From the NCBI GenBank assembly GCA_017552985.1, contig JAFZNO010000051.1, positions 1 to 57,427 of the forward strand: DNA of 57,427 nucleotides, in the 5' to 3' direction. This DNA is from Lachnospiraceae bacterium. Its GTDB lineage: Bacteria; Bacillota; Clostridia; Lachnospirales; Lachnospiraceae. Of this stretch, positions 1-57,427 are shown piece after piece. Within the stretch, counting starts at the first letter, position 1. Each line of letters starts with the position of its first letter. The translations under genes were made by a program, and so were the position numbers. Under the pieces are notes generated by a model that was not told where the DNA came from, did not search any database, and saw only the letters and a program-made list of their open reading frames with translations.

Positions 1-90
1 CTTAGGCTCTTCTGTCTTGACTTCTTCGGGCTTAGGCTCTTCTGTCTTGACTCCTTCGGGCTTAGGCTCTTCTGTCTTGACTTCTTCAGT
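1..90 (-). repeat. 30-bp tandem repeat encoding KPEEVKTEEP
   Basis: Three near-identical 30-base units start at 1, 31 and 61, each coding ten residues on the minus strand. The array continues beyond the left edge and decays into imperfect Glu/Lys units up to about base 450. It is a coding repeat in the tail of the membrane protein. Confidence 0.85.
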
Positions 91-1869
91 CTCAGTCTCT
101 TCCGGTATAATCACCTCAGACTTAATTTCTTCGGTTTTAACCTCTGCCGGTTTTGTCTCTTCAGCTTTGATCACCGCGAACTTAATTTCTTCAAGATCAT
201 TCTCTTCTTGTCTCGGTTCCTCAGCTCTGATAACCTCGAACTTGATCTCTTCGGGCTTATCTTCTTCCGGCTTAACGTCTTCTTGTTCAATCTTAACTTC
301 TTCTTGTTCGGACTTTTCAAGTATGTTTTCTTCGAGTTTTTTCTCTTCAAACTTGATTTCTTCGAACTTGAATTCTTCCTGCTTGCTCTCCTCTGAATCG
401 TTCTCTGCAGATTCAGCCTTTACTTGTTCCGTTTTTTCAAAATCATTCTCTTCCGGTGCGTTCTCGACTAGTTCGATTACTTCTAAATCGCCATCATCCG
501 TTTTTTCTTCACTGTCGTCTTCAAGGTTTTGAGTTGACTCTTTATCTTTACCATCATCAACTGTTTCTATCACAGTCTCTGCAACTTCTTTTTCTTTTGC
601 AGTTTCTTCCTGACTAGCAAAGATGGCCTCAACTCCTATTCCCGCAAGAATAAACATACAGGAAAGGAACAAAAGGGTCCCGTCAAACGGAACGTCCATT
701 ACTCTATTTGCCATGTCGCCCGTTTGCAGATAATAGTAGATGGAATTTACTTGGAAAACTACCATGCCAAACGCAGCAACAAGAATACCAACCCAGGGAC
801 TTAATTTCTCCCTTCCGTTATTCATCAGGAACGCAAAAATGGCGATGGTTAAACAAATAACGCATGCCACGCTTAACCAAGTTCCCCAAAAGCCTTCAAA
901 GGAATACCAAAAATAATCGTTTAACTGCGTTGTCAGAATGGTCTTCGGCCGGAAGCATTGCCCCCAATGACTCAGCACTGCGACAAATCCTTTTCCTGCC
1001 GTCAGGGACTTCACGAAAATGCTTGCGAGAAAACCGAAAGCGCAGCTTGGGAAAAGAAGAAGCATGGATACCCATCTTTCTTTTTTGTCATCCAAATGCC
1101 AGACGGAACAAGCCACGATCAACAGGGTAAAACAAAATACGTCAAAATAGCCTGCAACACCGATGACAATACCCGTTAGAATGCTGAGCCAAATGGCATG
1201 TTTATTGTTTTTTAAGTAAGTACCAATCAAGAGAAGTCCAATGCCATAGATGAGGAAAACCAAGGATTCCGCGGACAAAACCACCGCACCATAGGCAACG
1301 AACTGATGAAGAAAATAGAATCCCGCAAACACTAGCGCCGGTAATCTTCCGGCAAGTTTCCGGACGGCAAAGAACCACGTTATTCCTGCCAATATGTTCA
1401 AGATCAGTTGGAATCTAATGCAAAAATAAGGCGTATTGCCAAACCAAAAACAAATTCCGTGCAGAATCCTGACGTAAACGTCTTCCGCCCCAGCAAAATT
1501 TTCCGGCACCGTCTCTCCCAGACGGATCGCGGAAAGTTGATACAACGCTCCTGGCTGCGCATTGGACAAATACTTCAATCGCAGAAAAATGCCGCAGCCT
1601 GCGATTGCAAGAAAGAACAGGATTTCCAGGATCAAATAAAGAATTTTCCCCTCTTCTGCCTTTCCATTCCATTTTTTCTTCAGGCGAAACGCCAAAACGC
1701 TAAAAAGTCCTCCAAAAAGAAGGACTCCCGCATAAATTCCAAATATAACCGTTCCCTGCACTCCAAACTGCACGCAAAGACCAAACGTGGCATAGTATCC
1801 CACCACGCAGGTCATCACAACTAAAACCATCCATAGGACGTAACTTAGCTTTGTTCTTTTCCAACTCAT
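1..1869 (-). CDS. Multi-spanning membrane protein (GT-C glycosyltransferase-like) with Glu/Lys repeat tail, 3' end outside window
   Basis: The minus frame is open from an ATG at 1869 to base 1 (623 codons), so the stop lies outside the window. The first ~420 residues hold about ten hydrophobic segments with short loops, in the style of GT-C membrane glycosyltransferases or their relatives, although I see no clear catalytic motif. After the last segment (about 690-620 in DNA) the protein turns into a long hydrophilic Glu/Lys/Pro tail rich in EE-V/I-K motifs that ends, as far as visible, in perfect ten-residue units (KPEEVKTEEP). It follows the GT2 gene by 28 bases, so the two are probably one unit: the GT2 enzyme would make a polyprenyl-phosphate sugar that a GT-C type membrane enzyme uses. 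Function is inferred from context and topology only. Confidence 0.6.
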   Translation of the reverse strand, partial: MSWKRTKLSYVLWMVLVVMTCVVGYYATFGLCVQFGVQGTVIFGIYAGVLLFGGLFSVLAFRLKKKWNGKAEEGKILYLILEILFFLAIAGCGIFLRLKYLSNAQPGALYQLSAIRLGETVPENFAGAEDVYVRILHGICFWFGNTPYFCIRFQLILNILAGITWFFAVRKLAGRLPALVFAGFYFLHQFVAYGAVVLSAESLVFLIYGIGLLLIGTYLKNNKHAIWLSILTGIVIGVAGYFDVFCFTLLIVACSVWHLDDKKERWVSMLLLFPSCAFGFLASIFVKSLTAGKGFVAVLSHWGQCFRPKTILTTQLNDYFWYSFEGFWGTWLSVACVICLTIAIFAFLMNNGREKLSPWVGILVAAFGMVVFQVNSIYYYLQTGDMANRVMDVPFDGTLLFLSCMFILAGIGVEAIFASQEETAKEKEVAETVIETVDDGKDKESTQNLEDDSEEKTDDGDLEVIELVENAPEENDFEKTEQVKAESAENDSEESKQEEFKFEEIKFEEKKLEENILEKSEQEEVKIEQEDVKPEEDKPEEIKFEVIRAEEPRQEENDLEEIKFAVIKAEETKPAEVKTEEIKSEVIIPEETETEEVKTEEPKPEGVKTEEPKPEEVKTEEPK

Positions 1870-1897
1870 TTGTTTTCCGGCTCCCGCTTAAGCGTAT

Positions 1898-2869
1898 TCA
1901 AGGCGCGTTATCAGTTTCCGTTTCAGAGGACAAAACTTTTTCAACGTTGTATCTCGGCCTGTGCTTTACTTCCATGTAGATTTTGCCAATGTATTGGCCA
2001 ACCAGGCCAATCGCCAAAAGATTTAATCCGCCCAAAAACCAAAGGGATAAGATCAGTGAAGTCCAGCCCGGTTCAACGTTTCCCGTAAAATAAGAGATCA
2101 ATGCATAGATTGCGGCGATCACGGAAAGAAATACGATAATAAATCCAAGACCGAGCACCATGGAAATCGGCTTGACGCTAAATGAAGAAATCCCGTTAAA
2201 CGCAAGCGCCAACATCTTCTTCAGGGGATACTTGGATTCTCCCGCAACCCGTTCCTTTCGGTCATAATAGACCTTTTCCGTCTGATAACCGATCAGCGGA
2301 ACGATGCCTCTAAGGTATAAGTTATTCTCCTGATATTTGGAGAATTCTTCCACGGCCCTCTTACTCATTAGACGGAAATCCGCATGATTATATACGGATT
2401 TCACGCCCATAAAGTTCATTAGTTTGTAAAAACACTGTGCCGTGGTACGCTTGAAAAACGTATCCGTTTTCCGTTCTTTTCTGACACCGTAAACAATGTC
2501 GTTTCCTGCATGAAACTGATCGATCATCTCTTCGATCACCGCCACGTCATCCTGCAGGTCAGCATCGATGGAGACCGTGACGTCACTGAGGTCCTTTGCC
2601 GTGAGCAGACCGGCCGTGAGCGCATATTGATGTCCCACGTTGCCTGCAAGCTTAAGGCCGCAAACCTTTTTCGGGAACTCTTTGTGTTCTTCTTCAATAA
2701 GTTCCCAAGTCCGGTCTTTACTTCCGTCATTAACGAACAGAATAAAGCTCTCTTCGGCAATTTTTCCTTTTTTGACCAAGTCGTCCAATACTTCACGAAG
2801 CGTTTTCGATGCGATTTTCAGCACCTCTTCTTCGTTATAGCATGGCACGACGATCGCCAGTTTCTCCAT
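1898..2869 (-). CDS. GT2 family polyprenyl-phosphate glycosyltransferase (GtrB/DPM1-like)
   Basis: A 323-residue family 2 glycosyltransferase that transfers a sugar from a nucleotide donor to undecaprenyl phosphate at the inner face of the membrane. The N-terminal GT-A domain starts at once with the beta-strand IVVPCYNEEE, followed by the metal-binding SIDADLQDD motif near residue 95. Two transmembrane helices lie near residues 230-255 and 265-290, the usual layout of GtrB, ArnC and bacterial DPM1 homologues. I chose the ATG at 2869 because AAGGAG lies just upstream; a longer frame to 2905 would overlap metY and has no better site. The metY stop is 10 bases upstream, so the gene is probably cotranscribed with it and with the membrane protein downstream. 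The sugar donor cannot be told from sequence. Confidence 0.85.
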   Translation of the reverse strand: MEKLAIVVPCYNEEEVLKIASKTLREVLDDLVKKGKIAEESFILFVNDGSKDRTWELIEEEHKEFPKKVCGLKLAGNVGHQYALTAGLLTAKDLSDVTVSIDADLQDDVAVIEEMIDQFHAGNDIVYGVRKERKTDTFFKRTTAQCFYKLMNFMGVKSVYNHADFRLMSKRAVEEFSKYQENNLYLRGIVPLIGYQTEKVYYDRKERVAGESKYPLKKMLALAFNGISSFSVKPISMVLGLGFIIVFLSVIAAIYALISYFTGNVEPGWTSLILSLWFLGGLNLLAIGLVGQYIGKIYMEVKHRPRYNVEKVLSSETETDNAP

Positions 2870-2879
2870 TTGTACTCCT

Positions 2880-4163
2880 TTAAACCTGAGCCAACGCCTG
2901 CTCAAGATCTTCGATAATGTCGTTTACGTTCTCAATGCCAACCGAAAAACGAATCAGATCCGGCGCAATGCCTGCCGCCATAAGCTGCTCATCCGTCATC
3001 TGACGGTGTGTGTGGCTGGCGGGATGAAGCACGCAGGTTCTGGCATCAGCAACGTGCGTAACGATGGCAGCAAGCTTTAAGTGATCCATAAGCTGCTCGG
3101 AAACCTTTCTTCCGCCCTTCAGGCCAAATGCAATAACGCCACAGGTGCCGTTCGGCATGTATTTCATTGCGAGCTCATGATACTTATTGCTCTTTAATCC
3201 GGCATAATTTACCCATGCCACCTTCTCATGAGCCTCCAGGAACTCTGCAACCTTCTGGGCGTTTGAGCAATGTTTCTCCATGCGCAGGGGCAAAGTCTCC
3301 AGGCCAATGTTCAAAAGGAATGCATTCTGAGGAGACTGAATGGAACCAAGGTCTCTCATCAGCTGTGCGGTTGCCTTCGTGATATAAGCACCCTTTCCAA
3401 ATTTCTTGGTATAAGTAATGCCGTGATAGGATTCATCCGGCGTAGTCAGTCCAGGAAATTTGTCAGCATATTTCTCCCAATCAAAGTTTCCGGAATCAAC
3501 AATGCATCCGCCTACGGTCATGGCATGTCCGTCCATGTATTTCGTGGTGGAGTGCGTTACGATGTCTACTCCCCACTCAAAAGGACGGCAATTGATCGGC
3601 GTTGCAAAGGTATTGTCAACGATCAGGGGAACGCCATGCTCGTGAGCAACCTTCGCAAACTTCTCAAAATCAAGAATAACGTTCGTAGGGTTGGAAATGG
3701 ATTCAGCAAGAACACATTTCGTATTCTCACGGAATGCCTTGGAAAGCTCCTCAGCGGGAAGATCAGGATCCACAACCGTACATTCGATTCCCATCTTCTG
3801 CATGGTAACCGTCAACAGATTAAAGGTTCCCCCATACACCGAGGAGGACATGATGCAGTGATCGCCTGCCTCACAAATATTAAATACCGCATAGTAGTTT
3901 GCAGCCTGTCCGGAACTGGTCAGCATTGCAGCCACTCCGCCTTCAAGGTCACAGATCTTTGCGGCAACGTAATCATTGGTCGGATTCTGTAATCTCGTGT
4001 AAAAATATCCGCTGTCCTCAAGGTCAAACAGCCTTCCCATCTGTTCGGAAGTCTCATACTTAAAGGTGGTACTCTGATAAATCGGAAGCACGCGGGGCTC
4101 ACCCTTCTTCGGCTGCCATCCTGATTGAACGCACTTAGTTTCAATTCTGTACTGTTTTCCCAT
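2880..4163 (-). CDS. metY: O-acetylhomoserine sulfhydrylase / aminocarboxypropyltransferase
   Basis: A 427-residue PLP enzyme of the Cys/Met metabolism family, fitting homocysteine synthesis from O-acetylhomoserine and sulfide. Visible family marks are the N-terminal PIYQSTTF segment, the tyrosine/arginine cofactor-phosphate region YFYTRLQNPT, the TSSGQAAN stretch and the Schiff-base lysine K208 in THSTTKYMDG. Length agrees with MetY rather than the shorter MetB/MetC. The ATG at 4163 has GGAGG five bases upstream; the GTG at 4175 lies inside that Shine-Dalgarno and was rejected. It follows yebC by 51 bases with no terminator in between and no S-box-like leader. A methionine gamma-lyase activity cannot be excluded by eye. 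Confidence 0.88.
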   Translation of the reverse strand: MGKQYRIETKCVQSGWQPKKGEPRVLPIYQSTTFKYETSEQMGRLFDLEDSGYFYTRLQNPTNDYVAAKICDLEGGVAAMLTSSGQAANYYAVFNICEAGDHCIMSSSVYGGTFNLLTVTMQKMGIECTVVDPDLPAEELSKAFRENTKCVLAESISNPTNVILDFEKFAKVAHEHGVPLIVDNTFATPINCRPFEWGVDIVTHSTTKYMDGHAMTVGGCIVDSGNFDWEKYADKFPGLTTPDESYHGITYTKKFGKGAYITKATAQLMRDLGSIQSPQNAFLLNIGLETLPLRMEKHCSNAQKVAEFLEAHEKVAWVNYAGLKSNKYHELAMKYMPNGTCGVIAFGLKGGRKVSEQLMDHLKLAAIVTHVADARTCVLHPASHTHRQMTDEQLMAAGIAPDLIRFSVGIENVNDIIEDLEQALAQV

Positions 4164-4214
4164 GTTTTCCTCCACGTCAGCTTTCTTCTGACTCTTTTCT
4201 ATAGTATTCGGTCA

Positions 4215-4943
4215 TTACTCATCCCAGTTGTGATATACAGCCTGAACGTCATCATCCTCGTCCAGAATGTCGAGCGTTCTCTGAAGGTTCTTGATTGCAG
4301 TCTCATCCGTGAGTTCCACGTAGTTCTGGGGGATCATGGTCACTTCAGCGCTCATCATGGGAATTCCTGCATCCTCCAGACTCTTTCTAACCTGTTCAAA
4401 GGAATCGGGATCCGTCAATACCTCGAAGCTGTCCTCTTCCTCACTGAAATCCTCTGCACCCGCATCCAACGCGATCATCATCAGGTCGTCTGCTTCCATG
4501 TCGCATTCTTCCTTGTCGATGATGATCTGGCCTTTCTTGTCAAACATGAAGGACACGCATCCGGGAGTGCCGATGTTGCCCTGGCCCTTGGTAAACGCGC
4601 TTCTTACGTTTGCAGCCGTACGGTTCGTATTGTCAGTCAGCGCATCCACGATGATCGCGATGCCGTTAGGACCGTAGCCTTCGTAGGTCACGTACTTATA
4701 GTTTACGCTGCCCACGTCTCCTGCGGCCTTTTTGATGCCACGCTCAATGGTATCGTTAGGCATGTTGTTTGCCTTTGCCTTTGCGATTACTGTTGCAAGC
4801 TTAAAGTTATTGTTGGGATCCGGACCGCCTTCCTTTACGGCAACGGCGATCTCACGGCCGATAATGGTAAAGATCTTGCCCTTAGCGGCATCGTTCTTCT
4901 CCTTCTTATGCTTAATGTTTGCAAATTTGGAATGTCCTGACAT
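4215..4943 (-). CDS. yebC: YebC/TACO1 family translation or transcription factor
   Basis: A 242-residue protein with the family start MSGHSKFANIKHKKEKND and the domain II/III signatures NNFKLATVIAKAKANNMPND and TYEGYGPNGIAI. The family was long annotated as DNA-binding regulators (PmpR); newer work on relatives points to relief of ribosome stalling at proline stretches. Nothing in the sequence decides between these. The acidic C terminus (DILDEDDDVQAVYHNWDE) is normal for the family. A good sigma-A promoter lies at 5004-5032 and a Shine-Dalgarno AAAAAAGGAG precedes the ATG. metY follows on the same strand. Confidence 0.95.
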   Translation of the reverse strand: MSGHSKFANIKHKKEKNDAAKGKIFTIIGREIAVAVKEGGPDPNNNFKLATVIAKAKANNMPNDTIERGIKKAAGDVGSVNYKYVTYEGYGPNGIAIIVDALTDNTNRTAANVRSAFTKGQGNIGTPGCVSFMFDKKGQIIIDKEECDMEADDLMMIALDAGAEDFSEEEDSFEVLTDPDSFEQVRKSLEDAGIPMMSAEVTMIPQNYVELTDETAIKNLQRTLDILDEDDDVQAVYHNWDE

Positions 4944-5003
4944 GGTACTTTACTCCTTTTTTTCCTATATGTTTTTTTGTTTTCAGAAACAAGCTTACCC
5001 TTT

Positions 5004-5032
5004 AGTATAACGTTATTTCTTATTTTCTTCAA
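5004..5032 (-). promoter_or_regulatory. Sigma-A promoter for yebC
   Basis: On the minus strand TTGAAG (5027-5032), a 17-base spacer and TATACT (5004-5009) lie about 60 bases upstream of yebC. It sits between mazF and yebC and marks the start of the yebC-metY-glycosyltransferase run. Confidence 0.75.
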
Positions 5033-5070
5033 GATTTTTTCTGTTTGTATCTTTGATTTTGTCCGTATTC

Positions 5071-5412
5071 TTATGTAGATAGTTCTAAGCTGATCCGAAG
5101 TGCGCGGTCGATCCTTTGCATGACTTCTCCCTCAAGATGACAGACTTTATCGCGAAGCCTCTTTTTGTCAATGGTCCGAAGCTGCTCCAATAACACCACG
5201 GAATCCCTCTCCACGTCATAACTTCCGGAGCTGATCTCAATGTGCGTAGGCAGCTTAGCCTTATTCATCCTGCTGGTGATCGCAGCGATGATCACGGTGG
5301 GACTGTGTCTGTTGCCCACGTCGTTCTGAACGATCAATACGGGTCTGATGCCTCCCTGTTCCGAGCCTACCACCGGTCTTAAGTCAGCGTAATACACGTC
5401 TCCTCTTCTCAT
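5071..5412 (-). CDS. ndoA: MazF/EndoA family mRNA interferase, no antitoxin gene beside it
   Basis: A 113-residue toxin of the MazF/PemK family, which cleaves mRNA at short sequence motifs. Seen are the N-terminal [20 protein letters not shown] fold segment, the RPVLIVQND strand and the [10 protein letters not shown] core, all close to EndoA (NdoA) of Bacillus. The ATG at 5412 has GGAGG at the right distance; the longer frame to 5457 is not preferred. In many Firmicutes mazF follows alr with a small antitoxin gene in between. Here only 70 bases separate the alr stop from the toxin start, and no antitoxin frame fits there. The gene is probably the last of the rex-nnr-alr operon; no clear terminator follows. 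Confidence 0.9.
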
Positions 5413-5482
5413 AAAACCTCCACTTATCATAAATGACTTCATGGATAGTCTTTCCATATTTCTCTGAGGTATACGTGTTTCC

Positions 5483-6664
5483 TTAATCCTGATAATAATC
5501 CCTAACGGCTACGGGTTCGCCCTTTACGTAAAATACGCGGGGAATTCTCTTTCCCAGATCACAGACAAGCTCATAATTAAATCTCCCCGAGAGATCGCCC
5601 AAGAGTTCCGCGGTGATCCCGTCTCCGATCAGCGTCACTTCATCGCCGTTTTCGCAATCCATGATCTCGCTTACGTCCACCATAAATTGATCCATGCAAA
5701 CCCTGCCAAGAATGGGTGCTTTTTTCCCGCGGATCATGACAAAGCCTTTGGACGATAGGCTTCTCGGATACCCGTCGCCGTAGCCTACCGGAATGGTTGC
5801 CACTCGCATGGGGTGATCTGCCGTAAAGGTCCCGCCGTAGCTGATGCTCTGCCCTGGCATAACGTCCTTCACGTATACTACGTGACTGTGCAGGCTAAGT
5901 ACCGGTTTAAGCGGTACGACTTCCTTGCTCACTTCATCTGAAGGATATAAGCCGTACAGCGTGATTCCTGCGCGCACCAGATCCAGGTTTGCCTCTGGGA
6001 TTTCCAAGATTCCCGCGCTGTTTGAGCAATGCTTTAAAGGGATTTTGATCCCAAATTTCTTTTCGATGGATTCCGTGAATGAATTGAACTTTCTAAGCTG
6101 TTCCCGGGCATTCTCCTTGTCATACTCGTCAGCCCTTGCAAAGTGGGTAAACACGCCCTCCAGCTCCAAATGAGGAAACGAAAGCAACCTCTCAACAAAA
6201 GCAAGTCCCGTCTCGTCAGGAGCAACGCCAATCCTTCCCATGCCCGTGTCCACCTTGACGTGAACCTTAAAATTCTTTCCAGCCGCAACGGCTGCCTTTT
6301 CCAACTGTTCCAGCGTATCTTCGCGGAATACGGCGGGACGGATGTCATTCTCCGCCATCATTTGATAACTGTAAGGAAACGTATAGGCAAGGATCAAAAT
6401 CGGTTTTTGGATCCCGCTGACGCGAAGCAAATGTGCCTCTTCCGGCGTTGCCGTCGCATAGCCCCAAACAAAATCCAATGGTTCCAACACGCCCGCGATC
6501 TGCGCCGCGCCATGTCCATAGCCGTCCGTCTTGATCACGGCCAACATCTTCGTCTCTTGATGAAGATGCTCTTTCATGTTTTTCATGTTTTCCACGGCTG
6601 CGTCCAGATCAATGTCCACGCGCACCCGCTGATAGGTTTCTACGGATTCCCGAATTCCCAACAT
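5483..6664 (-). CDS. alr: Alanine racemase
   Basis: A 393-residue fold-type III PLP enzyme that interconverts L- and D-alanine for peptidoglycan. The PLP lysine is K45 in [12 protein letters not shown], and the second catalytic residue is the tyrosine Y276 in SISYGGTF. Family motifs [16 protein letters not shown] and [12 protein letters not shown] are all present, and the length is typical. The ATG at 6664 has AGAGGAG upstream. The gene starts 12 bases after the nnr stop and is followed by mazF, a common order in Firmicutes. Confidence 0.97.
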
Positions 6665-6676
6665 TTCTAACTCCTC

Positions 6677-8203
6677 TCACTGCGGTATCAGATCTCTCGC
6701 CATCACACCATGCTCACCCTTGCCTCTCGCGGCATTTTCTCCCATGAGTCCGTGATAGCGGACCGCCTTGCACGCCAAAAGAAAAGCATCTGCTTCCGCT
6801 CCTTTTGACTGTGCAAGAAATGCGGTGATCATTCCGGCAAGGACGTCGCCGCTTCCCGCAGTAGCCATTCCTGAATTTCCTGAAAGATTTAGGCATGCCG
6901 GACGTCCGTCAGCACAGATAAACGTACGGGCATCCTTTGCGACAACGATCGCGCCTATTTCCTTTGAAAGCCTTCCGGCATATTCCCTGACTGCCAGCTT
7001 CAGCTGGGCCAGTTTCATTTTTTCATTCACAAAAAGTCCGTTCCACAGACGAAGCATTTCTAACAGATGCGGCGTAAGAATGATCGTCCTGCCCAGTCTC
7101 GCCTGTTCCTTTACGGCATTGATTCTCTCTTCTGATTCCGAGATCAGATTGATCGCGTCCGCGTCGAGCACCAACGGTTTCTGAATTATGCGTTCATCAA
7201 CCTTTTCCAGAATGATCTTAAGCGCCGCTGCTGCGTTTTCCCCCTTGCCAAGTCCAGGTCCAATGCAGATGACGTCGCACCATTCAAGTGCGTCACGAAT
7301 CGTTTCCGCCTCATCAATGGATCCAAATAATGCTTCCGGCATGATTTGTTGAACGATCACGCGATTTCCCGGATCGGTCAATACCTTTACCATGCCTGCA
7401 CCCGCACCATAACATGCCTTCGCGCATAGCACGGCCGCTCCGGCCATCTGGAATCCTCCTGCAACGATCAAAGCCTTTCCAAAAGTGCCCTTATTTCCAT
7501 CCCTTCGCCTTTTGGGAAGCAAACTGCTCACGTCTTCTTCCAAGGTAAAGCAATCTGGCACAGTGCCCAAAAAAGCACGTTCTGAAATGCCTACGTCCTT
7601 CAGAATGATTTCCCCCGCGCAGTCACAACCGGGATAGAGCCAAAGTCCTATTTTTTCAAATCCAAACGTGATGGTAAAGTCCGCAACGAATGCCGCGCCA
7701 AGGATGCGTCCGTCATCCGAGCAGACGCCGCTTGGCACGTCCAATGCCACCTTTACACCTTTTAATGAGTTCGCTTTTTCCACGGCTTGCAGCCATTCAC
7801 CGGAAAGGTTTCTGGAGAGTCCAACGCCAAACAATGCGTCTACGACAAAGTCATATGCCTTTTCTTCCAGAGTATTAACAAAGCTAACCGGATATGCGTT
7901 TAAGATGCTTTTTTGAGCACGCCAGGAATCCGTCGCCTTCGCTTCCTCTCCCACCAGCGTCACTTCCACGCAAACGCCAGCCTCGCAGAGCATTCTGGCA
8001 AGCGCAAGACCGTCTCCGCCATTATTGCCGTATCCGGCAAGGATCAATGCAAAAGCATTTTGCTTTACTAATCCTTTTTCCCTCAGCACGTAAAAGCTCT
8101 CAAGCGCTGCCCTTTCCATAAGGACTAGCGACGGAATGCCAATTCTTTCCATCGTGTTCTTGTCCAGTCTCTTCATTTCAGCGCCAGTCACAAGATAACG
8201 CAT
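6677..8203 (-). CDS. nnr: Bifunctional NAD(P)H-hydrate epimerase / ADP-dependent NAD(P)HX dehydratase
   Basis: A 508-residue fused repair enzyme. The N-terminal YjeF_N-type domain (about 1-215) carries GYGNNGGDGLALAR and VDALFGVGLS, typical of the epimerase that equilibrates R- and S-NAD(P)HX. The C-terminal ribokinase-like domain (about 230-505) has KALIVAGG and the ATP/ADP-binding NSGMATAGSGDVLAGMI motif of the dehydratase. Together they restore hydrated NADH and NADPH. The start ATG at 8203 abuts the rex stop codon, so translation is likely coupled. Pairing of this repair enzyme with the NADH sensor Rex makes functional sense. Confidence 0.95.
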   Translation of the reverse strand: MRYLVTGAEMKRLDKNTMERIGIPSLVLMERAALESFYVLREKGLVKQNAFALILAGYGNNGGDGLALARMLCEAGVCVEVTLVGEEAKATDSWRAQKSILNAYPVSFVNTLEEKAYDFVVDALFGVGLSRNLSGEWLQAVEKANSLKGVKVALDVPSGVCSDDGRILGAAFVADFTITFGFEKIGLWLYPGCDCAGEIILKDVGISERAFLGTVPDCFTLEEDVSSLLPKRRRDGNKGTFGKALIVAGGFQMAGAAVLCAKACYGAGAGMVKVLTDPGNRVIVQQIMPEALFGSIDEAETIRDALEWCDVICIGPGLGKGENAAAALKIILEKVDERIIQKPLVLDADAINLISESEERINAVKEQARLGRTIILTPHLLEMLRLWNGLFVNEKMKLAQLKLAVREYAGRLSKEIGAIVVAKDARTFICADGRPACLNLSGNSGMATAGSGDVLAGMITAFLAQSKGAEADAFLLACKAVRYHGLMGENAARGKGEHGVMARDLIPQ

Positions 8204-8854
8204 TTATTCCTCCTGCTCCTTGCGATAACGGGTCAAATTATATGATAACTTCATCAAACTGTCGGAAAGATGTACGTTCTCAACCTGGATCCCCTTGGGA
8301 AGGTTCAAGTCAACGTGCGCAAAATTCCAGATCGCTTTGATGCCATTCTGAGCGAGCTTGTCAGCAACGCCCACGGCGCTGGTTTTCGGGAGAGTCAGAA
8401 CGGCTATGTCAATGTCATTTTCCCGGACAAAGCTTTCCATCTCTTCCATGGGCATGACTTTAACGCCCCGAACCGTACTTCCAATCACGTCAGGGTTTTG
8501 GTCAAACATGCCCTTTAACAGGAATCCGCGGCGTTCAAAATTCAGATAGTTTCCAAGTGCGCGACCCAGATTGCCTGAGCCGACAATGATAAAGTTATGG
8601 GTTTGATCCAAGCCAAGGATCTTACCGATCTCACGATACAGATACTCTACGTTATAACCATACCCCTGCTGTCCAAAACCGCCGAAATTATTGAAATCCT
8701 GGCGGATCTGGGATGCCGTGACCTTCATCAGTTCACTGAGATCCTGGGACGAGATCCGTTCCACGCCGGCATCGCGAAGTTCCCCTAAATAACGAAAATA
8801 TCTAGGCAGGCGTCCAATGACTGCCTGGGAAATTCCCTTCTCATTTTCCGTCAA
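8204..8854 (-). CDS. rex: Redox-sensing transcriptional repressor Rex
   Basis: A 216-residue repressor that leaves DNA when it binds NADH. The N-terminal winged helix (about 1-80) has LPRYFRYLGEL and the recognition segment TASQIRQDFNNFGGFGQQGY; the Rossmann domain follows with IIVGSGNLGRAL and the C-terminal domain-swapped helix. The frame opens with a TTG at 8852-8854, preceded by GGAGGG eight bases away, and no in-frame ATG fits. Its promoter carries a Rex-like palindrome (8913-8930), suggesting autoregulation of rex-nnr-alr-mazF. Divergent pairing with an ABC-F gene is also seen around Bacillus ydiF and rex. Confidence 0.97.
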   Translation of the reverse strand: MTENEKGISQAVIGRLPRYFRYLGELRDAGVERISSQDLSELMKVTASQIRQDFNNFGGFGQQGYGYNVEYLYREIGKILGLDQTHNFIIVGSGNLGRALGNYLNFERRGFLLKGMFDQNPDVIGSTVRGVKVMPMEEMESFVRENDIDIAVLTLPKTSAVGVADKLAQNGIKAIWNFAHVDLNLPKGIQVENVHLSDSLMKLSYNLTRYRKEQEE

Positions 8855-8901
8855 GGCGAAAGCCCTCCGTTTCCATGATATTTTTTCTTTTATATCTATA
8901 G

Positions 8902-8930
8902 ACTATACCACTTTGTTAAAACCGTGTCAA
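8902..8930 (-). promoter_or_regulatory. Sigma-A promoter of the rex operon
   Basis: Minus strand: consensus TTGACA (8925-8930), spacer of 17, TATAGT (8902-8907). It is a near-perfect vegetative promoter about 50 bases upstream of the rex TTG start and overlaps the Rex-like operator. Confidence 0.85.
8913..8930. promoter_or_regulatory. Candidate Rex operator overlapping the rex promoter
   Basis: The 18 bases read TTGTTAAAACCGTGTCAA on the plus strand. The Rex consensus is TTGTTAA, four bases, TTAACAA. One half-site is perfect; the other matches four of seven positions. It covers the -35 box and most of the spacer of the rex promoter, the expected place for an autorepressor. Assignment is by consensus only. 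Confidence 0.55.
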
Positions 8931-8944
8931 TCTAATATCTCACC

Positions 8945-8973
8945 TTGACAGTCCATGGGAAAACAAATAAAAT
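8945..8973 (+). promoter_or_regulatory. Sigma-A promoter for the ABC-F gene
   Basis: TTGACA (8945-8950), spacer of 17, TAAAAT (8968-8973), ending about 45 bases before the ATG at 9019. It is divergent from and only about 15 bases away from the rex promoter, so a Rex protein bound nearby could affect both. Confidence 0.8.
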
Positions 8974-9018
8974 ATTTCAGTGGAACTGGGCATTGCCCAC
9001 TTCTTTTGGAGGTAAAAA

Positions 9019-10950
9019 ATGATCTTAGCATGTCAGAACTTAAGAAAAGAATTTGTAGATAAAAAGGTATTGCAGGACGTTTCCTTCCATATCGAGGATC
9101 ACGAGAAGGCTGCAATCGTTGGCGTTAACGGTGCCGGAAAGACAACGCTTCTTCGCATTATCGTCGGTGAAAGCGCGCCTGACGAGGGACTTGTCACTTT
9201 TGCAAAGGACAAGACCTTTGGATATCTCGCCCAAAACGGAGCCGTCTCCACGGAGAATACCATTTACGAAGAATTGCTTTCCGTCAAGAAAAATCTTTTA
9301 GATCTGGAAGAAATGATGCGGAAATGCGAAGCTGACATGAAAAATGCCGATGGGGATGCCCTGGAGGCTTTGATGAAGCGCTATTCCGATTTGACCCACG
9401 CCTTTGAGATCGGCGATGGTTATTCCTACAAGAGCGAAGTTGTCGGCGTCCTAAAGGGGTTGGGATTTACGGAGGCAGAATTTACAAAGTCGGTCAGCAC
9501 TCTTTCCGGAGGTCAAAAGACCCGCGTTGCCCTTGGCAAACTCCTTCTCCAAAAGCCCGACTTGATCATTTTGGACGAGCCCACCAACCATTTGGACGTC
9601 TCTTCCATCTCCTGGCTTGAAACCTATTTGCTGAATTATAAGGGGGCTGTTTTGATCGTCTCCCATGACCGCTATTTCCTTGACCGCATCTGTACAAAGA
9701 TCGTCGAGATCGATCAGACTAAGGCAACCACCTTCCTGGGAAATTATTCCGATTATGCCGAAAAGAAAAAGCAGCTTCGCATCGCTGCAATGAATGCTTA
9801 TCTGAACCAGCAGCGGGAGATCCAGCACCAGGAGGAAGTCATTGAAAAGCTTCGCTCTTTTGGCCGCGAGAAGGCCATCAAGCGTGCGGAAAGCCGTGAG
9901 AAAATGCTGGACAAGCTGGACCGGATCGAAAAGCCCACGGAAGTCAACACGGACATGAAGCTGACGCTCACGCCCTATCGCGAAAGCGGAAAGGACGTAC
10001 TTACCGTCGAAGGACTGGCAAAATCCTTTGGCGACAAAGAGTTATTCAAAAACGTCTCGTTTGAAATCAAGCGCGGTGAACACGTTGCCATCCTTGGCGA
10101 CAATGGAACCGGCAAGACCACGTTGCTGAAGATCCTAAACGAACTGTTGCCTGCGGATGCCGGGAAATTTACTCTGGGAACCAACGTTGAGATCGGTTAC
10201 TACGACCAGGAGCATCACGTGCTTCATCCCGAAAAGACGTTGTTTGATGAGATTTCTGACGATTATCCCTATCTTACGAACACCGAGATCCGCAACGTAC
10301 TGGCCGCTTTCCTCTTCACCGGCGACGAAGTGTTTAAGCTGATCCGGGATCTTAGCGGCGGCGAACGGGGACGTGTTTCCCTCGCTAAGCTCATGCTTGG
10401 CAACGCCAATTTCCTGATCCTGGATGAGCCTACAAACCATCTTGACATTGCATCTAAGGAAATCCTTGAGGATGCCATCAATCAATACGAGGGCACGGTG
10501 CTCTACGTTAGCCACGACCGTTATTTCATCAACCGCACGGCGCATCGTATTTTGGAGTTAACCCAAAACCGTTTCGTAAACTACGTGGGAAATTATGATT
10601 ATTACCTCGAGAAGCGCGAGGTACAGATGGCGACCTTAGAGGAACAACTGAAAAAGGAATCCCCAGGATCCCCTTCCAAAGAACCTGCTCCCGCTGCCAA
10701 GGACGGAGCCCTTGATTACAAGGCCAAGAAGGAAGAACAGGCCAGACTCCGCAAAAAAGAAAATGACCTCAAAAAATGTGAGGCCAAGATTGCTGAACTT
10801 GAGGAACGCATTGCAGCCATCGACGAAGAGATGGCAAAACCGGACGTTGCAACCCAGTCCCTAAAGCTTCAGGAATTATCCAAAGAACAGGAATCCCTTA
10901 GGGCTGAACTGGAACAAAAATACGAAGAATGGGAAACGCTGGCAGAATGA
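9019..10950 (+). CDS. ABC-F family ATPase (YdiF/Uup-like), translation factor type
   Basis: A 643-residue protein with two ABC ATPase cassettes and no membrane segment, so it is a ribosome-associated ABC-F factor, not a transporter. Cassette 1 has GVNGAGKTT, LSGGQKTRVAL and ILDEPTNHLD; cassette 2 has GDNGTGKTT, LSGGERGRVSL and ILDEPTNHLD. The inter-domain linker (about residues 240-310) is rich in Lys/Arg/Glu, as expected for the arm that reaches the tRNA and peptidyl-transferase centre. A C-terminal charged coiled coil (about 550-643) resembles Uup/YdiF. Start ATG has GGAGG upstream. Position beside rex matches ydiF of Bacillus. A resistance role of the Vga/Lsa kind is not indicated. Confidence 0.93.
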   Translation: MILACQNLRKEFVDKKVLQDVSFHIEDHEKAAIVGVNGAGKTTLLRIIVGESAPDEGLVTFAKDKTFGYLAQNGAVSTENTIYEELLSVKKNLLDLEEMMRKCEADMKNADGDALEALMKRYSDLTHAFEIGDGYSYKSEVVGVLKGLGFTEAEFTKSVSTLSGGQKTRVALGKLLLQKPDLIILDEPTNHLDVSSISWLETYLLNYKGAVLIVSHDRYFLDRICTKIVEIDQTKATTFLGNYSDYAEKKKQLRIAAMNAYLNQQREIQHQEEVIEKLRSFGREKAIKRAESREKMLDKLDRIEKPTEVNTDMKLTLTPYRESGKDVLTVEGLAKSFGDKELFKNVSFEIKRGEHVAILGDNGTGKTTLLKILNELLPADAGKFTLGTNVEIGYYDQEHHVLHPEKTLFDEISDDYPYLTNTEIRNVLAAFLFTGDEVFKLIRDLSGGERGRVSLAKLMLGNANFLILDEPTNHLDIASKEILEDAINQYEGTVLYVSHDRYFINRTAHRILELTQNRFVNYVGNYDYYLEKREVQMATLEEQLKKESPGSPSKEPAPAAKDGALDYKAKKEEQARLRKKENDLKKCEAKIAELEERIAAIDEEMAKPDVATQSLKLQELSKEQESLRAELEQKYEEWETLAE

Positions 10951-10965
10951 TCTGCCAGCGTTTTT
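10934..10965. terminator. Hairpin terminator shared by ABC-F and YhfC-type genes
   Basis: A 13-base perfect stem (10934-10946 with 10951-10963) with loop ATGA and a run of T. The ABC-F stop codon forms part of the loop, and the stop codon of the convergent gene overlaps the other side. Strong for the plus strand, weaker for the minus strand. Confidence 0.9.
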
Positions 10966-11764
10966 AATTCGTCTTCTCTTCCTTCTTCCAAACGGTCCTT
11001 GCCAACGTACATACAACAACGGCACCGATCAAAACGTAAATCTCCGTCATGAAAACATTTCCGATCCATTGGTTGACCAGAATCATCGATGCGTCAATAA
11101 ATGCATGAATGGCAATGGCAATGGGGAAAAACCAAGTTTTCTTTCCGCCCTTCTTCACCGCGATCCACACAAAGGCTGTCAGGCCAAACTGTAACAGCAT
11201 TGCGCTTGCGCGTTCCAAAATGGACAACAGGTACGTCCAGGCTGGCGTTACGGAAAGCTGTTCAAAGATCAGCTTGATTTGCTCCGCCTGTTCCTGCGTC
11301 GCATTCTCGTAGATTTGTGCCGTTCTGGCCGGATCATTCATGATAAATGCGTAGGTCAGATTATTCATCATCGTTATAAACAAGATGCAAAAGGCTTCAA
11401 ATCCGCCGTGTCCCGCAGCATAAGAAAATGCATTGGCATCCTTTTCCAATTCGTTTTTCATAGTAAAACGAATTGCCAAAAAACGTCCCGTCTCTTCAAA
11501 CAATCCCGCCATCAGTCCGCCGTACAGCGCGTAGAGTACCGTGTTGTTCCAGATTACCTGGCCCATCGTCGTGGAATAAACAAATTTATGCAAATGAGAC
11601 TCCAATGCCATGGCAAACAAAAACATGACTAAGCATCCCATAAAGAAGCTCTTGAATCCTGCCCCCAATTTTTTACGCACAAACAAAAGCGTGCCGGCCG
11701 GAAGAATCAATCCGGCCAGCATCGCCACAACCATGCATGTCATTTGAGACGTCGTAACTGTCAT
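10964..11764 (-). CDS. YhfC family intramembrane metalloprotease-like protein
   Basis: A 266-residue protein with about eight transmembrane helices. It carries the pattern of YhfC-type proteins distantly related to CPBP/PrsW proteases: E90/E91 in FEETGR, H119 and E123 in AAGHGGFEAF, and a later histidine in AIAIHAFID. These can ligate a metal inside the membrane, so intramembrane proteolysis is plausible but not proven. The gene begins 7 bases after the stop of the DUF4349 lipoprotein gene, so the two are very likely cotranscribed and perhaps work together. It ends in the terminator shared with the ABC-F gene. Confidence 0.8.
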   Translation of the reverse strand: MTVTTSQMTCMVVAMLAGLILPAGTLLFVRKKLGAGFKSFFMGCLVMFLFAMALESHLHKFVYSTTMGQVIWNNTVLYALYGGLMAGLFEETGRFLAIRFTMKNELEKDANAFSYAAGHGGFEAFCILFITMMNNLTYAFIMNDPARTAQIYENATQEQAEQIKLIFEQLSVTPAWTYLLSILERASAMLLQFGLTAFVWIAVKKGGKKTWFFPIAIAIHAFIDASMILVNQWIGNVFMTEIYVLIGAVVVCTLARTVWKKEEKTN

Positions 11765-11771
11765 AAATCTT

Positions 11772-12905
11772 TTAATTCTCTTTCTTTTCTTCTTGCTTTT
11801 CAGCTTTTGCCTTCATGGCTTTTTCAAGCTTTGCCTTAACGTCATGCTCATCTGCCACAGTCTCTCCGGCATCTGATGCATTTGCGGATTTCTTGTTCTT
11901 ACCTTTCTTAACCTTCTTCACGATCAAAACGATCACAAGGATCACGATGGCCCAGATCACAAAATAAGGCAGATTGATCACAAACGCGATGCCAAGATTA
12001 ATTGCACCGTTCCAAACGCTTTCAACGCTCTCCATAAAGCCTCTGGTCATGCGCTGCCAGTTCGTCTCTTCTTCCACTTCTTCTACGACCGGCGTATATT
12101 CCTTCACCTCGTCGATCCGGAGAGTCACGGTACTGTAATCCACCAGGTCGTCATAAGTACGGAGCGTGGACTCCATGCTTTCAATCTGGTAGCGGACGGA
12201 GGAAAGACGATTTTCCAAAGTGATAATGTCCTCCAGCGTTTCCGCGCGCTCCAGAAGCGCCAACAGCCTTTCCTGTTCTACCTGAAGGGATTCCTTGTGG
12301 CTTTGCACGTCAACGTACTGAAGAGTTACGTCCTCCACGCCTTCCCTGCGGTTCACCACGTTTGCAAGATCAGATATGGACTGTACAAAGTCGTCCAGCT
12401 TATCCTGCGGGATGCGCACCACCATGTTTGCATTGCGACGAACGCCATATCTGTCGGCATCATACTTTCCATAACTGTTGTAAGTACTGCCGTTATAGCT
12501 TTCCATGCTCTGCACGTAGCCGCCAAGTTCCTTTATGCGTTTGTCCAGATTAGCCATCAATTGGTCGTATTCCTGCGTCTCCACGTTCATGCTGACGTTT
12601 TTGATGAGCTTTCTCTTGCTGGCAGAGGTCTTGGAATAATTATCGGGCTGAGGAGCTTCGCCGCCGTCATATGCTCCATTGTCCACGGCAGTATTCTCCG
12701 TCCATAGATCCTCGGCAGCGTAATCCGATTTGTATGACACCTCAGCGTAATTTGACGCAGTGCCGCCGGAAGCTCCTTTTGCGTTATAAGACCGAAAAGA
12801 ATCCGTGGCTTCCGAACCAGCCATGCCGCAACCTGAGAGAAGAGCCAACGCGCTCACGCACGCAATTGCTTTTACTATTATCTTGGGTAAACCATTCTTT
12901 TTCAT
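11772..12905 (-). CDS. DUF4349 lipoprotein with C-terminal membrane anchor
   Basis: A 377-residue envelope protein. The N terminus is a lipoprotein signal with lipobox LLSGC. Residues about 100-290 match the DUF4349 type: a short beta region (LIKNVSMNVETQEYDQL), a coiled-coil pair and the conserved VVRIPQDKLDDF segment. A helix near residues 305-335 spans the membrane and a Lys/Glu-rich cytoplasmic tail ends the protein, so it is anchored at both ends. I chose the second ATG (12905), six bases after GGAGG; the first ATG touches the Shine-Dalgarno. Function of the family is unknown. It is followed 7 bases later by the YhfC-type gene. Confidence 0.82.
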   Translation of the reverse strand: MKKNGLPKIIVKAIACVSALALLSGCGMAGSEATDSFRSYNAKGASGGTASNYAEVSYKSDYAAEDLWTENTAVDNGAYDGGEAPQPDNYSKTSASKRKLIKNVSMNVETQEYDQLMANLDKRIKELGGYVQSMESYNGSTYNSYGKYDADRYGVRRNANMVVRIPQDKLDDFVQSISDLANVVNRREGVEDVTLQYVDVQSHKESLQVEQERLLALLERAETLEDIITLENRLSSVRYQIESMESTLRTYDDLVDYSTVTLRIDEVKEYTPVVEEVEEETNWQRMTRGFMESVESVWNGAINLGIAFVINLPYFVIWAIVILVIVLIVKKVKKGKNKKSANASDAGETVADEHDVKAKLEKAMKAKAEKQEEKKEN

Positions 12906-12994
12906 ATGCATCCTCCCTTTTCAACGCGGTCAGATCATGATTACGTCATTTTCCCTATATTGCATGACCGCTTTGATCCTATAGACGAAGACTG

Positions 12995-15916
12995 TTAAAA
13001 AAGGTTCTCAATTCTGCCAAACATTTTTTCGTTTTCTTTGATCTTGCCCGAATTTCCGGCTACCACAAAGCACTCATCCTCCATAAAGGCATCCACGTAC
13101 TTCGCAAGGGAGCGGATCTTTTCGGGCGTCGTCGCAAGCAATTCATCCCTCTCCTTCTGAAGGTCTTCCTCCGTCACGCCGGAAAGCCAGGCTTCCTTGG
13201 AAAAACTTCCCTTCGTTGAAGGCGTCATGGGAGTATCCAATTCTCCGATGGCACCGATCACGTACTTTGTCATTGTACGCTCATCCGCCTGGAAATTACG
13301 GATAAAATCAGCCGCGCCCTGATAAATTTCAACCGTCTTGCCAAGTTGTGGATCACGGTAGGAAACAAAATAGCTTTCTCCGCTGGTTCCAAAATTACAC
13401 ATGCAGCCATAAGCTCCGCCGCGCACGCGAACGTTCATCCAAAGGTATTCATAACCCATCATGACCTTCAGCGCCTTCAGGCTTCCGTCATAGGGAAGAC
13501 CTTTCCTCCGGTAATTACCAGCGCGGCATACGTACTGCACCTGACTGGGTTCCATAAATCCTTCATTTTTCTTTTCAAGCTTCGGAACAAATTTTCCCTT
13601 CATGACTTCACAGGTAAACAAATCTTTTTTGAGATCCGCGATCTTTTCCTCGAATGCCGGAAGCACCTCTCTTGCACCCGTAAAATCCACCCTCAGATTC
13701 TCAACCCTAAAGATCATTTTTGCCAGCGTTTGGAGCTTTTCCGTAAGATTCTTTGCATTCTTCTCATAATCATCCAGGATCTCGCTGACCAGCCGGTATA
13801 AGGAGAGCTTTGACAAAACGTCATAGTAAGCAGACGGCAGATTCTCATAGGACAACGCTCTTGCTACTGCAAGGCTGTGACCTCCGGCCACCATGCCCTG
13901 CTGGGTGCTCGTCTTATATTCCTGTAAAATCTCCAAAAGTCTCTTCTGATCGTCATAAACGCTGTGGAGCGCCACCTCCTTCACCAGTTCCATCACCTTA
14001 TCAAGATTGCGATAGGTGAATTTTGAATTGATGAGGAAAAAGCATCTGCACTCTTCCGGCGTATGATATTTCGTCGTAACGCTCACGTTGGAGGTCATGC
14101 CGCCAGTATACAGGTCGATCTCATTAACCAGGTCTCCGTAGGTATGATTTTTCGTGCTGACGTCAAACATAACGATGCGAAGAATGCCAACGTAAGGGAA
14201 GTACTCCTCCGGAACGTCCTTCAGGTCAAAGGAAAGATTCATATAGCCAACGCCATTGGTAAACACGTCATGGAAAACAAACTCGGTATCGCCGATCTTT
14301 CTTGGCTCGTTGTAAAGCTTTTGAGCTTCCTTCCCAAGATCCTCCCGTCGGAGCATCGGGAGCTTTTGAAGCTCTTCCTCCGTATCCTCGCGATCCTGGA
14401 ATGCCTTTAATGCCTCCGTATCCTTCTTGATCTGATCGATCTCCTCTTCCGTCATGGAAGCTTTGATCGCGGCAAGTTTTTCTTCCAAAGCCTGCTCTTG
14501 CTCTTCTAACAGCCCCTCTTTTGGATTCATGACAAGAACAACCTTATGCTTATTCTCCAAAAGATACTTTTCGATCAGCTTTTCAAAATAGTCCGTCTCA
14601 ACCTTCTCGCGAAGGGTTGCAAACGTCTCATTTAAGTCTAAGTGAATAAAAGGCTTTAAGTCATCGTGAAGCCAGCTGTCCAACAGCTGAAGTCCATACA
14701 TGAGTCCCTTGGGATATCGGCCGAAATCCGCCTCTAAGTAACGGAATTCATAGGAATTCAAGCTCGCCTGGAGGGCTTTTTTATCCAAGCCTTCCCTCAC
14801 GATCTTGCGGAGCGTTTCCTCAACAATGGAAAGAAACTCCTCTTCCCTTGCCGCGTCTGCATCCTTTGCGATAATGCTAAAGGAAGGCTGCTTGATGCCA
14901 TTGTCATAGGAACTAAATACGTCCTTTCCAAGGCCTGCGTCCAAAAGTGCCATTTTCAGCGGTGCGCCGTTAATATTGCAGATCACGCGGTCCAGGATCT
15001 GGAACGCAACGTTGACAACGGGATCCAGATTGTCTCCAACACAGTAATTTACGGACAAATAAGAGCTTTCCTCCTGGTCTTCGCCCTCGTCAACGGGATA
15101 TTCCAATTCCACGCGCCTAGGCTTTTCAAAGGCCGGCTGAAGCTTGATCTCCGAATCCAGTTCAATCTTCTCATATTTCGACAAATACTCTGTGTCAATA
15201 AAATCCAGCTTCTCCTCCATGTCCATGTTGCCATAGAGGAAAATATAACTGTTTGCAGGATGATAATATTTCCCGTGAAAGGCAAGGAAATTCTCATACG
15301 TAAGCTCGGGGATCACCTTCGGATCACCGCCGGATTCCACGCCGTAAGACGTGTCAGTATACAGGGAATTCATGATCTCGCGGAATAAGATCTCGTCCGC
15401 ATCTGAAAAAGCTCCCTTCATCTCGTTATAAACGACGCCATTATAAGAAAGCTTTCCCTCCTCATCCATCTCATAATGCCAGCCCTCCTGCAGGAAGATG
15501 GCCTTTTTCTGATAAATGTTGGGATGGAAAACGGCATCCAGGTACACGTCCATCAAATTCTGGAAATCCTGATCATTACAGCTGGCCACGGGATACACGG
15601 TCTTGTCTGAATAAGTGATCGCATTCAAGAAAGTATTCAGCGATCCCTTTACCAGTTCCACGAAAGGATCCTTTAAGGGATACTTTTCCGATCCGCACAA
15701 AACGGAATGCTCCAAAATGTGTGCAACGCCCGTGGAATCCTTGGGAGGCGTGCGGAAACCGATATAGAATACCTTATTCTCATCATCATTTTCCATCAAG
15801 GCTACCTTTGCGCCTGATTTCTTGTGACGAAGAACGTAAGCCTTCGTCTGGAAGGAGCCGATGGAGATCATTTGCTCCTTTAAGATTTCATAATTTTTAC
15901 AATTCTCTGCCTTCAT
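12995..15916 (-). CDS. M16C family zinc metallopeptidase (PreP-like)
   Basis: A 973-residue insulinase-family peptidase of the single-chain M16C type. The inverted zinc site HILEH is near residue 64, with the third ligand region of the active half downstream (NGVVYNEMKGAFSD). Four alpha/beta halves and the M16C-associated linker account for the length, which is normal for the family. These enzymes degrade peptides trapped in a closed chamber. There is no signal peptide, so it probably acts in the cytoplasm. It is the last gene of the run rhomboid-like, sigma-like, unknown, M16C, with gaps of 14-40 bases, suggesting a joint role that the sequence does not reveal. Confidence 0.93.
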   Translation of the reverse strand: MKAENCKNYEILKEQMISIGSFQTKAYVLRHKKSGAKVALMENDDENKVFYIGFRTPPKDSTGVAHILEHSVLCGSEKYPLKDPFVELVKGSLNTFLNAITYSDKTVYPVASCNDQDFQNLMDVYLDAVFHPNIYQKKAIFLQEGWHYEMDEEGKLSYNGVVYNEMKGAFSDADEILFREIMNSLYTDTSYGVESGGDPKVIPELTYENFLAFHGKYYHPANSYIFLYGNMDMEEKLDFIDTEYLSKYEKIELDSEIKLQPAFEKPRRVELEYPVDEGEDQEESSYLSVNYCVGDNLDPVVNVAFQILDRVICNINGAPLKMALLDAGLGKDVFSSYDNGIKQPSFSIIAKDADAAREEEFLSIVEETLRKIVREGLDKKALQASLNSYEFRYLEADFGRYPKGLMYGLQLLDSWLHDDLKPFIHLDLNETFATLREKVETDYFEKLIEKYLLENKHKVVLVMNPKEGLLEEQEQALEEKLAAIKASMTEEEIDQIKKDTEALKAFQDREDTEEELQKLPMLRREDLGKEAQKLYNEPRKIGDTEFVFHDVFTNGVGYMNLSFDLKDVPEEYFPYVGILRIVMFDVSTKNHTYGDLVNEIDLYTGGMTSNVSVTTKYHTPEECRCFFLINSKFTYRNLDKVMELVKEVALHSVYDDQKRLLEILQEYKTSTQQGMVAGGHSLAVARALSYENLPSAYYDVLSKLSLYRLVSEILDDYEKNAKNLTEKLQTLAKMIFRVENLRVDFTGAREVLPAFEEKIADLKKDLFTCEVMKGKFVPKLEKKNEGFMEPSQVQYVCRAGNYRRKGLPYDGSLKALKVMMGYEYLWMNVRVRGGAYGCMCNFGTSGESYFVSYRDPQLGKTVEIYQGAADFIRNFQADERTMTKYVIGAIGELDTPMTPSTKGSFSKEAWLSGVTEEDLQKERDELLATTPEKIRSLAKYVDAFMEDECFVVAGNSGKIKENEKMFGRIENLF

Positions 15917-15943
15917 AATATCCTCACTTTTTTATTTCCGCTT

Positions 15944-16354
15944 TTAGAATGCCATCAATGCAAATTTGCTGACGGACAATTCCTGTACGACCATGCCGAT
16001 TTGTTCTTTTTCTTCCGGCGGAATGGCCGCAAGCTCTTCCACGGTATAATTCTTCGTGGCATACTCTCTTTTTCCGCCTTTTTTCTCAACGAGAACGTTT
16101 ACTTTTACCTTAGCCTTCAGTTGCTTATAGATTTTGACCAAAAAACTTTTTTTATCCAGATAATACAAATGGGTTTCCAGGGTGTCCTCCCCGTCCGCTT
16201 CCGGAAGCAGGTACTTCTGTGCCAAAAGCCGGAACTTAAAAGGAACGTCCTCGCACTCCAAAAGCTCGTCAAAGGTATATTTCGTGCCCAGGTAAAGCGT
16301 CCCCACGTCCTGCATCGAGTATTTTCCGTCCTCGTAGGTGACCTTATTGTTCAA
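15944..16354 (-). CDS. Conserved-looking hypothetical protein, 136 residues
   Basis: I do not recognise this protein. It is soluble, without signal peptide or membrane helix, and alternates charged and hydrophobic stretches (KAKVKVNVLVEKKGG) in a way that suggests a small alpha/beta fold. The only start that fits is a TTG at 16352-16354, with GGAGG nine bases upstream. It lies 14 bases after the sigma-like gene and 27 before the M16C peptidase gene, all on the same strand, so it is almost certainly translated as part of that operon. Confidence 0.6.
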   Translation of the reverse strand: MNNKVTYEDGKYSMQDVGTLYLGTKYTFDELLECEDVPFKFRLLAQKYLLPEADGEDTLETHLYYLDKKSFLVKIYKQLKAKVKVNVLVEKKGGKREYATKNYTVEELAAIPPEEKEQIGMVVQELSVSKFALMAF

Positions 16355-16368
16355 AGAAGCCTTCCTCC

Positions 16369-17109
16369 TTATTCCTTGAAGTCAATGCCTTCGATCTTAT
16401 AGCCGCTCATGCGGATCGCGTCACGGATGGCTTTTTCTGACAGACCGCTCTCTTCAGCGAGCTCCTGCACCGTCACTTCGCGCCTAAGCTCTTCGGAAAG
16501 CTCCTTCGCCTTATCCGCAACCTGGTTTACCTTGTCCGCAACCCTAGCGTCAATCTTCTTGGCATCCGCGTTCTCCTGGACGTACGCCTCCATGGCATCC
16601 ATGATCATTTTGGCCAACATGCCCTGCGCTTCGTCAGCATTCTCCTGGCTTCCCAGCATGGAAGCCCCGATGGTAAGCGCCACGTTGCCCTCACCGATCA
16701 AATCCTCCAAGAATACGCCCTGACCCGCATAAAGCTTAGCGATCTGAGGCACTTCTTTCAAATAGATTTCAGTAAGTCTCCTTTGGGCATCCAGGTCGCC
16801 CGCCATGGCAGAAAGCGTGATTGCTTCCTTCTCCCCCTCCGTCACGTCAGCCAGACCTTCGATCTCAGAAAGATATTCCTCCAAGTAATCCTGTTCCTTT
16901 TCCGTCAGATAATCCTCAGGATCCAAATGTTGTCCAATTCCAATCTTGCTTTGCAACAGATAGTCATACACCATCTGCATCTGATCACCGGAAAGCTCAA
17001 GCTCCGCAAACGCTTCCAGCACCTGCTCCTGCGTCACCACGTTGCCCTGCTCCCTGGCCAGATTTTTTATTTCTTCCAACTTCTTCGCAAACTGCGCTTC
17101 CTTGCCCAT
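16369..17109 (-). CDS. Sigma-70-like protein lacking region 4 and with a degenerate region 2.3/2.4
   Basis: A 246-residue protein that resembles the front half of a primary sigma factor. Residues 5-58 look like region 1.1; 72-128 look like regions 1.2/2.1 (AMAGDLDAQRRLTEIYL); 132-145 (VFLEDLIGEGNVAL) match the core-binding region 2.2. Where region 2.3/2.4 should carry aromatic promoter-melting residues, 150-185 is helical but has none of them. Residues 186-238 resemble region 3, ending in a helix-turn-helix (TVQELAEESGLSEKAIRDA). There is no region 4. It may bind RNA polymerase without recognising a normal promoter. The ATG at 17109 is preferred over a TTG at 17115 because of GAGAGG spacing. 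Confidence 0.75.
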   Translation of the reverse strand: MGKEAQFAKKLEEIKNLAREQGNVVTQEQVLEAFAELELSGDQMQMVYDYLLQSKIGIGQHLDPEDYLTEKEQDYLEEYLSEIEGLADVTEGEKEAITLSAMAGDLDAQRRLTEIYLKEVPQIAKLYAGQGVFLEDLIGEGNVALTIGASMLGSQENADEAQGMLAKMIMDAMEAYVQENADAKKIDARVADKVNQVADKAKELSEELRREVTVQELAEESGLSEKAIRDAIRMSGYKIEGIDFKE

Positions 17110-17146
17110 TTCCAAACCTCTCTTGATTTTCTGCGAAAAACATGCT

Positions 17147-18067
17147 TTATTTCACGTGTTCATGCGTATACAAATGCTCTGAACAATACTCATAATTGCC
17201 GTTACATTTTGAGCAGAAACGGAATTCCATGTCGGGATTATCCTTTTCCGTCTGACCGCAGATCGCGCATTTATGCTTCGTTGCGATTTTGGCCGTTTGT
17301 ACTTTCTGGACGTACTGAGCCCTGCGGATGACCTGCTTTGGCCGTAGGTGACTAAGATTGCGGATTGTTAAATAAAAAATGGCAATGTTGATCAGCGCAG
17401 CGCCAACGCTAAACTTAGTAAATACGTCGCCGACGAAGAACGTGTAAGCCATAATGACAAGATCCAAAATGCCAAGCCACTTTACTTTGATCGGTATGAC
17501 AAACATTAAAAGTACCTGCATTTCCGGATAAACGATCGCAAAAGCCATAAATATCGAAATATTGATGTAATAAGTGCTAAAAACGGGAGCAAGCTGCTCA
17601 AAAACCTTTTCGATCACTTCCATCTGATCTTCCTTTGATCCGATTTCGAAGAAAGCGGAAGCCAGCTCACGATATTGTTCACCGAACACGGACAGCATTG
17701 CCTTGGGGAAAAAGTAACAGATTCCAAAGCACACAACGGATGCCAGCACGGTCAAAAACATTCCCCGGAAAATAAACACGTTATACTTATACGTCCCGAG
17801 GGTTCTCTCCATGGTGGTCCCGATGCTAAAATAAAAGAAAAGCATGATGACGGTAAAGATTCCCAGGGATTCCGGCGGCACAAGGATCCAGCTAAAGATT
17901 CTCCAAACCTGACCATGCAAGATGATCTTGCTGGCGTCAAGCGTCAGGAAATTTAAAAAACTGGCATTGATCAATTGCATGACGTATCCGATCACGTAGC
18001 ATCCGATCAAAATAAACGTCAGATTCGGAATGGCGTACTTTCCAAATTTCTTTTCAAAATTACTCAT
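17147..18067 (-). CDS. Rhomboid-fold membrane protein without catalytic residues, with zinc-binding tail
   Basis: A 306-residue protein with about six transmembrane helices in a rhomboid-like order: N-terminal HGQVWRIFSW, and later VYPEMQVLLMFVIPIKVKWL, close to the rhomboid segment after the active-site helix. The catalytic GxSG motif is absent (YYINI in its place), and no histidine lies in the last helices, so proteolysis by the usual Ser/His pair is not expected. The tail holds C267, C270, C285, C288, C295, H298, H302 and H304, which fits one or two zinc sites. It is the first gene of the operon with the sigma-like and M16C genes. Many genomes label such proteins as rhomboid proteases; here that would mislead. 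Confidence 0.75.
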   Translation of the reverse strand: MSNFEKKFGKYAIPNLTFILIGCYVIGYVMQLINASFLNFLTLDASKIILHGQVWRIFSWILVPPESLGIFTVIMLFFYFSIGTTMERTLGTYKYNVFIFRGMFLTVLASVVCFGICYFFPKAMLSVFGEQYRELASAFFEIGSKEDQMEVIEKVFEQLAPVFSTYYINISIFMAFAIVYPEMQVLLMFVIPIKVKWLGILDLVIMAYTFFVGDVFTKFSVGAALINIAIFYLTIRNLSHLRPKQVIRRAQYVQKVQTAKIATKHKCAICGQTEKDNPDMEFRFCSKCNGNYEYCSEHLYTHEHVK

Positions 18068-18121
18068 GATTTCTCTCTTCTCTTTCCTATGCTTTCGTCG
18101 TAAAAAAGGCCGTACGCATGT

Positions 18122-18150
18122 ATTTTACCATTAAGTGCGTTAGAAGTAAA
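18122..18150 (-). promoter_or_regulatory. Sigma-A promoter for the rhomboid-like operon
   Basis: Minus strand TTTACT (18145-18150), spacer of 17, TAAAAT (18122-18127), with TG at the extended -10 position. It lies about 55 bases upstream of the start at 18067. Confidence 0.65.
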
Positions 18151-18212
18151 CCAAACGCGGCTGAATTTATTATCTTTTTAGGTTCTTTAAAATATTTTAC
18201 TTTTTTTGTTCG

Positions 18213-18241
18213 TTGCTTTTTATTCCTTTTTGTCGTATAAT
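18213..18241 (+). promoter_or_regulatory. Sigma-A promoter for the activase gene
   Basis: TTGCTT (18213-18218), spacer of 17, perfect TATAAT (18236-18241), about 33 bases before the ATG at 18275. Confidence 0.8.
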
Positions 18242-18274
18242 CATAAAGAATGTCAAAAGGAAGGTTCTTAGAAA

Positions 18275-21200
18275 ATGCAAGGAAATCTTAATGAGGCTAC
18301 GCTTGGCATCGACATTGGTTCGACCACGGTCAAGATTGCCATCTTAAATGAGAATAACGAATTATTGTTTTCTGACTACAGAAGACACTACGCCAACATA
18401 CGGGAAACCCTGTCCGCCCTGTTGCAGGAAGCATACGATCAGCTTGGAAACGTAATGCTTTGGCCCATGATCACCGGTTCCGGCGGCCTTACTCTTGCCA
18501 ACCACTTAAAGGTTCCCTTTACGCAAGAGGTCATCGCCGTTGCAACTGCGTTGAAGGCACTTGCTCCCCAGACGGACGTGGCGATCGAACTTGGCGGCGA
18601 AGATGCAAAGATCATCTATTTTGAAGGCGGCAACGTTGAGCAGCGAATGAACGGCATTTGCGCCGGCGGTACCGGTTCCTTTATCGACCAGATGGCTTCC
18701 CTGATCCAGACGGACGCTTCCGGCCTAAATGAATACGCAAAGGATTATCACTCTTTATATACCATTGCAGCACGTTGCGGCGTGTTTGCAAAAACCGACA
18801 TCCAGCCCCTGATCAACGAAGGTGCCACAAAAGAAGACCTTTCCGCTTCCATTTTCCAGGCCGTGGTCAACCAGACCATTTCCGGTCTTGCCTGCGGAAA
18901 ACCCATCCGCGGTCACGTTGCGTTTTTGGGTGGTCCCCTTCACTTCCTGGATCAGTTAAAGGCTGCCTTCATCCGCACGCTGAAGCTGGATGAGGAACAT
19001 ACGGTTGACCTTGACAATTCACACCTTTTTGCCGCCATGGGAAGTGCAATGAACGCGGCAGAAGGCAAAAAATATCCTGCGCCGACGGGGTCAAAGCTAG
19101 ATGCAGTCGCCGGACCCGGCACCCATTACACCCTTGAAGAAATGGTTGACAAGCTTTCCACCGAGATCCACATGGAATTCGAAGTGGAACGCATGGAGCC
19201 GCTCTTCGCTTCCGAAAAGGATTATGAGGCTTTTCAGGCAAGGCACTCCGTCAGTCACGTAAAGACCTCCAAACTATCCGAATATCATGGCAATGCCTTC
19301 CTTGGCATTGATTCCGGCTCCACCACCACGAAGATCGCCTTGGTTGGGGAAGACGGTTCTTTATTGTACTCATTTTACAGCAATAACGGCGGAAGTCCCC
19401 TGACGACTGCCATCGGATCCCTGAAGGAAATCTTTGAACAGCTCCCCGAGGACGTAAAGATCGTGCGCTCCTGCTCCACCGGTTACGGTGAAGCCTTGAT
19501 GAAGGCTGCCTTCTTGCTTGATGATGGCGAAGTTGAGACCGTTGCGCATTATTACGCTGCCGCTTTCTTTAATCCCAAGGTAGATTGCATTCTTGACATT
19601 GGCGGCCAAGACATGAAGTGCATTAAGATCAAGAATCAGACCGTGGACAGCGTACAGCTCAATGAAGCATGCTCTTCCGGTTGCGGCTCCTTCATTGAAA
19701 CCTTTGCAAGATCATTGAATTACAGCGTGCAGGACTTTGCGAAGGCGGCTCTCTTTGCAGAGCATCCCATTGACCTCGGAACGCGCTGTACCGTATTTAT
19801 GAATTCCAAGGTTAAGCAGGCCCAGAAGGAAGGTGCTTCCGTTGCAGACATCTCCGCAGGTCTGGCTTATTCCGTTATCAAAAACGCCCTTTTCAAGGTA
19901 ATCAAGGTTTCCGACGCCTCCGAGCTTGGAAGCCAGATCGTTGTTCAAGGCGGTACGTTCTATAACGACGCCGTTCTTCGCAGCTTCGAAAAGATTGCGG
20001 GTTGCGAGGCAATTCGTCCCGACATCGCCGGCATCATGGGTGCCTTCGGTGCCGCATTGATCGCCCGTGAACGGTTTGAAGAGGGTTATGAGAGTTCCAT
20101 GCTCTCCTACGAAAAGATCTGTGCCTTAAAATTTGAGACCAGCATGGCCAAGTGTAAGGGTTGTACCAACAACTGCCGTCTTACCATCAACAAGTTTTCC
20201 GGCGGCCGCCAATACATTTCCGGCAACCGCTGTGAGCGCGGTATTGGCGGACAAAAGAACGCACACAACGTGCCTAATTTATTTGATTTCAAGCTTCACA
20301 GGCTGTTTAATTACGCTTCCTTGGATCCTGACAAGGCTCCCAGGGGCACCGTCGGCATACCCAGAGTTTTGAACATGTATGAGGATTATCCCTTCTGGCA
20401 CGTGTTCTTTACGAAGCTTGGTTACCGCGTCGTACTCTCTCCCAGCTCGAACAGAAAGATCTACGAGCTCGGCATTGAGTCCATCCCCAGTGAATCCGAG
20501 TGTTATCCCGCAAAGCTTGCTCACGGTCACGTGGAGTGGCTGATCAGTCAGAACGTGGATTTCATCTTCTATCCCGCGCTGTTCTATGAGCGCAACGAAA
20601 CGCCTGAGGCAAACAATCACTATAATTGCCCGATCGTAACCTCTTATTCCGAGAACATCAAGAATAACGTGGAAAGCATTTCGAACGGCAAGGTGATTCT
20701 GCGCAATCCGTTCATGTCCTTTGAGAGCGTTGATACCATCTGTTCTTCCCTGACGAAAGAGTTTTCCGAAATTCCCGCTTCCGAGATCCGTGAAGCCTGC
20801 GAGCTTGGTTGGAAAGAGCTGGATGCAATGCGTGACGAGGTTCGCAAGAAGGGCGAAGAGACCTTACAATACTTGAATGAAACCGGCAAGCGCGGCATTG
20901 TCCTGGCTGGTCGTCCATATCACTTGGATCCCGAGATCAATCACGGCATACCGGAGCTTATTACTTCTTATGGTTTGGCCGTTCTGACCGAGGATTCCAT
21001 CTCTCACCTGGGATGTCCTGACAGACCGTTGATCGTTTCTGACCAGTGGATGTATCACAGTCGTCTCTACGCGGCTGCCACCTATGTGCGCACCGTGGAA
21101 AACCTGGATCTGATCCAGTTGAATTCCTTTGGATGTGGCCTGGATGCGGTTACGACCGATCAGGTCAATGACATTCTGTCCGGATCCGACAAGATTTATA

Positions 21201-22573
21201 CTTGTCTGAAGATCGACGAGGTAAACAACCTTGGTGCAGCCAGGATCCGCGTAAGATCCTTATTGTCTGCCATCCGCGTGCGTGAAAAGATGGGCAAGAC
21301 CCGTGAGATCCGTCCCACCAACATCCATAAAGTCCAGTTTACCGAGGACATGAAAAAGAATTATACGATCCTTTGTCCGCAGATGAGTCCCATTCACTTT
21401 GACGTGATGGAACCTGCATTTGCCGCCATCGGATATCGCTTTAAGGTTCTTGGCAATGACAATAAGCATTCCGTAGACGTTGGCCTGAAATACGTAAACA
21501 ATGATGCCTGCTATCCTTCCCTCCTTGTGGTTGGTCAGCTGATGGAGGCTCTGCTCTCCGGTGAATATGACCTAGACCGCACGGCATTGATCATAACGCA
21601 GACGGGCGGCGGTTGTCGTGCCACGAACTACATTGGGTTTATCCGCCGTGCTCTTAAGAAAGCCGGCATGGAGCAGATCCCCGTCATTTCCCTGAACATT
21701 GGCGGAATCGAGACCAATCCCGGTTTCCCCATCAATACGGAGTTGTTGCTTCGCGGCGCCCTCAGTGCTGCCTTTGGCGACATCTTTATGCGTTGCGTTT
21801 ACCGGATGCGTCCTTACGAGGCCACTCCCGGCAGCGTAGAGGCCGTTCATCAGAAATGGCTGAAAGTGGTTCAGGAGTATGTGTCCGCGAAACATTTAAA
21901 TCTCTTGAAATTTAACGGATTATGCCGCAAGATCATTCGCGACTTTGACCAGATTCCTCTGTTAGACGTGAAAAAGCCCCGCGTGGGAATTGTTGGCGAG
22001 ATTCTTGTAAAATTCTCTCCCGCCGGCAACAATCATCTGGTGGATCTGTTGGAAAGCGAGGGCGCTGAGGCCGTTGTGCCTGACCTAATGGATTTCATGC
22101 TCTATTGCTTTTATAACCAGATCTATAAGGCAGAATACCTTGGGACAAGTAAGAAGGCTGCCCGCTTCTCAAAGCTCGGCATTTGGGCCATTGAGAACGT
22201 ACTGCGCGGTGCATCCAATAAGGAGTTTAAGAAGAGTAAGCACTTTATCCCGCCCAATCCCATCGCTAAAACCGTGGAATTTGCCAAGCCCATTGTAGAC
22301 ATCGGCAATCAGACTGGTGAGGGCTGGTTCCTGACCGGCGAGATGGTAGAGCTGATCCACGAGGGCGTGCCTAACATTGTCTGCACGCAGCCCTTTGGAT
22401 GCCTTCCCAATCACGTGGTTGGCAAGGGAGTGATCAAGGCATTGCGCAAGGCTTATCCGGAATCCAACGTGGTTGCCATCGACTATGATCCCGGCGCCAG
22501 TGAAGTAAATCAGTTAAACCGCATTAAACTGATGCTGTCTTCTGCCCAGAAGGCATTGCGAGAGAAAGAATAA
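18275..22573 (+). CDS. Two-headed 2-hydroxyacyl-CoA dehydratase activase-type ATPase with DUF2229 and HgdB-like C terminus
   Basis: A 1432-residue protein found widely in Firmicutes. It begins with two ASKHA ATPase domains of the BcrA/BadF/HgdC type: domain 1 (about 8-262, GIDIGSTTVKIA, cysteines in GICAGGTGSFID and ARCGVFAKTD) and domain 2 (about 342-605, GIDSGSTTTKIAL, cysteines in EACSSGCGSFIE and TRCTVFMNS). In the dimeric activases these cysteines hold a 4Fe-4S cluster for ATP-driven electron transfer. A cysteine cluster CKGCTNNC follows near residue 627, then a DUF2229 region and a C-terminal region like dehydratase subunits. The substrate is unknown. It stands alone between its own promoter and terminator, which argues for a housekeeping redox role. 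Confidence 0.88.
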   Translation: MQGNLNEATLGIDIGSTTVKIAILNENNELLFSDYRRHYANIRETLSALLQEAYDQLGNVMLWPMITGSGGLTLANHLKVPFTQEVIAVATALKALAPQTDVAIELGGEDAKIIYFEGGNVEQRMNGICAGGTGSFIDQMASLIQTDASGLNEYAKDYHSLYTIAARCGVFAKTDIQPLINEGATKEDLSASIFQAVVNQTISGLACGKPIRGHVAFLGGPLHFLDQLKAAFIRTLKLDEEHTVDLDNSHLFAAMGSAMNAAEGKKYPAPTGSKLDAVAGPGTHYTLEEMVDKLSTEIHMEFEVERMEPLFASEKDYEAFQARHSVSHVKTSKLSEYHGNAFLGIDSGSTTTKIALVGEDGSLLYSFYSNNGGSPLTTAIGSLKEIFEQLPEDVKIVRSCSTGYGEALMKAAFLLDDGEVETVAHYYAAAFFNPKVDCILDIGGQDMKCIKIKNQTVDSVQLNEACSSGCGSFIETFARSLNYSVQDFAKAALFAEHPIDLGTRCTVFMNSKVKQAQKEGASVADISAGLAYSVIKNALFKVIKVSDASELGSQIVVQGGTFYNDAVLRSFEKIAGCEAIRPDIAGIMGAFGAALIARERFEEGYESSMLSYEKICALKFETSMAKCKGCTNNCRLTINKFSGGRQYISGNRCERGIGGQKNAHNVPNLFDFKLHRLFNYASLDPDKAPRGTVGIPRVLNMYEDYPFWHVFFTKLGYRVVLSPSSNRKIYELGIESIPSESECYPAKLAHGHVEWLISQNVDFIFYPALFYERNETPEANNHYNCPIVTSYSENIKNNVESISNGKVILRNPFMSFESVDTICSSLTKEFSEIPASEIREACELGWKELDAMRDEVRKKGEETLQYLNETGKRGIVLAGRPYHLDPEINHGIPELITSYGLAVLTEDSISHLGCPDRPLIVSDQWMYHSRLYAAATYVRTVENLDLIQLNSFGCGLDAVTTDQVNDILSGSDKIYTCLKIDEVNNLGAARIRVRSLLSAIRVREKMGKTREIRPTNIHKVQFTEDMKKNYTILCPQMSPIHFDVMEPAFAAIGYRFKVLGNDNKHSVDVGLKYVNNDACYPSLLVVGQLMEALLSGEYDLDRTALIITQTGGGCRATNYIGFIRRALKKAGMEQIPVISLNIGGIETNPGFPINTELLLRGALSAAFGDIFMRCVYRMRPYEATPGSVEAVHQKWLKVVQEYVSAKHLNLLKFNGLCRKIIRDFDQIPLLDVKKPRVGIVGEILVKFSPAGNNHLVDLLESEGAEAVVPDLMDFMLYCFYNQIYKAEYLGTSKKAARFSKLGIWAIENVLRGASNKEFKKSKHFIPPNPIAKTVEFAKPIVDIGNQTGEGWFLTGEMVELIHEGVPNIVCTQPFGCLPNHVVGKGVIKALRKAYPESNVVAIDYDPGASEVNQLNRIKLMLSSAQKALREKE

Positions 22574-22605
22574 AAAAGCGGGTGGGATTTCCCCACCCGT
22601 TTTTT
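22572..22605. terminator. Bidirectional terminator between activase and small coiled-coil gene
   Basis: Eight-base G/C stem (22579-22586 with 22592-22599) flanked by A-run on the left and T-run on the right, so it can end transcription from both directions. Both stop codons touch it. Confidence 0.92.
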
Positions 22606-22837
22606 ATGCGCTTTGCTGCTCTTTTACGTATTCCTTTAGGATGTTCGCCACCGTCTCTGGTTCCAAACCGCTTTCCTCGATCAGGTCTCCTACGGTTTCC
22701 AGTTCCTTCAGTCTCTTTTCCCTGAGCAGATCCTCCAATTCGCTTCGTTCCGCTTCAAGTCTTGTCTCTAATGCGTCTACCAGTTCCTGCTTTGCTTCGA
22801 TCTTTTCCTCAATGGATTTTCTTGGTCCTCTGGCCAT
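22604..22837 (-). CDS. Small coiled-coil protein, 77 residues, function unknown
   Basis: A short acidic and basic helical protein starting MARGPRKSIEEKIEAKQEL. Residues 8-50 form one long amphipathic helix likely to be a coiled coil (ELVDALETRLEAERSELEDL), followed by a small helical domain. I do not recognise a family with confidence; the basic N terminus could touch nucleic acid. GGAGTG precedes the ATG at a good distance, and a weak promoter (CGTCAA at 22879-22884 and ATTCCA at 22856-22861 on the plus strand, read as TTGACG-17-TGGAAT) may drive it. Confidence 0.65.
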   Translation of the reverse strand: MARGPRKSIEEKIEAKQELVDALETRLEAERSELEDLLREKRLKELETVGDLIEESGLEPETVANILKEYVKEQQSA

Positions 22838-22919
22838 CTTTTCACTCCTTTCGTCATTCCATAATCATTTGATCGATCCGTCAATATAATATATGGACAA
22901 GGAGTGAAAAATAGAACCA

Positions 22920-23942
22920 TTAAATTGGTTTGCCAGCCAGGATTTCCTGATAATCCTTATAATTCTTTTCCAAAAGCGTCGGCGTATCGAGCCCGTATGG
23001 ACATTTTGACTTGCACTTTCCGCAGTGCAGACACTTCTCGATCAATTTCATCTTCTCCTGCCAGCTTTCCGTAAGCCATGCCTTCGAAGGCGCGCGGCGA
23101 AGCATTAAGCTCATTCTTGCCGCATTGTTGATCTCTATTCCAACGGGACAAGGCATGCAATATCCGCATCCCCTGCAAAACTCCCCGAGCAATTCCTTAC
23201 GGTCTTTCTCAATGAGCTCCTGAATCTCCTTCGTCATGACTGGGGGTTCTTTAATATATGACAAGAATTCCAAAAGCTCACTTTCGCGCTGAATGCCCCA
23301 AATGGGAAGCACGTTGTCAAACTGTGCCAAATAAGCATAGGCCGCGGCTGAATTCGTGATCAGTCCGCCGGACAAGGCCTTCATGGCAATGAAGCCCATG
23401 TCCGCTTCCTTACATGCCTTTACCAATTCCAGATCCTTCTCCGTGGAAAGATAACAGAAGGGGAATTGCAGGGTCTCATAAAGTCCGCTTTGGATTGCCT
23501 CCATGGCAACGCTCAGACGATGGTTTGTGATGCCAACGTGACGCACCATGCCTTTTTCCTTCGCCTCCGTCATGGCTTCATATAATCCGCTGCCGTCACC
23601 TGGCTTTGGGCAAAATGCGGGATTATGAAACTGATACAGGTCCACGTAATCCGTTCTGAGATTATGAAGGGATACGTCCAGATCCTTCCAGAATTGCTCC
23701 GCCGTCGTCGCTCCCGTCTTCGTCGCAATATAAACCTTTTCACGCATGTCCTCAAATGCCGCGCCAAGCTTTATCTCACTGTCCGTGTAAAACCTAGCCG
23801 TATCAAAAAAACGCATGCCCCCGTCATACGCCATTCTAAGAAGGCGGACAGCCTCTTCGATCGTTACGCGCTGAACGGGCAACGCTCCAAACGCGTTTTT
23901 CTCAACCGTGATTCCCGTTTTTCCAAGTCTTACCATTGTCAT
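22920..23942 (-). CDS. Aldo/keto reductase with C-terminal ferredoxin-type Fe-S domain
   Basis: A 340-residue fusion. Residues 1-250 are an aldo/keto reductase barrel with D46 in RFFDTARFY, K75 in ATKTGAT and the histidine of LYQFHNP, the usual catalytic set with the tyrosine in FYTDSE. Residues 255-330 carry two cysteine groups, FCRGCGYCMPCP and CLHCGKCKSKCP, each fitting a 4Fe-4S cluster. Such enzymes are common in anaerobes and may exchange electrons with ferredoxin; their substrates are mostly unknown. A strong GGAGG precedes the ATG at 23942. The gene is not clearly in an operon with the peptidase downstream (22837 side) or upstream. Confidence 0.92.
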   Translation of the reverse strand: MTMVRLGKTGITVEKNAFGALPVQRVTIEEAVRLLRMAYDGGMRFFDTARFYTDSEIKLGAAFEDMREKVYIATKTGATTAEQFWKDLDVSLHNLRTDYVDLYQFHNPAFCPKPGDGSGLYEAMTEAKEKGMVRHVGITNHRLSVAMEAIQSGLYETLQFPFCYLSTEKDLELVKACKEADMGFIAMKALSGGLITNSAAAYAYLAQFDNVLPIWGIQRESELLEFLSYIKEPPVMTKEIQELIEKDRKELLGEFCRGCGYCMPCPVGIEINNAARMSLMLRRAPSKAWLTESWQEKMKLIEKCLHCGKCKSKCPYGLDTPTLLEKNYKDYQEILAGKPI

Positions 23943-24016
23943 TTCGTCACCTCCGCCTTCCGGTTTCCGCTCTTTGGGTCGTCACTTTCCGCCGAGCCAT
24001 TTATTCTGCCAGATTT

Positions 24017-24856
24017 TCAATAGATCCGCAATATGTTTGAAAAGTAATCCAGCCTTCTGGCATAATCTTCATACCTGACGTAATAAATCCCGCCCCAGCT
24101 TTCCACCTGCAAAATCTCTTCACCCTTCTCCGTTACGTAGACGCCAATCACCGTCATGTAATGGCTGCCCACCAACTGATCCGGTTTCTCAGGCGGCAGT
24201 TTTTGGATCGCATGATCGAAATTTACGTAGAAGGTTACGTCCTGTTTCTTGGAATAATACGCAAACACAACTGGATAGTCATCTGTTAGCATGTCTATGA
24301 TGGCATCCATGACCAGTTTTCTTTGCCGCTTGATTGGGCTTGGGAAAAACGGTGCCCACTTAACCTTTTTCCTGGGAAAGTCATTTTCCTTTAAGAACTT
24401 TCTAAGACCGCTCTCCATTTTCCACGGATAAAGTCCAGCCAGATAATTCGGATAACTTGTACCAATGTGATAGGTCTTCTGCCATTTTGAACTTGCGATC
24501 TTCTCGTATTCTTCCTGCGCCATTTCCGCAAGAGGCGCATCGCCGTTCCTTTTTCTTTCAGCTGCTTTGCTGAGATACAGCTCCAGATTGATCATGGCGA
24601 TCACGCCGCAGCCCTGATTGGCAAATCGGTAATTCTCATCCCTACGGCAAATTTGATATCTGGATTTCACTCCCTGTTCACGCAATTCCTTTTCCTTAGA
24701 GGCCGCAGACCACCAAGTCTGAAATCCCCCATGGTAATGCTGTCCCTTTTTTGTTCTGATGGGCAAATATTCACCGCCGTCTAAAACATCGTTGGAACGA
24801 AGTCTGACAATCCATTTCCCGCCTCTGTTATCTTGAAAAGCGCCCTGCCGTTCCAT
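24017..24856 (-). CDS. Papain-like cysteine peptidase-type protein, no signal peptide
   Basis: A 279-residue protein. The segment FANQGCGVIAMIN (78-90) matches the papain oxyanion glutamine and catalytic cysteine (Q81, C83), GSHYMTVIGVY (230-240) supplies the histidine H232, and LQVESWGGIYY (249-259) aligns with the NSWG region, with Glu instead of Asn. The order and spacing fit a C1/C39-like peptidase fold. There is no signal peptide or membrane helix, so it is likely cytoplasmic. I start it at the ATG 24856, which has GGAGG seven bases upstream; the longer frame (24880) has a poor site. Function is inferred from motifs only. Confidence 0.65.
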   Translation of the reverse strand: MERQGAFQDNRGGKWIVRLRSNDVLDGGEYLPIRTKKGQHYHGGFQTWWSAASKEKELREQGVKSRYQICRRDENYRFANQGCGVIAMINLELYLSKAAERKRNGDAPLAEMAQEEYEKIASSKWQKTYHIGTSYPNYLAGLYPWKMESGLRKFLKENDFPRKKVKWAPFFPSPIKRQRKLVMDAIIDMLTDDYPVVFAYYSKKQDVTFYVNFDHAIQKLPPEKPDQLVGSHYMTVIGVYVTEKGEEILQVESWGGIYYVRYEDYARRLDYFSNILRIY

Positions 24857-24948
24857 TGCTTTTCCTCCTGCCAAAATCATCCTGCAAACAAACGTAACTG
24901 CTTAATAACTGGTTTTATTATCCCATTTCTTTGAGAAAATTTCAACAC

Positions 24949-24984
24949 AAAAAAGGAAGCATGGCCTAAGCCAATGCTTCCTTT
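24949..24984 (-). terminator. Terminator after gpmI
   Basis: Minus strand: AAAGGAAGCAT, a loop with a second short stem, ATGCTTCC and TTTTTT. It lies about 40 bases beyond the gpmI stop. Confidence 0.9.
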
Positions 24985-25025
24985 AACGTTTCGTCTCGCA
25001 AAAATCCGTATCGACCGTCGTCCGA

Positions 25026-26567
25026 TCATTTCTTGATTAGAAGGCTCTTACCCGTCATCTCGGCAGGCTGCTCCTTGCCCATGATCTGGATCAAGGTAGG
25101 AATGATGTCTGCAAGGCATCCGCCCTCACGAAGCTTATATGCGGGATCGTAGTTCACCAAAATGAAAGGCACTTGATTGGTCGTGTGCGCGGTGAAGGGT
25201 TCGCCAGTCTCATAGTCGATCATCATCTCGCAGTTACCGTGGTCAGCGCAGATAAACAGAACGCCGTCCATCTCCTTAACTGCCTCTACGGCCTTGCCAA
25301 CGCATTCATCCACTGCTTCCACTGCCTTAACTGCCGCCTCAAGGACTCCGGTATGACCAACCATGTCAGGATTTGCAAAGTTGATCACGATCACGTCGTA
25401 ATTGCCGCTTCTGATGGCTCCGGTCAGCTTATCGCAAACCTCATAAGCACTCATCTCAGGCTTTAAGTCATAGGTTGCAACCTTGGGAGAGTTCACGAGA
25501 ATTCTGTCCTCTCCTTCGTTGGGCTGCTCCACGCCGCCGTTGAAGAAGAACGTTACGTGAGCATATTTCTCGGTCTCAGCGATGCGCGCCTGGGTCATCT
25601 TGTTCGCAGCAAGCCACTCACCAAAGGTGTTGGTAACGGAAACCTTCTTAAACGCTACAAGCTTGTTCGGGATGGTGGGATCATAATCAGAGAAGCAAAC
25701 AAAGCAAAGATCCTTTCTTGCCCCGCGGTCAAATCCCTTGAAATCATCATCACAGAATGCTCTGGTGATCTGTCTTGCACGGTCAGGGCGGAAGTTAAAG
25801 AACACAACGCTGTCGCCGTCCTGAATGGTCGCAACGGGCTTTCCGTCCTCAAGAGCAACAGTGGGCTTTACGAACTCATCCGTCTCGTCCCTGTCATAGG
25901 ATTCCTGGATGCCGCAGATTCCGCAGGCAGCGGTAAGTCCCTCGCCCTTGGTCAGCGCGTCATACGCAAGCTTCTCGCGATCCCAGTTATTATCTCTGTC
26001 CATCGCATAATAACGACCCATCACGGAAGCGATCTTACCAACGCCGATCTCCTCCATCTTAGCGCGCAGCTCCTCAGCGTATCCCTTGCCGCTGGTGGGA
26101 GGCGTGTCACGGCCGTCTAAGAAGCAATGTACGTAAACTTTCTCCAGTCCATTTCTCTTTGCGAGCTCCAAAAGGCCATACAGATGCGTGTTGTGGCTGT
26201 GTACGCCGCCGTCGGACAAAAGTCCCATAAAATGCAGGGAGGAATTGTTCTTCTTGCAATTCTCAACAGCCTTCAAAAGGGCTTCATTCTCAAAGAAGGT
26301 GCCATCCATGATCTCCTTGGTAATTCTGGTAAGCTCCTGATAAACGATGCGTCCGGCACCCATGTTCAAGTGTCCCACCTCAGAATTTCCCATCTGACCG
26401 TCAGGCAGTCCAACTGCCATGCCGCTTGCATTTCCCCTAACCCAGGGATAATCTCTCATAAGGCCGTCGATCACGGGCTTCTTCGCCTGTGCAACGGCAT
26501 TTCCTTCAGTCTTCTCATTCAGGCCAAAGCCATCCAAAATCATAAGTACGGTAGGTTTCTTGCTCAT
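25026..26567 (-). CDS. gpmI: 2,3-bisphosphoglycerate-independent phosphoglycerate mutase
   Basis: A 513-residue manganese enzyme of glycolysis that interconverts 3- and 2-phosphoglycerate. The metal site starts with D12 in MILDGFGLN, and the phosphoserine residue is S62 in MGNSEVGHLNMG. Further metal ligands are in DGRDTPP, NFANPDMVGHTG and CADHGNCE. Length and motif order are standard. The gene is preceded by about 120 A/T-rich bases and ends in a strong terminator, so it is probably a single-gene unit. An isolated TATAAT (minus strand, 26623-26628) lies in the leader but lacks a convincing -35. Confidence 0.98.
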   Translation of the reverse strand: MSKKPTVLMILDGFGLNEKTEGNAVAQAKKPVIDGLMRDYPWVRGNASGMAVGLPDGQMGNSEVGHLNMGAGRIVYQELTRITKEIMDGTFFENEALLKAVENCKKNNSSLHFMGLLSDGGVHSHNTHLYGLLELAKRNGLEKVYVHCFLDGRDTPPTSGKGYAEELRAKMEEIGVGKIASVMGRYYAMDRDNNWDREKLAYDALTKGEGLTAACGICGIQESYDRDETDEFVKPTVALEDGKPVATIQDGDSVVFFNFRPDRARQITRAFCDDDFKGFDRGARKDLCFVCFSDYDPTIPNKLVAFKKVSVTNTFGEWLAANKMTQARIAETEKYAHVTFFFNGGVEQPNEGEDRILVNSPKVATYDLKPEMSAYEVCDKLTGAIRSGNYDVIVINFANPDMVGHTGVLEAAVKAVEAVDECVGKAVEAVKEMDGVLFICADHGNCEMMIDYETGEPFTAHTTNQVPFILVNYDPAYKLREGGCLADIIPTLIQIMGKEQPAEMTGKSLLIKK

Positions 26568-26688
26568 CTTTTCTCCATCTCTTTCTTTTCCCTAAGGACA
26601 GTATGTATAATTCCAACAACTCATTATACTATCATAATTCCAAAAGTACGTAAATACTTACGGCAAAAATTCCAAACGAAAAAAAACG

Positions 26689-27351
26689 TCAAGAAGGAAA
26701 ACTGATCATGCAGACCAATTCCCCTTTTTTCACGGAAATCTCGGCCTTTTCGCCGATGAACTCATTGCTAATGCCAATGGGGAAATCATTTGTCATGACG
26801 TAATCCTCCAAGGGAAACTTTAATCCCTTGATCGTTACTCCCTCCGCCCGTTCTCCCATACAAAACAGGCTTACGTATCCTTCCATGTTTTCCCGGAATG
26901 AGACCTTTTCGTCCTTCATCACAAGGATCATGCCATTGCCGTCCATTAAATACCCTGTCGCACCATGGTTCTTCAAATACAACAGGCACTGTACGTTGGC
27001 CAACGTATGGTCTAGCCTTCCTCCCGTTGCCGCATAAAGCCGGAATTCGCGGTATCCTATGTTTAGGCCATGCTTTAACGCATAGAGCATGTCAGTGTCA
27101 TCTTTTTCCGGTTTTAGGCGGATCACCCGCTCCGGTTCCATTTTTTCAATGGTCTCAAGCGCCTGTCTCTCCCCATCCGTCACGGAATCAAAGTCGCCGA
27201 TGATCAGATCCGGTTCCAACTGCAAAAAATCGCAGTATCCCAGACCGCCGTCCAGCGCGATTACGTAATCCCCCTCTTTCTTTTGGATCTCACCTACGGT
27301 CAGATCTCCCGCACCGATCAAAATACACCTTCCCTTTAATGGTTCCTGCAT
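26689..27351 (-). CDS. thiN: Thiamine diphosphokinase
   Basis: A 220-residue enzyme converting thiamine and ATP to thiamine diphosphate. Diagnostic motifs are ALDGG near residue 33, IIGDFDSV, KDDTDMLYAL and GGRLDHTLANVQ, which form the ATP and metal site. No TPP riboswitch is visible upstream; only 70 bases separate the gene from the preceding solute-binding gene, and most of that is a terminator. GGAAGG precedes the ATG at 27351. Confidence 0.93.
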   Translation of the reverse strand: MQEPLKGRCILIGAGDLTVGEIQKKEGDYVIALDGGLGYCDFLQLEPDLIIGDFDSVTDGERQALETIEKMEPERVIRLKPEKDDTDMLYALKHGLNIGYREFRLYAATGGRLDHTLANVQCLLYLKNHGATGYLMDGNGMILVMKDEKVSFRENMEGYVSLFCMGERAEGVTIKGLKFPLEDYVMTNDFPIGISNEFIGEKAEISVKKGELVCMISFPS

Positions 27352-27373
27352 AGTTTTGTCCTTCCCTGATTTG

Positions 27374-27406
27374 AAAAGAACCGCAGCGGGTGCTACGGTT
27401 CTTTTT
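27374..27406 (-). terminator. Terminator closing the hybrid transport operon
   Basis: Stem of 14 bases with one mismatch (27374-27387 with 27392-27406 on the plus strand), ending in TTTT on the minus strand right after the solute-binding gene stop. It separates that operon from thiN. Confidence 0.88.
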
Positions 27407-27421
27407 GATGCTTTGAACTTT

Positions 27422-29950
27422 TTATCTGTTCTCGTTTACGTAAAGCTGTGCACGGTTCTGGATCATGTTTGCAGCATCCTTCGCCGACTTGGAGCCGGAA
27501 TAGAATGCCTGAACTTCCTCAGAGATGATCTTTGCAATGTTTTCATCTCTGTAGCTGGAATTCTTTACGCTACAAATGAAGTTAAACACTTCGTCTGCCT
27601 GTGCCTGCGTGAAGGGCTGAATCTTAAACTCCTCGTCGTTGATCCAGAAGGTATCGTCATAGTATACCTTTTCTCCATTCTCATCCGTCCAATAGGATCT
27701 TTCGGTCGTCTGGTTTACCTGCTCGCGAACCATCTTCTTCAGGATGGGGAATCCGCTTCTGTAACCATATTTGTTTTCTGCATTCGTCTGATACTCCTCA
27801 GACAGGAAGAACTTCAGGAATTCCCAAGCGCCATCCTGATTATTGGATTTTGCGGAAATGGCAAAGGTGGCATCTGCATCCACAAAGGAACCCGAACCGC
27901 TTTCCGTAGGGAATCCGATGAAGGAAACTTCTTCGCCCATCATGCCGTTTACGTTATACTTAATGTTGTAAACGTCGCTGAGATACAACTCCATCAACAG
28001 GGAACGATTCTCACGATACTGGGACTGGTAGTTCTCCCAATAATGCTCCCAATAATCATCATCGTTGTAGTTTTTTTCGCTCTCTTCATTCGTCGGAAGC
28101 GTCTTGGCATACTCTAACAGATCAATAAAGTTCTGGGAATCAAAGCTACACTTTCCGGAATTTACGTCTACGAAGTCATGTCCGCAGTAATCCATAATGT
28201 CGTCCATGAATGCTTCCCTAGTCATTCCAAGGCCAAAGATAGACTTATCTCCAACCAGCTTGTTTGCCACCTGCTTTACGTCAGCCATGGTCCAGCTTGT
28301 TCTGTCACCTACAAGGCTCTTCTTGCCGATCCAGGTTCTTACGTTAAAGCTGGGTACTACGCGATAAAGAACGCCGTTAACGCGGAATGCGTCGAAAACG
28401 TTGTCCATGTACTCTTGTTTGCTGAGCTCAGGATCTGCCTGGATCATCTTGTCAATGTCAGCAAGCAGGCCCTTGGAAACATAGCTTTCAACGGGCATGG
28501 AACCGTCAAGCTGAATGATGTCAGGAATATTACCTGCGATCAGGTCATTATTCAGCTTCGTATAGCCAGCCGTGTAATCATCTTCGCCATTGTACTTATC
28601 ATAATCAACAATGGTAATTCTGTAATCCGTACTCTTCTTGTTAAAGCGAATGATCTGGGCCTTCACGTCGGAGCTTACCCAGATTCCTGCAAATACAAGA
28701 ACCTTTTTGTCCTGAATGTCCTCGGGCTTTACATAGGTGAACAATGCCATGCAGGAATGATAATCAACGGGATCATAATAAGTTGCAACAAAATGCTCAT
28801 TGTCAATAAAGGACAGATTGTCAAGGCTGTAGGTTGCAAGGTCAGAGTTTACGTAGTCCATGATCTTGGTAACTTCAGTGTCTCCAAGATTAAAGGAGAA
28901 AACTCCCTCAGAATTAGCATAAATCACGTCCTTGTCACTGCTTGTGGTGAAATTATAGAATCCACTGTTTCTTGCCTCCTTGGGCACCTCATATTCCTGT
29001 CCAAAGGAAAGATTGGAAGGATCAAAGGTACGAAGGAACATCTTATTCCAGTCATCACTGTAGTAGGCAACCAACATCGTGCCATCGGATTTTTCAGCAA
29101 AAGTAGGATCCTTGCTGAAAACGTCCTTATCAGCAGAAACCTTCTTCAGGTCGGAAACGCCGCCTTCCTTATCTACCGTAATGATTCCGCTCTGATCTCC
29201 CGTCATGATGATGCCGAGCTGACCGGATTTCATGGAAATCATGCGGGAAATATAACTGTAGCTGTCTTCGTTCTGATACTTTGACATGTCAAACGGAACG
29301 CTAAAGATAACGCTTCCGTCCTTCTTGTCCCAACAATAAATGATATTCTCACTGACGGAATCATATGCTCCGTTTGAAAAAGACTCCTTCCAGTGATTAC
29401 ATAACGCATAAATGCCGTCACCGGAAAGGCATGCATTGGAAAAATAGTAATTCTCGTATGCGTAGTCACTCGGTTCGTAATCAAAATCCCCAAAATCAGG
29501 ATCCACGGCAATGGGATCCGGTCTTACGGGTTCACCCATGGGACCTACGCCTTCAAAAAGCTCCATGTCTCCGTCATCATCGGATCCGGTCGAGGTTGCT
29601 TTCGGGAGATCGATCTTAACGGTTTTTACGTTAGAACCGTCCGATTTCATGGTAACGAAGTTCATGGTCTGACTCTCACCTGAGGAATCCCAGCTATAGG
29701 ACATCGTCAAGAATTCCAGCGTATCACCGTCTCTTCTAAATGCCTGGATGCTGGTATCGTCACCACTAGTCACGTCCAGATCCTGATATCTGAACACGTA
29801 CTGCTTTGCCAGGGACGGATCTGCAGAAACCTTACTTCCCTTGCCGCCCTTGCCTCCTTCGCCATCTTCCTTGGTATTGCTGCAGGCTGCCATGCTTAGA
29901 GTCATGACTGCCGCCAATCCAATGGCCAAAACTCTCTTTAACTTATTCAT
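27422..29950 (-). CDS. Giant solute-binding lipoprotein 2: N-terminal propeller-like domain plus CUT1-type binding domain
   Basis: An 842-residue lipoprotein (lipobox around C23, MAAC) with a glycine/lysine linker (28-40). Residues about 50-405 are beta-rich with repeated strand-turn units and Asp/Gly turns (SSDKDVIYANSEGVFSF) and look like a beta-propeller. From about residue 415 (VLVFAGIWVSSDVKAQIIRF) the chain is an extracellular solute-binding protein family 1 domain with the usual end IQNRAQLYVNEN. A normal CUT1 binding protein is about 430 residues, so half of the protein is extra. It starts at the ATG 29950, which overlaps the stop of the MacB-type gene (ATGAATAA) behind AAGGAGG, so translation is coupled. 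Ligand unknown. Confidence 0.85.
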   Translation of the reverse strand: MNKLKRVLAIGLAAVMTLSMAACSNTKEDGEGGKGGKGSKVSADPSLAKQYVFRYQDLDVTSGDDTSIQAFRRDGDTLEFLTMSYSWDSSGESQTMNFVTMKSDGSNVKTVKIDLPKATSTGSDDDGDMELFEGVGPMGEPVRPDPIAVDPDFGDFDYEPSDYAYENYYFSNACLSGDGIYALCNHWKESFSNGAYDSVSENIIYCWDKKDGSVIFSVPFDMSKYQNEDSYSYISRMISMKSGQLGIIMTGDQSGIITVDKEGGVSDLKKVSADKDVFSKDPTFAEKSDGTMLVAYYSDDWNKMFLRTFDPSNLSFGQEYEVPKEARNSGFYNFTTSSDKDVIYANSEGVFSFNLGDTEVTKIMDYVNSDLATYSLDNLSFIDNEHFVATYYDPVDYHSCMALFTYVKPEDIQDKKVLVFAGIWVSSDVKAQIIRFNKKSTDYRITIVDYDKYNGEDDYTAGYTKLNNDLIAGNIPDIIQLDGSMPVESYVSKGLLADIDKMIQADPELSKQEYMDNVFDAFRVNGVLYRVVPSFNVRTWIGKKSLVGDRTSWTMADVKQVANKLVGDKSIFGLGMTREAFMDDIMDYCGHDFVDVNSGKCSFDSQNFIDLLEYAKTLPTNEESEKNYNDDDYWEHYWENYQSQYRENRSLLMELYLSDVYNIKYNVNGMMGEEVSFIGFPTESGSGSFVDADATFAISAKSNNQDGAWEFLKFFLSEEYQTNAENKYGYRSGFPILKKMVREQVNQTTERSYWTDENGEKVYYDDTFWINDEEFKIQPFTQAQADEVFNFICSVKNSSYRDENIAKIISEEVQAFYSGSKSAKDAANMIQNRAQLYVNENR

Positions 29951-31154
29951 GTTTCTCCTCCTTATCATCGAAAGTAATGCTGATCGGCGTTCTGTTTTCA
30001 GCTTTCCTTTTCTTTGATCTTGATTTCTTTTCTTTCGGTTCCTTGGGTGCAACTTCCTTCTTCACAGAGTTCCTTGCTTTTCTCTCCCCGGAGTTCCTTG
30101 TTTCCCTCTTTTGGGGTCTCAGCTTGCCAAATTCCATTCTGAGCATTTCCCAAACGGACTTTATCGTCCATTTCTTATGCTTCCACCGGTAGATCAGCCA
30201 GATTGCGGTGATCAGTGCGGGAACCGCAATACATATTATCACGATTGCGGTCAGGAATGCAAGTATGTCTTCCATTCCCCTCGCAAGGTTCTCCCAATAG
30301 GGATAAATGATTGCCTTTGCGTTCATGGAGCGATAGGCGAAGCCCTTAAAGTGCTTCAGACTGTTCACGTAAGAAAAGCGACCCGTGTTTTCAACGATTT
30401 CGGTCTCATTTTCGTCTGCCCCAATGTTTTCCTTTACGGTATCCATCGCAAAATTCTTGATCGGGTTCGGCATAACGATCTCATAATGGTTGATGGGTTC
30501 GGTCCCTCCCAATTTCTGGTAGGATTCATAGGATAGATAAAGAATGGGATTTGCAAGTCCTGCCTGCTTCTCCATCTCTTCCTGGGGCCTTTTGATCACG
30601 CCTGCAATGACGTGCTGTTTCCCGTTAACTTCGATCACTTTCCCGGGAACGTTGATGCCGCCAAATAACTGCCATGCAATCTCTTCGTCAATGACAACGT
30701 AATCCTGGTTGAGATCACTTTCGTAAAAATAATTGCCATACCTCAGCTTTTGTGGATGGAACCGGAAAAAATCCCCTCCAACGCCGATCACCTTCACGTT
30801 CATGCTGGTCGTATCCGTTGCGGCGAGCATGGACGTCTGTGCACTGTATGCGCTAGACCAAAGTCTTGCTCCGGGATTCTCGCTTTCCGACGTAATGGAT
30901 GCCTCTTGCAGCACTTCATCCAACTTATGTTCAAAAGCAACCAGTCTGTCACGCGTCATTCCCTCATCCCTGGAAAAGAAACAGCTTACCTGGGATACGG
31001 CGCCATCCTTACTCCACCGGAGCGCCATTTGCTGGCTTTCCTGCCGGCGGATCATGCCCGACCGGATCTGCGCAAGAATAAATGCCACAAGAAGGAGAAA
31101 CGCACATGCAAGCACTATTATGATTGTCTTTTTTGAAATTCTTGTTTTCCTCAC
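29943..31154 (-). CDS. Stand-alone MacB-type extracellular core domain protein with basic tail
   Basis: A 403-residue protein with one transmembrane helix at 8-30, an extracellular domain of about 240 residues that resembles the MacB periplasmic core (VKVIGVGGDFFRFHP, YFYESDLNQDYVVIDEE, LFGGINVPGKVIEVNG), a second helix near 295-320 and an 80-residue Lys/Arg-rich cytoplasmic tail. The three FtsX permease helices that normally follow the core domain are missing, so it is not a complete transporter. GTG at 31154 is the better start (GGAG eight bases away); a TTG at 31160 is too close to the Shine-Dalgarno. It lies 16 bases after the HlyD-type gene and its stop overlaps the start of the binding protein gene. 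Confidence 0.72.
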   Translation of the reverse strand: MRKTRISKKTIIIVLACAFLLLVAFILAQIRSGMIRRQESQQMALRWSKDGAVSQVSCFFSRDEGMTRDRLVAFEHKLDEVLQEASITSESENPGARLWSSAYSAQTSMLAATDTTSMNVKVIGVGGDFFRFHPQKLRYGNYFYESDLNQDYVVIDEEIAWQLFGGINVPGKVIEVNGKQHVIAGVIKRPQEEMEKQAGLANPILYLSYESYQKLGGTEPINHYEIVMPNPIKNFAMDTVKENIGADENETEIVENTGRFSYVNSLKHFKGFAYRSMNAKAIIYPYWENLARGMEDILAFLTAIVIICIAVPALITAIWLIYRWKHKKWTIKSVWEMLRMEFGKLRPQKRETRNSGERKARNSVKKEVAPKEPKEKKSRSKKRKAENRTPISITFDDKEEKHE

Positions 31155-31170
31155 TTGCAAAGCTCCTGCC

Positions 31171-32961
31171 TTAGTTTTCGGTTATTCTAACTTGACTGCC
31201 GGGTTCTACCGGCCCGGAAGCCGTCGTGATCACGTAATCCTGCCAGGTATTTAACGCGCCGCTAACGGCTGCCTGGTTGTCATCCTGCGCAAGGATCTGA
31301 ATGTCCACGCGTCTTGCTATGTAACGGTTTCCCAGAGGCGTGCTCTTCGATTCAACGATCAGTACGTAGTCACCGTTAATGTCTTGTCTGAGCGCACTCT
31401 TTGGAATAATGCAATCGTATTCCTGATTGCGCTGTCCAACGGAAATGTTTAAGCTCTGTCCAACCATGACGGAATCACCAGCAACGGAGAACGTCAAAAC
31501 CTTTGTCTTCGCCGGATCCTGCTTGTCAGGCTTAATGGTCTTTAAGGTGATGTCCATGTCACTGTAATACCATGAGTTGACAAGCGTCGCCTTATCCCCA
31601 ACGGATACCAGTTTTGCCTGCTCGATCGGAACCTTCATGGTAAAGAAGAATCCCATGCCTTCCGGCTGAAGCACCATGATTTCTTTCTCCTCGATCTTCT
31701 TTCCACTGGTAACGTTGATGGTCGTGATGGTACCTGCGATGTCTGCCTTGATCTCCGTGCCGCCGTTCTCGCCGGTGAGCTCTTCAATCTTCTTTTTTGC
31801 GTCCGCAACGCTCTGCTTTGCGGCGTTCAGTTCTTTCTTTGCAGTGTCAATGGCATCCTGCTTACCTTGAAGCTTCGCAATGTTGTCGTTCTTATCCATG
31901 AGTTCGTCAATCTGACTCTGGATCTGATCAATCTCCTTTTGAATGTCATTCACCTGATTTTCGTTAGCATGCTTCTGAATCGTGTAATCAGAGATAGCCT
32001 TTTCGATGTTATTGATCGTTGGACTTGCTTCTCTTGCTTCCTTTGCGGCAGTTGCTGCCTTCAGCTCATCCTCCGCTTTTTTTAGGTTCTCTTCTGCCTT
32101 GGTGAGAGCCGTCTTCTTTTCCTCTACGGTTTTATTTGCCGCTGCAAGGCGGGTTGCCAGGTCAGCCCTCTTCTCTTCAATGTCCGGATAGTTCTCCGGC
32201 GTAAGCAGGTAATCTGCCTCCAGTGCCTCGCTTTCCGTCTCTATTTCGGTCACTGCTCCTTCGGCTTTCGTCACTTCGCCGGCAGCATTTTCTTTGGCGG
32301 TTTCCGCGAGGGGAAGCGCCGTCTCGGCGATGGTCACCCTCGTGGCTGCATACTCATTTTGTTCCTGCTCGTAGGTCTTCTGTGCCGTACTGTCTTCGAT
32401 CGCCTTGTTGAGTTGGGCAACGGCATCACTATATGGCTTTTGTCTGTCCTTTGCAGCCTGCAGGGAATTGCGGAGATCATTGATCTGTGTACGGTAGGTC
32501 GCCAGATTCTTTATGTCCTGAGCGGAAATCTTATCCTTTAAGACTGTCTCGTCATAATCGCTCTGGGCATCCTTTAAGGCCTTCTGCGCAGTCTCAACGG
32601 AGGCTTCCGCCTGCTTTAACGTTGATTTTGCTTCTTCCAGTTCCGTTCCGTCTCCCTCAGCCAGGGTCAAAAGCACGTCGCCCTTCTGAACCTTATCGCC
32701 TTCACGGAAATTGATGCTGGCAACCTTTCTGCCAATATATTTAGACTCTGCTTCCACCACGTAGGGATCCCCGCTCTCAACGGTACCTGATCCACGGACT
32801 TTGGAAGTGATGGATCCGTTTTGCACAAATTTCGTCGCCACTTCCGGAAGGGAGTGATTCAGAATGGTCTGAGAAAAGAACGTCAATACCAGCAGGATCG
32901 ACAAAAATACGATCGCTGCCGTCTTTACCCATTCTCTTCTCTTACTGCGATTCTCGTTCAT
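31171..32961 (-). CDS. HlyD/MacA-type membrane fusion (adaptor) protein
   Basis: A 596-residue adaptor. One N-terminal transmembrane helix (13-31) is followed by the first biotinyl-lipoyl half (KVASINFREGDKVQKGDVLL), a very long Ala/Lys/Glu coiled coil (about 105-400), the second lipoyl half (IKADIAGTITTINVTSGKKI) and a beta-barrel region. In Gram-positives such proteins serve MacB-like exporters (YknX type). Here its neighbours are sugar-importer permeases and a MacB-type core domain protein rather than an export ATPase. AAAGGAG precedes the ATG. Confidence 0.88.
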   Translation of the reverse strand: MNENRSKRREWVKTAAIVFLSILLVLTFFSQTILNHSLPEVATKFVQNGSITSKVRGSGTVESGDPYVVEAESKYIGRKVASINFREGDKVQKGDVLLTLAEGDGTELEEAKSTLKQAEASVETAQKALKDAQSDYDETVLKDKISAQDIKNLATYRTQINDLRNSLQAAKDRQKPYSDAVAQLNKAIEDSTAQKTYEQEQNEYAATRVTIAETALPLAETAKENAAGEVTKAEGAVTEIETESEALEADYLLTPENYPDIEEKRADLATRLAAANKTVEEKKTALTKAEENLKKAEDELKAATAAKEAREASPTINNIEKAISDYTIQKHANENQVNDIQKEIDQIQSQIDELMDKNDNIAKLQGKQDAIDTAKKELNAAKQSVADAKKKIEELTGENGGTEIKADIAGTITTINVTSGKKIEEKEIMVLQPEGMGFFFTMKVPIEQAKLVSVGDKATLVNSWYYSDMDITLKTIKPDKQDPAKTKVLTFSVAGDSVMVGQSLNISVGQRNQEYDCIIPKSALRQDINGDYVLIVESKSTPLGNRYIARRVDIQILAQDDNQAAVSGALNTWQDYVITTASGPVEPGSQVRITEN

Positions 32962-33001
32962 TGTTCTTCTCCTTTATTTCAATCATGTTCACTTTTATAA
33001 A

Positions 33002-34021
33002 TTAACCCTTTACGCCGCCCTGATAAGTAATGCCGTCCACGAGATACTCTTCTCCGTAGAGGAACACAAGCAAGGTCGGTACCATGTAGATCGTGGCAAC
33101 GGCAAATGCCAAACCGACTTCACCGCTGTTGATCTTGCTAAGGAACACGGAAAGGGGATGTTTTTCTCCGTCAGCCAAAAGGATCAGGGGTTGTTCTACC
33201 ATGTTCCAATAATCGATAAACACGAGAATCGCCGCTGAGCAAATGGCGCCCTTGCAAAGAGGCAGGCAGATTCTCCTGTAGATCTGCCATTCGCCTGCGC
33301 CGTCAATCTGCGCGGCTTCGATCATGGATTCCGGAATTCTCTTCATAAACTTTGTCAGAAGGAACACGGCAAACGGCGAGAATATGCCGGGCAGCCAGAT
33401 TGCCCAATAGGTATCCAGGATCTTTAGCCAGCTGCTGACCAGGTAGTTCGGCACGAGCGTTACCTGATAAGGCATCAGCATCAGGATCACGTAGGAGAAA
33501 AAGATGATCGCACGTAATTTTCCCGTGTACCTTGCAAACCCATAGGACGCAAGCGTTGCCACGATGAGCTGGAACAAAACGATGGGTCCTACCAGGATCA
33601 CGGAATTCCAGAATTTCAACAAATATTCCGGGCTCTTAAAAAGGACCGTTGAATACTGGCTAAAGGACACCATGTCAGGAATAAATTTTAGGTTTACCTT
33701 TTCAGATATGTATACCTTACCTCCGTTGGAATTGGTGGCGAACACCGTACCATAGTTGGAGGCGATCTCCGATGAAGCCATAAAGGAATTGGATATGGTC
33801 AAAACAATCGGCATCAGGAACAGGATGGCAAAAAAAGCAGCTATGACCGTTGCGATGGAAATCTTGATGAACCGGAAAAGTTTTCTTGCCCTCGCCGCCC
33901 TCTTGTCCATCTTCCGGAGCACTTCCTGGCTATAGTTCTTCCGGGGCTTTTTCTTTTTGGGTTCCGTTCCCAGATATAGGATTTCTTCGGACAGGACGTC
34001 TTTCTTTCTAAAGTCTTCCAT
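33002..34021 (-). CDS. CUT1 ABC importer permease, MalG type, with charged N-terminal extension
   Basis: A 339-residue inner-membrane permease of the carbohydrate uptake type with six helices. The EAA loop that docks the ATPase is present (EAAQIDGAGEWQIYRRICLP). The first 50 residues are hydrophilic and rich in Lys and Arg, longer than in usual MalG proteins. It begins 3 bases after the MalF-type stop with GGAGGG upstream, so the two permeases are translated together. No ATPase is encoded in the operon, so a shared MsmK-type ATPase elsewhere is likely. Confidence 0.92.
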   Translation of the reverse strand: MEDFRKKDVLSEEILYLGTEPKKKKPRKNYSQEVLRKMDKRAARARKLFRFIKISIATVIAAFFAILFLMPIVLTISNSFMASSEIASNYGTVFATNSNGGKVYISEKVNLKFIPDMVSFSQYSTVLFKSPEYLLKFWNSVILVGPIVLFQLIVATLASYGFARYTGKLRAIIFFSYVILMLMPYQVTLVPNYLVSSWLKILDTYWAIWLPGIFSPFAVFLLTKFMKRIPESMIEAAQIDGAGEWQIYRRICLPLCKGAICSAAILVFIDYWNMVEQPLILLADGEKHPLSVFLSKINSGEVGLAFAVATIYMVPTLLVFLYGEEYLVDGITYQGGVKG

Positions 34022-34024
34022 GTG

Positions 34025-34972
34025 TTAGCCCTCCACGTCCTTTCCGAAGCGCTCTTCCACGATGAACAGAAGGCCTATGATCAGGACCATGACGATCGAC
34101 ATCATGATCGCACCGGCAGAAAGCGCCTGATAGTCCAGCTTCTTAAATTTGTTGTTCATGTAATGCTGTAGCATGTACAAGGTCGGATATGGATAATCCG
34201 TCGTCAAAAGGTAGATCTCCCGGAAGATCTTAAATGAACTGATCAGGGACATGATCGTTACAAACAATACCGTAGACGAAAGATATCTGGTCTTCACGTA
34301 GAAAAACGTCTGTATCGGATTTGCGCTCTCGAGCCTTGCAACCTCAAGAATGTCCTTGGGAATGCTGGCCAGCGCGGCCATAAACAGGATCATGTTGTAA
34401 CCCAGGTTTTTCCACAGGAACAGGATCACGATGACGATGATCGCCTGATCAGACTTAAACCAGTCGATCCTGTCCACTCCGAATTTCATTACCACGTCAT
34501 TGACTGCACCGTTGTTATGGAATAACACCTGCCAGATTAGAACGATGGAAGCCACGGGGACCATCATGGGACTTAAGAAAAAGGTTCTGAACTGGCTTCT
34601 GAAGGGAATGTTGAGATCCAACACCATGGCAAGAATAAGACTTAAAACCACGGCTAAGGGCACGGCGATGGCTGAAAACGTGGCCGTATTCTTAACCGCA
34701 GTCATAAACGCTTCATTCTTTGCGACGTTTTTAAAATTCTCAAATCCCACGTAGTTTGCACTAATGGGATTGTCTAAAACCGAATAATAAATGATAACGC
34801 AAAAGGGAATTAGGAAAAAGGCCATCACTCCCAGAAAACTGGGAGCGATGAATAAACCTGACTTAAACTTCAGCTTGCGGAAACGCTTACTGTTTCTCTT
34901 GGGAGGTTTTACCTTTTTAACTGTTTCCTCGGAATTCGTATTTGCTTTTGATAACTTTACTTTCTTGTTCAA
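34025..34972 (-). CDS. CUT1 ABC importer permease, MalF type, with basic N-terminal tail
   Basis: A 315-residue permease with six helices and an EAA-like loop (EVARLESANPIQTFFYVKTR), in which the conserved EAA-G signature is weakened (ESAN instead of DGAN/DGAS). Residues 1-38 are a very basic tail (KKVKLSKANTN, KPPKRNSKRFRKLKFK). The start is TTG at 34970-34972 with GAGGAG six bases before. It follows the first binding protein gene by 16 bases. Confidence 0.9.
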   Translation of the reverse strand: MNKKVKLSKANTNSEETVKKVKPPKRNSKRFRKLKFKSGLFIAPSFLGVMAFFLIPFCVIIYYSVLDNPISANYVGFENFKNVAKNEAFMTAVKNTATFSAIAVPLAVVLSLILAMVLDLNIPFRSQFRTFFLSPMMVPVASIVLIWQVLFHNNGAVNDVVMKFGVDRIDWFKSDQAIIVIVILFLWKNLGYNMILFMAALASIPKDILEVARLESANPIQTFFYVKTRYLSSTVLFVTIMSLISSFKIFREIYLLTTDYPYPTLYMLQHYMNNKFKKLDYQALSAGAIMMSIVMVLIIGLLFIVEERFGKDVEG

Positions 34973-34988
34973 AACGACTCCTCGAATC

Positions 34989-37376
34989 TTAATTATTTTC
35001 TTTCAGGTACAGGTTAGCGCGGTTCTGGATCACGTTTGCAACGTCGTCAAGGCTCTTAGCGCCGTCAAAGTATGCTTGCGCCTCTTCATTGATGATCTTG
35101 TTCAACTCTTCGTCCATGCTCACGTCGATCACGGTAGCACCGGCAAGAAGCTTCTCAACGATTGCACAATCTTCTTCCGTAACGGGTTTGTAGACGTAAC
35201 TCCACTCTTCACCGTTTTCGCCTACCATGGTGTAACCGCCGCCTACGCCTTCGTATATCGGATTGCCTTTGTCGTCCGTGATGACTTCTCCATTTTCATC
35301 CGTCATGGGCTTTACGTCAAGGGCCTTTGCCTTCTGCTTTTCATATCTGGATTTCATGGTTGAAAAACCATATCCGTAATATCTGTTGTCATCCGTCTCC
35401 GAATCAATGACGTCTTCCAGGAATGCCCAAGCGGCATCCTTGTGCTGGGACTGGGCATTGATGCCATACTGTTCGTTCGGCATCATGATGCATCCGTTGC
35501 TGCCCTTTGAATTAGGGTATCCGATGAAAGTCACCTGATCACCGCTAAAATATGCCAAGGTACTCTGGATTTCTTCAAAGCCGTAGATGTTGGCATCAGC
35601 CAAAAGCAAGCGATTGTCCTTCAAAAGCAGAGGCGGTAACTGATATCCATTACTGTAATCATACTCCTTCGGGAACTTATTTGCAAACTTTAACACGTTC
35701 TTAAACTGCTCGCTGTCAAAATGACATTCGTTCTTTTCTGCGTCAATAAAGGCTTCCTTGTCAAGCATCAGCATCAGCTGTATGATCAGGTCTTTTGTTG
35801 CGCCCTGCAAAAGTTCTGCCTTCGGATATGCCTCCTGAAGCTTCATCATGTCTTCCAGCGTCCATCCCATCTTATCGCCCACAAGTGAAGTCTTTGCGGC
35901 AAGAGTGCTGAGCGTAAACGTGGAAGGCAGGTAAACAAGCGATCCATTGATGGTTGCAACGTCAAGAATTCTCTCAAAGAAATCATTTTTATTCAGTCGG
36001 GTGCTCTTCTCAAGATAGGGCATCAAGTCTTCCAGCACGCCCTTCTTTGCCAGATTGTTTACGTCCAGGCTGGACAGATCCAAAATGTCAGGACCGTTAC
36101 CGGAGAGAAGGTCATTGGTAAGATTTGCAATTGCGTCTTGATAAGACTTTTCGCTCCAGTCATTTTCATCCATGTAAGTCTTTACGGTGATGCGATACTT
36201 GTCATTGTTCTTGTTAAACTCGATGATCTTCGTGTTCAGGCTGCTGTCCTGATAGATCGTGCCGACTTTTATGGTCTCTCTCTTGATGACGTCCTCGGTC
36301 TTCATTTTCGAAAGTTCCACGAGACTCGTCTCATTTGCGTTCCAATCACGCGTGATGGCATAAATCTTACCGTCAGCGGAAGGAATTACCGCGCTTACCT
36401 GATCTCCGTTGACGTCGCAATCCAGCCAGGCCAAAAGCTTTTGCGCCTCTTCCTTTTCCATGGAATACTCGTATACGCCGGTACCGTCATAGCAGAGAAT
36501 GTCACTTTCAATGCCTTTGGTAAAGGAGGAAGAACCATTGCCAGAGGGATAATTTGCATAGGATTTTCCAAGCTTTTTCCCGTCATAGTCCAGCTCTGCA
36601 AAAGTAGTGGTTGCTCCCTCATTGCCATACTGCACGTAGGAAACGTAGCATTTCTTATCCTTGCCAATTCCCATGGAATGTACGTAGCCATTCTGGCTTA
36701 CGGTGATCTCACCGGACTTGTTTCCGTTCTCGTCAAAGGTCCAAATGCCTTCGCCGCCTACGATCGCAAAAACCCTGCCCTTCTCGTCAGCAACGATCTG
36801 ATTCGTATAGAAATATTCTCTGCCCTTGGTTTCATTCGTAAAATCAACGTCATAAACCTGATTTCCCTGAGCATCAATCTTTATCAAATGATACTTGGAA
36901 TTCTGATCCATGCTCTCATAATAAGCATTCCACTGCGCTTCCGTCGCGTCCTCTCCCGGTGCATCGGGCGAGATCCTTGATACGTAATACAAATTCCCGG
37001 CCTCATCCACGCAGAAGTTTAATACGTAACCGTTGTTACCGAACTCAATGATTTTCTCAGGATTCTCAAATTTGCCGTTATTGAGCTGATATTTCACGAC
37101 GGAGCTGGCGTCCGAGTTCGTTTCCGCATTGAAATCATATTTCATGGCATATACGTATCCGCCGCTAATTACCATGTTCTCAAGATTTCCCATGTCCTCG
37201 CTCAGACTAGAGAACTTTGCCACGTAGGTGAATTCAGGAACGATTTCTTCAACTGCGGCCTTCCCTGACTTTGAGTCAACGTCACCGCCGTCCGTTCCCA
37301 TTGAAGTACAAGCTGCAAGTCCCAAGGAAAGAGCTAAAGCCATTCCCGTTATGAACCATTTCTTTTTATAAAACAC
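34989..37376 (-). CDS. Giant solute-binding lipoprotein 1: N-terminal propeller-like domain plus CUT1-type binding domain
   Basis: A 795-residue lipoprotein (lipobox LAAC, C23). Residues about 45-362 hold repeated Asp-Gly turn units typical of beta-propeller blades (VDEAGNLYYV at 123, ADEKGRVFAI at 197, SADGKIYAI at 333). From residue 368 (IKVGTIYQDSSLNTKIIEFN) a family 1 solute-binding domain follows, ending in VIQNRANLYLKEN, almost the same end as the second binding protein, so the two are paralogues. The start is a GTG at 37374-37376 with an ideal AAGGAGG. A promoter and a structured leader lie upstream (37430-37510). It is the first gene of the six-gene operon. Confidence 0.87.
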   Translation of the reverse strand: MFYKKKWFITGMALALSLGLAACTSMGTDGGDVDSKSGKAAVEEIVPEFTYVAKFSSLSEDMGNLENMVISGGYVYAMKYDFNAETNSDASSVVKYQLNNGKFENPEKIIEFGNNGYVLNFCVDEAGNLYYVSRISPDAPGEDATEAQWNAYYESMDQNSKYHLIKIDAQGNQVYDVDFTNETKGREYFYTNQIVADEKGRVFAIVGGEGIWTFDENGNKSGEITVSQNGYVHSMGIGKDKKCYVSYVQYGNEGATTTFAELDYDGKKLGKSYANYPSGNGSSSFTKGIESDILCYDGTGVYEYSMEKEEAQKLLAWLDCDVNGDQVSAVIPSADGKIYAITRDWNANETSLVELSKMKTEDVIKRETIKVGTIYQDSSLNTKIIEFNKNNDKYRITVKTYMDENDWSEKSYQDAIANLTNDLLSGNGPDILDLSSLDVNNLAKKGVLEDLMPYLEKSTRLNKNDFFERILDVATINGSLVYLPSTFTLSTLAAKTSLVGDKMGWTLEDMMKLQEAYPKAELLQGATKDLIIQLMLMLDKEAFIDAEKNECHFDSEQFKNVLKFANKFPKEYDYSNGYQLPPLLLKDNRLLLADANIYGFEEIQSTLAYFSGDQVTFIGYPNSKGSNGCIMMPNEQYGINAQSQHKDAAWAFLEDVIDSETDDNRYYGYGFSTMKSRYEKQKAKALDVKPMTDENGEVITDDKGNPIYEGVGGGYTMVGENGEEWSYVYKPVTEEDCAIVEKLLAGATVIDVSMDEELNKIINEEAQAYFDGAKSLDDVANVIQNRANLYLKENN

Positions 37377-37434
37377 GATTTCCTCCTTTTGTGCTTTCCG
37401 TCTCTTTAAGCACGATTGAATTCTGAAAACTAGT

Positions 37435-37479
37435 AACGCGAAAGGAAACTCATTTTTTTAACAAAGCTCCTTTCGCGTT
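37435..37479 (-). promoter_or_regulatory. 12-bp inverted repeat at the 5' end of the hybrid operon transcript
   Basis: AACGCGAAAGGA (37435-37446) is repeated inverted at 37468-37479 without mismatch, with 21 bases between. The predicted transcription start falls at the edge of the first arm, so it can be a 5' hairpin or an operator. The loop contains an ATG of a seven-codon frame (37430-37453) after an AAAGGAG; a second hairpin (GTGCTT/AAGCAC) lies just before the gene's own Shine-Dalgarno. Confidence 0.6.
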
Positions 37480-37481
37480 TA

Positions 37482-37510
37482 ATTATGGCAAATAGCCCAT
37501 GGTTTGTCAA
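37482..37510 (-). promoter_or_regulatory. Sigma-A promoter of the hybrid transport operon
   Basis: Minus strand TTGACA (37505-37510), spacer of 17, CATAAT (37482-37487). Transcription would start about 100 bases before the GTG of the first binding protein. Confidence 0.85.
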
Positions 37511-37648
37511 CTTAAGAATTCCTAAAGAGAAATCGTTAAATCTTCATAATTTTGTAATATTCTTAAAGTTGTTTTAAAGATTTTTGACATATTGTTCACA
37601 TAGGCAAATTAGCCCTCAAAAATGGAAACTCGTTTTTCATTTTTCTCC

Positions 37649-40600
37649 TTAATCCACACTTTTTAGGCTTTCCGTCATGCTGATTTTTTCAAGCCTTCCG
37701 TTCATCATCAGACTGACCAGAAGAGAAAACAAAATGGTCAACAACACAGCATAGACGTAGCTCACCGGAAAGATGCGGACGCCGAAGGAAACCATGTCCA
37801 CGGTGATCTCATGAATGACAAAGGAATGAAGCCACACGCCCATGCCAAGTCCCACAAAAGCGCCTAAAACGGTCAATACGATGTTTTCACGGAATACGTA
37901 GAGTGCCGTTTCCGAAGGGAAGAATCCAAGAACCTTGATCGTTGCGATCTCCCTGATCCGCTCAGTCACGTTAATGTTGGTCAGATTATATAAAACGATA
38001 AATGCAAGTCCCGCGGCGCAGGAAGTGACCAGGATCACGATCAGGTTCATGCTTTCCATCATGGTACGGAAACGCTTTACCATGTCCCTGGTTACGGAAA
38101 CTGATACCACGCCGTCAAGCTTCATGACCCGGGGCGCAACTTCACTGACGTCTCTGCCCGGAGCCACCTTTAGGTATAAGGATTTCGGCTGATAGCTTTC
38201 CCCGAAACCTTCCCAAGTCGTTTGGTCCAAAAAGACAAAATTAAATATGTGATTTCTGGCAATTCCTGAGACTTTAACGCGGTATTCCTTTTGATCGGAA
38301 TTCCTAAGAACAATCTCATCTCCTGCTTTTATTCCAAGGATTTCCGCGATCTTGTCCGTAACAACGGCTTCTCCGGTTTCTGGCTTGTCAATCTTCTTTC
38401 CATTCCGGGTCTCCATGTGAAGGAACTGGCTTAAGCCTTCATCCGTAAGCTCTTCCGGAAAGGTGAGGACGGTAACGTTCTTTTGCCCCTTCTCCGACAC
38501 AAGATCAAGCGTTCCCTCCTGATAAATGATCCATTCTCCAAGCCCTTTGCTTTTTAAGTTCTTTAGTTTATTTAGAAATTCTTCAGAAATCTCTTTTTGC
38601 AACGTAACGCTGAGATCCATCAGTTGAATTTCGGAATACTGCACGTCGGCCACGCCCGCGATGGAATCCTTTAATCCAAAGCCTGTCAGCAAAAGTGCCG
38701 TACACCCGCCTATTCCAAGGATCATCATGAAAAATCTCTTTTTGTAACGGACGACGTTGCGGACGGCAACCTTTCTCAAGAAGCTAAGCCGCTTCCAAAT
38801 AAACGGCACGTACTCAAGAAATACGCGTTTCCCGGCCTTTGGCGCCCTGGGACGCATCAAAGTGCTTGCATTACCGGAAAGCTCTTTCCTGCAGGACAGC
38901 CAGGTTGTTCCCACGCTGCATAATAAAGATACGATAAGCGAGATTCCCGCCAGAACCGGATCAAACTCATAAACGATGTCCCCTGCTGAGTACATGATCC
39001 CATATACCTTCCATATGGTAAAGGGAAATACGTGAGTACCCGCAACGTAACCAAAGACTGCGCCGCTTAGTGCCGCAGAACCGGAATAGAACAGGTACTT
39101 AAACATAATGTTTCCGTCAGAATATCCAAGTGCCTTCAAAACGCCGATCTCCGTTCTCTGTTCCTCTACCATGCGGTTCATGGTGGTCACGCAGATCAGT
39201 GCGGCCACCAGAAAGAAAAAGACGGGAAAGACGTTAGCGATGCCATCAACAATGGCGGAATCACTCTCAAAACATACGTAACCAATGTTTGTATTTCTTC
39301 CAAGTAGATATCCTTCCGGCTCTTCCCCGTTCTCCAAGCGTTTCTTTAGCTTTCCGATCTCTTCTTCCGCGTCAGCGATCTTTACCTCAAACTCCTCCAG
39401 CGCGCTTTCATACTTTATAAAGCCGTTAAGGTATTCCAGTTTGCCTTCCTCGAACTTACGCTTTCCGTCAGAGTATTCTACTTCCTTTTCGCCTAGTGTC
39501 TTTTCGACTTCTTCGATCTGCGATTCCGCTTCCTTCAGCTTTTTTCTGCCTTCCTTGAGGTCAGACTCTCCCTGCTCAATCTTTTTCTGGCTGTCGATCA
39601 GATCCTTCTTGCCTTGTATAATGGCATTTTTGCCATCCTGGAGTGCCTTCGCTCCCTCCTCATATTTCTTTAGATTTTCCTCATATTCCTTTCTGCCGCT
39701 GGCAAGCTGTGAACCTAACGCCAGATTCTCCTGATATCTTTTTGAAAGATCGGCAAGCTTTTTGTCCAGCTCTGCGCGCTCCTTGGCAATGCTTTCCCGC
39801 TCCTTGCGAAAATCTTCCGCATAAGTTGCTTCCAGTCCAAACGTTTTTGCCCAAGCTTCCCTTGTCGCGATGGATCTTTCCCTCTCGTCCAGGCTCTCCT
39901 TTGACGCATTAATCTCCTTCTGTTCGCTGACCAGACCTTCCAACGTCAGACGATACTGCATTTCTCCGAGCTTTAGCGTCATCTCCGCGGCGTCAAGCTG
40001 CGTTTTCCCCGCAGACAGCTCCGCTTCCTTTTCCGCGATCAGCTTTTCATTCTCTTCGATCTTTTGCTTTCCCTCTTCAAGGAGTTTTTTCCCTTTTTCG
40101 AGCTCCGGCTCTTTTTCTTCAAGCGTTTTCTTGCCTTCCTCAAGGTCTATCTTTGCCTGCTCAAGATCCTTCCAGCCTTGATTCAATTCCCTTCTGCCGT
40201 CCGCCAACTCTTTTTCCCCGTCGGCGATCTCTTTTCTGGCAGATTCCAGTTCTTTTCTGGCATCTTCCAGTTCCATCCAGGCTTCATCCCGCTTTTGTGC
40301 GAGCTTATCCTCTGCCGTCTGGATCAAGTCCGGGAGTTCCTCTAGCCGAAGTGCCCCGGCCTGTTTTACGTATTCCTTCCACTCGGCTTCCTTCTCGTCG
40401 AGCCAAGCCTTATATTCCTCTGAATAAATGGTGAAATCCGGCTGAAACTTTACGTAGATTTCCGTAAATGCCTCAGAAGCAAAGCTTTCCTTAGGAAGAT
40501 AAAAGAATGCGTCAATGCTGCCGGTGCCTAGAGAGGTATTTCCGCGTTCGAACTGAATGTACAGGGGGGATTTTACGATTCCAACGACTTGAAATTCCTT

Positions 40601-41092
40601 TGTCTTAAAGTTTTCCAGATCACTTTCGGAATTATCTTCACCGAGGAAAATTTTCTTCCCAATGATGCCTTTTCCACAGTTGTAAGCGTCTGCAAGGCAT
40701 TCATTTTCGTTTTCAGGCATGCGCCCTCCGGTCAGGATGATCTTATTCACGTCCGCGGTAATACCGTGAAACCGTCCGACCTTTTGGCTGCCGTTTTCCT
40801 GGGAATAATACGCATCAAAAGAAAACGTTCCCTCCGCTGCCGCTACTTCCGGCAATTCTGAAAAGAACCTTTCCTGTGTTTCGGAAAAACCAAGTTCCCC
40901 TAAGATCCTGTAATCATAAAAGGCGGTTTCCCGATAATATTTTGTTGTGGACCCAATGAAATCTTTTTGGGTGATCTTTAATCCGGCAAATAACCCAACG
41001 CCTAATGCCACGATGGCAAAAATGGCAAGGAACCTTCCAAGGCTTCCCTTGATTTCCCGGAGCAAAGACCTCCATATCATGGAATGCTTCAT
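37649..41092 (-). CDS. FtsX-like ABC permease with long extracellular coiled coil
   Basis: A 1147-residue permease with the pattern helix, large extracellular domain, three helices, linker, helix, extracellular domain, three helices. The first extracellular domain contains a coiled coil of roughly residues 222-590, built from repeated GKK-LEEG/ELxxG elements (KKTLEEKEPELEKGKKLLEE) that should extend far into the wall or beyond. FtsX-type helices begin near 620 (NVFPVFFFLVAALICVTTMN) with the permease signature EQRTEIGVLKALGYS, repeated near the C terminus (ERIREIATIKVLGF). The ATG at 41092 was chosen; a TTG at 41125 would overlap the ATPase gene. It pairs with the ATPase 13 bases upstream. 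Large coiled-coil permeases like this are common in Firmicutes, with unknown cargo. Confidence 0.92.
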   Translation of the reverse strand: MKHSMIWRSLLREIKGSLGRFLAIFAIVALGVGLFAGLKITQKDFIGSTTKYYRETAFYDYRILGELGFSETQERFFSELPEVAAAEGTFSFDAYYSQENGSQKVGRFHGITADVNKIILTGGRMPENENECLADAYNCGKGIIGKKIFLGEDNSESDLENFKTKEFQVVGIVKSPLYIQFERGNTSLGTGSIDAFFYLPKESFASEAFTEIYVKFQPDFTIYSEEYKAWLDEKEAEWKEYVKQAGALRLEELPDLIQTAEDKLAQKRDEAWMELEDARKELESARKEIADGEKELADGRRELNQGWKDLEQAKIDLEEGKKTLEEKEPELEKGKKLLEEGKQKIEENEKLIAEKEAELSAGKTQLDAAEMTLKLGEMQYRLTLEGLVSEQKEINASKESLDERERSIATREAWAKTFGLEATYAEDFRKERESIAKERAELDKKLADLSKRYQENLALGSQLASGRKEYEENLKKYEEGAKALQDGKNAIIQGKKDLIDSQKKIEQGESDLKEGRKKLKEAESQIEEVEKTLGEKEVEYSDGKRKFEEGKLEYLNGFIKYESALEEFEVKIADAEEEIGKLKKRLENGEEPEGYLLGRNTNIGYVCFESDSAIVDGIANVFPVFFFLVAALICVTTMNRMVEEQRTEIGVLKALGYSDGNIMFKYLFYSGSAALSGAVFGYVAGTHVFPFTIWKVYGIMYSAGDIVYEFDPVLAGISLIVSLLCSVGTTWLSCRKELSGNASTLMRPRAPKAGKRVFLEYVPFIWKRLSFLRKVAVRNVVRYKKRFFMMILGIGGCTALLLTGFGLKDSIAGVADVQYSEIQLMDLSVTLQKEISEEFLNKLKNLKSKGLGEWIIYQEGTLDLVSEKGQKNVTVLTFPEELTDEGLSQFLHMETRNGKKIDKPETGEAVVTDKIAEILGIKAGDEIVLRNSDQKEYRVKVSGIARNHIFNFVFLDQTTWEGFGESYQPKSLYLKVAPGRDVSEVAPRVMKLDGVVSVSVTRDMVKRFRTMMESMNLIVILVTSCAAGLAFIVLYNLTNINVTERIREIATIKVLGFFPSETALYVFRENIVLTVLGAFVGLGMGVWLHSFVIHEITVDMVSFGVRIFPVSYVYAVLLTILFSLLVSLMMNGRLEKISMTESLKSVD

Positions 41093-41105
41093 GACTTTTG
41101 CCCCA

Positions 41106-41810
41106 CTACCATTCAATGTCTGCAACGTTTAAGGGCGACGCGTTGATTCTTTCGTCAATGACCGTACCGCTCTTCACCGTGATCACGCGGTCTGCCATGG
41201 CACACAGCGCGGAATTATGCGTGATGACGATCACGGTTTTTCCTTTCTGCCTGCAAGTATCCTGTAAGATTTTTAAGATATTTTTTCCCGTCTGGTAATC
41301 CAAGGCTCCCGTAGGCTCATCGCACAAGAGAAGCTTCGGGTTCTTTGCCAGTGCTCTCGCTATGGCAACGCGCTGTTGCTCGCCTCCGGAAAGCTGCGCA
41401 GGGAAATTTGCCCGGCGTTCTGAAAGTCCAACTTCGCGTAAAACGGCGGCAGCATCCAAGGGATTCTTGCAGATTTGGGCCGCAAGCTCCACGTTTTCCA
41501 GCGCCGTCAGGTTTTGGACCAAATTATAGAACTGAAATACAAAACCCACGTCATAACGTCTGTATTCCGTGAGTTTCCGTTTGTCATATTTTGATATGTC
41601 CTGTCCTTCCAAGAGGACTTTTCCCTCCGTCAGGGTATCCATGCCGCCGAGAATGTTCAAGATCGTCGTCTTTCCTGCACCGGAAGCGCCCACGATCACG
41701 CAGAATTCTCCCTCTCCCACGGTAAAGCTCACGTCCTTCAGCGCCTCTATCTCAACTTCACCCGTATGATAGACCTTCCTAACGTTTTCAAACCTTATAA
41801 AATCCTTCAT
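41106..41810 (-). CDS. MacB/LolD-type ABC transporter ATPase
   Basis: A 234-residue ATPase with Walker [11 protein letters not shown]-loop VFQFYNL, signature LSGGEQQR, Walker [13 protein letters not shown] and the H-loop ITHNSAL. The sequence belongs to the LolD/MacB/FtsE group that drives FtsX-type permeases by mechanotransmission instead of moving substrates through the membrane. Its stop is 13 bases before the FtsX permease start. It might also energise the MacB-type domain protein of the next operon, but that protein lacks the permease helices that would dock it. Confidence 0.94.
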
Positions 41811-41817
41811 CCTGCCC

Positions 41818-41846
41818 TTTGCCTTTTTCTTAAAATCTGTTATACT
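41818..41846 (+). promoter_or_regulatory. Extended -10 promoter for the tandem GT-C gene
   Basis: TATACT (41841-41846) preceded by TGT, an extended -10, with a poor -35 (TTTGCC, 41818-41823) at 17 bases. It lies about 66 bases before the ATG at 41913. Confidence 0.55.
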
Positions 41847-41912
41847 ATTAAAGTATTATAGCAAATTCCATTTGAAATGGAAAATGAAATTTTTGTGAAG
41901 TTAGGAGCCATC

Positions 41913-44900
41913 ATGAACAACTTGCCTTTATGGATAGTGATCAGTCTTATTTTTTCAATTGTGATCTGGAGCCTTACGCTTCGCGATCTTCAGGGAAAAA
42001 AATACGTCATAGGAGACCTGACGGTTCCGCTTTTCTTCTTGTTTGCCCTCGTGCTCCGCGTTGTCGTCGCCAGTTCCTATAGCGGTTTCGACGTTGACGT
42101 AAACTGTTTTTCCGCATGGTCTGACAGAATGGCAACCATGGGCCCGGCCCATTTTTATGCGGAAGATTATTTTTCTGACTATCCTCCCTTATATTTGTAT
42201 TTCCTGTACGTAATCGGGATGCTCAAGAAAATCCTTGGTTTGCTGAGTCTTTCCCCTCTACACCTGGTTTTGCTAAAGAGTCCTGCGATCATCTCCGACG
42301 TATTGATCGGTTTTCTGATCTACAAGGTCGGCCTAAAACGTGTTGGCCTGGGCTCTGCATTGCTTTTGTCAGCCCTGTATCTGTTCCAGCCCGTCGTCAT
42401 CTTAAACAGCTGTCTGTGGGGACAGGTTGATTCCGTGTTTACGTTGTTCTTGATCGTTTGCTGTCTGTTTTTGGAAAAGCTTCGCCTCCTGCCCGCCATG
42501 ATCGTCTTTGGGCTTGGCGTATTGCTGAAGCCACAAATGCTGATCTTTACGCCAGTTTTGATCCTTGGCTTTATCCATTACGTTTACCGCGGCAGCTTTT
42601 CATTTCGCATGTTTTCGAGAGCCATCGCTTACGGGGCCTTAACCTTGGTCATGACCATTTTGATCGCCATGCCTTTTGGCTTGGGGAACGTGTTCTCAAG
42701 GTACTTTGACACCCTTGGCTCTTATCCCCACGCATCCGTAAACGCATATAATTTTTGGGCCGGCGTCGGTCTCAATTGGTATCCGCAGACTACCAAGTTC
42801 ATGGGTATTCCATGTCAAACCTGGGGCTACGTGGCCATTGTTCTTGCCGCCTCACTTTCTTTGGTTCTTGGGATTCGCCTTCGTACGCTCACTCAAAAGT
42901 ATTTCATTACGGGGGCATTCTTGATCCTGACCGTGTTTACGTTCTCCGTGCGCATGCATGAGCGTTATCTGTATCCTATCATTCCCCTGATGATCTTTGG
43001 TTACATGGGATTCGCCTCAAGACAGATCTGCTACGTTCCGGCTGGCAAAGCAGAAAAAGGAAAGAAAGAGTCCTCGCAAGTCTATGCACTCACGCCGACG
43101 CTTCGCTTCCTGTTCCCTGCCGTTTTTACGATGATCTGCGTCCTGCATTACGTCAACGTGGCCCACGTTCTATATTATTATGACGCCAAGAATTATGACG
43201 CTTCCGCGCCCATTCTAAAGATCACGGGCATTCTCATGACGGTTGCCGCCCTGTGTTTTTATTATTTAATGATCCGCCTGCAGTCATCAAAAGAAATGCC
43301 TGCCCTGCCGCAAGAAAAATCATTCCGTGAAAGCGTTTCTCCCATTTGGATCCTTGAATCCGAAATGCGCATGACAAAGCTTGACGTGATCCTTGTTATC
43401 GTGATCACTCTCATTTATTCCTGCTTTGCCCTTCGGGATCTTGGAGAAGCAGCTGCGCCACAATCCCTGTACGAGACTGCCAAAGGCGTTTCCATGACGT
43501 TTGAATTCCCGAAGGAAGTTACCTCGGTCTCTTATTATGAAGCACCCTGGCATGAACAGCGATATGCATTTCAATGTCAAACGAATGATGAAGAACAGCC
43601 GGTAGTCGCACAGCTTCTAACGTTTGATACGGTATTTTGTTGGAAAACGTTGGATCTTCCGGCTGCCACTACGAAGGTGATCATGACGCCGCAGTCTAAC
43701 GACGCCCGTCTGCTAGAGCTTGTATTTCTTGATTCTGAGGGCAATCCCGTTAGTCCAGTCAATGCCTCGGAATACCCGGCACTGTTCGATGAAGCAGACC
43801 TTTATCCCGAAACATTTAGTTTCCGGAACAGCACTTATTTCGATGAGATCTATCATGCAAGAACTGCATATGAATTCCTTCACGGCTGGTACAGCTACGA
43901 AAATACGCATCCGCCTCTTGGCAAGATCCTGATCTCCGTCGGGATTACGATCTTTGGCATGAATCCATTTGGCTGGAGAATCATTGGCACGCTGTTTGGC
44001 ATAGCAATGCTACCCATCCTGTACTTATTTGCGAAAAGACTGACCGGTAATACGCCGGCAGCTGCCCTGACCTGTTGGATCTTTGCTTTTGACTTTATGC
44101 ATTTCACCCAGACCAGGATCGCAACCATAGACGTTTACATCGTCTTTTTCATCCTTTGCATGTATTATTTCCTGTTTAACTATTTGTCTTCCGACTTTAC
44201 TGCAACGCCGCTCAAAAAGCTCCTGCTCGCGCTTGGATTTTGCGGATTATCGATGGGACTTGGCGTCGCGAGCAAATGGACTGGCGTATATGCCGGGATT
44301 GGCATGGGCATCTTGTTCTTCCTTCACCTGGGCCGCGTGATCCATAAAAGTTCGGGAGCAACGACGTTCCGTGAATTCAAACCTTTTAAGACAAAGTATT
44401 TCCAAACTGACGTCGGAAAGAAAATCCTGAAGATCATTGGTTGTTGCATTATATTCTTTGTTGTGATCCCCGTGATCGTTTACGTACTTAGTTATATTCC
44501 CTTCAGGGATTCCTGGGGCAATGGACTTATCCAACGCACCATCAAGAATCAGGAAACCATGTTTTCCTATCACAGCAAACTCGAAGCAACACATTACTTC
44601 GCCTCTCCATTTTATGAATGGCCGTTTATCGTTCGCCCCATCTGGTATTATTCCGGCAAGCTGAGCGATACGCTGCGGGAAGGCATAAGTTCCTTTGGTA
44701 ATCCTTTGGTTTGGTGGGCCGGCCTTCCAGCCTTGATCTACGTAACGTATTTATTCATCCGGAAAAAAGACAGGCGCGCCCTGTTCCTGATCATTGGATA
44801 CTTAAGCCAATATCTCCCCTGGGTGCTGGTAACGAGACTAACCTTTATCTATCACTATTTCCCCAGTGTTGTCTTCCTGGTGCTGATGATCGGTTACTCT

Positions 44901-45086
44901 TTCCGGAACCTTAAGGAAACGCTTTCTAAGAAAACATACTTAACCATTTTGATCACCTACGGCGTTTTGGTCTTCGGGCTCTTCTGTCTCTTCTATCCCG
45001 TGCTTGCCGGACAGCCCGTAGAATTAGAATTTGCCCAAAAATATCTCAAGTGGTTCAAAACTTGGATTCTTGTCGCCGGAAAATAA
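41913..45086 (+). CDS. Fusion of two GT-C membrane glycosyltransferases (GT87-like plus PMT/GT39-like)
   Basis: A 1057-residue protein with about twenty membrane helices. The first half (about 1-470) has an N-terminal GT-C acidic loop with DVDVNCFSAWSDRM and YFSDYPPLYLY and further NAYNFW and RMHERYLYP motifs, like DUF2029/GT87 mannosyltransferases. After a linker with a beta domain (about 490-630), the second half starts with FDEIYHARTAYEF and NTHPPLGK, the catalytic loop of protein O-mannosyltransferases (GT39), and ends in a PMT C-terminal helix bundle. Both halves would use polyprenyl-phosphate sugars outside the cell. ATG at 41913 has AGGAG; the ATG at 41877 has no ribosome-binding site. 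The acceptor is unknown. Confidence 0.87.
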   Translation: MNNLPLWIVISLIFSIVIWSLTLRDLQGKKYVIGDLTVPLFFLFALVLRVVVASSYSGFDVDVNCFSAWSDRMATMGPAHFYAEDYFSDYPPLYLYFLYVIGMLKKILGLLSLSPLHLVLLKSPAIISDVLIGFLIYKVGLKRVGLGSALLLSALYLFQPVVILNSCLWGQVDSVFTLFLIVCCLFLEKLRLLPAMIVFGLGVLLKPQMLIFTPVLILGFIHYVYRGSFSFRMFSRAIAYGALTLVMTILIAMPFGLGNVFSRYFDTLGSYPHASVNAYNFWAGVGLNWYPQTTKFMGIPCQTWGYVAIVLAASLSLVLGIRLRTLTQKYFITGAFLILTVFTFSVRMHERYLYPIIPLMIFGYMGFASRQICYVPAGKAEKGKKESSQVYALTPTLRFLFPAVFTMICVLHYVNVAHVLYYYDAKNYDASAPILKITGILMTVAALCFYYLMIRLQSSKEMPALPQEKSFRESVSPIWILESEMRMTKLDVILVIVITLIYSCFALRDLGEAAAPQSLYETAKGVSMTFEFPKEVTSVSYYEAPWHEQRYAFQCQTNDEEQPVVAQLLTFDTVFCWKTLDLPAATTKVIMTPQSNDARLLELVFLDSEGNPVSPVNASEYPALFDEADLYPETFSFRNSTYFDEIYHARTAYEFLHGWYSYENTHPPLGKILISVGITIFGMNPFGWRIIGTLFGIAMLPILYLFAKRLTGNTPAAALTCWIFAFDFMHFTQTRIATIDVYIVFFILCMYYFLFNYLSSDFTATPLKKLLLALGFCGLSMGLGVASKWTGVYAGIGMGILFFLHLGRVIHKSSGATTFREFKPFKTKYFQTDVGKKILKIIGCCIIFFVVIPVIVYVLSYIPFRDSWGNGLIQRTIKNQETMFSYHSKLEATHYFASPFYEWPFIVRPIWYYSGKLSDTLREGISSFGNPLVWWAGLPALIYVTYLFIRKKDRRALFLIIGYLSQYLPWVLVTRLTFIYHYFPSVVFLVLMIGYSFRNLKETLSKKTYLTILITYGVLVFGLFCLFYPVLAGQPVELEFAQKYLKWFKTWILVAGK

Positions 45087-45092
45087 AGCATC

Positions 45093-45132
45093 AAAAAACC
45101 TCTTGCATCCGATTGGATACAAGAGGTTTTCT
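45093..45132. terminator. Bidirectional terminator between GT-C gene and tsf
   Basis: Stem of about 15 bases with one mismatch around the loop GATT, T-runs on both strands. It serves the plus-strand GT-C gene and the minus-strand rpsB-tsf operon. Confidence 0.92.
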
Positions 45133-45151
45133 TATTTTTCATTTCTTTCGA

Positions 45152-46249
45152 TTACTTCAGCTGTGCTGCAACCTCTGCTGCAAAGTCCTCGCTCTTCTTC
45201 TCAAGACCTTCACCAGTCTCAACACGAACGAACTTAGCAATCTTCAGGTCAGCAGCTACGGTCTTCAGGTAAGCTGCTACGGTCTGCTTGCCATCCTCAG
45301 CCTTAACGTAAACCTGATCCATCAGGCAGGTTTCCTTGATCTGCTTGGAAATACGACCTTCAACCAGTCCAACGAAAATCTTGTCAGCCAGATATGCTTC
45401 CTTATTTGCAAGTGCAGCCTGCGCAAGAGTAGCGGTTGCCTCCTTAGAAAGGAAGTTGAACAGGAAGTTCATGTTGCTCTTCTTCTCTTCGTAAATGGCA
45501 ATGTCTTCGTCGCTCCAAGTCTTGTTTGCAACTACATCGTCGATCAGCTTCTGAAGGATGGGCTTGGGAAGAGATGCAGGATCATTCAGTGCACTCTCGA
45601 TCGTAATCTCACGCATCTTAGCCAGCTCAGCTGCAGAAACGTCATCCCTGCAGATATACTGAGGATTCATTGCAGCAATCTGCATTGCAATGTTCACAAG
45701 TGCTTCCTTAACGGCATCCGTAACGTTTGCGGTCTCACCCTCAACTACTACGGAAATCTTTCCGCCGCCATGAACGTAAGTTACTACGCAACCATTCTTA
45801 GCTTCTACCTTCTCGAAACGACGAATGCTCAGTTTCTCACCGATCACTGCGATCATTTCAACAAGTGCGTCATTAACGGTCTTGGATGCATCCTCAGTCC
45901 AAGGCTCAGCCATGAATTCTTCAATGTTCTTGGAATTAGAATTCAACGCCTGCTTTGCAACCAGTGCAACGTAATTCTGGAACTTCTCGTTCTTTGCAAC
46001 AAAGTCGGTCTCGGAATTTACTTCTACAACGGCTGCAACCTTGTCGCCATCGGTAGCAACCTTAGTGATACCCTCTGCAGCAATACGGCTTGCTTTCTTA
46101 ACAGCCTTAGCCGCGCCGCTCTTCTTCAGCTCTTCAACAGCCTCATCAAAATTTCCGTTCGTCTTGGTGAGTGCCTTCTTACAATCCATCATGCCTGCGC
46201 CGGTAACTTCACGCAACTCTTTTACCATGGATGCGGTAATCTCTGCCAT
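45152..46249 (-). CDS. tsf: Elongation factor Ts with extra ~60-residue segment
   Basis: A 365-residue EF-Ts, the nucleotide exchange factor of EF-Tu. The N-terminal domain has VTGAGMMDCKKAL, the core has NSETDFVAKN, and the C-terminal part has GEGLEKKSEDFAAEV. Typical EF-Ts are 290-310 residues; here residues about 225-288, between SALNDP and KIFVGLVEGRI, are additional and predicted helical. The extra part lies in the region of the coiled-coil/subdomain C. The ATG at 46249 was chosen with AGGTGG eight bases upstream; the GTG at 46261 lies in that site. It follows rpsB by 31 bases. Confidence 0.96.
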   Translation of the reverse strand: MAEITASMVKELREVTGAGMMDCKKALTKTNGNFDEAVEELKKSGAAKAVKKASRIAAEGITKVATDGDKVAAVVEVNSETDFVAKNEKFQNYVALVAKQALNSNSKNIEEFMAEPWTEDASKTVNDALVEMIAVIGEKLSIRRFEKVEAKNGCVVTYVHGGGKISVVVEGETANVTDAVKEALVNIAMQIAAMNPQYICRDDVSAAELAKMREITIESALNDPASLPKPILQKLIDDVVANKTWSDEDIAIYEEKKSNMNFLFNFLSKEATATLAQAALANKEAYLADKIFVGLVEGRISKQIKETCLMDQVYVKAEDGKQTVAAYLKTVAADLKIAKFVRVETGEGLEKKSEDFAAEVAAQLK

Positions 46250-46280
46250 ATCTGTATCCACCTTTCTGAATTATACTAAA

Positions 46281-47036
46281 TTACTGCTCGTCAGCTGCAA
46301 CCTCTTCGATGTCGGTAGCTTCGGTAGCAACGTCTTCTGCTGCGTAAACTGCCTCGCCCTGATTTGCCTCGATCACTGCATCAGCCATCTTGGAAACGAT
46401 CAGCTTTACGGCTCTGATTGCATCATCATTACCAGGAATGATGTAGTCAAGCTCTTCGGGATCGCAGTTGGTGTCGCCGATACCGATCAGGGTAATGCCA
46501 AGTGCGTGAGCCTCCTGTACGCAGATCTTCTCCTTCTTGGGATCTACTACAAAGATTGCATCGGGAATTCTGGTCATGTTCTTGATACCGCCAAGGTTCT
46601 TCTCGAGCTTCTCCCACTCTTTCTTCAGCTGGATAACTTCCTTCTTGGGAAGTACGTCAAAGGTGCCGTCCTCGGACATGGTCTCGATCTTGTGAAGTCT
46701 TGCGATACGGGACTGGATGGTCTTGAAGTTGGTCAGCATGCCGCCGAGCCATCTCTCGTTAACGTAGTACATTCCGCAACGCTCAGCCTCGGTCTTAACT
46801 GCATCCTGTGCCTGCTTCTTGGTACCAACGAAAAGAATGGTGCCGCCCTGTGCAGCGATCTCGGAAATTGCCTTGTAAGCCTCGTCAACCTTGCCTACGG
46901 ACTTCTGAAGATCGATGATGTGGATACCATTTCTCTCGGTGAAGATGTAAGGAGCCATCTTAGGGTTCCATCTTCTGGTCTGATGTCCAAAGTGAACACC
47001 TGCTTCAAGTAACTGCTTCATAGAAATAACGCTCAT
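46281..47036 (-). CDS. rpsB: 30S ribosomal protein S2
   Basis: A 251-residue S2 with the standard opening [20 protein letters not shown] (after a five-residue lead), [23 protein letters not shown] and [17 protein letters not shown]. The acidic C-terminal tail is slightly extended ([18 protein letters not shown]). ATG at 47036 with GGAGG; an earlier ATG (47051) overlaps the ribosome-binding site. tsf follows, the near-universal pairing. Confidence 0.98.
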
Positions 47037-47176
47037 TTTTCTTACCTCCATTTGGTTTTTCTTCCGCTTAGCTTTTACCGAAAACGCCCGCGTTACAAGG
47101 CTTTTTCAAGCTCTGCAGGCTACGTTCTTAAGGAACGCACCACCCACAAATAAAGCCGCGTGTGTATTTTTGCAAC
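47037..47176 (-). promoter_or_regulatory. Structured leader of rpsB mRNA
   Basis: About 140 bases between the predicted transcription start and the rpsB ATG contain several short hairpins on the minus strand (CGTTC/GAACG with loop CTTAA; GCTT/AAGC; AACG/CGTT). S2 autoregulates through such leaders in some bacteria; whether this one does is not visible. Confidence 0.35.
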
Positions 47177-47182
47177 GGCACG

Positions 47183-47211
47183 ATTATACCATAAGAAAAC
47201 CCCTTGTGCAA
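47183..47211 (-). promoter_or_regulatory. Sigma-A promoter for rpsB-tsf, extended -10
   Basis: Minus strand TATAAT (47183-47188) with TGG before it (extended -10), spacer of 17 and TTGCAC (47206-47211). The -35 box lies inside the stem of the terminator for the upstream gene. Confidence 0.75.
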
Positions 47212-47219
47212 GGGGTTTT
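47196..47219 (-). terminator. Terminator at the end of the chemotaxis operon
   Basis: Perfect 11-base stem (47196-47206 and 47209-47219) with a two-base apex, probably opening to a larger loop, followed by TTTTCTT. It ends the cheY to repeat-protein run and overlaps the rpsB -35 box. Confidence 0.75.
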
Positions 47220-47254
47220 CGAAGTTTTTACGTATTTTTTATTTGTTTTGAAGT

Positions 47255-47953
47255 CTATTTGGTTCCGGTAATAATTTTTGCGATCTCTTCATCAGAGCTT
47301 CCTTCCGGAATAACAAAGGTTCCGACACTGATCCGCTTGTCATATCCGTGACTGCAAAGATATGCGTCATAGGTCTTGGCGTCTTCTACGATTCCTGCTT
47401 CCGCAAGGATCTTCGCCACCGTCCAGGAGCTATATCCTCTTTGAACCGTGAGGGTAAAATCTCCTTCTGCGGCCTCGCTCGGCTGAATGCTTCCTTGAAC
47501 CTCCTTCGTCTCTGACGTAGGTGCGCTTTCTGAGGATTCAATCACCTCGCTGGATTCCACGCTTTCGGAGCTTTCGATCGCTTCGCTTGTTTCCACGGTC
47601 TCGGAGCTTTCGATCGCTTCGCTTGTTTCCACGGTTTCAGAACTTTCGATCGCTTCGCTTGTTTCCACGGTCTCAGAACTTTCGATTGCTTCGCTTGTTT
47701 CCACGGTCTCAGAGCTTTCGATTGCTTCGCTTGTTTCCACGGTCTCAGAGCTTTCGATCACTTCACTGGATTCTTTTACGCCCTTTACTTCCTCGCTTAC
47801 GGAAGCTTTGGCAACCTCTCCCGGATCTTTTTCCTGATTTCCTAAAGTTTTGGCATTTACGCCGGAAATTCCGAGCAAAATCACCGCTACGGCAAGCCCG
47901 GTTCCCAATCCCCTCAAATAGTATTTCATTAAAGCATTTTTATCTTTTTGCAT
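47255..47953 (-). CDS. Membrane-anchored protein with Ser/Glu/Thr repeats and MltG/YceG-like end domain
   Basis: A 232-residue protein. A single N-terminal helix (14-34) anchors it. Residues about 60-140 are low-complexity and include five 12-residue copies of SSETVETSEAIE. The end (about 165-232: YSSWTVAKILAEAGIVEDAK and FVIPEGSSDEEIAKII) resembles the small LysM-like subdomain of endolytic transglycosylase MltG, but the catalytic domain is missing. It could bind peptidoglycan. The gene is the last in the chemotaxis/sigma-28 run and is followed by a terminator. The start is uncertain because the Shine-Dalgarno is weak. Confidence 0.65.
   Translation of the reverse strand: MQKDKNALMKYYLRGLGTGLAVAVILLGISGVNAKTLGNQEKDPGEVAKASVSEEVKGVKESSEVIESSETVETSEAIESSETVETSEAIESSETVETSEAIESSETVETSEAIESSETVETSEAIESSESVESSEVIESSESAPTSETKEVQGSIQPSEAAEGDFTLTVQRGYSSWTVAKILAEAGIVEDAKTYDAYLCSHGYDKRISVGTFVIPEGSSDEEIAKIITGTK
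47568..47764. repeat. Five-copy 36-bp tandem repeat within a coding region
   Basis: The sequence GCTTGTTTCCACGG recurs at 47585, 47621, 47657, 47693 and 47729, exact period 36, with only a few silent differences between units (TC/TT, GAG/GAA). The units code for 12 residues in phase, so the array can expand or shrink without frameshift. Confidence 0.95.
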
Positions 47954-47997
47954 TTTTCAAACCTGCGTCTTTTATTATTCTCGTATTACGTTTCCGG

Positions 47998-48561
47998 TCA
48001 CTTCGCCTGCTTTTTCTCGCTCTTCTCACTCACCTTGGATGCCATGGGCGCGATCTTTACGCTTCCTGCCCCATAGGAGACTTCGACGGGACGCATGGCC
48101 CGTATCTTTTCAACGCTCTCGCGCATGACCTTCGCCGCCTTGCCGGCTGCCGTAACGGTCTTTTGCAGATTTTCACGTTCTTCCTTTACGGTCTTTTGCA
48201 AATTTTCACGTTCTTCCTTCACCGCCTGGTGCAGAAGCACGACCTCTTCCTCCTCCTTTTTCAGTTCACGCATTACCGTGTCAGAATAGCTGGTAAGCTC
48301 AAACGTCTTCTCATTCGTCACGTCATCCAGCTTTGTCAACGCGTCGTTGATGGCATAATTTGTATATTCCGCCGCCATGTTTTGGATTGGCTCCCTGAGT
48401 GCTTCCGCCTCCTTTTCCATCATTTCGTGAACTTCCTGCTTTGCCAGTTCCTGGTCGATTCCGCTTCCCTCCGGTTTCTTCTCCGGTATGAGAAAGCTCA
48501 CCACAAAGCAGATGATGCTAACGATTAACAGTACAACTTCCATGATAATGATTCCGTCCAT
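47998..48561 (-). CDS. DUF6115-type membrane-anchored coiled-coil protein
   Basis: A 187-residue protein with an N-terminal membrane helix (5-24) and a long charged coiled coil (about 40-150) that contains two exact KEERENLQKTV units. Proteins of this layout lie next to the sigma-28 gene at the end of flagellar operons in clostridia, and are grouped as DUF6115; the role is unknown. The start ATG at 48561 has AGGAG eleven bases away. It follows sigma-28 by 28 bases. Confidence 0.7.
   Translation of the reverse strand: MDGIIIMEVVLLIVSIICFVVSFLIPEKKPEGSGIDQELAKQEVHEMMEKEAEALREPIQNMAAEYTNYAINDALTKLDDVTNEKTFELTSYSDTVMRELKKEEEEVVLLHQAVKEERENLQKTVKEERENLQKTVTAAGKAAKVMRESVEKIRAMRPVEVSYGAGSVKIAPMASKVSEKSEKKQAK
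48156..48221. repeat. Direct 33-bp duplication in the coiled-coil gene
   Basis: Two copies (48156-48188 and 48189-48221) differ at two positions and encode KEERENLQKTV twice. It is a recent in-frame duplication. Confidence 0.9.
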
Positions 48562-48589
48562 TTTTTTGCTCGCTCCTAAATATTTTCTG

Positions 48590-49363
48590 TCAAATCTTAA
48601 ACAGGATCCCCATGTAATTACCCATTTTAGTTCTCATTTTCTGCAGTGCGCGGGTATGTAGCTGTGAAACTCTGGAAACCGAAACGTCCAGGACGTTGCT
48701 GATCTCCTTTAGCGTCAATTCCTCAAAATAATAGAGCGTGATCACCTTTTGTTCCTTCTCGGACAATAGCTCCATGGCTTCGCTTAAGGCTTGGGTCAAT
48801 TCCTTTTTCTCATAGCTTTCTTCCGGGCTGTCAAACCTTGCCGTCGTCCCCTGACCATAATCCTGGCTGACGTCGCTCCCCTGTTCCATGTATTCATTCA
48901 GGGAGACCAGTCCGGTCACTTTCATCTGGGACTGCCACTCATGATATTCAACCATGCTGATGCCAAGCGCGTTCGCCATCTCTTCATCCGTGGCCGATCT
49001 TCCCATCGCCTGTTCCAATGCCTTCTCCACCATACTCATCTTCTTTTGGCGTTGCCGTACGGTCCTCGGGATCCAGTCCAGCTTGCGGATGTGGTCCAAA
49101 ATGGCCCCGCGGATGCGAAGGCTGGCATACGTTTCAAATTTCACGTCCCCTTGATAATCATATTTATCAATGGCATCGATCAAACCAAAAATCCCGTAAC
49201 TGACCAGATCATCATATTCCACGTTGTATCCAAGATACATGGAAAGCCGTCCGGCAACCAGTTTCACCAGTTGTGCGTACTCTATGATGATTTGCTCACG
49301 CAGCTTCGGAGATTTTGTGGCACCATATTCATCTAATAGTTTTTTTCTTTCCGTATCGTCCAT
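48590..49363 (-). CDS. fliA: RNA polymerase sigma-28 (FliA/SigD/WhiG family)
   Basis: A 257-residue alternative sigma factor. Region 2 has EYDDLVSYGIFGLIDAIDKY and FETYASLRIRGAILDHIRK, region 3 IPRTVRQRQKKM, and region 4 LTLKEISNVLDVSVSRVSQL; all are intact, unlike in the sigma-like gene at 16369. The family drives late flagellar and chemotaxis promoters. The ATG at 49363 is chosen over a GTG at 49372. It lies at the end of a che operon, the normal position, but no flagellar structural gene or FlgM anti-sigma gene is present in the window. Confidence 0.93.
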   Translation of the reverse strand: MDDTERKKLLDEYGATKSPKLREQIIIEYAQLVKLVAGRLSMYLGYNVEYDDLVSYGIFGLIDAIDKYDYQGDVKFETYASLRIRGAILDHIRKLDWIPRTVRQRQKKMSMVEKALEQAMGRSATDEEMANALGISMVEYHEWQSQMKVTGLVSLNEYMEQGSDVSQDYGQGTTARFDSPEESYEKKELTQALSEAMELLSEKEQKVITLYYFEELTLKEISNVLDVSVSRVSQLHTRALQKMRTKMGNYMGILFKI

Positions 49364-49396
49364 GAAAAACACCTGCGTTTCTTATTCTGCCTTTGC

Positions 49397-49885
49397 TTAA
49401 ATGATCTGCAGCTCTTTTCCGACTGCCTTAACGTGATATTCCCCCGTCTCAGGATAGAACGTCACGGTTCTTCCGTAATTCTCGCCCGTACTTTCCGAAA
49501 GTACGGGAATTCGCAATCCAGCCAATACTTTTCTGCAGCTCTCCACGTTTCTCTTGCCGATCAATCCCCAGTCGCTTTTGCTGGAGACGGCAAACATGGT
49601 GGCGCCGCCGGCTAATTTCGCCGTTAATCTTGTTCTTTTGGCCCCCTTGGCCTCCATTAGACCGATCAATTCCGCAATGCCAGTATCTGCAAATTTGGCG
49701 GGGTTTGAATGATCTCCCCGAATGGCGGTGGAATCCGGCAACATGACGTGCACCATTCCGCCGATCTTGGTTACCGGATCACGAAGCGCTACCGCAACGC
49801 AGGATCCAAGTCCCATGGTGATCAGACCGTCAGGGGGAGAGGCTATTTTCAGATCAGCCATTCCCACTTTGATAATTTCGCTCAT
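49397..49885 (-). CDS. cheD: Chemoreceptor glutamine deamidase CheD
   Basis: A 162-residue enzyme that deamidates glutamines on methyl-accepting chemoreceptors and binds CheC. The cysteine nucleophile is in TMGLGSCVAV and the histidine in GMVHVMLP, and the KLAGGATMF motif is present. It lies between cheC and sigma-28, the typical Firmicutes order. Confidence 0.96.
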   Translation of the reverse strand: MSEIIKVGMADLKIASPPDGLITMGLGSCVAVALRDPVTKIGGMVHVMLPDSTAIRGDHSNPAKFADTGIAELIGLMEAKGAKRTRLTAKLAGGATMFAVSSKSDWGLIGKRNVESCRKVLAGLRIPVLSESTGENYGRTVTFYPETGEYHVKAVGKELQII

Positions 49886-49941
49886 CGGCTTTTCCCCAAT
49901 TTCCGTTGTTTCTTTCCGTCGATCAAACTAGTTTTATGATC

Positions 49942-50580
49942 CTATTCCTCCATCAGCCCGTCCACGGGTAGACCTAACGAACCAATGATCTTTACGTAGG
50001 AATCCAAGGCAGGGATCAACAGAAAATATCCATTGATCTCAATTTCGTCAAAGAACTGTGTCTGAATCAGCAGAAGCTTGTCACCCAGCATTCCAAACTC
50101 GATCGCCGGAACGCTCAGAATGGCTCCGGCCATGTCCACCGTCATTTGCGGCGGCATGGAAATGATCTTCATCCCCGTAAAGGAAGCGAGTGCATTTAAG
50201 TAAGCGCCGGTAATGATGTTTCCAACCTCCATCAGCGCGGATTGTTCCATTTCCGTAAAATCCTCGTCCACGGCAGTCGACTGGCCCATGATCTTTTGAA
50301 CCAAATGCTTCGCATGCGTTTTTTCGATCAAGAACATCATTGTTCCAGACACTTCGCCGTCCACGCCCAGGAGCACGCAGGCCATGATCTGTTCTTCACC
50401 GCCCATGATGGTGCCTACGTCCTTGAAATCCAAAAGACGCACGCACGGAACGCGCATGTCCACCTTGCACTGTATCATCTGTGCCAAGGCCGTCATGGCA
50501 TTTCCCGCTCCGATGTTTCCGATTTCCTTTAACACGTCATAATAGACGTCCGAGATTTTTTCCAAACTGATATTTCCCAT
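49942..50580 (-). CDS. cheC: CheY-P phosphatase CheC
   Basis: A 212-residue protein with both active-site helices: LKEIGNIGAGNAMTALAQ and LMEVGNIITGAYLNALA, each with the Glu/Asn pair that attacks CheY phosphate. CheC activity rises when CheD binds. FliY and CheX have related motifs, but length and neighbours fit CheC. Confidence 0.95.
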   Translation of the reverse strand: MGNISLEKISDVYYDVLKEIGNIGAGNAMTALAQMIQCKVDMRVPCVRLLDFKDVGTIMGGEEQIMACVLLGVDGEVSGTMMFLIEKTHAKHLVQKIMGQSTAVDEDFTEMEQSALMEVGNIITGAYLNALASFTGMKIISMPPQMTVDMAGAILSVPAIEFGMLGDKLLLIQTQFFDEIEINGYFLLIPALDSYVKIIGSLGLPVDGLMEE

Positions 50581-50610
50581 GCCATCATCTCCCGCAACGT
50601 TCCAAATGGC

Positions 50611-51069
50611 TTAAGCGTTTTCCTCCAAAGTGATCACGCTTAGATCCAAAAGTGATATCAGGTCACCGTTATCCCGTTTTCCAACGCCGGAGACAAATGC
50701 CTTGCCGTCCAGCTTTAGGTCGTCCACGCCATCCACCTGCGTGCTTTCGAGGGTTACGACCTCCTTTACCTCGTCTACGATCACGCCAAGATTCCCCTCC
50801 GTCTGGGTCTTCAGGACGATGATCCTTGTTTTCTTCTCATAAACGTCCTTCTCGAGGCCCATCTTTATGCGAATGCTCATCACGGGAAGCACTTCGCCGC
50901 GAAGATTGATGATCCCGGTCAAGTACTTTGGCATCTTTGGGATCCTGGTAATCTTTTGCATTCTCACGATGTTTTCCACGTAGTGGACGTCAATGCCATA
51001 TTGCTCATTTCCAAGGCGGATCACGACGTACTGACTTTTGTCCGCCTGGGTCACGTCTTTTTCTGCCAT
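50611..51069 (-). CDS. cheW: Chemotaxis coupling protein CheW
   Basis: A 152-residue SH3-like adaptor linking receptors to CheA. The opening QYVVIRLGNEQYGIDVHYVE and the NLRGEVLPVMSI motif are typical. It lies between cheA and cheC with short gaps. Confidence 0.96.
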   Translation of the reverse strand: MAEKDVTQADKSQYVVIRLGNEQYGIDVHYVENIVRMQKITRIPKMPKYLTGIINLRGEVLPVMSIRIKMGLEKDVYEKKTRIIVLKTQTEGNLGVIVDEVKEVVTLESTQVDGVDDLKLDGKAFVSGVGKRDNGDLISLLDLSVITLEENA

Positions 51070-51091
51070 GGCGCTCCTCCTCCGCCTCTCT

Positions 51092-53224
51092 TTAGATCAG
51101 CGCGTTTGCATCAAGTATCAGTGCCACTTCACCGTCTCCCAAAATGGTTGCGCCGCTAACGTATTTACACTGTTTGCTGTATTTCCCGAGGGGCTTGATC
51201 ACGATCTCCAGCTGACCGATCAGCCTGTCGATCACAAGTCCGGCGTATCTGTCGCCCTTCCTCGCAACCACGACGGTCATCTCTTCCTCAGGGATTCTCG
51301 TTCCTTCCACCTCAAGTACGTCAAAGAGACTGACGATGGGCATCACGATTCCCCGGAGATTGATCACCTGCTTATTCTGAACCGTTTTCAAATCTGCGTA
51401 ATGAATGGTTTCTATGCTTTGAATGGAACTCAGCGGGATCGCATATTTCTCACCGCCAACCTCAACCATAAGGGTCTGTATGATGGCCAGCGTCATGGGA
51501 AGCCGGATGATCCAGCTGCTTCCTTCCCCAAGCTTGCTCCTTACTTCCACTTCGCCGCTAAGGGATTCGATCTTTGCCTTTACCACGTCAAGTCCCACGC
51601 CGCGTCCAGAGACGTCCGTCACCTGCTTTGCCGTTGAAAAGCTAGGCAAAAAGAGCAGATCGATGATTTCCTTGTCCGACATGGTCTCTGCCTGCTCCGG
51701 CGTGATCGTGCCACGCTCAAGGGCTTTCTTTTTCACCGCCTCAACGTCGATGCCGTTTCCGTCATCCCTCACTTCGATCACCACGTTGTTGCCAACCTGT
51801 GCGGCCTCCAGAAAGATGGAACCGACGGGATTCTTGCCTCGCTTTATGCGCACGTCCTCCGTCTCCAGGCCATGGTCTGCGGAATTGCGAAGAAGATGCA
51901 TCAGCGGATCTCCAAGCTCATCCACCACCGTTCTGTCAAGCTCCGTATCTTCGCCCGTCATATAAAGCTCCATCCTCTTGTCAAGCTTTTTGGAGATATC
52001 GCGGATCATGCGGGGGAACTTATTCGTCACGGTCTCAATGGGAACCATGCGCACCTTCATGACGGATTCATGAAGATTTGTCGTGACGCGTTCCAAATAT
52101 TCTATGTTGTCTTTTATTCCGTTTTTTGCCTGATTCTGACCACTTTGCGTTGCTGAAACAATGGAATTTTTCGCAATGATCAGTTCGCTTACGAGGTTCA
52201 TCAGCTCGTCAAGCTTTTCGATGTCCACGCGGATCGTCTTGTTCCCAAGATGTTTTCCTACGCTGACGGATTTCTTTTCCGGTTGTTTTTCCTCTTCGCT
52301 GGCAGGTTTCGCCTCAGCGACGGCCTTCGGGGCGGATACCTCGTTTGCCGGAACGGCCGCAGGCGCTGCAGATACCTGAGAATCTTCCTTTTCCTCGGGT
52401 TTGCTTATCGGTTCTTTTTTATTTTGCTGATTCAGGTCCAATATGGCGCCGGTCACGCACTCGATCTCGGAAATGTTGCCGGCAGCCTTGAGAAGTTCCT
52501 CTAGCGTAAGCCGTGAGATCACGATCAACGTAAAGTCCCTGTCAAATCTTTCGTCTTCAATGTCCTGGGTGCTGGGACTCGAGGCAATGATCTCACCTTT
52601 TTCGCTCACGGTACGGAGAACAAGAAATGCTCTCGCCGCTTTCAAAAGGCATTTCTCCTGGATCACCACGTTCAATCCGTAGCACTCATCGCCGTCAGCC
52701 CGGGCTTCCCTGATGGCTTCCTTTATGGCGTCATTTAATTCAATTTCATCCCATTTTCCCGCAGGAGCTGAAGGCCTTTCCGGTTCTTTTGCGGGAACCG
52801 CTTCCACAGCTTTCTTTTCTTCCGCGGCGGGTGCCTCCTTCGAACCGCTCAGGCACGCGTTTAATCTTTGGATCAGTTCTGGATTGTCGTTCGTGCCTTC
52901 ACTGGAAGTGTTCTGAATGTTTTGAACATATTCATCCAATGCGTCAAGGCAGCTAAAAAAAACGTCAATGATCTGGGAATTCACCTTCAGTTTGCCGCTT
53001 CTCACCTCGGAAAAAACGTTTTCCATGTCGTGGGTCAGCGTCTGCATGCGCGTAAAGCCCATGGTTCCGGCCATTCCCTTTAAGGTATGGGCAGCCCGAA
53101 AGATCTCATTGATCACGTCTGTATCCTCTGGATTTTCCTCAAGCCGCATGATCTGATCGCTCAGATTTTGAAGATGCTCCTTCGTCTCATCCAGAAACAT
53201 GTCAAGATACTGACTAACGTCCAT
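51092..53224 (-). CDS. cheA: Chemotaxis histidine kinase CheA
   Basis: A 710-residue kinase. P1 (1-105) has phospho-histidine H46 in FRAAHTLKGMAGTMG. A P2-like CheY-docking domain (about 170-260) follows, flanked by Ala/Pro/Glu linkers. P3 (about 325-385, TIRVDIEKLDELMNLVSELI) dimerises, P4 (390-570) binds ATP with the N-box HLLRNSADHGLE and the DDGNGID and GRGVGLDVV motifs, and P5 (575-710) is CheW-like. All motifs needed for activity are intact. It starts 17 bases after the cheB stop. Confidence 0.97.
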   Translation of the reverse strand: MDVSQYLDMFLDETKEHLQNLSDQIMRLEENPEDTDVINEIFRAAHTLKGMAGTMGFTRMQTLTHDMENVFSEVRSGKLKVNSQIIDVFFSCLDALDEYVQNIQNTSSEGTNDNPELIQRLNACLSGSKEAPAAEEKKAVEAVPAKEPERPSAPAGKWDEIELNDAIKEAIREARADGDECYGLNVVIQEKCLLKAARAFLVLRTVSEKGEIIASSPSTQDIEDERFDRDFTLIVISRLTLEELLKAAGNISEIECVTGAILDLNQQNKKEPISKPEEKEDSQVSAAPAAVPANEVSAPKAVAEAKPASEEEKQPEKKSVSVGKHLGNKTIRVDIEKLDELMNLVSELIIAKNSIVSATQSGQNQAKNGIKDNIEYLERVTTNLHESVMKVRMVPIETVTNKFPRMIRDISKKLDKRMELYMTGEDTELDRTVVDELGDPLMHLLRNSADHGLETEDVRIKRGKNPVGSIFLEAAQVGNNVVIEVRDDGNGIDVEAVKKKALERGTITPEQAETMSDKEIIDLLFLPSFSTAKQVTDVSGRGVGLDVVKAKIESLSGEVEVRSKLGEGSSWIIRLPMTLAIIQTLMVEVGGEKYAIPLSSIQSIETIHYADLKTVQNKQVINLRGIVMPIVSLFDVLEVEGTRIPEEEMTVVVARKGDRYAGLVIDRLIGQLEIVIKPLGKYSKQCKYVSGATILGDGEVALILDANALI

Positions 53225-53241
53225 ATCTTCCTCCGTTCTAA

Positions 53242-54333
53242 CTACGTAAGTCGTCCCACCCTGTCCTCAATGGCTTTGGCAATTGCGTCCAGCGGAAGCG
53301 TTTTGTCGGAAAGCCCGGCATTGACGATGCTTTTGGGCATTCCGTAGACTACGCAGCTCTCACAGTCCTGTGTTATCACGTAAACTTCTTTCTTATCTTT
53401 CAGATTGCGGATCCCATCCGTGCCGTCTGAGCCCATGCCGGTAAGCACGACGCATGTCAAGTCAAGCTTTTCCGTCTTTGCAAGTGATTCAAACATATAA
53501 TTGGCACTGGGTTTGACTCCCTCCCGAAGAGGTTCGTCCGAATAACGGATCACGCAATTCCCATTTATGCTTTGTTCCACGTTCAGGTGTCTGCCGCCCA
53601 TGGCGACGTAGACCGTACCTTTTTCAAGCTCTTCCCCGTCAGCCGCCTCGCGAACGTTTAGTTCACATGCCTCATTCAGCCTCTCGGCAAAGGACGTGGT
53701 AAATCCCTTTGGCATGTGCTGTACCAAGACAACGGGCGCATCCAAATCCTTTGGAAGGACAGCCAGGATGCTTTGGAGCGCTTTCGGTCCGCCGGTAGAA
53801 CTGGCGATCGCAACAAGCTTTTTGATCCTCCTTGTGCCGGTAGCCCGCTGTGGCGTGCTCTTTATTGGCACGCGCTTTACGGGAGCCACGTAAGGTACCG
53901 GAGGCTTGTCATACGTCGGAAGCTTTCCGCACGTCACTGCATGCAGGATTCCCAAAAAGCTTTCCGCAAAATCCTCACCCCGGCAATCCAGGGAAGAACC
54001 CGGTTTCTGGATGAAATCCAGCGCCCCAAGCTCCAGCGCGTCCAAAGTGACCTTCGCACCCTCTGCGGAATCCGTGCTGGCGATCATGATCCTTGCCGCG
54101 ATCCGGAACTTCCGAAGCTCTGCAAGGAGCTCAAGTCCGTTCATCTTTGGCATGTTCAGGTCTAAAACGACGCCGTCATAGCTTTCCCGGCTCAAAAGAT
54201 CAAAGGCTTCCATGCCGTTTGCCGCTTTTGCGACCACCTGAAATCTCTTGTCACTGTTAATGAGGTCGCTGAGCACTCTTCGCATCAGCGCCGAATCATC
54301 CACAACAAGTATTTTCTTTTTGATCTGTTCCAT
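53242..54333 (-). CDS. cheB: Chemotaxis methylesterase/deamidase CheB
   Basis: A 363-residue two-domain protein. The receiver domain has VDDSALMRRV and phospho-acceptor D58 in VVLDLNMPKMNG. The methylesterase domain has the serine S179 in IASSTGGP, H206 in VQHMPKGF, and the aspartate region LTGMGSDGTDG. It starts 3 bases after the cheY stop. Its partner CheR is not in the window. Confidence 0.96.
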   Translation of the reverse strand: MEQIKKKILVVDDSALMRRVLSDLINSDKRFQVVAKAANGMEAFDLLSRESYDGVVLDLNMPKMNGLELLAELRKFRIAARIMIASTDSAEGAKVTLDALELGALDFIQKPGSSLDCRGEDFAESFLGILHAVTCGKLPTYDKPPVPYVAPVKRVPIKSTPQRATGTRRIKKLVAIASSTGGPKALQSILAVLPKDLDAPVVLVQHMPKGFTTSFAERLNEACELNVREAADGEELEKGTVYVAMGGRHLNVEQSINGNCVIRYSDEPLREGVKPSANYMFESLAKTEKLDLTCVVLTGMGSDGTDGIRNLKDKKEVYVITQDCESCVVYGMPKSIVNAGLSDKTLPLDAIAKAIEDRVGRLT

Positions 54334-54336
54334 GCC

Positions 54337-54699
54337 TTACTCCAAGACTTTCCTGACAGCCTCGATCACCCGGTCTGCCTGGAAGGGTTTAACGATAAAA
54401 TCACGCGCGCCCGCTTGAATGGATTCGATCACCATTGCCTGTTGTCCCATGGCGGAACACATAACAATTTGTGCGTTCTCATTGATTTTCTTGATTTCCT
54501 TCAGCGCCTGGATCCCGTCCATTTCGGGCATGGTGATATCCATAAGCACCAGGTCCGGATGTGTTTCCTGATACTTTTCGATCGCCTTGATTCCGTTTTC
54601 CGCTTCCCCCGCAACAACAAAACCGTTCTTTGTGAGAATGTCTCTGATCATCATTCTCATAAACGCTGCGTCATCGCAGATCAAAACACTTTTTGCCAT
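54337..54699 (-). CDS. cheY: Chemotaxis response regulator CheY
   Basis: A 120-residue single-domain receiver. DD9-10 in LICDDAAFMR, phospho-acceptor D54 in LVLMDITMPEMDG, and the switch SAMGQQ and lysine VKPF are all in place. The opening AKSVLICDDAAFMRMMIRD is that of clostridial CheY encoded next to fliM/fliY. The ATG at 54699 is preferred over a GTG at 54714 that lies in the Shine-Dalgarno. Its flagellar switch target is not encoded nearby. Confidence 0.94.
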   Translation of the reverse strand: MAKSVLICDDAAFMRMMIRDILTKNGFVVAGEAENGIKAIEKYQETHPDLVLMDITMPEMDGIQALKEIKKINENAQIVMCSAMGQQAMVIESIQAGARDFIVKPFQADRVIEAVRKVLE

Positions 54700-54797
54700 T
54701 CCCTTCTCCTCCACGTTATCCGGAGCCCAATCTCCGTATCGTTACGTGTTCATACGTGCATATTCATTACGCGGGCATAATCCACCCACTCTATTAT

Positions 54798-54825
54798 ATT
54801 ATAATAAATCTGGGGGAAAACACAA
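54798..54825 (-). promoter_or_regulatory. Sigma-A promoter for the chemotaxis operon
   Basis: Minus strand TTGTGT (54820-54825), spacer of 16, TATAAT (54798-54803), about 100 bases before cheY. This gives the che operon a vegetative promoter of its own instead of read-through from flagellar genes. Confidence 0.7.
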
Positions 54826-54891
54826 CCTCTTTTTCCGAATATCGCAAAATATAACAAAGTTTTGGCAAGCAGCCAAGAATGCAAAGAGAAA

Positions 54892-54917
54892 GGGAACGTG
54901 TCACTGGACACGTCCCC
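54892..54917. repeat. REP-like palindrome between codY and cheY
   Basis: GGGAACGTGTC, loop ACTG, GACACGTCCCC: an 11-base stem with one mismatch that becomes a G-U pair in the minus-strand RNA, followed by CTGTCACGG. Very similar GTGTC/GACAC palindromes are dispersed in many clostridial genomes, often with IS200-type transposases. It directly follows the codY stop codon and could also act as a weak terminator. Confidence 0.6.
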
Positions 54918-54937
54918 CTGTCACGGTTTTGGGACTT

Positions 54938-55726
54938 TTATCTTCTTTTGTTCTTGCGCTTTAATTCTTCGATCTCTTCGAATACCACGTCGTTTAATAC
55001 TTTGATGTAGGTGCCCTTCATGCCGGAAGATCTGGATTCAATGACGCCTGCACTCTCAAACTTTCTGAGGGCGTTTACGATCACGGAACGCGTGATTCCA
55101 ACGCGGTCAGCAATCTTGGAAGCCACCAGGATGCCTTCCATGCCGTTTAATTCGTCAAAGATGTGTGTGATCGCTTCCATCTCGGAAAAGCTTAAGGTTC
55201 CGATCGCGGACTTGACCACGGCGATCTTTCTGCTCTCCTCGGAGCTCTCCTCATTTACGGCGCGGAGCATCTCCAGGCCAACGACGGTCGTGCCGTACTC
55301 GCACAGGATGATGTCATCAATGTCATACTGCTCGTCACACTTATAGATAAACAGGGTTCCAAGTCTTTCACCCGCGATCTCGATGGGGGCGATGATGGCC
55401 TGATATCTTCTGACGTCAATCTTCTCAAATCCAAGGGTCTCCAAGTTCACGTTCTCCTTCGTGCTGAGCACGCCAAGGAAACGCTCGTTCAACATGGAAT
55501 CAATGAATTCGCCGACGCAGTCTCCGAGGAGCTCCGTGATGGTGTCCGTTCCGTCGGATTCGCCGATGCCCAAAAGCTTGCCTTTCTTACTGATCACAAG
55601 TACGTTGCTGTTCAAGATCTCCTTCATAACGTTACAGATATCGTTAAAAACTACCTTGCTGGAGTTGTTATTGTGTAAAAGTTTTCCGATTTTTCTGGTT
55701 TTATCAAGAAGTTGTACGCTACTCAT
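54938..55726 (-). CDS. codY: GTP-sensing transcriptional regulator CodY
   Basis: A 262-residue global repressor responding to branched-chain amino acids and GTP. The opening MSSVQLLDKTRKIGKLL, the GAF effector domain (about 1-155) and the C-terminal helix-turn-helix (ASKIADRVGITRSVIVNALR) are typical, and the length is standard. GGGAGG precedes the ATG. It follows topA, as in clostridia where codY is the gene right before the flgB flagellar block. Confidence 0.97.
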   Translation of the reverse strand: MSSVQLLDKTRKIGKLLHNNNSSKVVFNDICNVMKEILNSNVLVISKKGKLLGIGESDGTDTITELLGDCVGEFIDSMLNERFLGVLSTKENVNLETLGFEKIDVRRYQAIIAPIEIAGERLGTLFIYKCDEQYDIDDIILCEYGTTVVGLEMLRAVNEESSEESRKIAVVKSAIGTLSFSEMEAITHIFDELNGMEGILVASKIADRVGITRSVIVNALRKFESAGVIESRSSGMKGTYIKVLNDVVFEEIEELKRKNKRR

Positions 55727-55744
55727 TCCGATTTCCTCCCATTC

Positions 55745-55773
55745 ATCGTAAAATGCCCTTTTTTAGCACGCAA
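55745..55773 (-). promoter_or_regulatory. Candidate promoter for codY
   Basis: Minus strand TTGCGT (55768-55773), spacer of 17, TACGAT (55745-55750), immediately after the topA terminator and giving a short leader. A second candidate (TTGTAA 55825-55830, TAAACT 55802-55807) would start transcription inside the terminator hairpin and is less likely. Confidence 0.35.
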
Positions 55774-55800
55774 AAAGGGAGCTTTATTCGAGCTCCCTTA
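55772..55800 (-). terminator. Terminator after topA
   Basis: Minus strand AAGGGAGCT, loop, AGCTCCCTT and TTT: a strong hairpin with T-run about 50 bases past the topA stop. Confidence 0.9.
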
Positions 55801-55849
55801 TAGTTTATCACAAAAAATTTCCGTTTACAATGATAATTTTTTGAATTTA

Positions 55850-57427
55850 TTAAATTTTTTCAGTATCTTTTTGAATTTTCAGAATACTGTAGCCACATTT
55901 TTCATCTGCACAGACTAGTCGATTCCCCTTTTCCAATAACGCATTGCCGCACTTTGGACATTTCTCTCCTGAGGGCTTATTCCAGACCATAAAATCACAC
56001 TCAGGATTTCCAATGCAGCCGTAATATCTTCTGCCTTTCTGGGTTCTCTTGATCACCACGTCCTTGCCGCACTTCGGACAAGTTACGCCAGTCTTCTCAT
56101 AATAGGGCTTTGCATTCTGACACTCTGGGAATCCGGGACATGCCAGGAATTTACCCTTGCTGCCGTACTTGATCACCATCTTGCGTCCGCACTTTTCGCA
56201 AACCTCGTCGGACTCTTCGTCAGCAACCTTCACTTGAGAAAGATCCTTTTCCGCCTGCACGACTGCCTTGTCGAGATCAGGGTAAAAGTTTTCAATGATG
56301 GTCTTCCACTTTACGGTTCCTTCTTCCACGCCGTCAAGCAAGGCTTCCAGGTTCGCAGTGAAATTCACGTCAACGATCGTGGGGAATGCCTCCACCATCA
56401 TCTGATTGACCACCTCTCCAAGCTCGGTAACAATCAGGTTCTTTCCTTCCTTCGCAATGTAACGTCTGCCAAGAATGGTTCCAATGGTGGGCGCGTAGGT
56501 ACTGGGACGTCCAATGCCAAGCTCCTCAAGGGTCTTTACAAGCGACGCCTCGGTGAAATGCGCGGGTGGCTGGGTAAAGTGCTGCTCCGAACGTACGCCG
56601 GAACAATCCAGCTTCATGCCCTTTTCCAAAGTACCCGTAAAGGAAGTGGTTTCCTCTTCCTCGTCCTTTTGAACGTAAACGCTGGTGAAGCCGTCAAACT
56701 TCAATTTCGAAGCCGACATGGTGAAAATACTCTTTCCTGCACTCACCTTCACGGAAGTCGTCTCATATTTTGCAGGTGCCATCTGGCTTGCCGCAAAGCG
56801 CTGCCAGATCAGCTGATAAAGTCTAAAAAGGTCTCTGGGGAGCTGATCCTTGATCGCGATGGGAAGCAGGGTAATGTCCGTGGGACGGATTGCTTCATGG
56901 GCATCCTGGATCCTCTGCGCCTTCTTGTTCTCGGAAGCCTTCTGCGCCAGATATTCCTTTCCATAATGATTTTCAATATATTCCCTTGCGTTTTCCGCAG
57001 CCTCCTCTGACACGCGGACGGAGTCCGTACGAAGGTAGGTGATGAGACCGATGGTGCCTTCCCCCTTGATCTCTACGCCTTCATAAAGCTGCTGTGCAAG
57101 ATTCATGGTCTTGCTCGTGGAGAAATTCAGCACCTTGCTGGCTTCCTGCTGAAGCGTGGAAGTCGTAAAGGGAAGCGGTGCCTTCTTCATTCTCTCACCC
57201 GTCTTTACTTCTTTTACAACATAGGACGCGCCGTCCACGTCCTTCAGCACCTTCTTTACGTCTGCCTCGCAGGTAAGGTCCTGCTTAGCCGAAGACGTGC
57301 CGTAATACTTTGCCGCCACGGGCTTCTTCGCGCCGGGGATCTTCAAGTCAGCCTCTACGCTCCAGTATTCCTCGGGCGTGAAGTTCTCGATCTCCGTCTC
57401 CCTGTCACAGATGATGCGAAGTGCAAC
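55850..57427 (-). CDS. topA: DNA topoisomerase I, N-terminal part outside window
   Basis: The frame runs open from the right edge of the window (first codon GTT at 57425-57427) to a stop at 55850; 525 residues are visible and the start is missing. The edge reads VALRIICDRETEIENF, standard topA sequence. The catalytic tyrosine lies in GLITYLRTDSVR. Further core motifs are AHEAIRPTDI and LGIGRPSTYAPTI. Three C-terminal zinc ribbons follow (CEKCGRKM, CPKCGKDV, CPKCGNAL). It relaxes negative supercoils. codY lies downstream after a terminator. Confidence 0.97.
   Translation of the reverse strand, partial: VALRIICDRETEIENFTPEEYWSVEADLKIPGAKKPVAAKYYGTSSAKQDLTCEADVKKVLKDVDGASYVVKEVKTGERMKKAPLPFTTSTLQQEASKVLNFSTSKTMNLAQQLYEGVEIKGEGTIGLITYLRTDSVRVSEEAAENAREYIENHYGKEYLAQKASENKKAQRIQDAHEAIRPTDITLLPIAIKDQLPRDLFRLYQLIWQRFAASQMAPAKYETTSVKVSAGKSIFTMSASKLKFDGFTSVYVQKDEEEETTSFTGTLEKGMKLDCSGVRSEQHFTQPPAHFTEASLVKTLEELGIGRPSTYAPTIGTILGRRYIAKEGKNLIVTELGEVVNQMMVEAFPTIVDVNFTANLEALLDGVEEGTVKWKTIIENFYPDLDKAVVQAEKDLSQVKVADEESDEVCEKCGRKMVIKYGSKGKFLACPGFPECQNAKPYYEKTGVTCPKCGKDVVIKRTQKGRRYYGCIGNPECDFMVWNKPSGEKCPKCGNALLEKGNRLVCADEKCGYSILKIQKDTEKI
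55874..55888. promoter_or_regulatory. CodY-box-like sequence in the 3' end of topA
   Basis: AATTTTCAGAATACT matches the CodY consensus AATTTTCWGAAAATT at 13 of 15 positions. It lies within topA, about 150 bases upstream of the codY start. Whether CodY binds here is unknown. Confidence 0.35.

Follow-up and report, generated by a model that had tools for sequence, protein, structure and literature searches.

HlyD/MacA-family adaptors are known from export machines, and in the Gram-positive YknWXYZ system an HlyD-type adaptor has a MacB-type extracellular core domain as its neighbor. Uptake of glycans by SusC/SusD relies on surface lipoprotein receptors, of which a genome encodes many types, paired with a translocating core; SusC itself is a porin of the outer membrane that depends on TonB. 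Spr0693-Spr0694-Spr0695 of the Gram-positive Streptococcus pneumoniae is reported to consist of a hexameric adaptor with a hairpin barrel 56 Å high that sits on a MacB-type transporter, the MacB-type subunit of which has four transmembrane segments (TM) and its own ATPase (PMC5768738); the YesOPQ and YtcPQ-YteP systems of Bacillus subtilis are CUT1 importers sharing the multitask ATPase MsmX (PMC7658222); and Mce1 of Mycobacterium smegmatis imports fatty acids as an ABC system that includes an elongated part of sufficient length to cross the envelope (PMC9882608).

The window analyzed here, the entire 57,427-nucleotide stretch of DNA from a Lachnospiraceae bacterium, carries on its minus strand (27422-37376) a row of six genes. 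The outermost two encode giant lipoprotein solute-binding proteins (SBPs), and between them lie the genes for two CUT1-type permeases, an HlyD/MacA-type adaptor and a MacB core-domain protein. With the CUT1 importers (MalFGK2, YesOPQ, YtcPQ-YteP) this row shares a lipoprotein SBP and two BPD_transp_1 permeases, one of them with a canonical EAA loop, and probably, with those that use a multitask ATPase, an ATPase encoded elsewhere. It differs from them in the addition of the adaptor and the MacB core domain, in the derived EAA loop of the other permease, in its propeller-bearing receptors of about 800 amino acids, and in the presence of orphan receptors elsewhere in the genome. As in the Spr0693-0695 system, the adaptor adjoins a MacB-type extracellular core domain, but the protein of the window's kind (tier 1) mostly has two TM and no ATPase, and its adaptor hairpin, with about 150 residues per arm, would by simple arithmetic measure about 220 Å if straight. 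Mce1 and SusC/SusD are analogues in the way they work only: none of the six proteins matches the MCE family in Pfam at E values up to 1, and the row contains no TonB-dependent porin, although here, too, one core would serve many receptors. Judged by titles and the beginnings of abstracts, none of the open-licence papers listed in literature searches describes a combination of importer permeases, adaptor and MacB protein, and none matched orphan SBPs sharing one permease.

Organization of the Six-Gene Operon

An earlier sequence-only reading had described six minus-strand genes separated by at most 40 bases. All six open reading frames (ORFs) are present where it had placed them, and the gaps amount to 16, 3, 40 and 10 bases in gene order, followed by an 8-base overlap between the MacB and BP2 genes. 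The row begins with the receptor BP1 (34989-37376, 795 amino acids, GTG start) and continues with the MalF-type permease PermF (34025-34972, 315 amino acids, six hydrophobic segments, TTG start), the MalG-type permease PermG (33002-34021, 339 amino acids), the adaptor (31171-32961, 596 amino acids) and the MacB-derived periplasmic core-domain protein (29943-31160, 405 amino acids, TTG start). It ends with BP2 (27422-29950, 842 amino acids, ATG start), a second receptor of BP1-like architecture; a longer ORF with a TTG start reaching position 30052 is a mechanical call only. Pfam assigns SBP_bac_8 to both receptors, BPD_transp_1 to both permeases, Biotin_lipoyl_2/HlyD_3 to the adaptor and MacB_PCD to the core-domain protein.

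Upstream of the row lies a promoter-like site on the minus strand (37510-37482; TTGACA-17-CATAAT with an extended TG, 11 of 12 consensus positions). It is the best of 19 sites predicted in the 12 kb scanned, a number that shows no excess over shuffled sequences (15.0 ± 4.2). A hairpin that resembles a terminator, its 3' arm being rich in T, follows on the same strand (27374-27406; folding energy -20.7 kcal/mol, z -8.8); it is absent from the list of the consensus scan because the T-rich stretch forms part of the stem.

Conservation of the Gene Row

Searching by way of the MacB gene gave 122 loci, which form 117 clusters when grouped at 90% identity, and in all 122 the adaptor gene lies directly upstream. 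The complete row PermF-PermG-adaptor-MacB is present in 112; the remainder comprises eight loci at contig ends, one with a broken adaptor frame, and one (L137) in which the row is kept and PermF is missing. Along the row, the median gaps are -4, 29.5 and 13 bases, so that the genes are tightly spaced or overlap. Hosts of the cassette belong mostly to the Lachnospiraceae and additionally to four other GTDB families, and a single locus from a further family carries the same genes in a rearranged order with their linkage kept. One carrier is Lachnotalea glycerini DSM 28816, whose locus L134 reads SBP-PermF-PermG-adaptor-MacB. The co-occurrence across genera that the sequence-only reading had proposed as a check was thus found, and this recurrence rules out chance or strain-specific clustering. 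In a search among relatives, the MacB gene was present in 12 of 13 genomes of the same genus and in none of eight from other families of the order; the plasmid collection (72,556 records) contained no match to it. A diverged second group (tier 2) has a similar row, which stands beside a two-component system in 15 of the 19 loci read.

These counts refer to the 20 genomes with the strongest matches among 59 other matching genomes, to the best 80 of at least 501 confirmed stretches, and to 19 of 39 second-tier PermG rows. Genes in the cassette, orphan, hairpin-less and rearranged loci were named by means of profiles derived from same-family loci, and a tier-2 profile was used as well for the rearranged locus and for counting the segments of tier-2 MacB proteins.

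When the distance matrices are compared among the four core proteins, the correlations are 0.89-0.93, which serves as a consistency check only because the genes share one operon; functional coupling is inseparable from the shared operon in such mirror-tree correlations. Of the single envelope complex proposed from the sequence alone, what holds is that the six genes form one inherited unit, as judged by co-occurrence and by linkage under rearrangement, while their assembly into a physical complex would be a further step.

The Permeases and the Source of the ATPase

Both permeases match BPD_transp_1 (PermF 53.3 bits, PermG 51.5 bits; cut-off 26.4), and their best NCBIfam matches are UgpA/GlcT and GlcU/UgpE, all under the equivalog cut-offs. 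The EAA loop of PermG is canonical, with the D-G pair and the P each found in 114 of 114 sequences. That of PermF had been read as weakened; it is indeed altered, but in a derived form that is itself conserved across the family (E-V-A-x-L-E-S-A...F-x-x-I-K-x-R-Y-L, 110 sequences), which rules out decay. Since the loop is altered in most relatives, coupling to the ATPase may differ from that in MalFGK2. The basic tails ascribed to the membrane proteins are likewise present, but a comparison of charges scales them down from strongly unusual to a modest excess: the median charge of the PermF N-tail is +10 (112 family members) versus +7 (70 other CUT1-like ORFs), and that of the PermG tail is +8 (116 family members) versus +5 (29 other CUT1-like ORFs).

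Scores of at least 393 bits define a PermG subfamily present in 21 of 200 family genomes, the next best score being 234 bits. Twenty of these 21 genomes have a long MacB match, which in one of them (G135) sits on another contig; in the twenty-first (G147), a contig border lies behind PermG. This permease subfamily therefore looks dedicated.

None of the six proteins is an ATPase by Pfam, as had been noticed from the sequence; neither a private ATPase nor a dedicated MacB/LolD-type ATPase, separate or fused, is found among the six genes. A ready explanation is that three proteins encoded elsewhere in the same genome, which has four OB_MalK matches, exceed the NCBIfam cut-off for the UgpC family (MalK/MsmX type); one of the three has no matching permease within the 13.9 kb read around its gene. 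An ABC ATPase gene of the window (41106-41810) overlaps a large FtsX-type gene (37649-41125) by 20 bases and was assigned to the latter. ABC ATPases make up nine of the 130 proteins flanking tier-1 cassettes, and a local ATPase may be possible at those relatives' rows that have such genes nearby.

The Adaptor and the MacB Core-Domain Protein

The adaptor consists of one N-terminal TM, a split lipoyl domain, a helical hairpin region of about 300 residues (104-403), a beta-barrel and a membrane-proximal end. It exceeds the cut-offs of HlyD_3 (24.6 versus 22.2 bits) and Biotin_lipoyl_2 (38.2 versus 29.8 bits), and its 67 bits against TIGR01730 (RND_mfp) lie below the cut-off of 94.9. Among relatives, the hairpin region is 156 to 490 residues long, and at three loci (L255, L258, L265) the adaptor is the membrane-proximal part alone; these hairpin-less adaptors weaken a strict wall-spanning reading of the hairpin.

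The MacB-type protein is organized as TM1, MacB_PCD, TM2 and a basic tail, with a family motif (YPYWENxARxxED) ahead of TM2. Its MacB_PCD domain scores 48.7 bits (cut-off 27), a profile comparison with solved MacB gives an E value of 6.7e-12, and a Pfam search finds no FtsX domain (PF02687). The window's protein has two hydrophobic segments; of 121 relatives, 103 also have two, 17 have three and one has a single segment.

Giant Binding Proteins and Orphan Receptors

BP1 possesses a signal peptide with the lipobox LAAC, an N-terminal half resembling a beta-propeller, and a C-terminal SBP_bac_8 domain; the two giant SBPs score 43.1 and 71.4 bits for this domain (cut-off 27), and the lipid-anchor Cys23 is invariant in the aligned BP1 (49) and BP2 (85) sequences. 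The extra domains that had been suspected on both proteins do exist, and profile comparison likens the N-terminal half to a propeller: in a PDB profile search it matched PQQ propellers over 54 positions, while BP1 and BP2 taken singly do not score to a propeller family. For the C-terminal half, CbpC was the closest match, and YesO and an arabino-oligosaccharide binder were also found.

Giant SBPs occur in 18 of 18 cassette genomes and in none of 11 controls, counts that are not corrected for host relatedness. Many of the genomes searched have one core and several receptors, and in 27 of the 28 orphan giant-SBP stretches read there is no matching permease.

Proposed Function and Alternative Explanations

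We suggest, at a probability of about one half, that the operon specifies a single machine of the cell envelope, namely a type I (CUT1/MalFG-like) ABC importer in variant form that uses a shared ATPase and carries an adaptor on a reduced MacB protein. PermF and PermG would form the pore, and a UgpC/MsmX-type ATPase from another locus would power it, chiefly via the canonical EAA loop of PermG. The MacA-like adaptor, which like that of Spr0693-0695 is probably hexameric, would rest on the pore from the outside; the reduced MacB subunit, which may have kept the core domain and lost the ATPase and the transport helices, would fix it in place. The giant lipoproteins would capture the ligand with their propeller and solute-binding domains, and both the two operon receptors and the orphan copies elsewhere would deliver to this single core. 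That the long hairpin serves as a scaffold or a conduit across the wall is a guess, as is a glycan as ligand. A more elaborate version, which we consider doubtful, is an importer crossing the wall of monoderm gut bacteria, with an efflux-type adaptor tube of adjustable length that sits on a reduced MacB ring and has been reversed to serve a MalFG-type pore, and with interchangeable propeller receptors drawn from the whole genome in a SusCD-like logic.

A sugar-utilization context was looked for beside the cassettes and the orphan SBPs and was not found among the families listed. Beside 34 tier-1 cassettes, the 25 Pfam families listed of 164 (130 flanking proteins, the tier-1 part of 257 selected; the other 127 are tier 2) contain no glycoside hydrolase and, as the only sugar-related family, ThuA in two; the 25 listed of 152 families beside orphan SBPs (116 of 144 neighbor proteins) contain no glycoside hydrolase either. 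Sugar is thus a weak candidate for the cargo, and because sugar genes do not recur nearby, sensing becomes a serious rival, albeit an unlikely one. The receptors, pore and adaptor would then signal the state of the envelope or of a ligand to regulators, much as in BceAB-BceRS, where a transporter acts as a sensor. All 15 tier-2 loci with a long adaptor, and none of the four that lack it, have a response regulator and a histidine kinase near the row, one such pair being OmpR-type in a Pfam check, and signaling genes occur within three genes of orphan receptors in eight of 28 stretches. However, adjacent regulators may simply control the transporter, the EAA loops and solute-binding domains are retained, and in the window's own kind of row only 13 of 652 flanking genes match signaling probes. 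The corresponding values for the orphan (15 of 144) and tier-2 loci (31 of 146) are biased because the probes were partly drawn from these loci, so that there is only a hint of a real excess beside the orphan receptors.

An exporter or an efflux/immunity device, in which the adaptor and the MacB protein act outward and the CUT1-type permeases take the place of the MacB motor, appears improbable. Both proteins are homologous to export parts, 12 of 14 tier-2 MacB proteins have three to four hydrophobic segments, and stress-type regulators stand at some orphan loci; yet solute-binding lipoproteins, of which there are two, and an EAA loop of MalG type are hallmarks of import, and the window's row has neither an FtsX domain nor an ATPase. 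Moreover, separate MacAB-like neighbors are predicted as groups in the window's own genome (L178, where adaptor and MacB adjoin a 261-aa gene) and at L295 (with a 227-aa gene in between). A transcript shared by two independent machines, namely an importer of the ordinary kind plus an adaptor/MacB pair serving something else, appears still less probable. Genes with no relation to the row do recur next to it (cation efflux at 35 loci, YgjP-like at 34, PHP-domain at 22), and in 35 of 141 loci ABC ATPase genes are found no more than seven genes away from the anchor. These ATPase genes, however, are scattered over both strands with no fixed place, and an adaptor-MacB linkage kept in 122 of 122 loci, in five GTDB families and, in a further one, in rearranged order, together with dedicated permeases, is hard to explain without joint function.

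The gene row points to a surface machine of gut Lachnospiraceae that, in the importer reading preferred here, would carry its cargo inward. If the conserved row joins these parts functionally, importers or sensors can make use of components of tripartite pumps, and gut Lachnospiraceae would gain a core machine with many receptors that sequence families split into "sugar transporter" and "efflux" pieces. Two questions are thereby made testable, namely by which route large ligands pass through the thick wall to the membrane, and for what purpose the orphan giant SBPs are made.

The six-gene row and its surroundings

Inspection of open reading frames and promoters bore out the gene content, order, strand, spacing and promoter that the sequence-only reading had described for the six minus-strand genes at 27422-37376; the terminator that it had placed behind them possesses a strong predicted fold (z -8.8), although it is absent from the consensus-scan list. 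Pfam assigns both outer genes to SBP_bac_8, both permeases (the MalF-type PermF and the MalG-type PermG) to BPD_transp_1, the adaptor to lipoyl/HlyD families, and the fifth gene to MacB_PCD. The NCBIfam matches all remain sub-threshold: UgpA, GlcT and MalF for PermF, GlcU, UgpE and MalG for PermG, RND_mfp for the adaptor, and ADOP and MacB for the fifth gene. This MacB-type gene is single-copy in the host genome (3.86 Mb in 137 contigs), where the second-best match of its product, P0005, has an E value of 0.13; with A1, a profile of MacB-type proteins, a further MacB-type gene is reached on contig 122 (1.5e-9), and it looks ordinary. Among the matches listed, the closest named relative of P0005 comes from an Acetatifactor MAG (locus L060; 86% identity), and the host is accordingly assumed to be Acetatifactor-like, within the Lachnospiraceae.

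Two hairpins are associated with the transcript. A strong one at its predicted start (37425-37481, minus strand; -21.2 kcal/mol, z -4.5) is retained in L060, and none was seen in L061-L063. The other (34822-34851, minus strand; 13 pairs followed by five Ts, z -7.0) lies early in the coding sequence of PermF, with a stem that is identical in L060-L063; it could be a transcription attenuator between the first receptor gene (BP1) and the membrane genes, or a by-product of conserved APSFLGV codons.

Just upstream of the row, the minus strand encodes a 1158-aa permease of the FtsX type (37649-41125), which carries a long coiled-coil-like insert, and, beside it, an ABC ATPase (41106-41810); 66 bases past the latter, a plus-strand gene (41877-45086) starts, whose 1069-aa product is protein-O-mannosyltransferase-like in its C-terminal part. 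A cluster of large genes, including the neighbour in L060, lies near the cassette in 15 loci. Three genes identified by Pfam, for a PreP-like M16C peptidase (12995-15916, minus), an ABC-F-type ATPase (9019-10950, plus) and a CheA-type kinase (51092-53224, minus), are ordinary.

Conservation of the row

A search of 200 same-family genomes with P0005 yielded 60 with a match (E<=1e-3). Apart from the window's own genome, the 20 best-matching ones were fetched; the other 39 contained short partial matches, some of which were later placed in a diverged second group, tier 2. The adaptor gene is the upstream neighbour of the MacB-type gene in all 20 fetched genomes, and both permeases precede it in 18, the remaining two (L042, L047) being cut by a contig end. 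Scanning genome contigs with A1 confirmed at least 501 stretches, the best 80 of which were kept; together with 22 loci from wider searches they form part of a 122-locus set (121 distinct proteins, since L040 and L098 are one record, in 117 clusters at 90% identity). Within this set, which includes the best 80 of at least 501 stretches, the adaptor lies directly upstream of MacB in 122 of 122 loci, the order PermF-PermG-adaptor-MacB is found in 112, and a gene for a solute-binding protein (SBP) precedes PermF in 78 loci and follows MacB in 99. Eight of the ten loci without the full row stop at a contig border, L137 is without PermF, and in L070 the adaptor frame is broken but the genes otherwise stand in order. 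Counted by cluster, 108 of 117 carry the full row. The reading of the six genes as a single unit is well supported.

The hosts are mainly Lachnospiraceae; long MacB-type members also occur in three other families of the same class (f177, f179, f213) and in one of another class (f34, two genomes). Among 21 relatives searched, the MacB-type gene was found in 12 of 13 members of the genus; the eight belonging to other families of its order gave no match. Two of the best 80 loci (L068, L099) bear the titles Muribaculum and Candidatus Gastranaerophilales; these MAGs are likely to be mislabelled or contaminated.

The permeases appear to be reserved for this row. A PermG search of the 200 genomes gave 21 at 393 bits or more, and the next-best match dropped to 234 bits. 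A long MacB match is present in 20 of these 21 (in G135 on a different contig), and in the 21st, G147, a contig border lies behind PermG (L249); in G100 the contig starts inside the adaptor, so that the MacB end is present and PermG is missing. Between the four core proteins, distance matrices show correlations of 0.89-0.93, and the pore has changed less than the outer parts, with median pairwise identities of 0.72 for PermG, 0.66 for PermF, 0.42 for the adaptor and 0.40 for MacB. The EAA coupling loop is canonical in PermG; that of PermF is derived (D to E in 90, G to S in 77 and P to R in 95 of 110 sequences), but keeps F in 110/110 and K in 108/110.

A diverged second tier and a rearranged locus

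The PermG search also returned 39 weaker matches, 19 of which were fetched. A long HlyD-type gene (417-762 aa) stands behind PermG in 15 of these 19 tier-2 loci and is followed by a MacB-type gene in 14 of the 15. A response-regulator/histidine-kinase pair lies near the row in all 15 (one pair was checked with Pfam) and in none of the four fetched loci without a long adaptor. Of ten tier-2 MacB proteins scanned, eight match MacB_PCD, exceeding its curated cut-off in four cases; an FtsX domain was found in no member of the ten. Three or four hydrophobic segments are present in 12 of 14 tier-2 MacB proteins, and two in 103 of 121 from tier 1, the loci of the window's kind; it is as if the transport helices had been lost from the tier-1 protein while the core domain stayed. 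The profiles of the two tiers are linked by hhalign (probability 99.3, 136 columns).

Run against 398 genomes of the phylum, the tier-2 profile gave five matches at 1e-12: the window's genome, two other tier-1 genomes, L295 with a MacAB-like row, and L294 from another family of the class, in which the order is kinase pair, SBP, SBP, HlyD, MacB, PermF, PermG. The survival of the linkage through this rearrangement, seen in one locus, argues more strongly for joint function than any other single observation.

In four loci (L255, L258, L265, L268), a gene for 206-253 aa takes the place of the long adaptor behind PermG, and no MacB match was found in them (the contig of L265 stops at that point). 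Three of the four products match the adaptor profile (218-253 aa, behind CUT1 permeases; L255:9185-9841, L258:8860-9621, L265:8888-9607). In the alignment, they keep the transmembrane segment, first strand and membrane-proximal end and are without the lipoyl pair and hairpin; the sole one scanned, from L265, has no Pfam match. Since the membrane-proximal part is what they keep, the shared element is the adaptor base at the membrane, and the hairpin extends it.

Architecture of the adaptor, the MacB-type protein and the giant receptors

The adaptor segment between the lipoyl halves comprises 300 residues in the window (median 266, range 156-490 in 100 sequences), and its prolines are commonest near the middle, as expected of a hairpin tip. 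If it formed one straight hairpin, an arm of about 150 residues at 1.5 Å per residue would reach some 220 Å, by arithmetic only; prolines 176, 217 and 314 may interrupt it. For the Spr0693 hexamer of Streptococcus pneumoniae, PMC5768738 gives a hairpin barrel height of 56 Å and places the apex of the assembly about 154 Å above the membrane. Residues invariant in 21 MacB-type sequences include F132, H135, G142, F166, G167 and G173, and likewise P287, E290 and N291 of the motif preceding TM2.

The lipobox cysteine of the receptors is invariant in 85 and 49 aligned proteins. Their C-terminal half matches CbpC (E 1.3e-39), YesO and an arabino-oligosaccharide-binding protein. The N-terminal half is predicted, at the profile level, to be a beta-propeller: 54 positions match PQQ-type propellers (E 7e-8), and propeller families recur among 49 receptors at E<=0.05 (Reg_prop 5, SGL 4, SBBP 4, PQQ_2 1).

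Receptors of this kind are also encoded away from the row. Searching 18 tier-1 genomes with the second receptor (BP2, P0006) gave between 1 and 23 matches per genome at E<=1e-15 (G029 23, G087 14, G022 12, G000 8), or 1-20 in open frames of at least 700 aa, row receptors included (20, 9, 10 and 5, respectively). Matches are absent from 11 genomes without either tier and occur once each in 3 of 11 tier-2 genomes, counts that ignore host relatedness. No adaptor or MacB match and a single weak permease match (L284, 19 bits) were found in 28 orphan stretches, several of which end at contig borders. The commonest families among 116 orphan-adjoining proteins are response regulators and ECF sigma factors (four each), then kinases, radical SAM proteins and BlaR1, with BlaI in one case. 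Signalling genes lie within three genes at 15/144 for orphans versus 13/652 for tier-1 cassettes, the probes being partly drawn from orphan loci. The orphan SBPs at L176, L173, L174 and L269 adjoin a GHKL kinase, ECF sigma factors or a BlaI-BlaR1 pair, and each may have its own regulator.

Energy source and possible function

ATPases of the UgpC/MsmX kind common to several importers are established for Firmicutes, as stated in PMC7658222, and the lack of an ATPase in the row is therefore normal for its class. The host genome has four OB_MalK matches; three of these proteins score above the NCBIfam cut-off for the UgpC subfamily, and around the gene for one of the three, on contig 21, the 13.9-kb stretch read shows no matching permease. 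Against a shared ATPase, however, ABC ATPase genes occur in 35 of 141 loci, scattered over positions up to seven genes away from the row.

The six proteins are likely to constitute one physical machine. Import is the best bet for its activity, because the row combines what is typical of importers (binding proteins, a pore and an EAA loop) and contains no export motor; the machine may cross the wall and may carry a glycan. A sensing complex is a serious alternative, favoured by the lack of recurrent sugar genes among the neighbour families listed and by the kinase pairs of tier 2. A MacAB pump is ruled out, since there is neither a MacB transmembrane domain nor an ATPase in the row, and we reject an MCE system as its identity. 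As an importer, the machine would differ from standard CUT1 systems in that the row adds two subunits.
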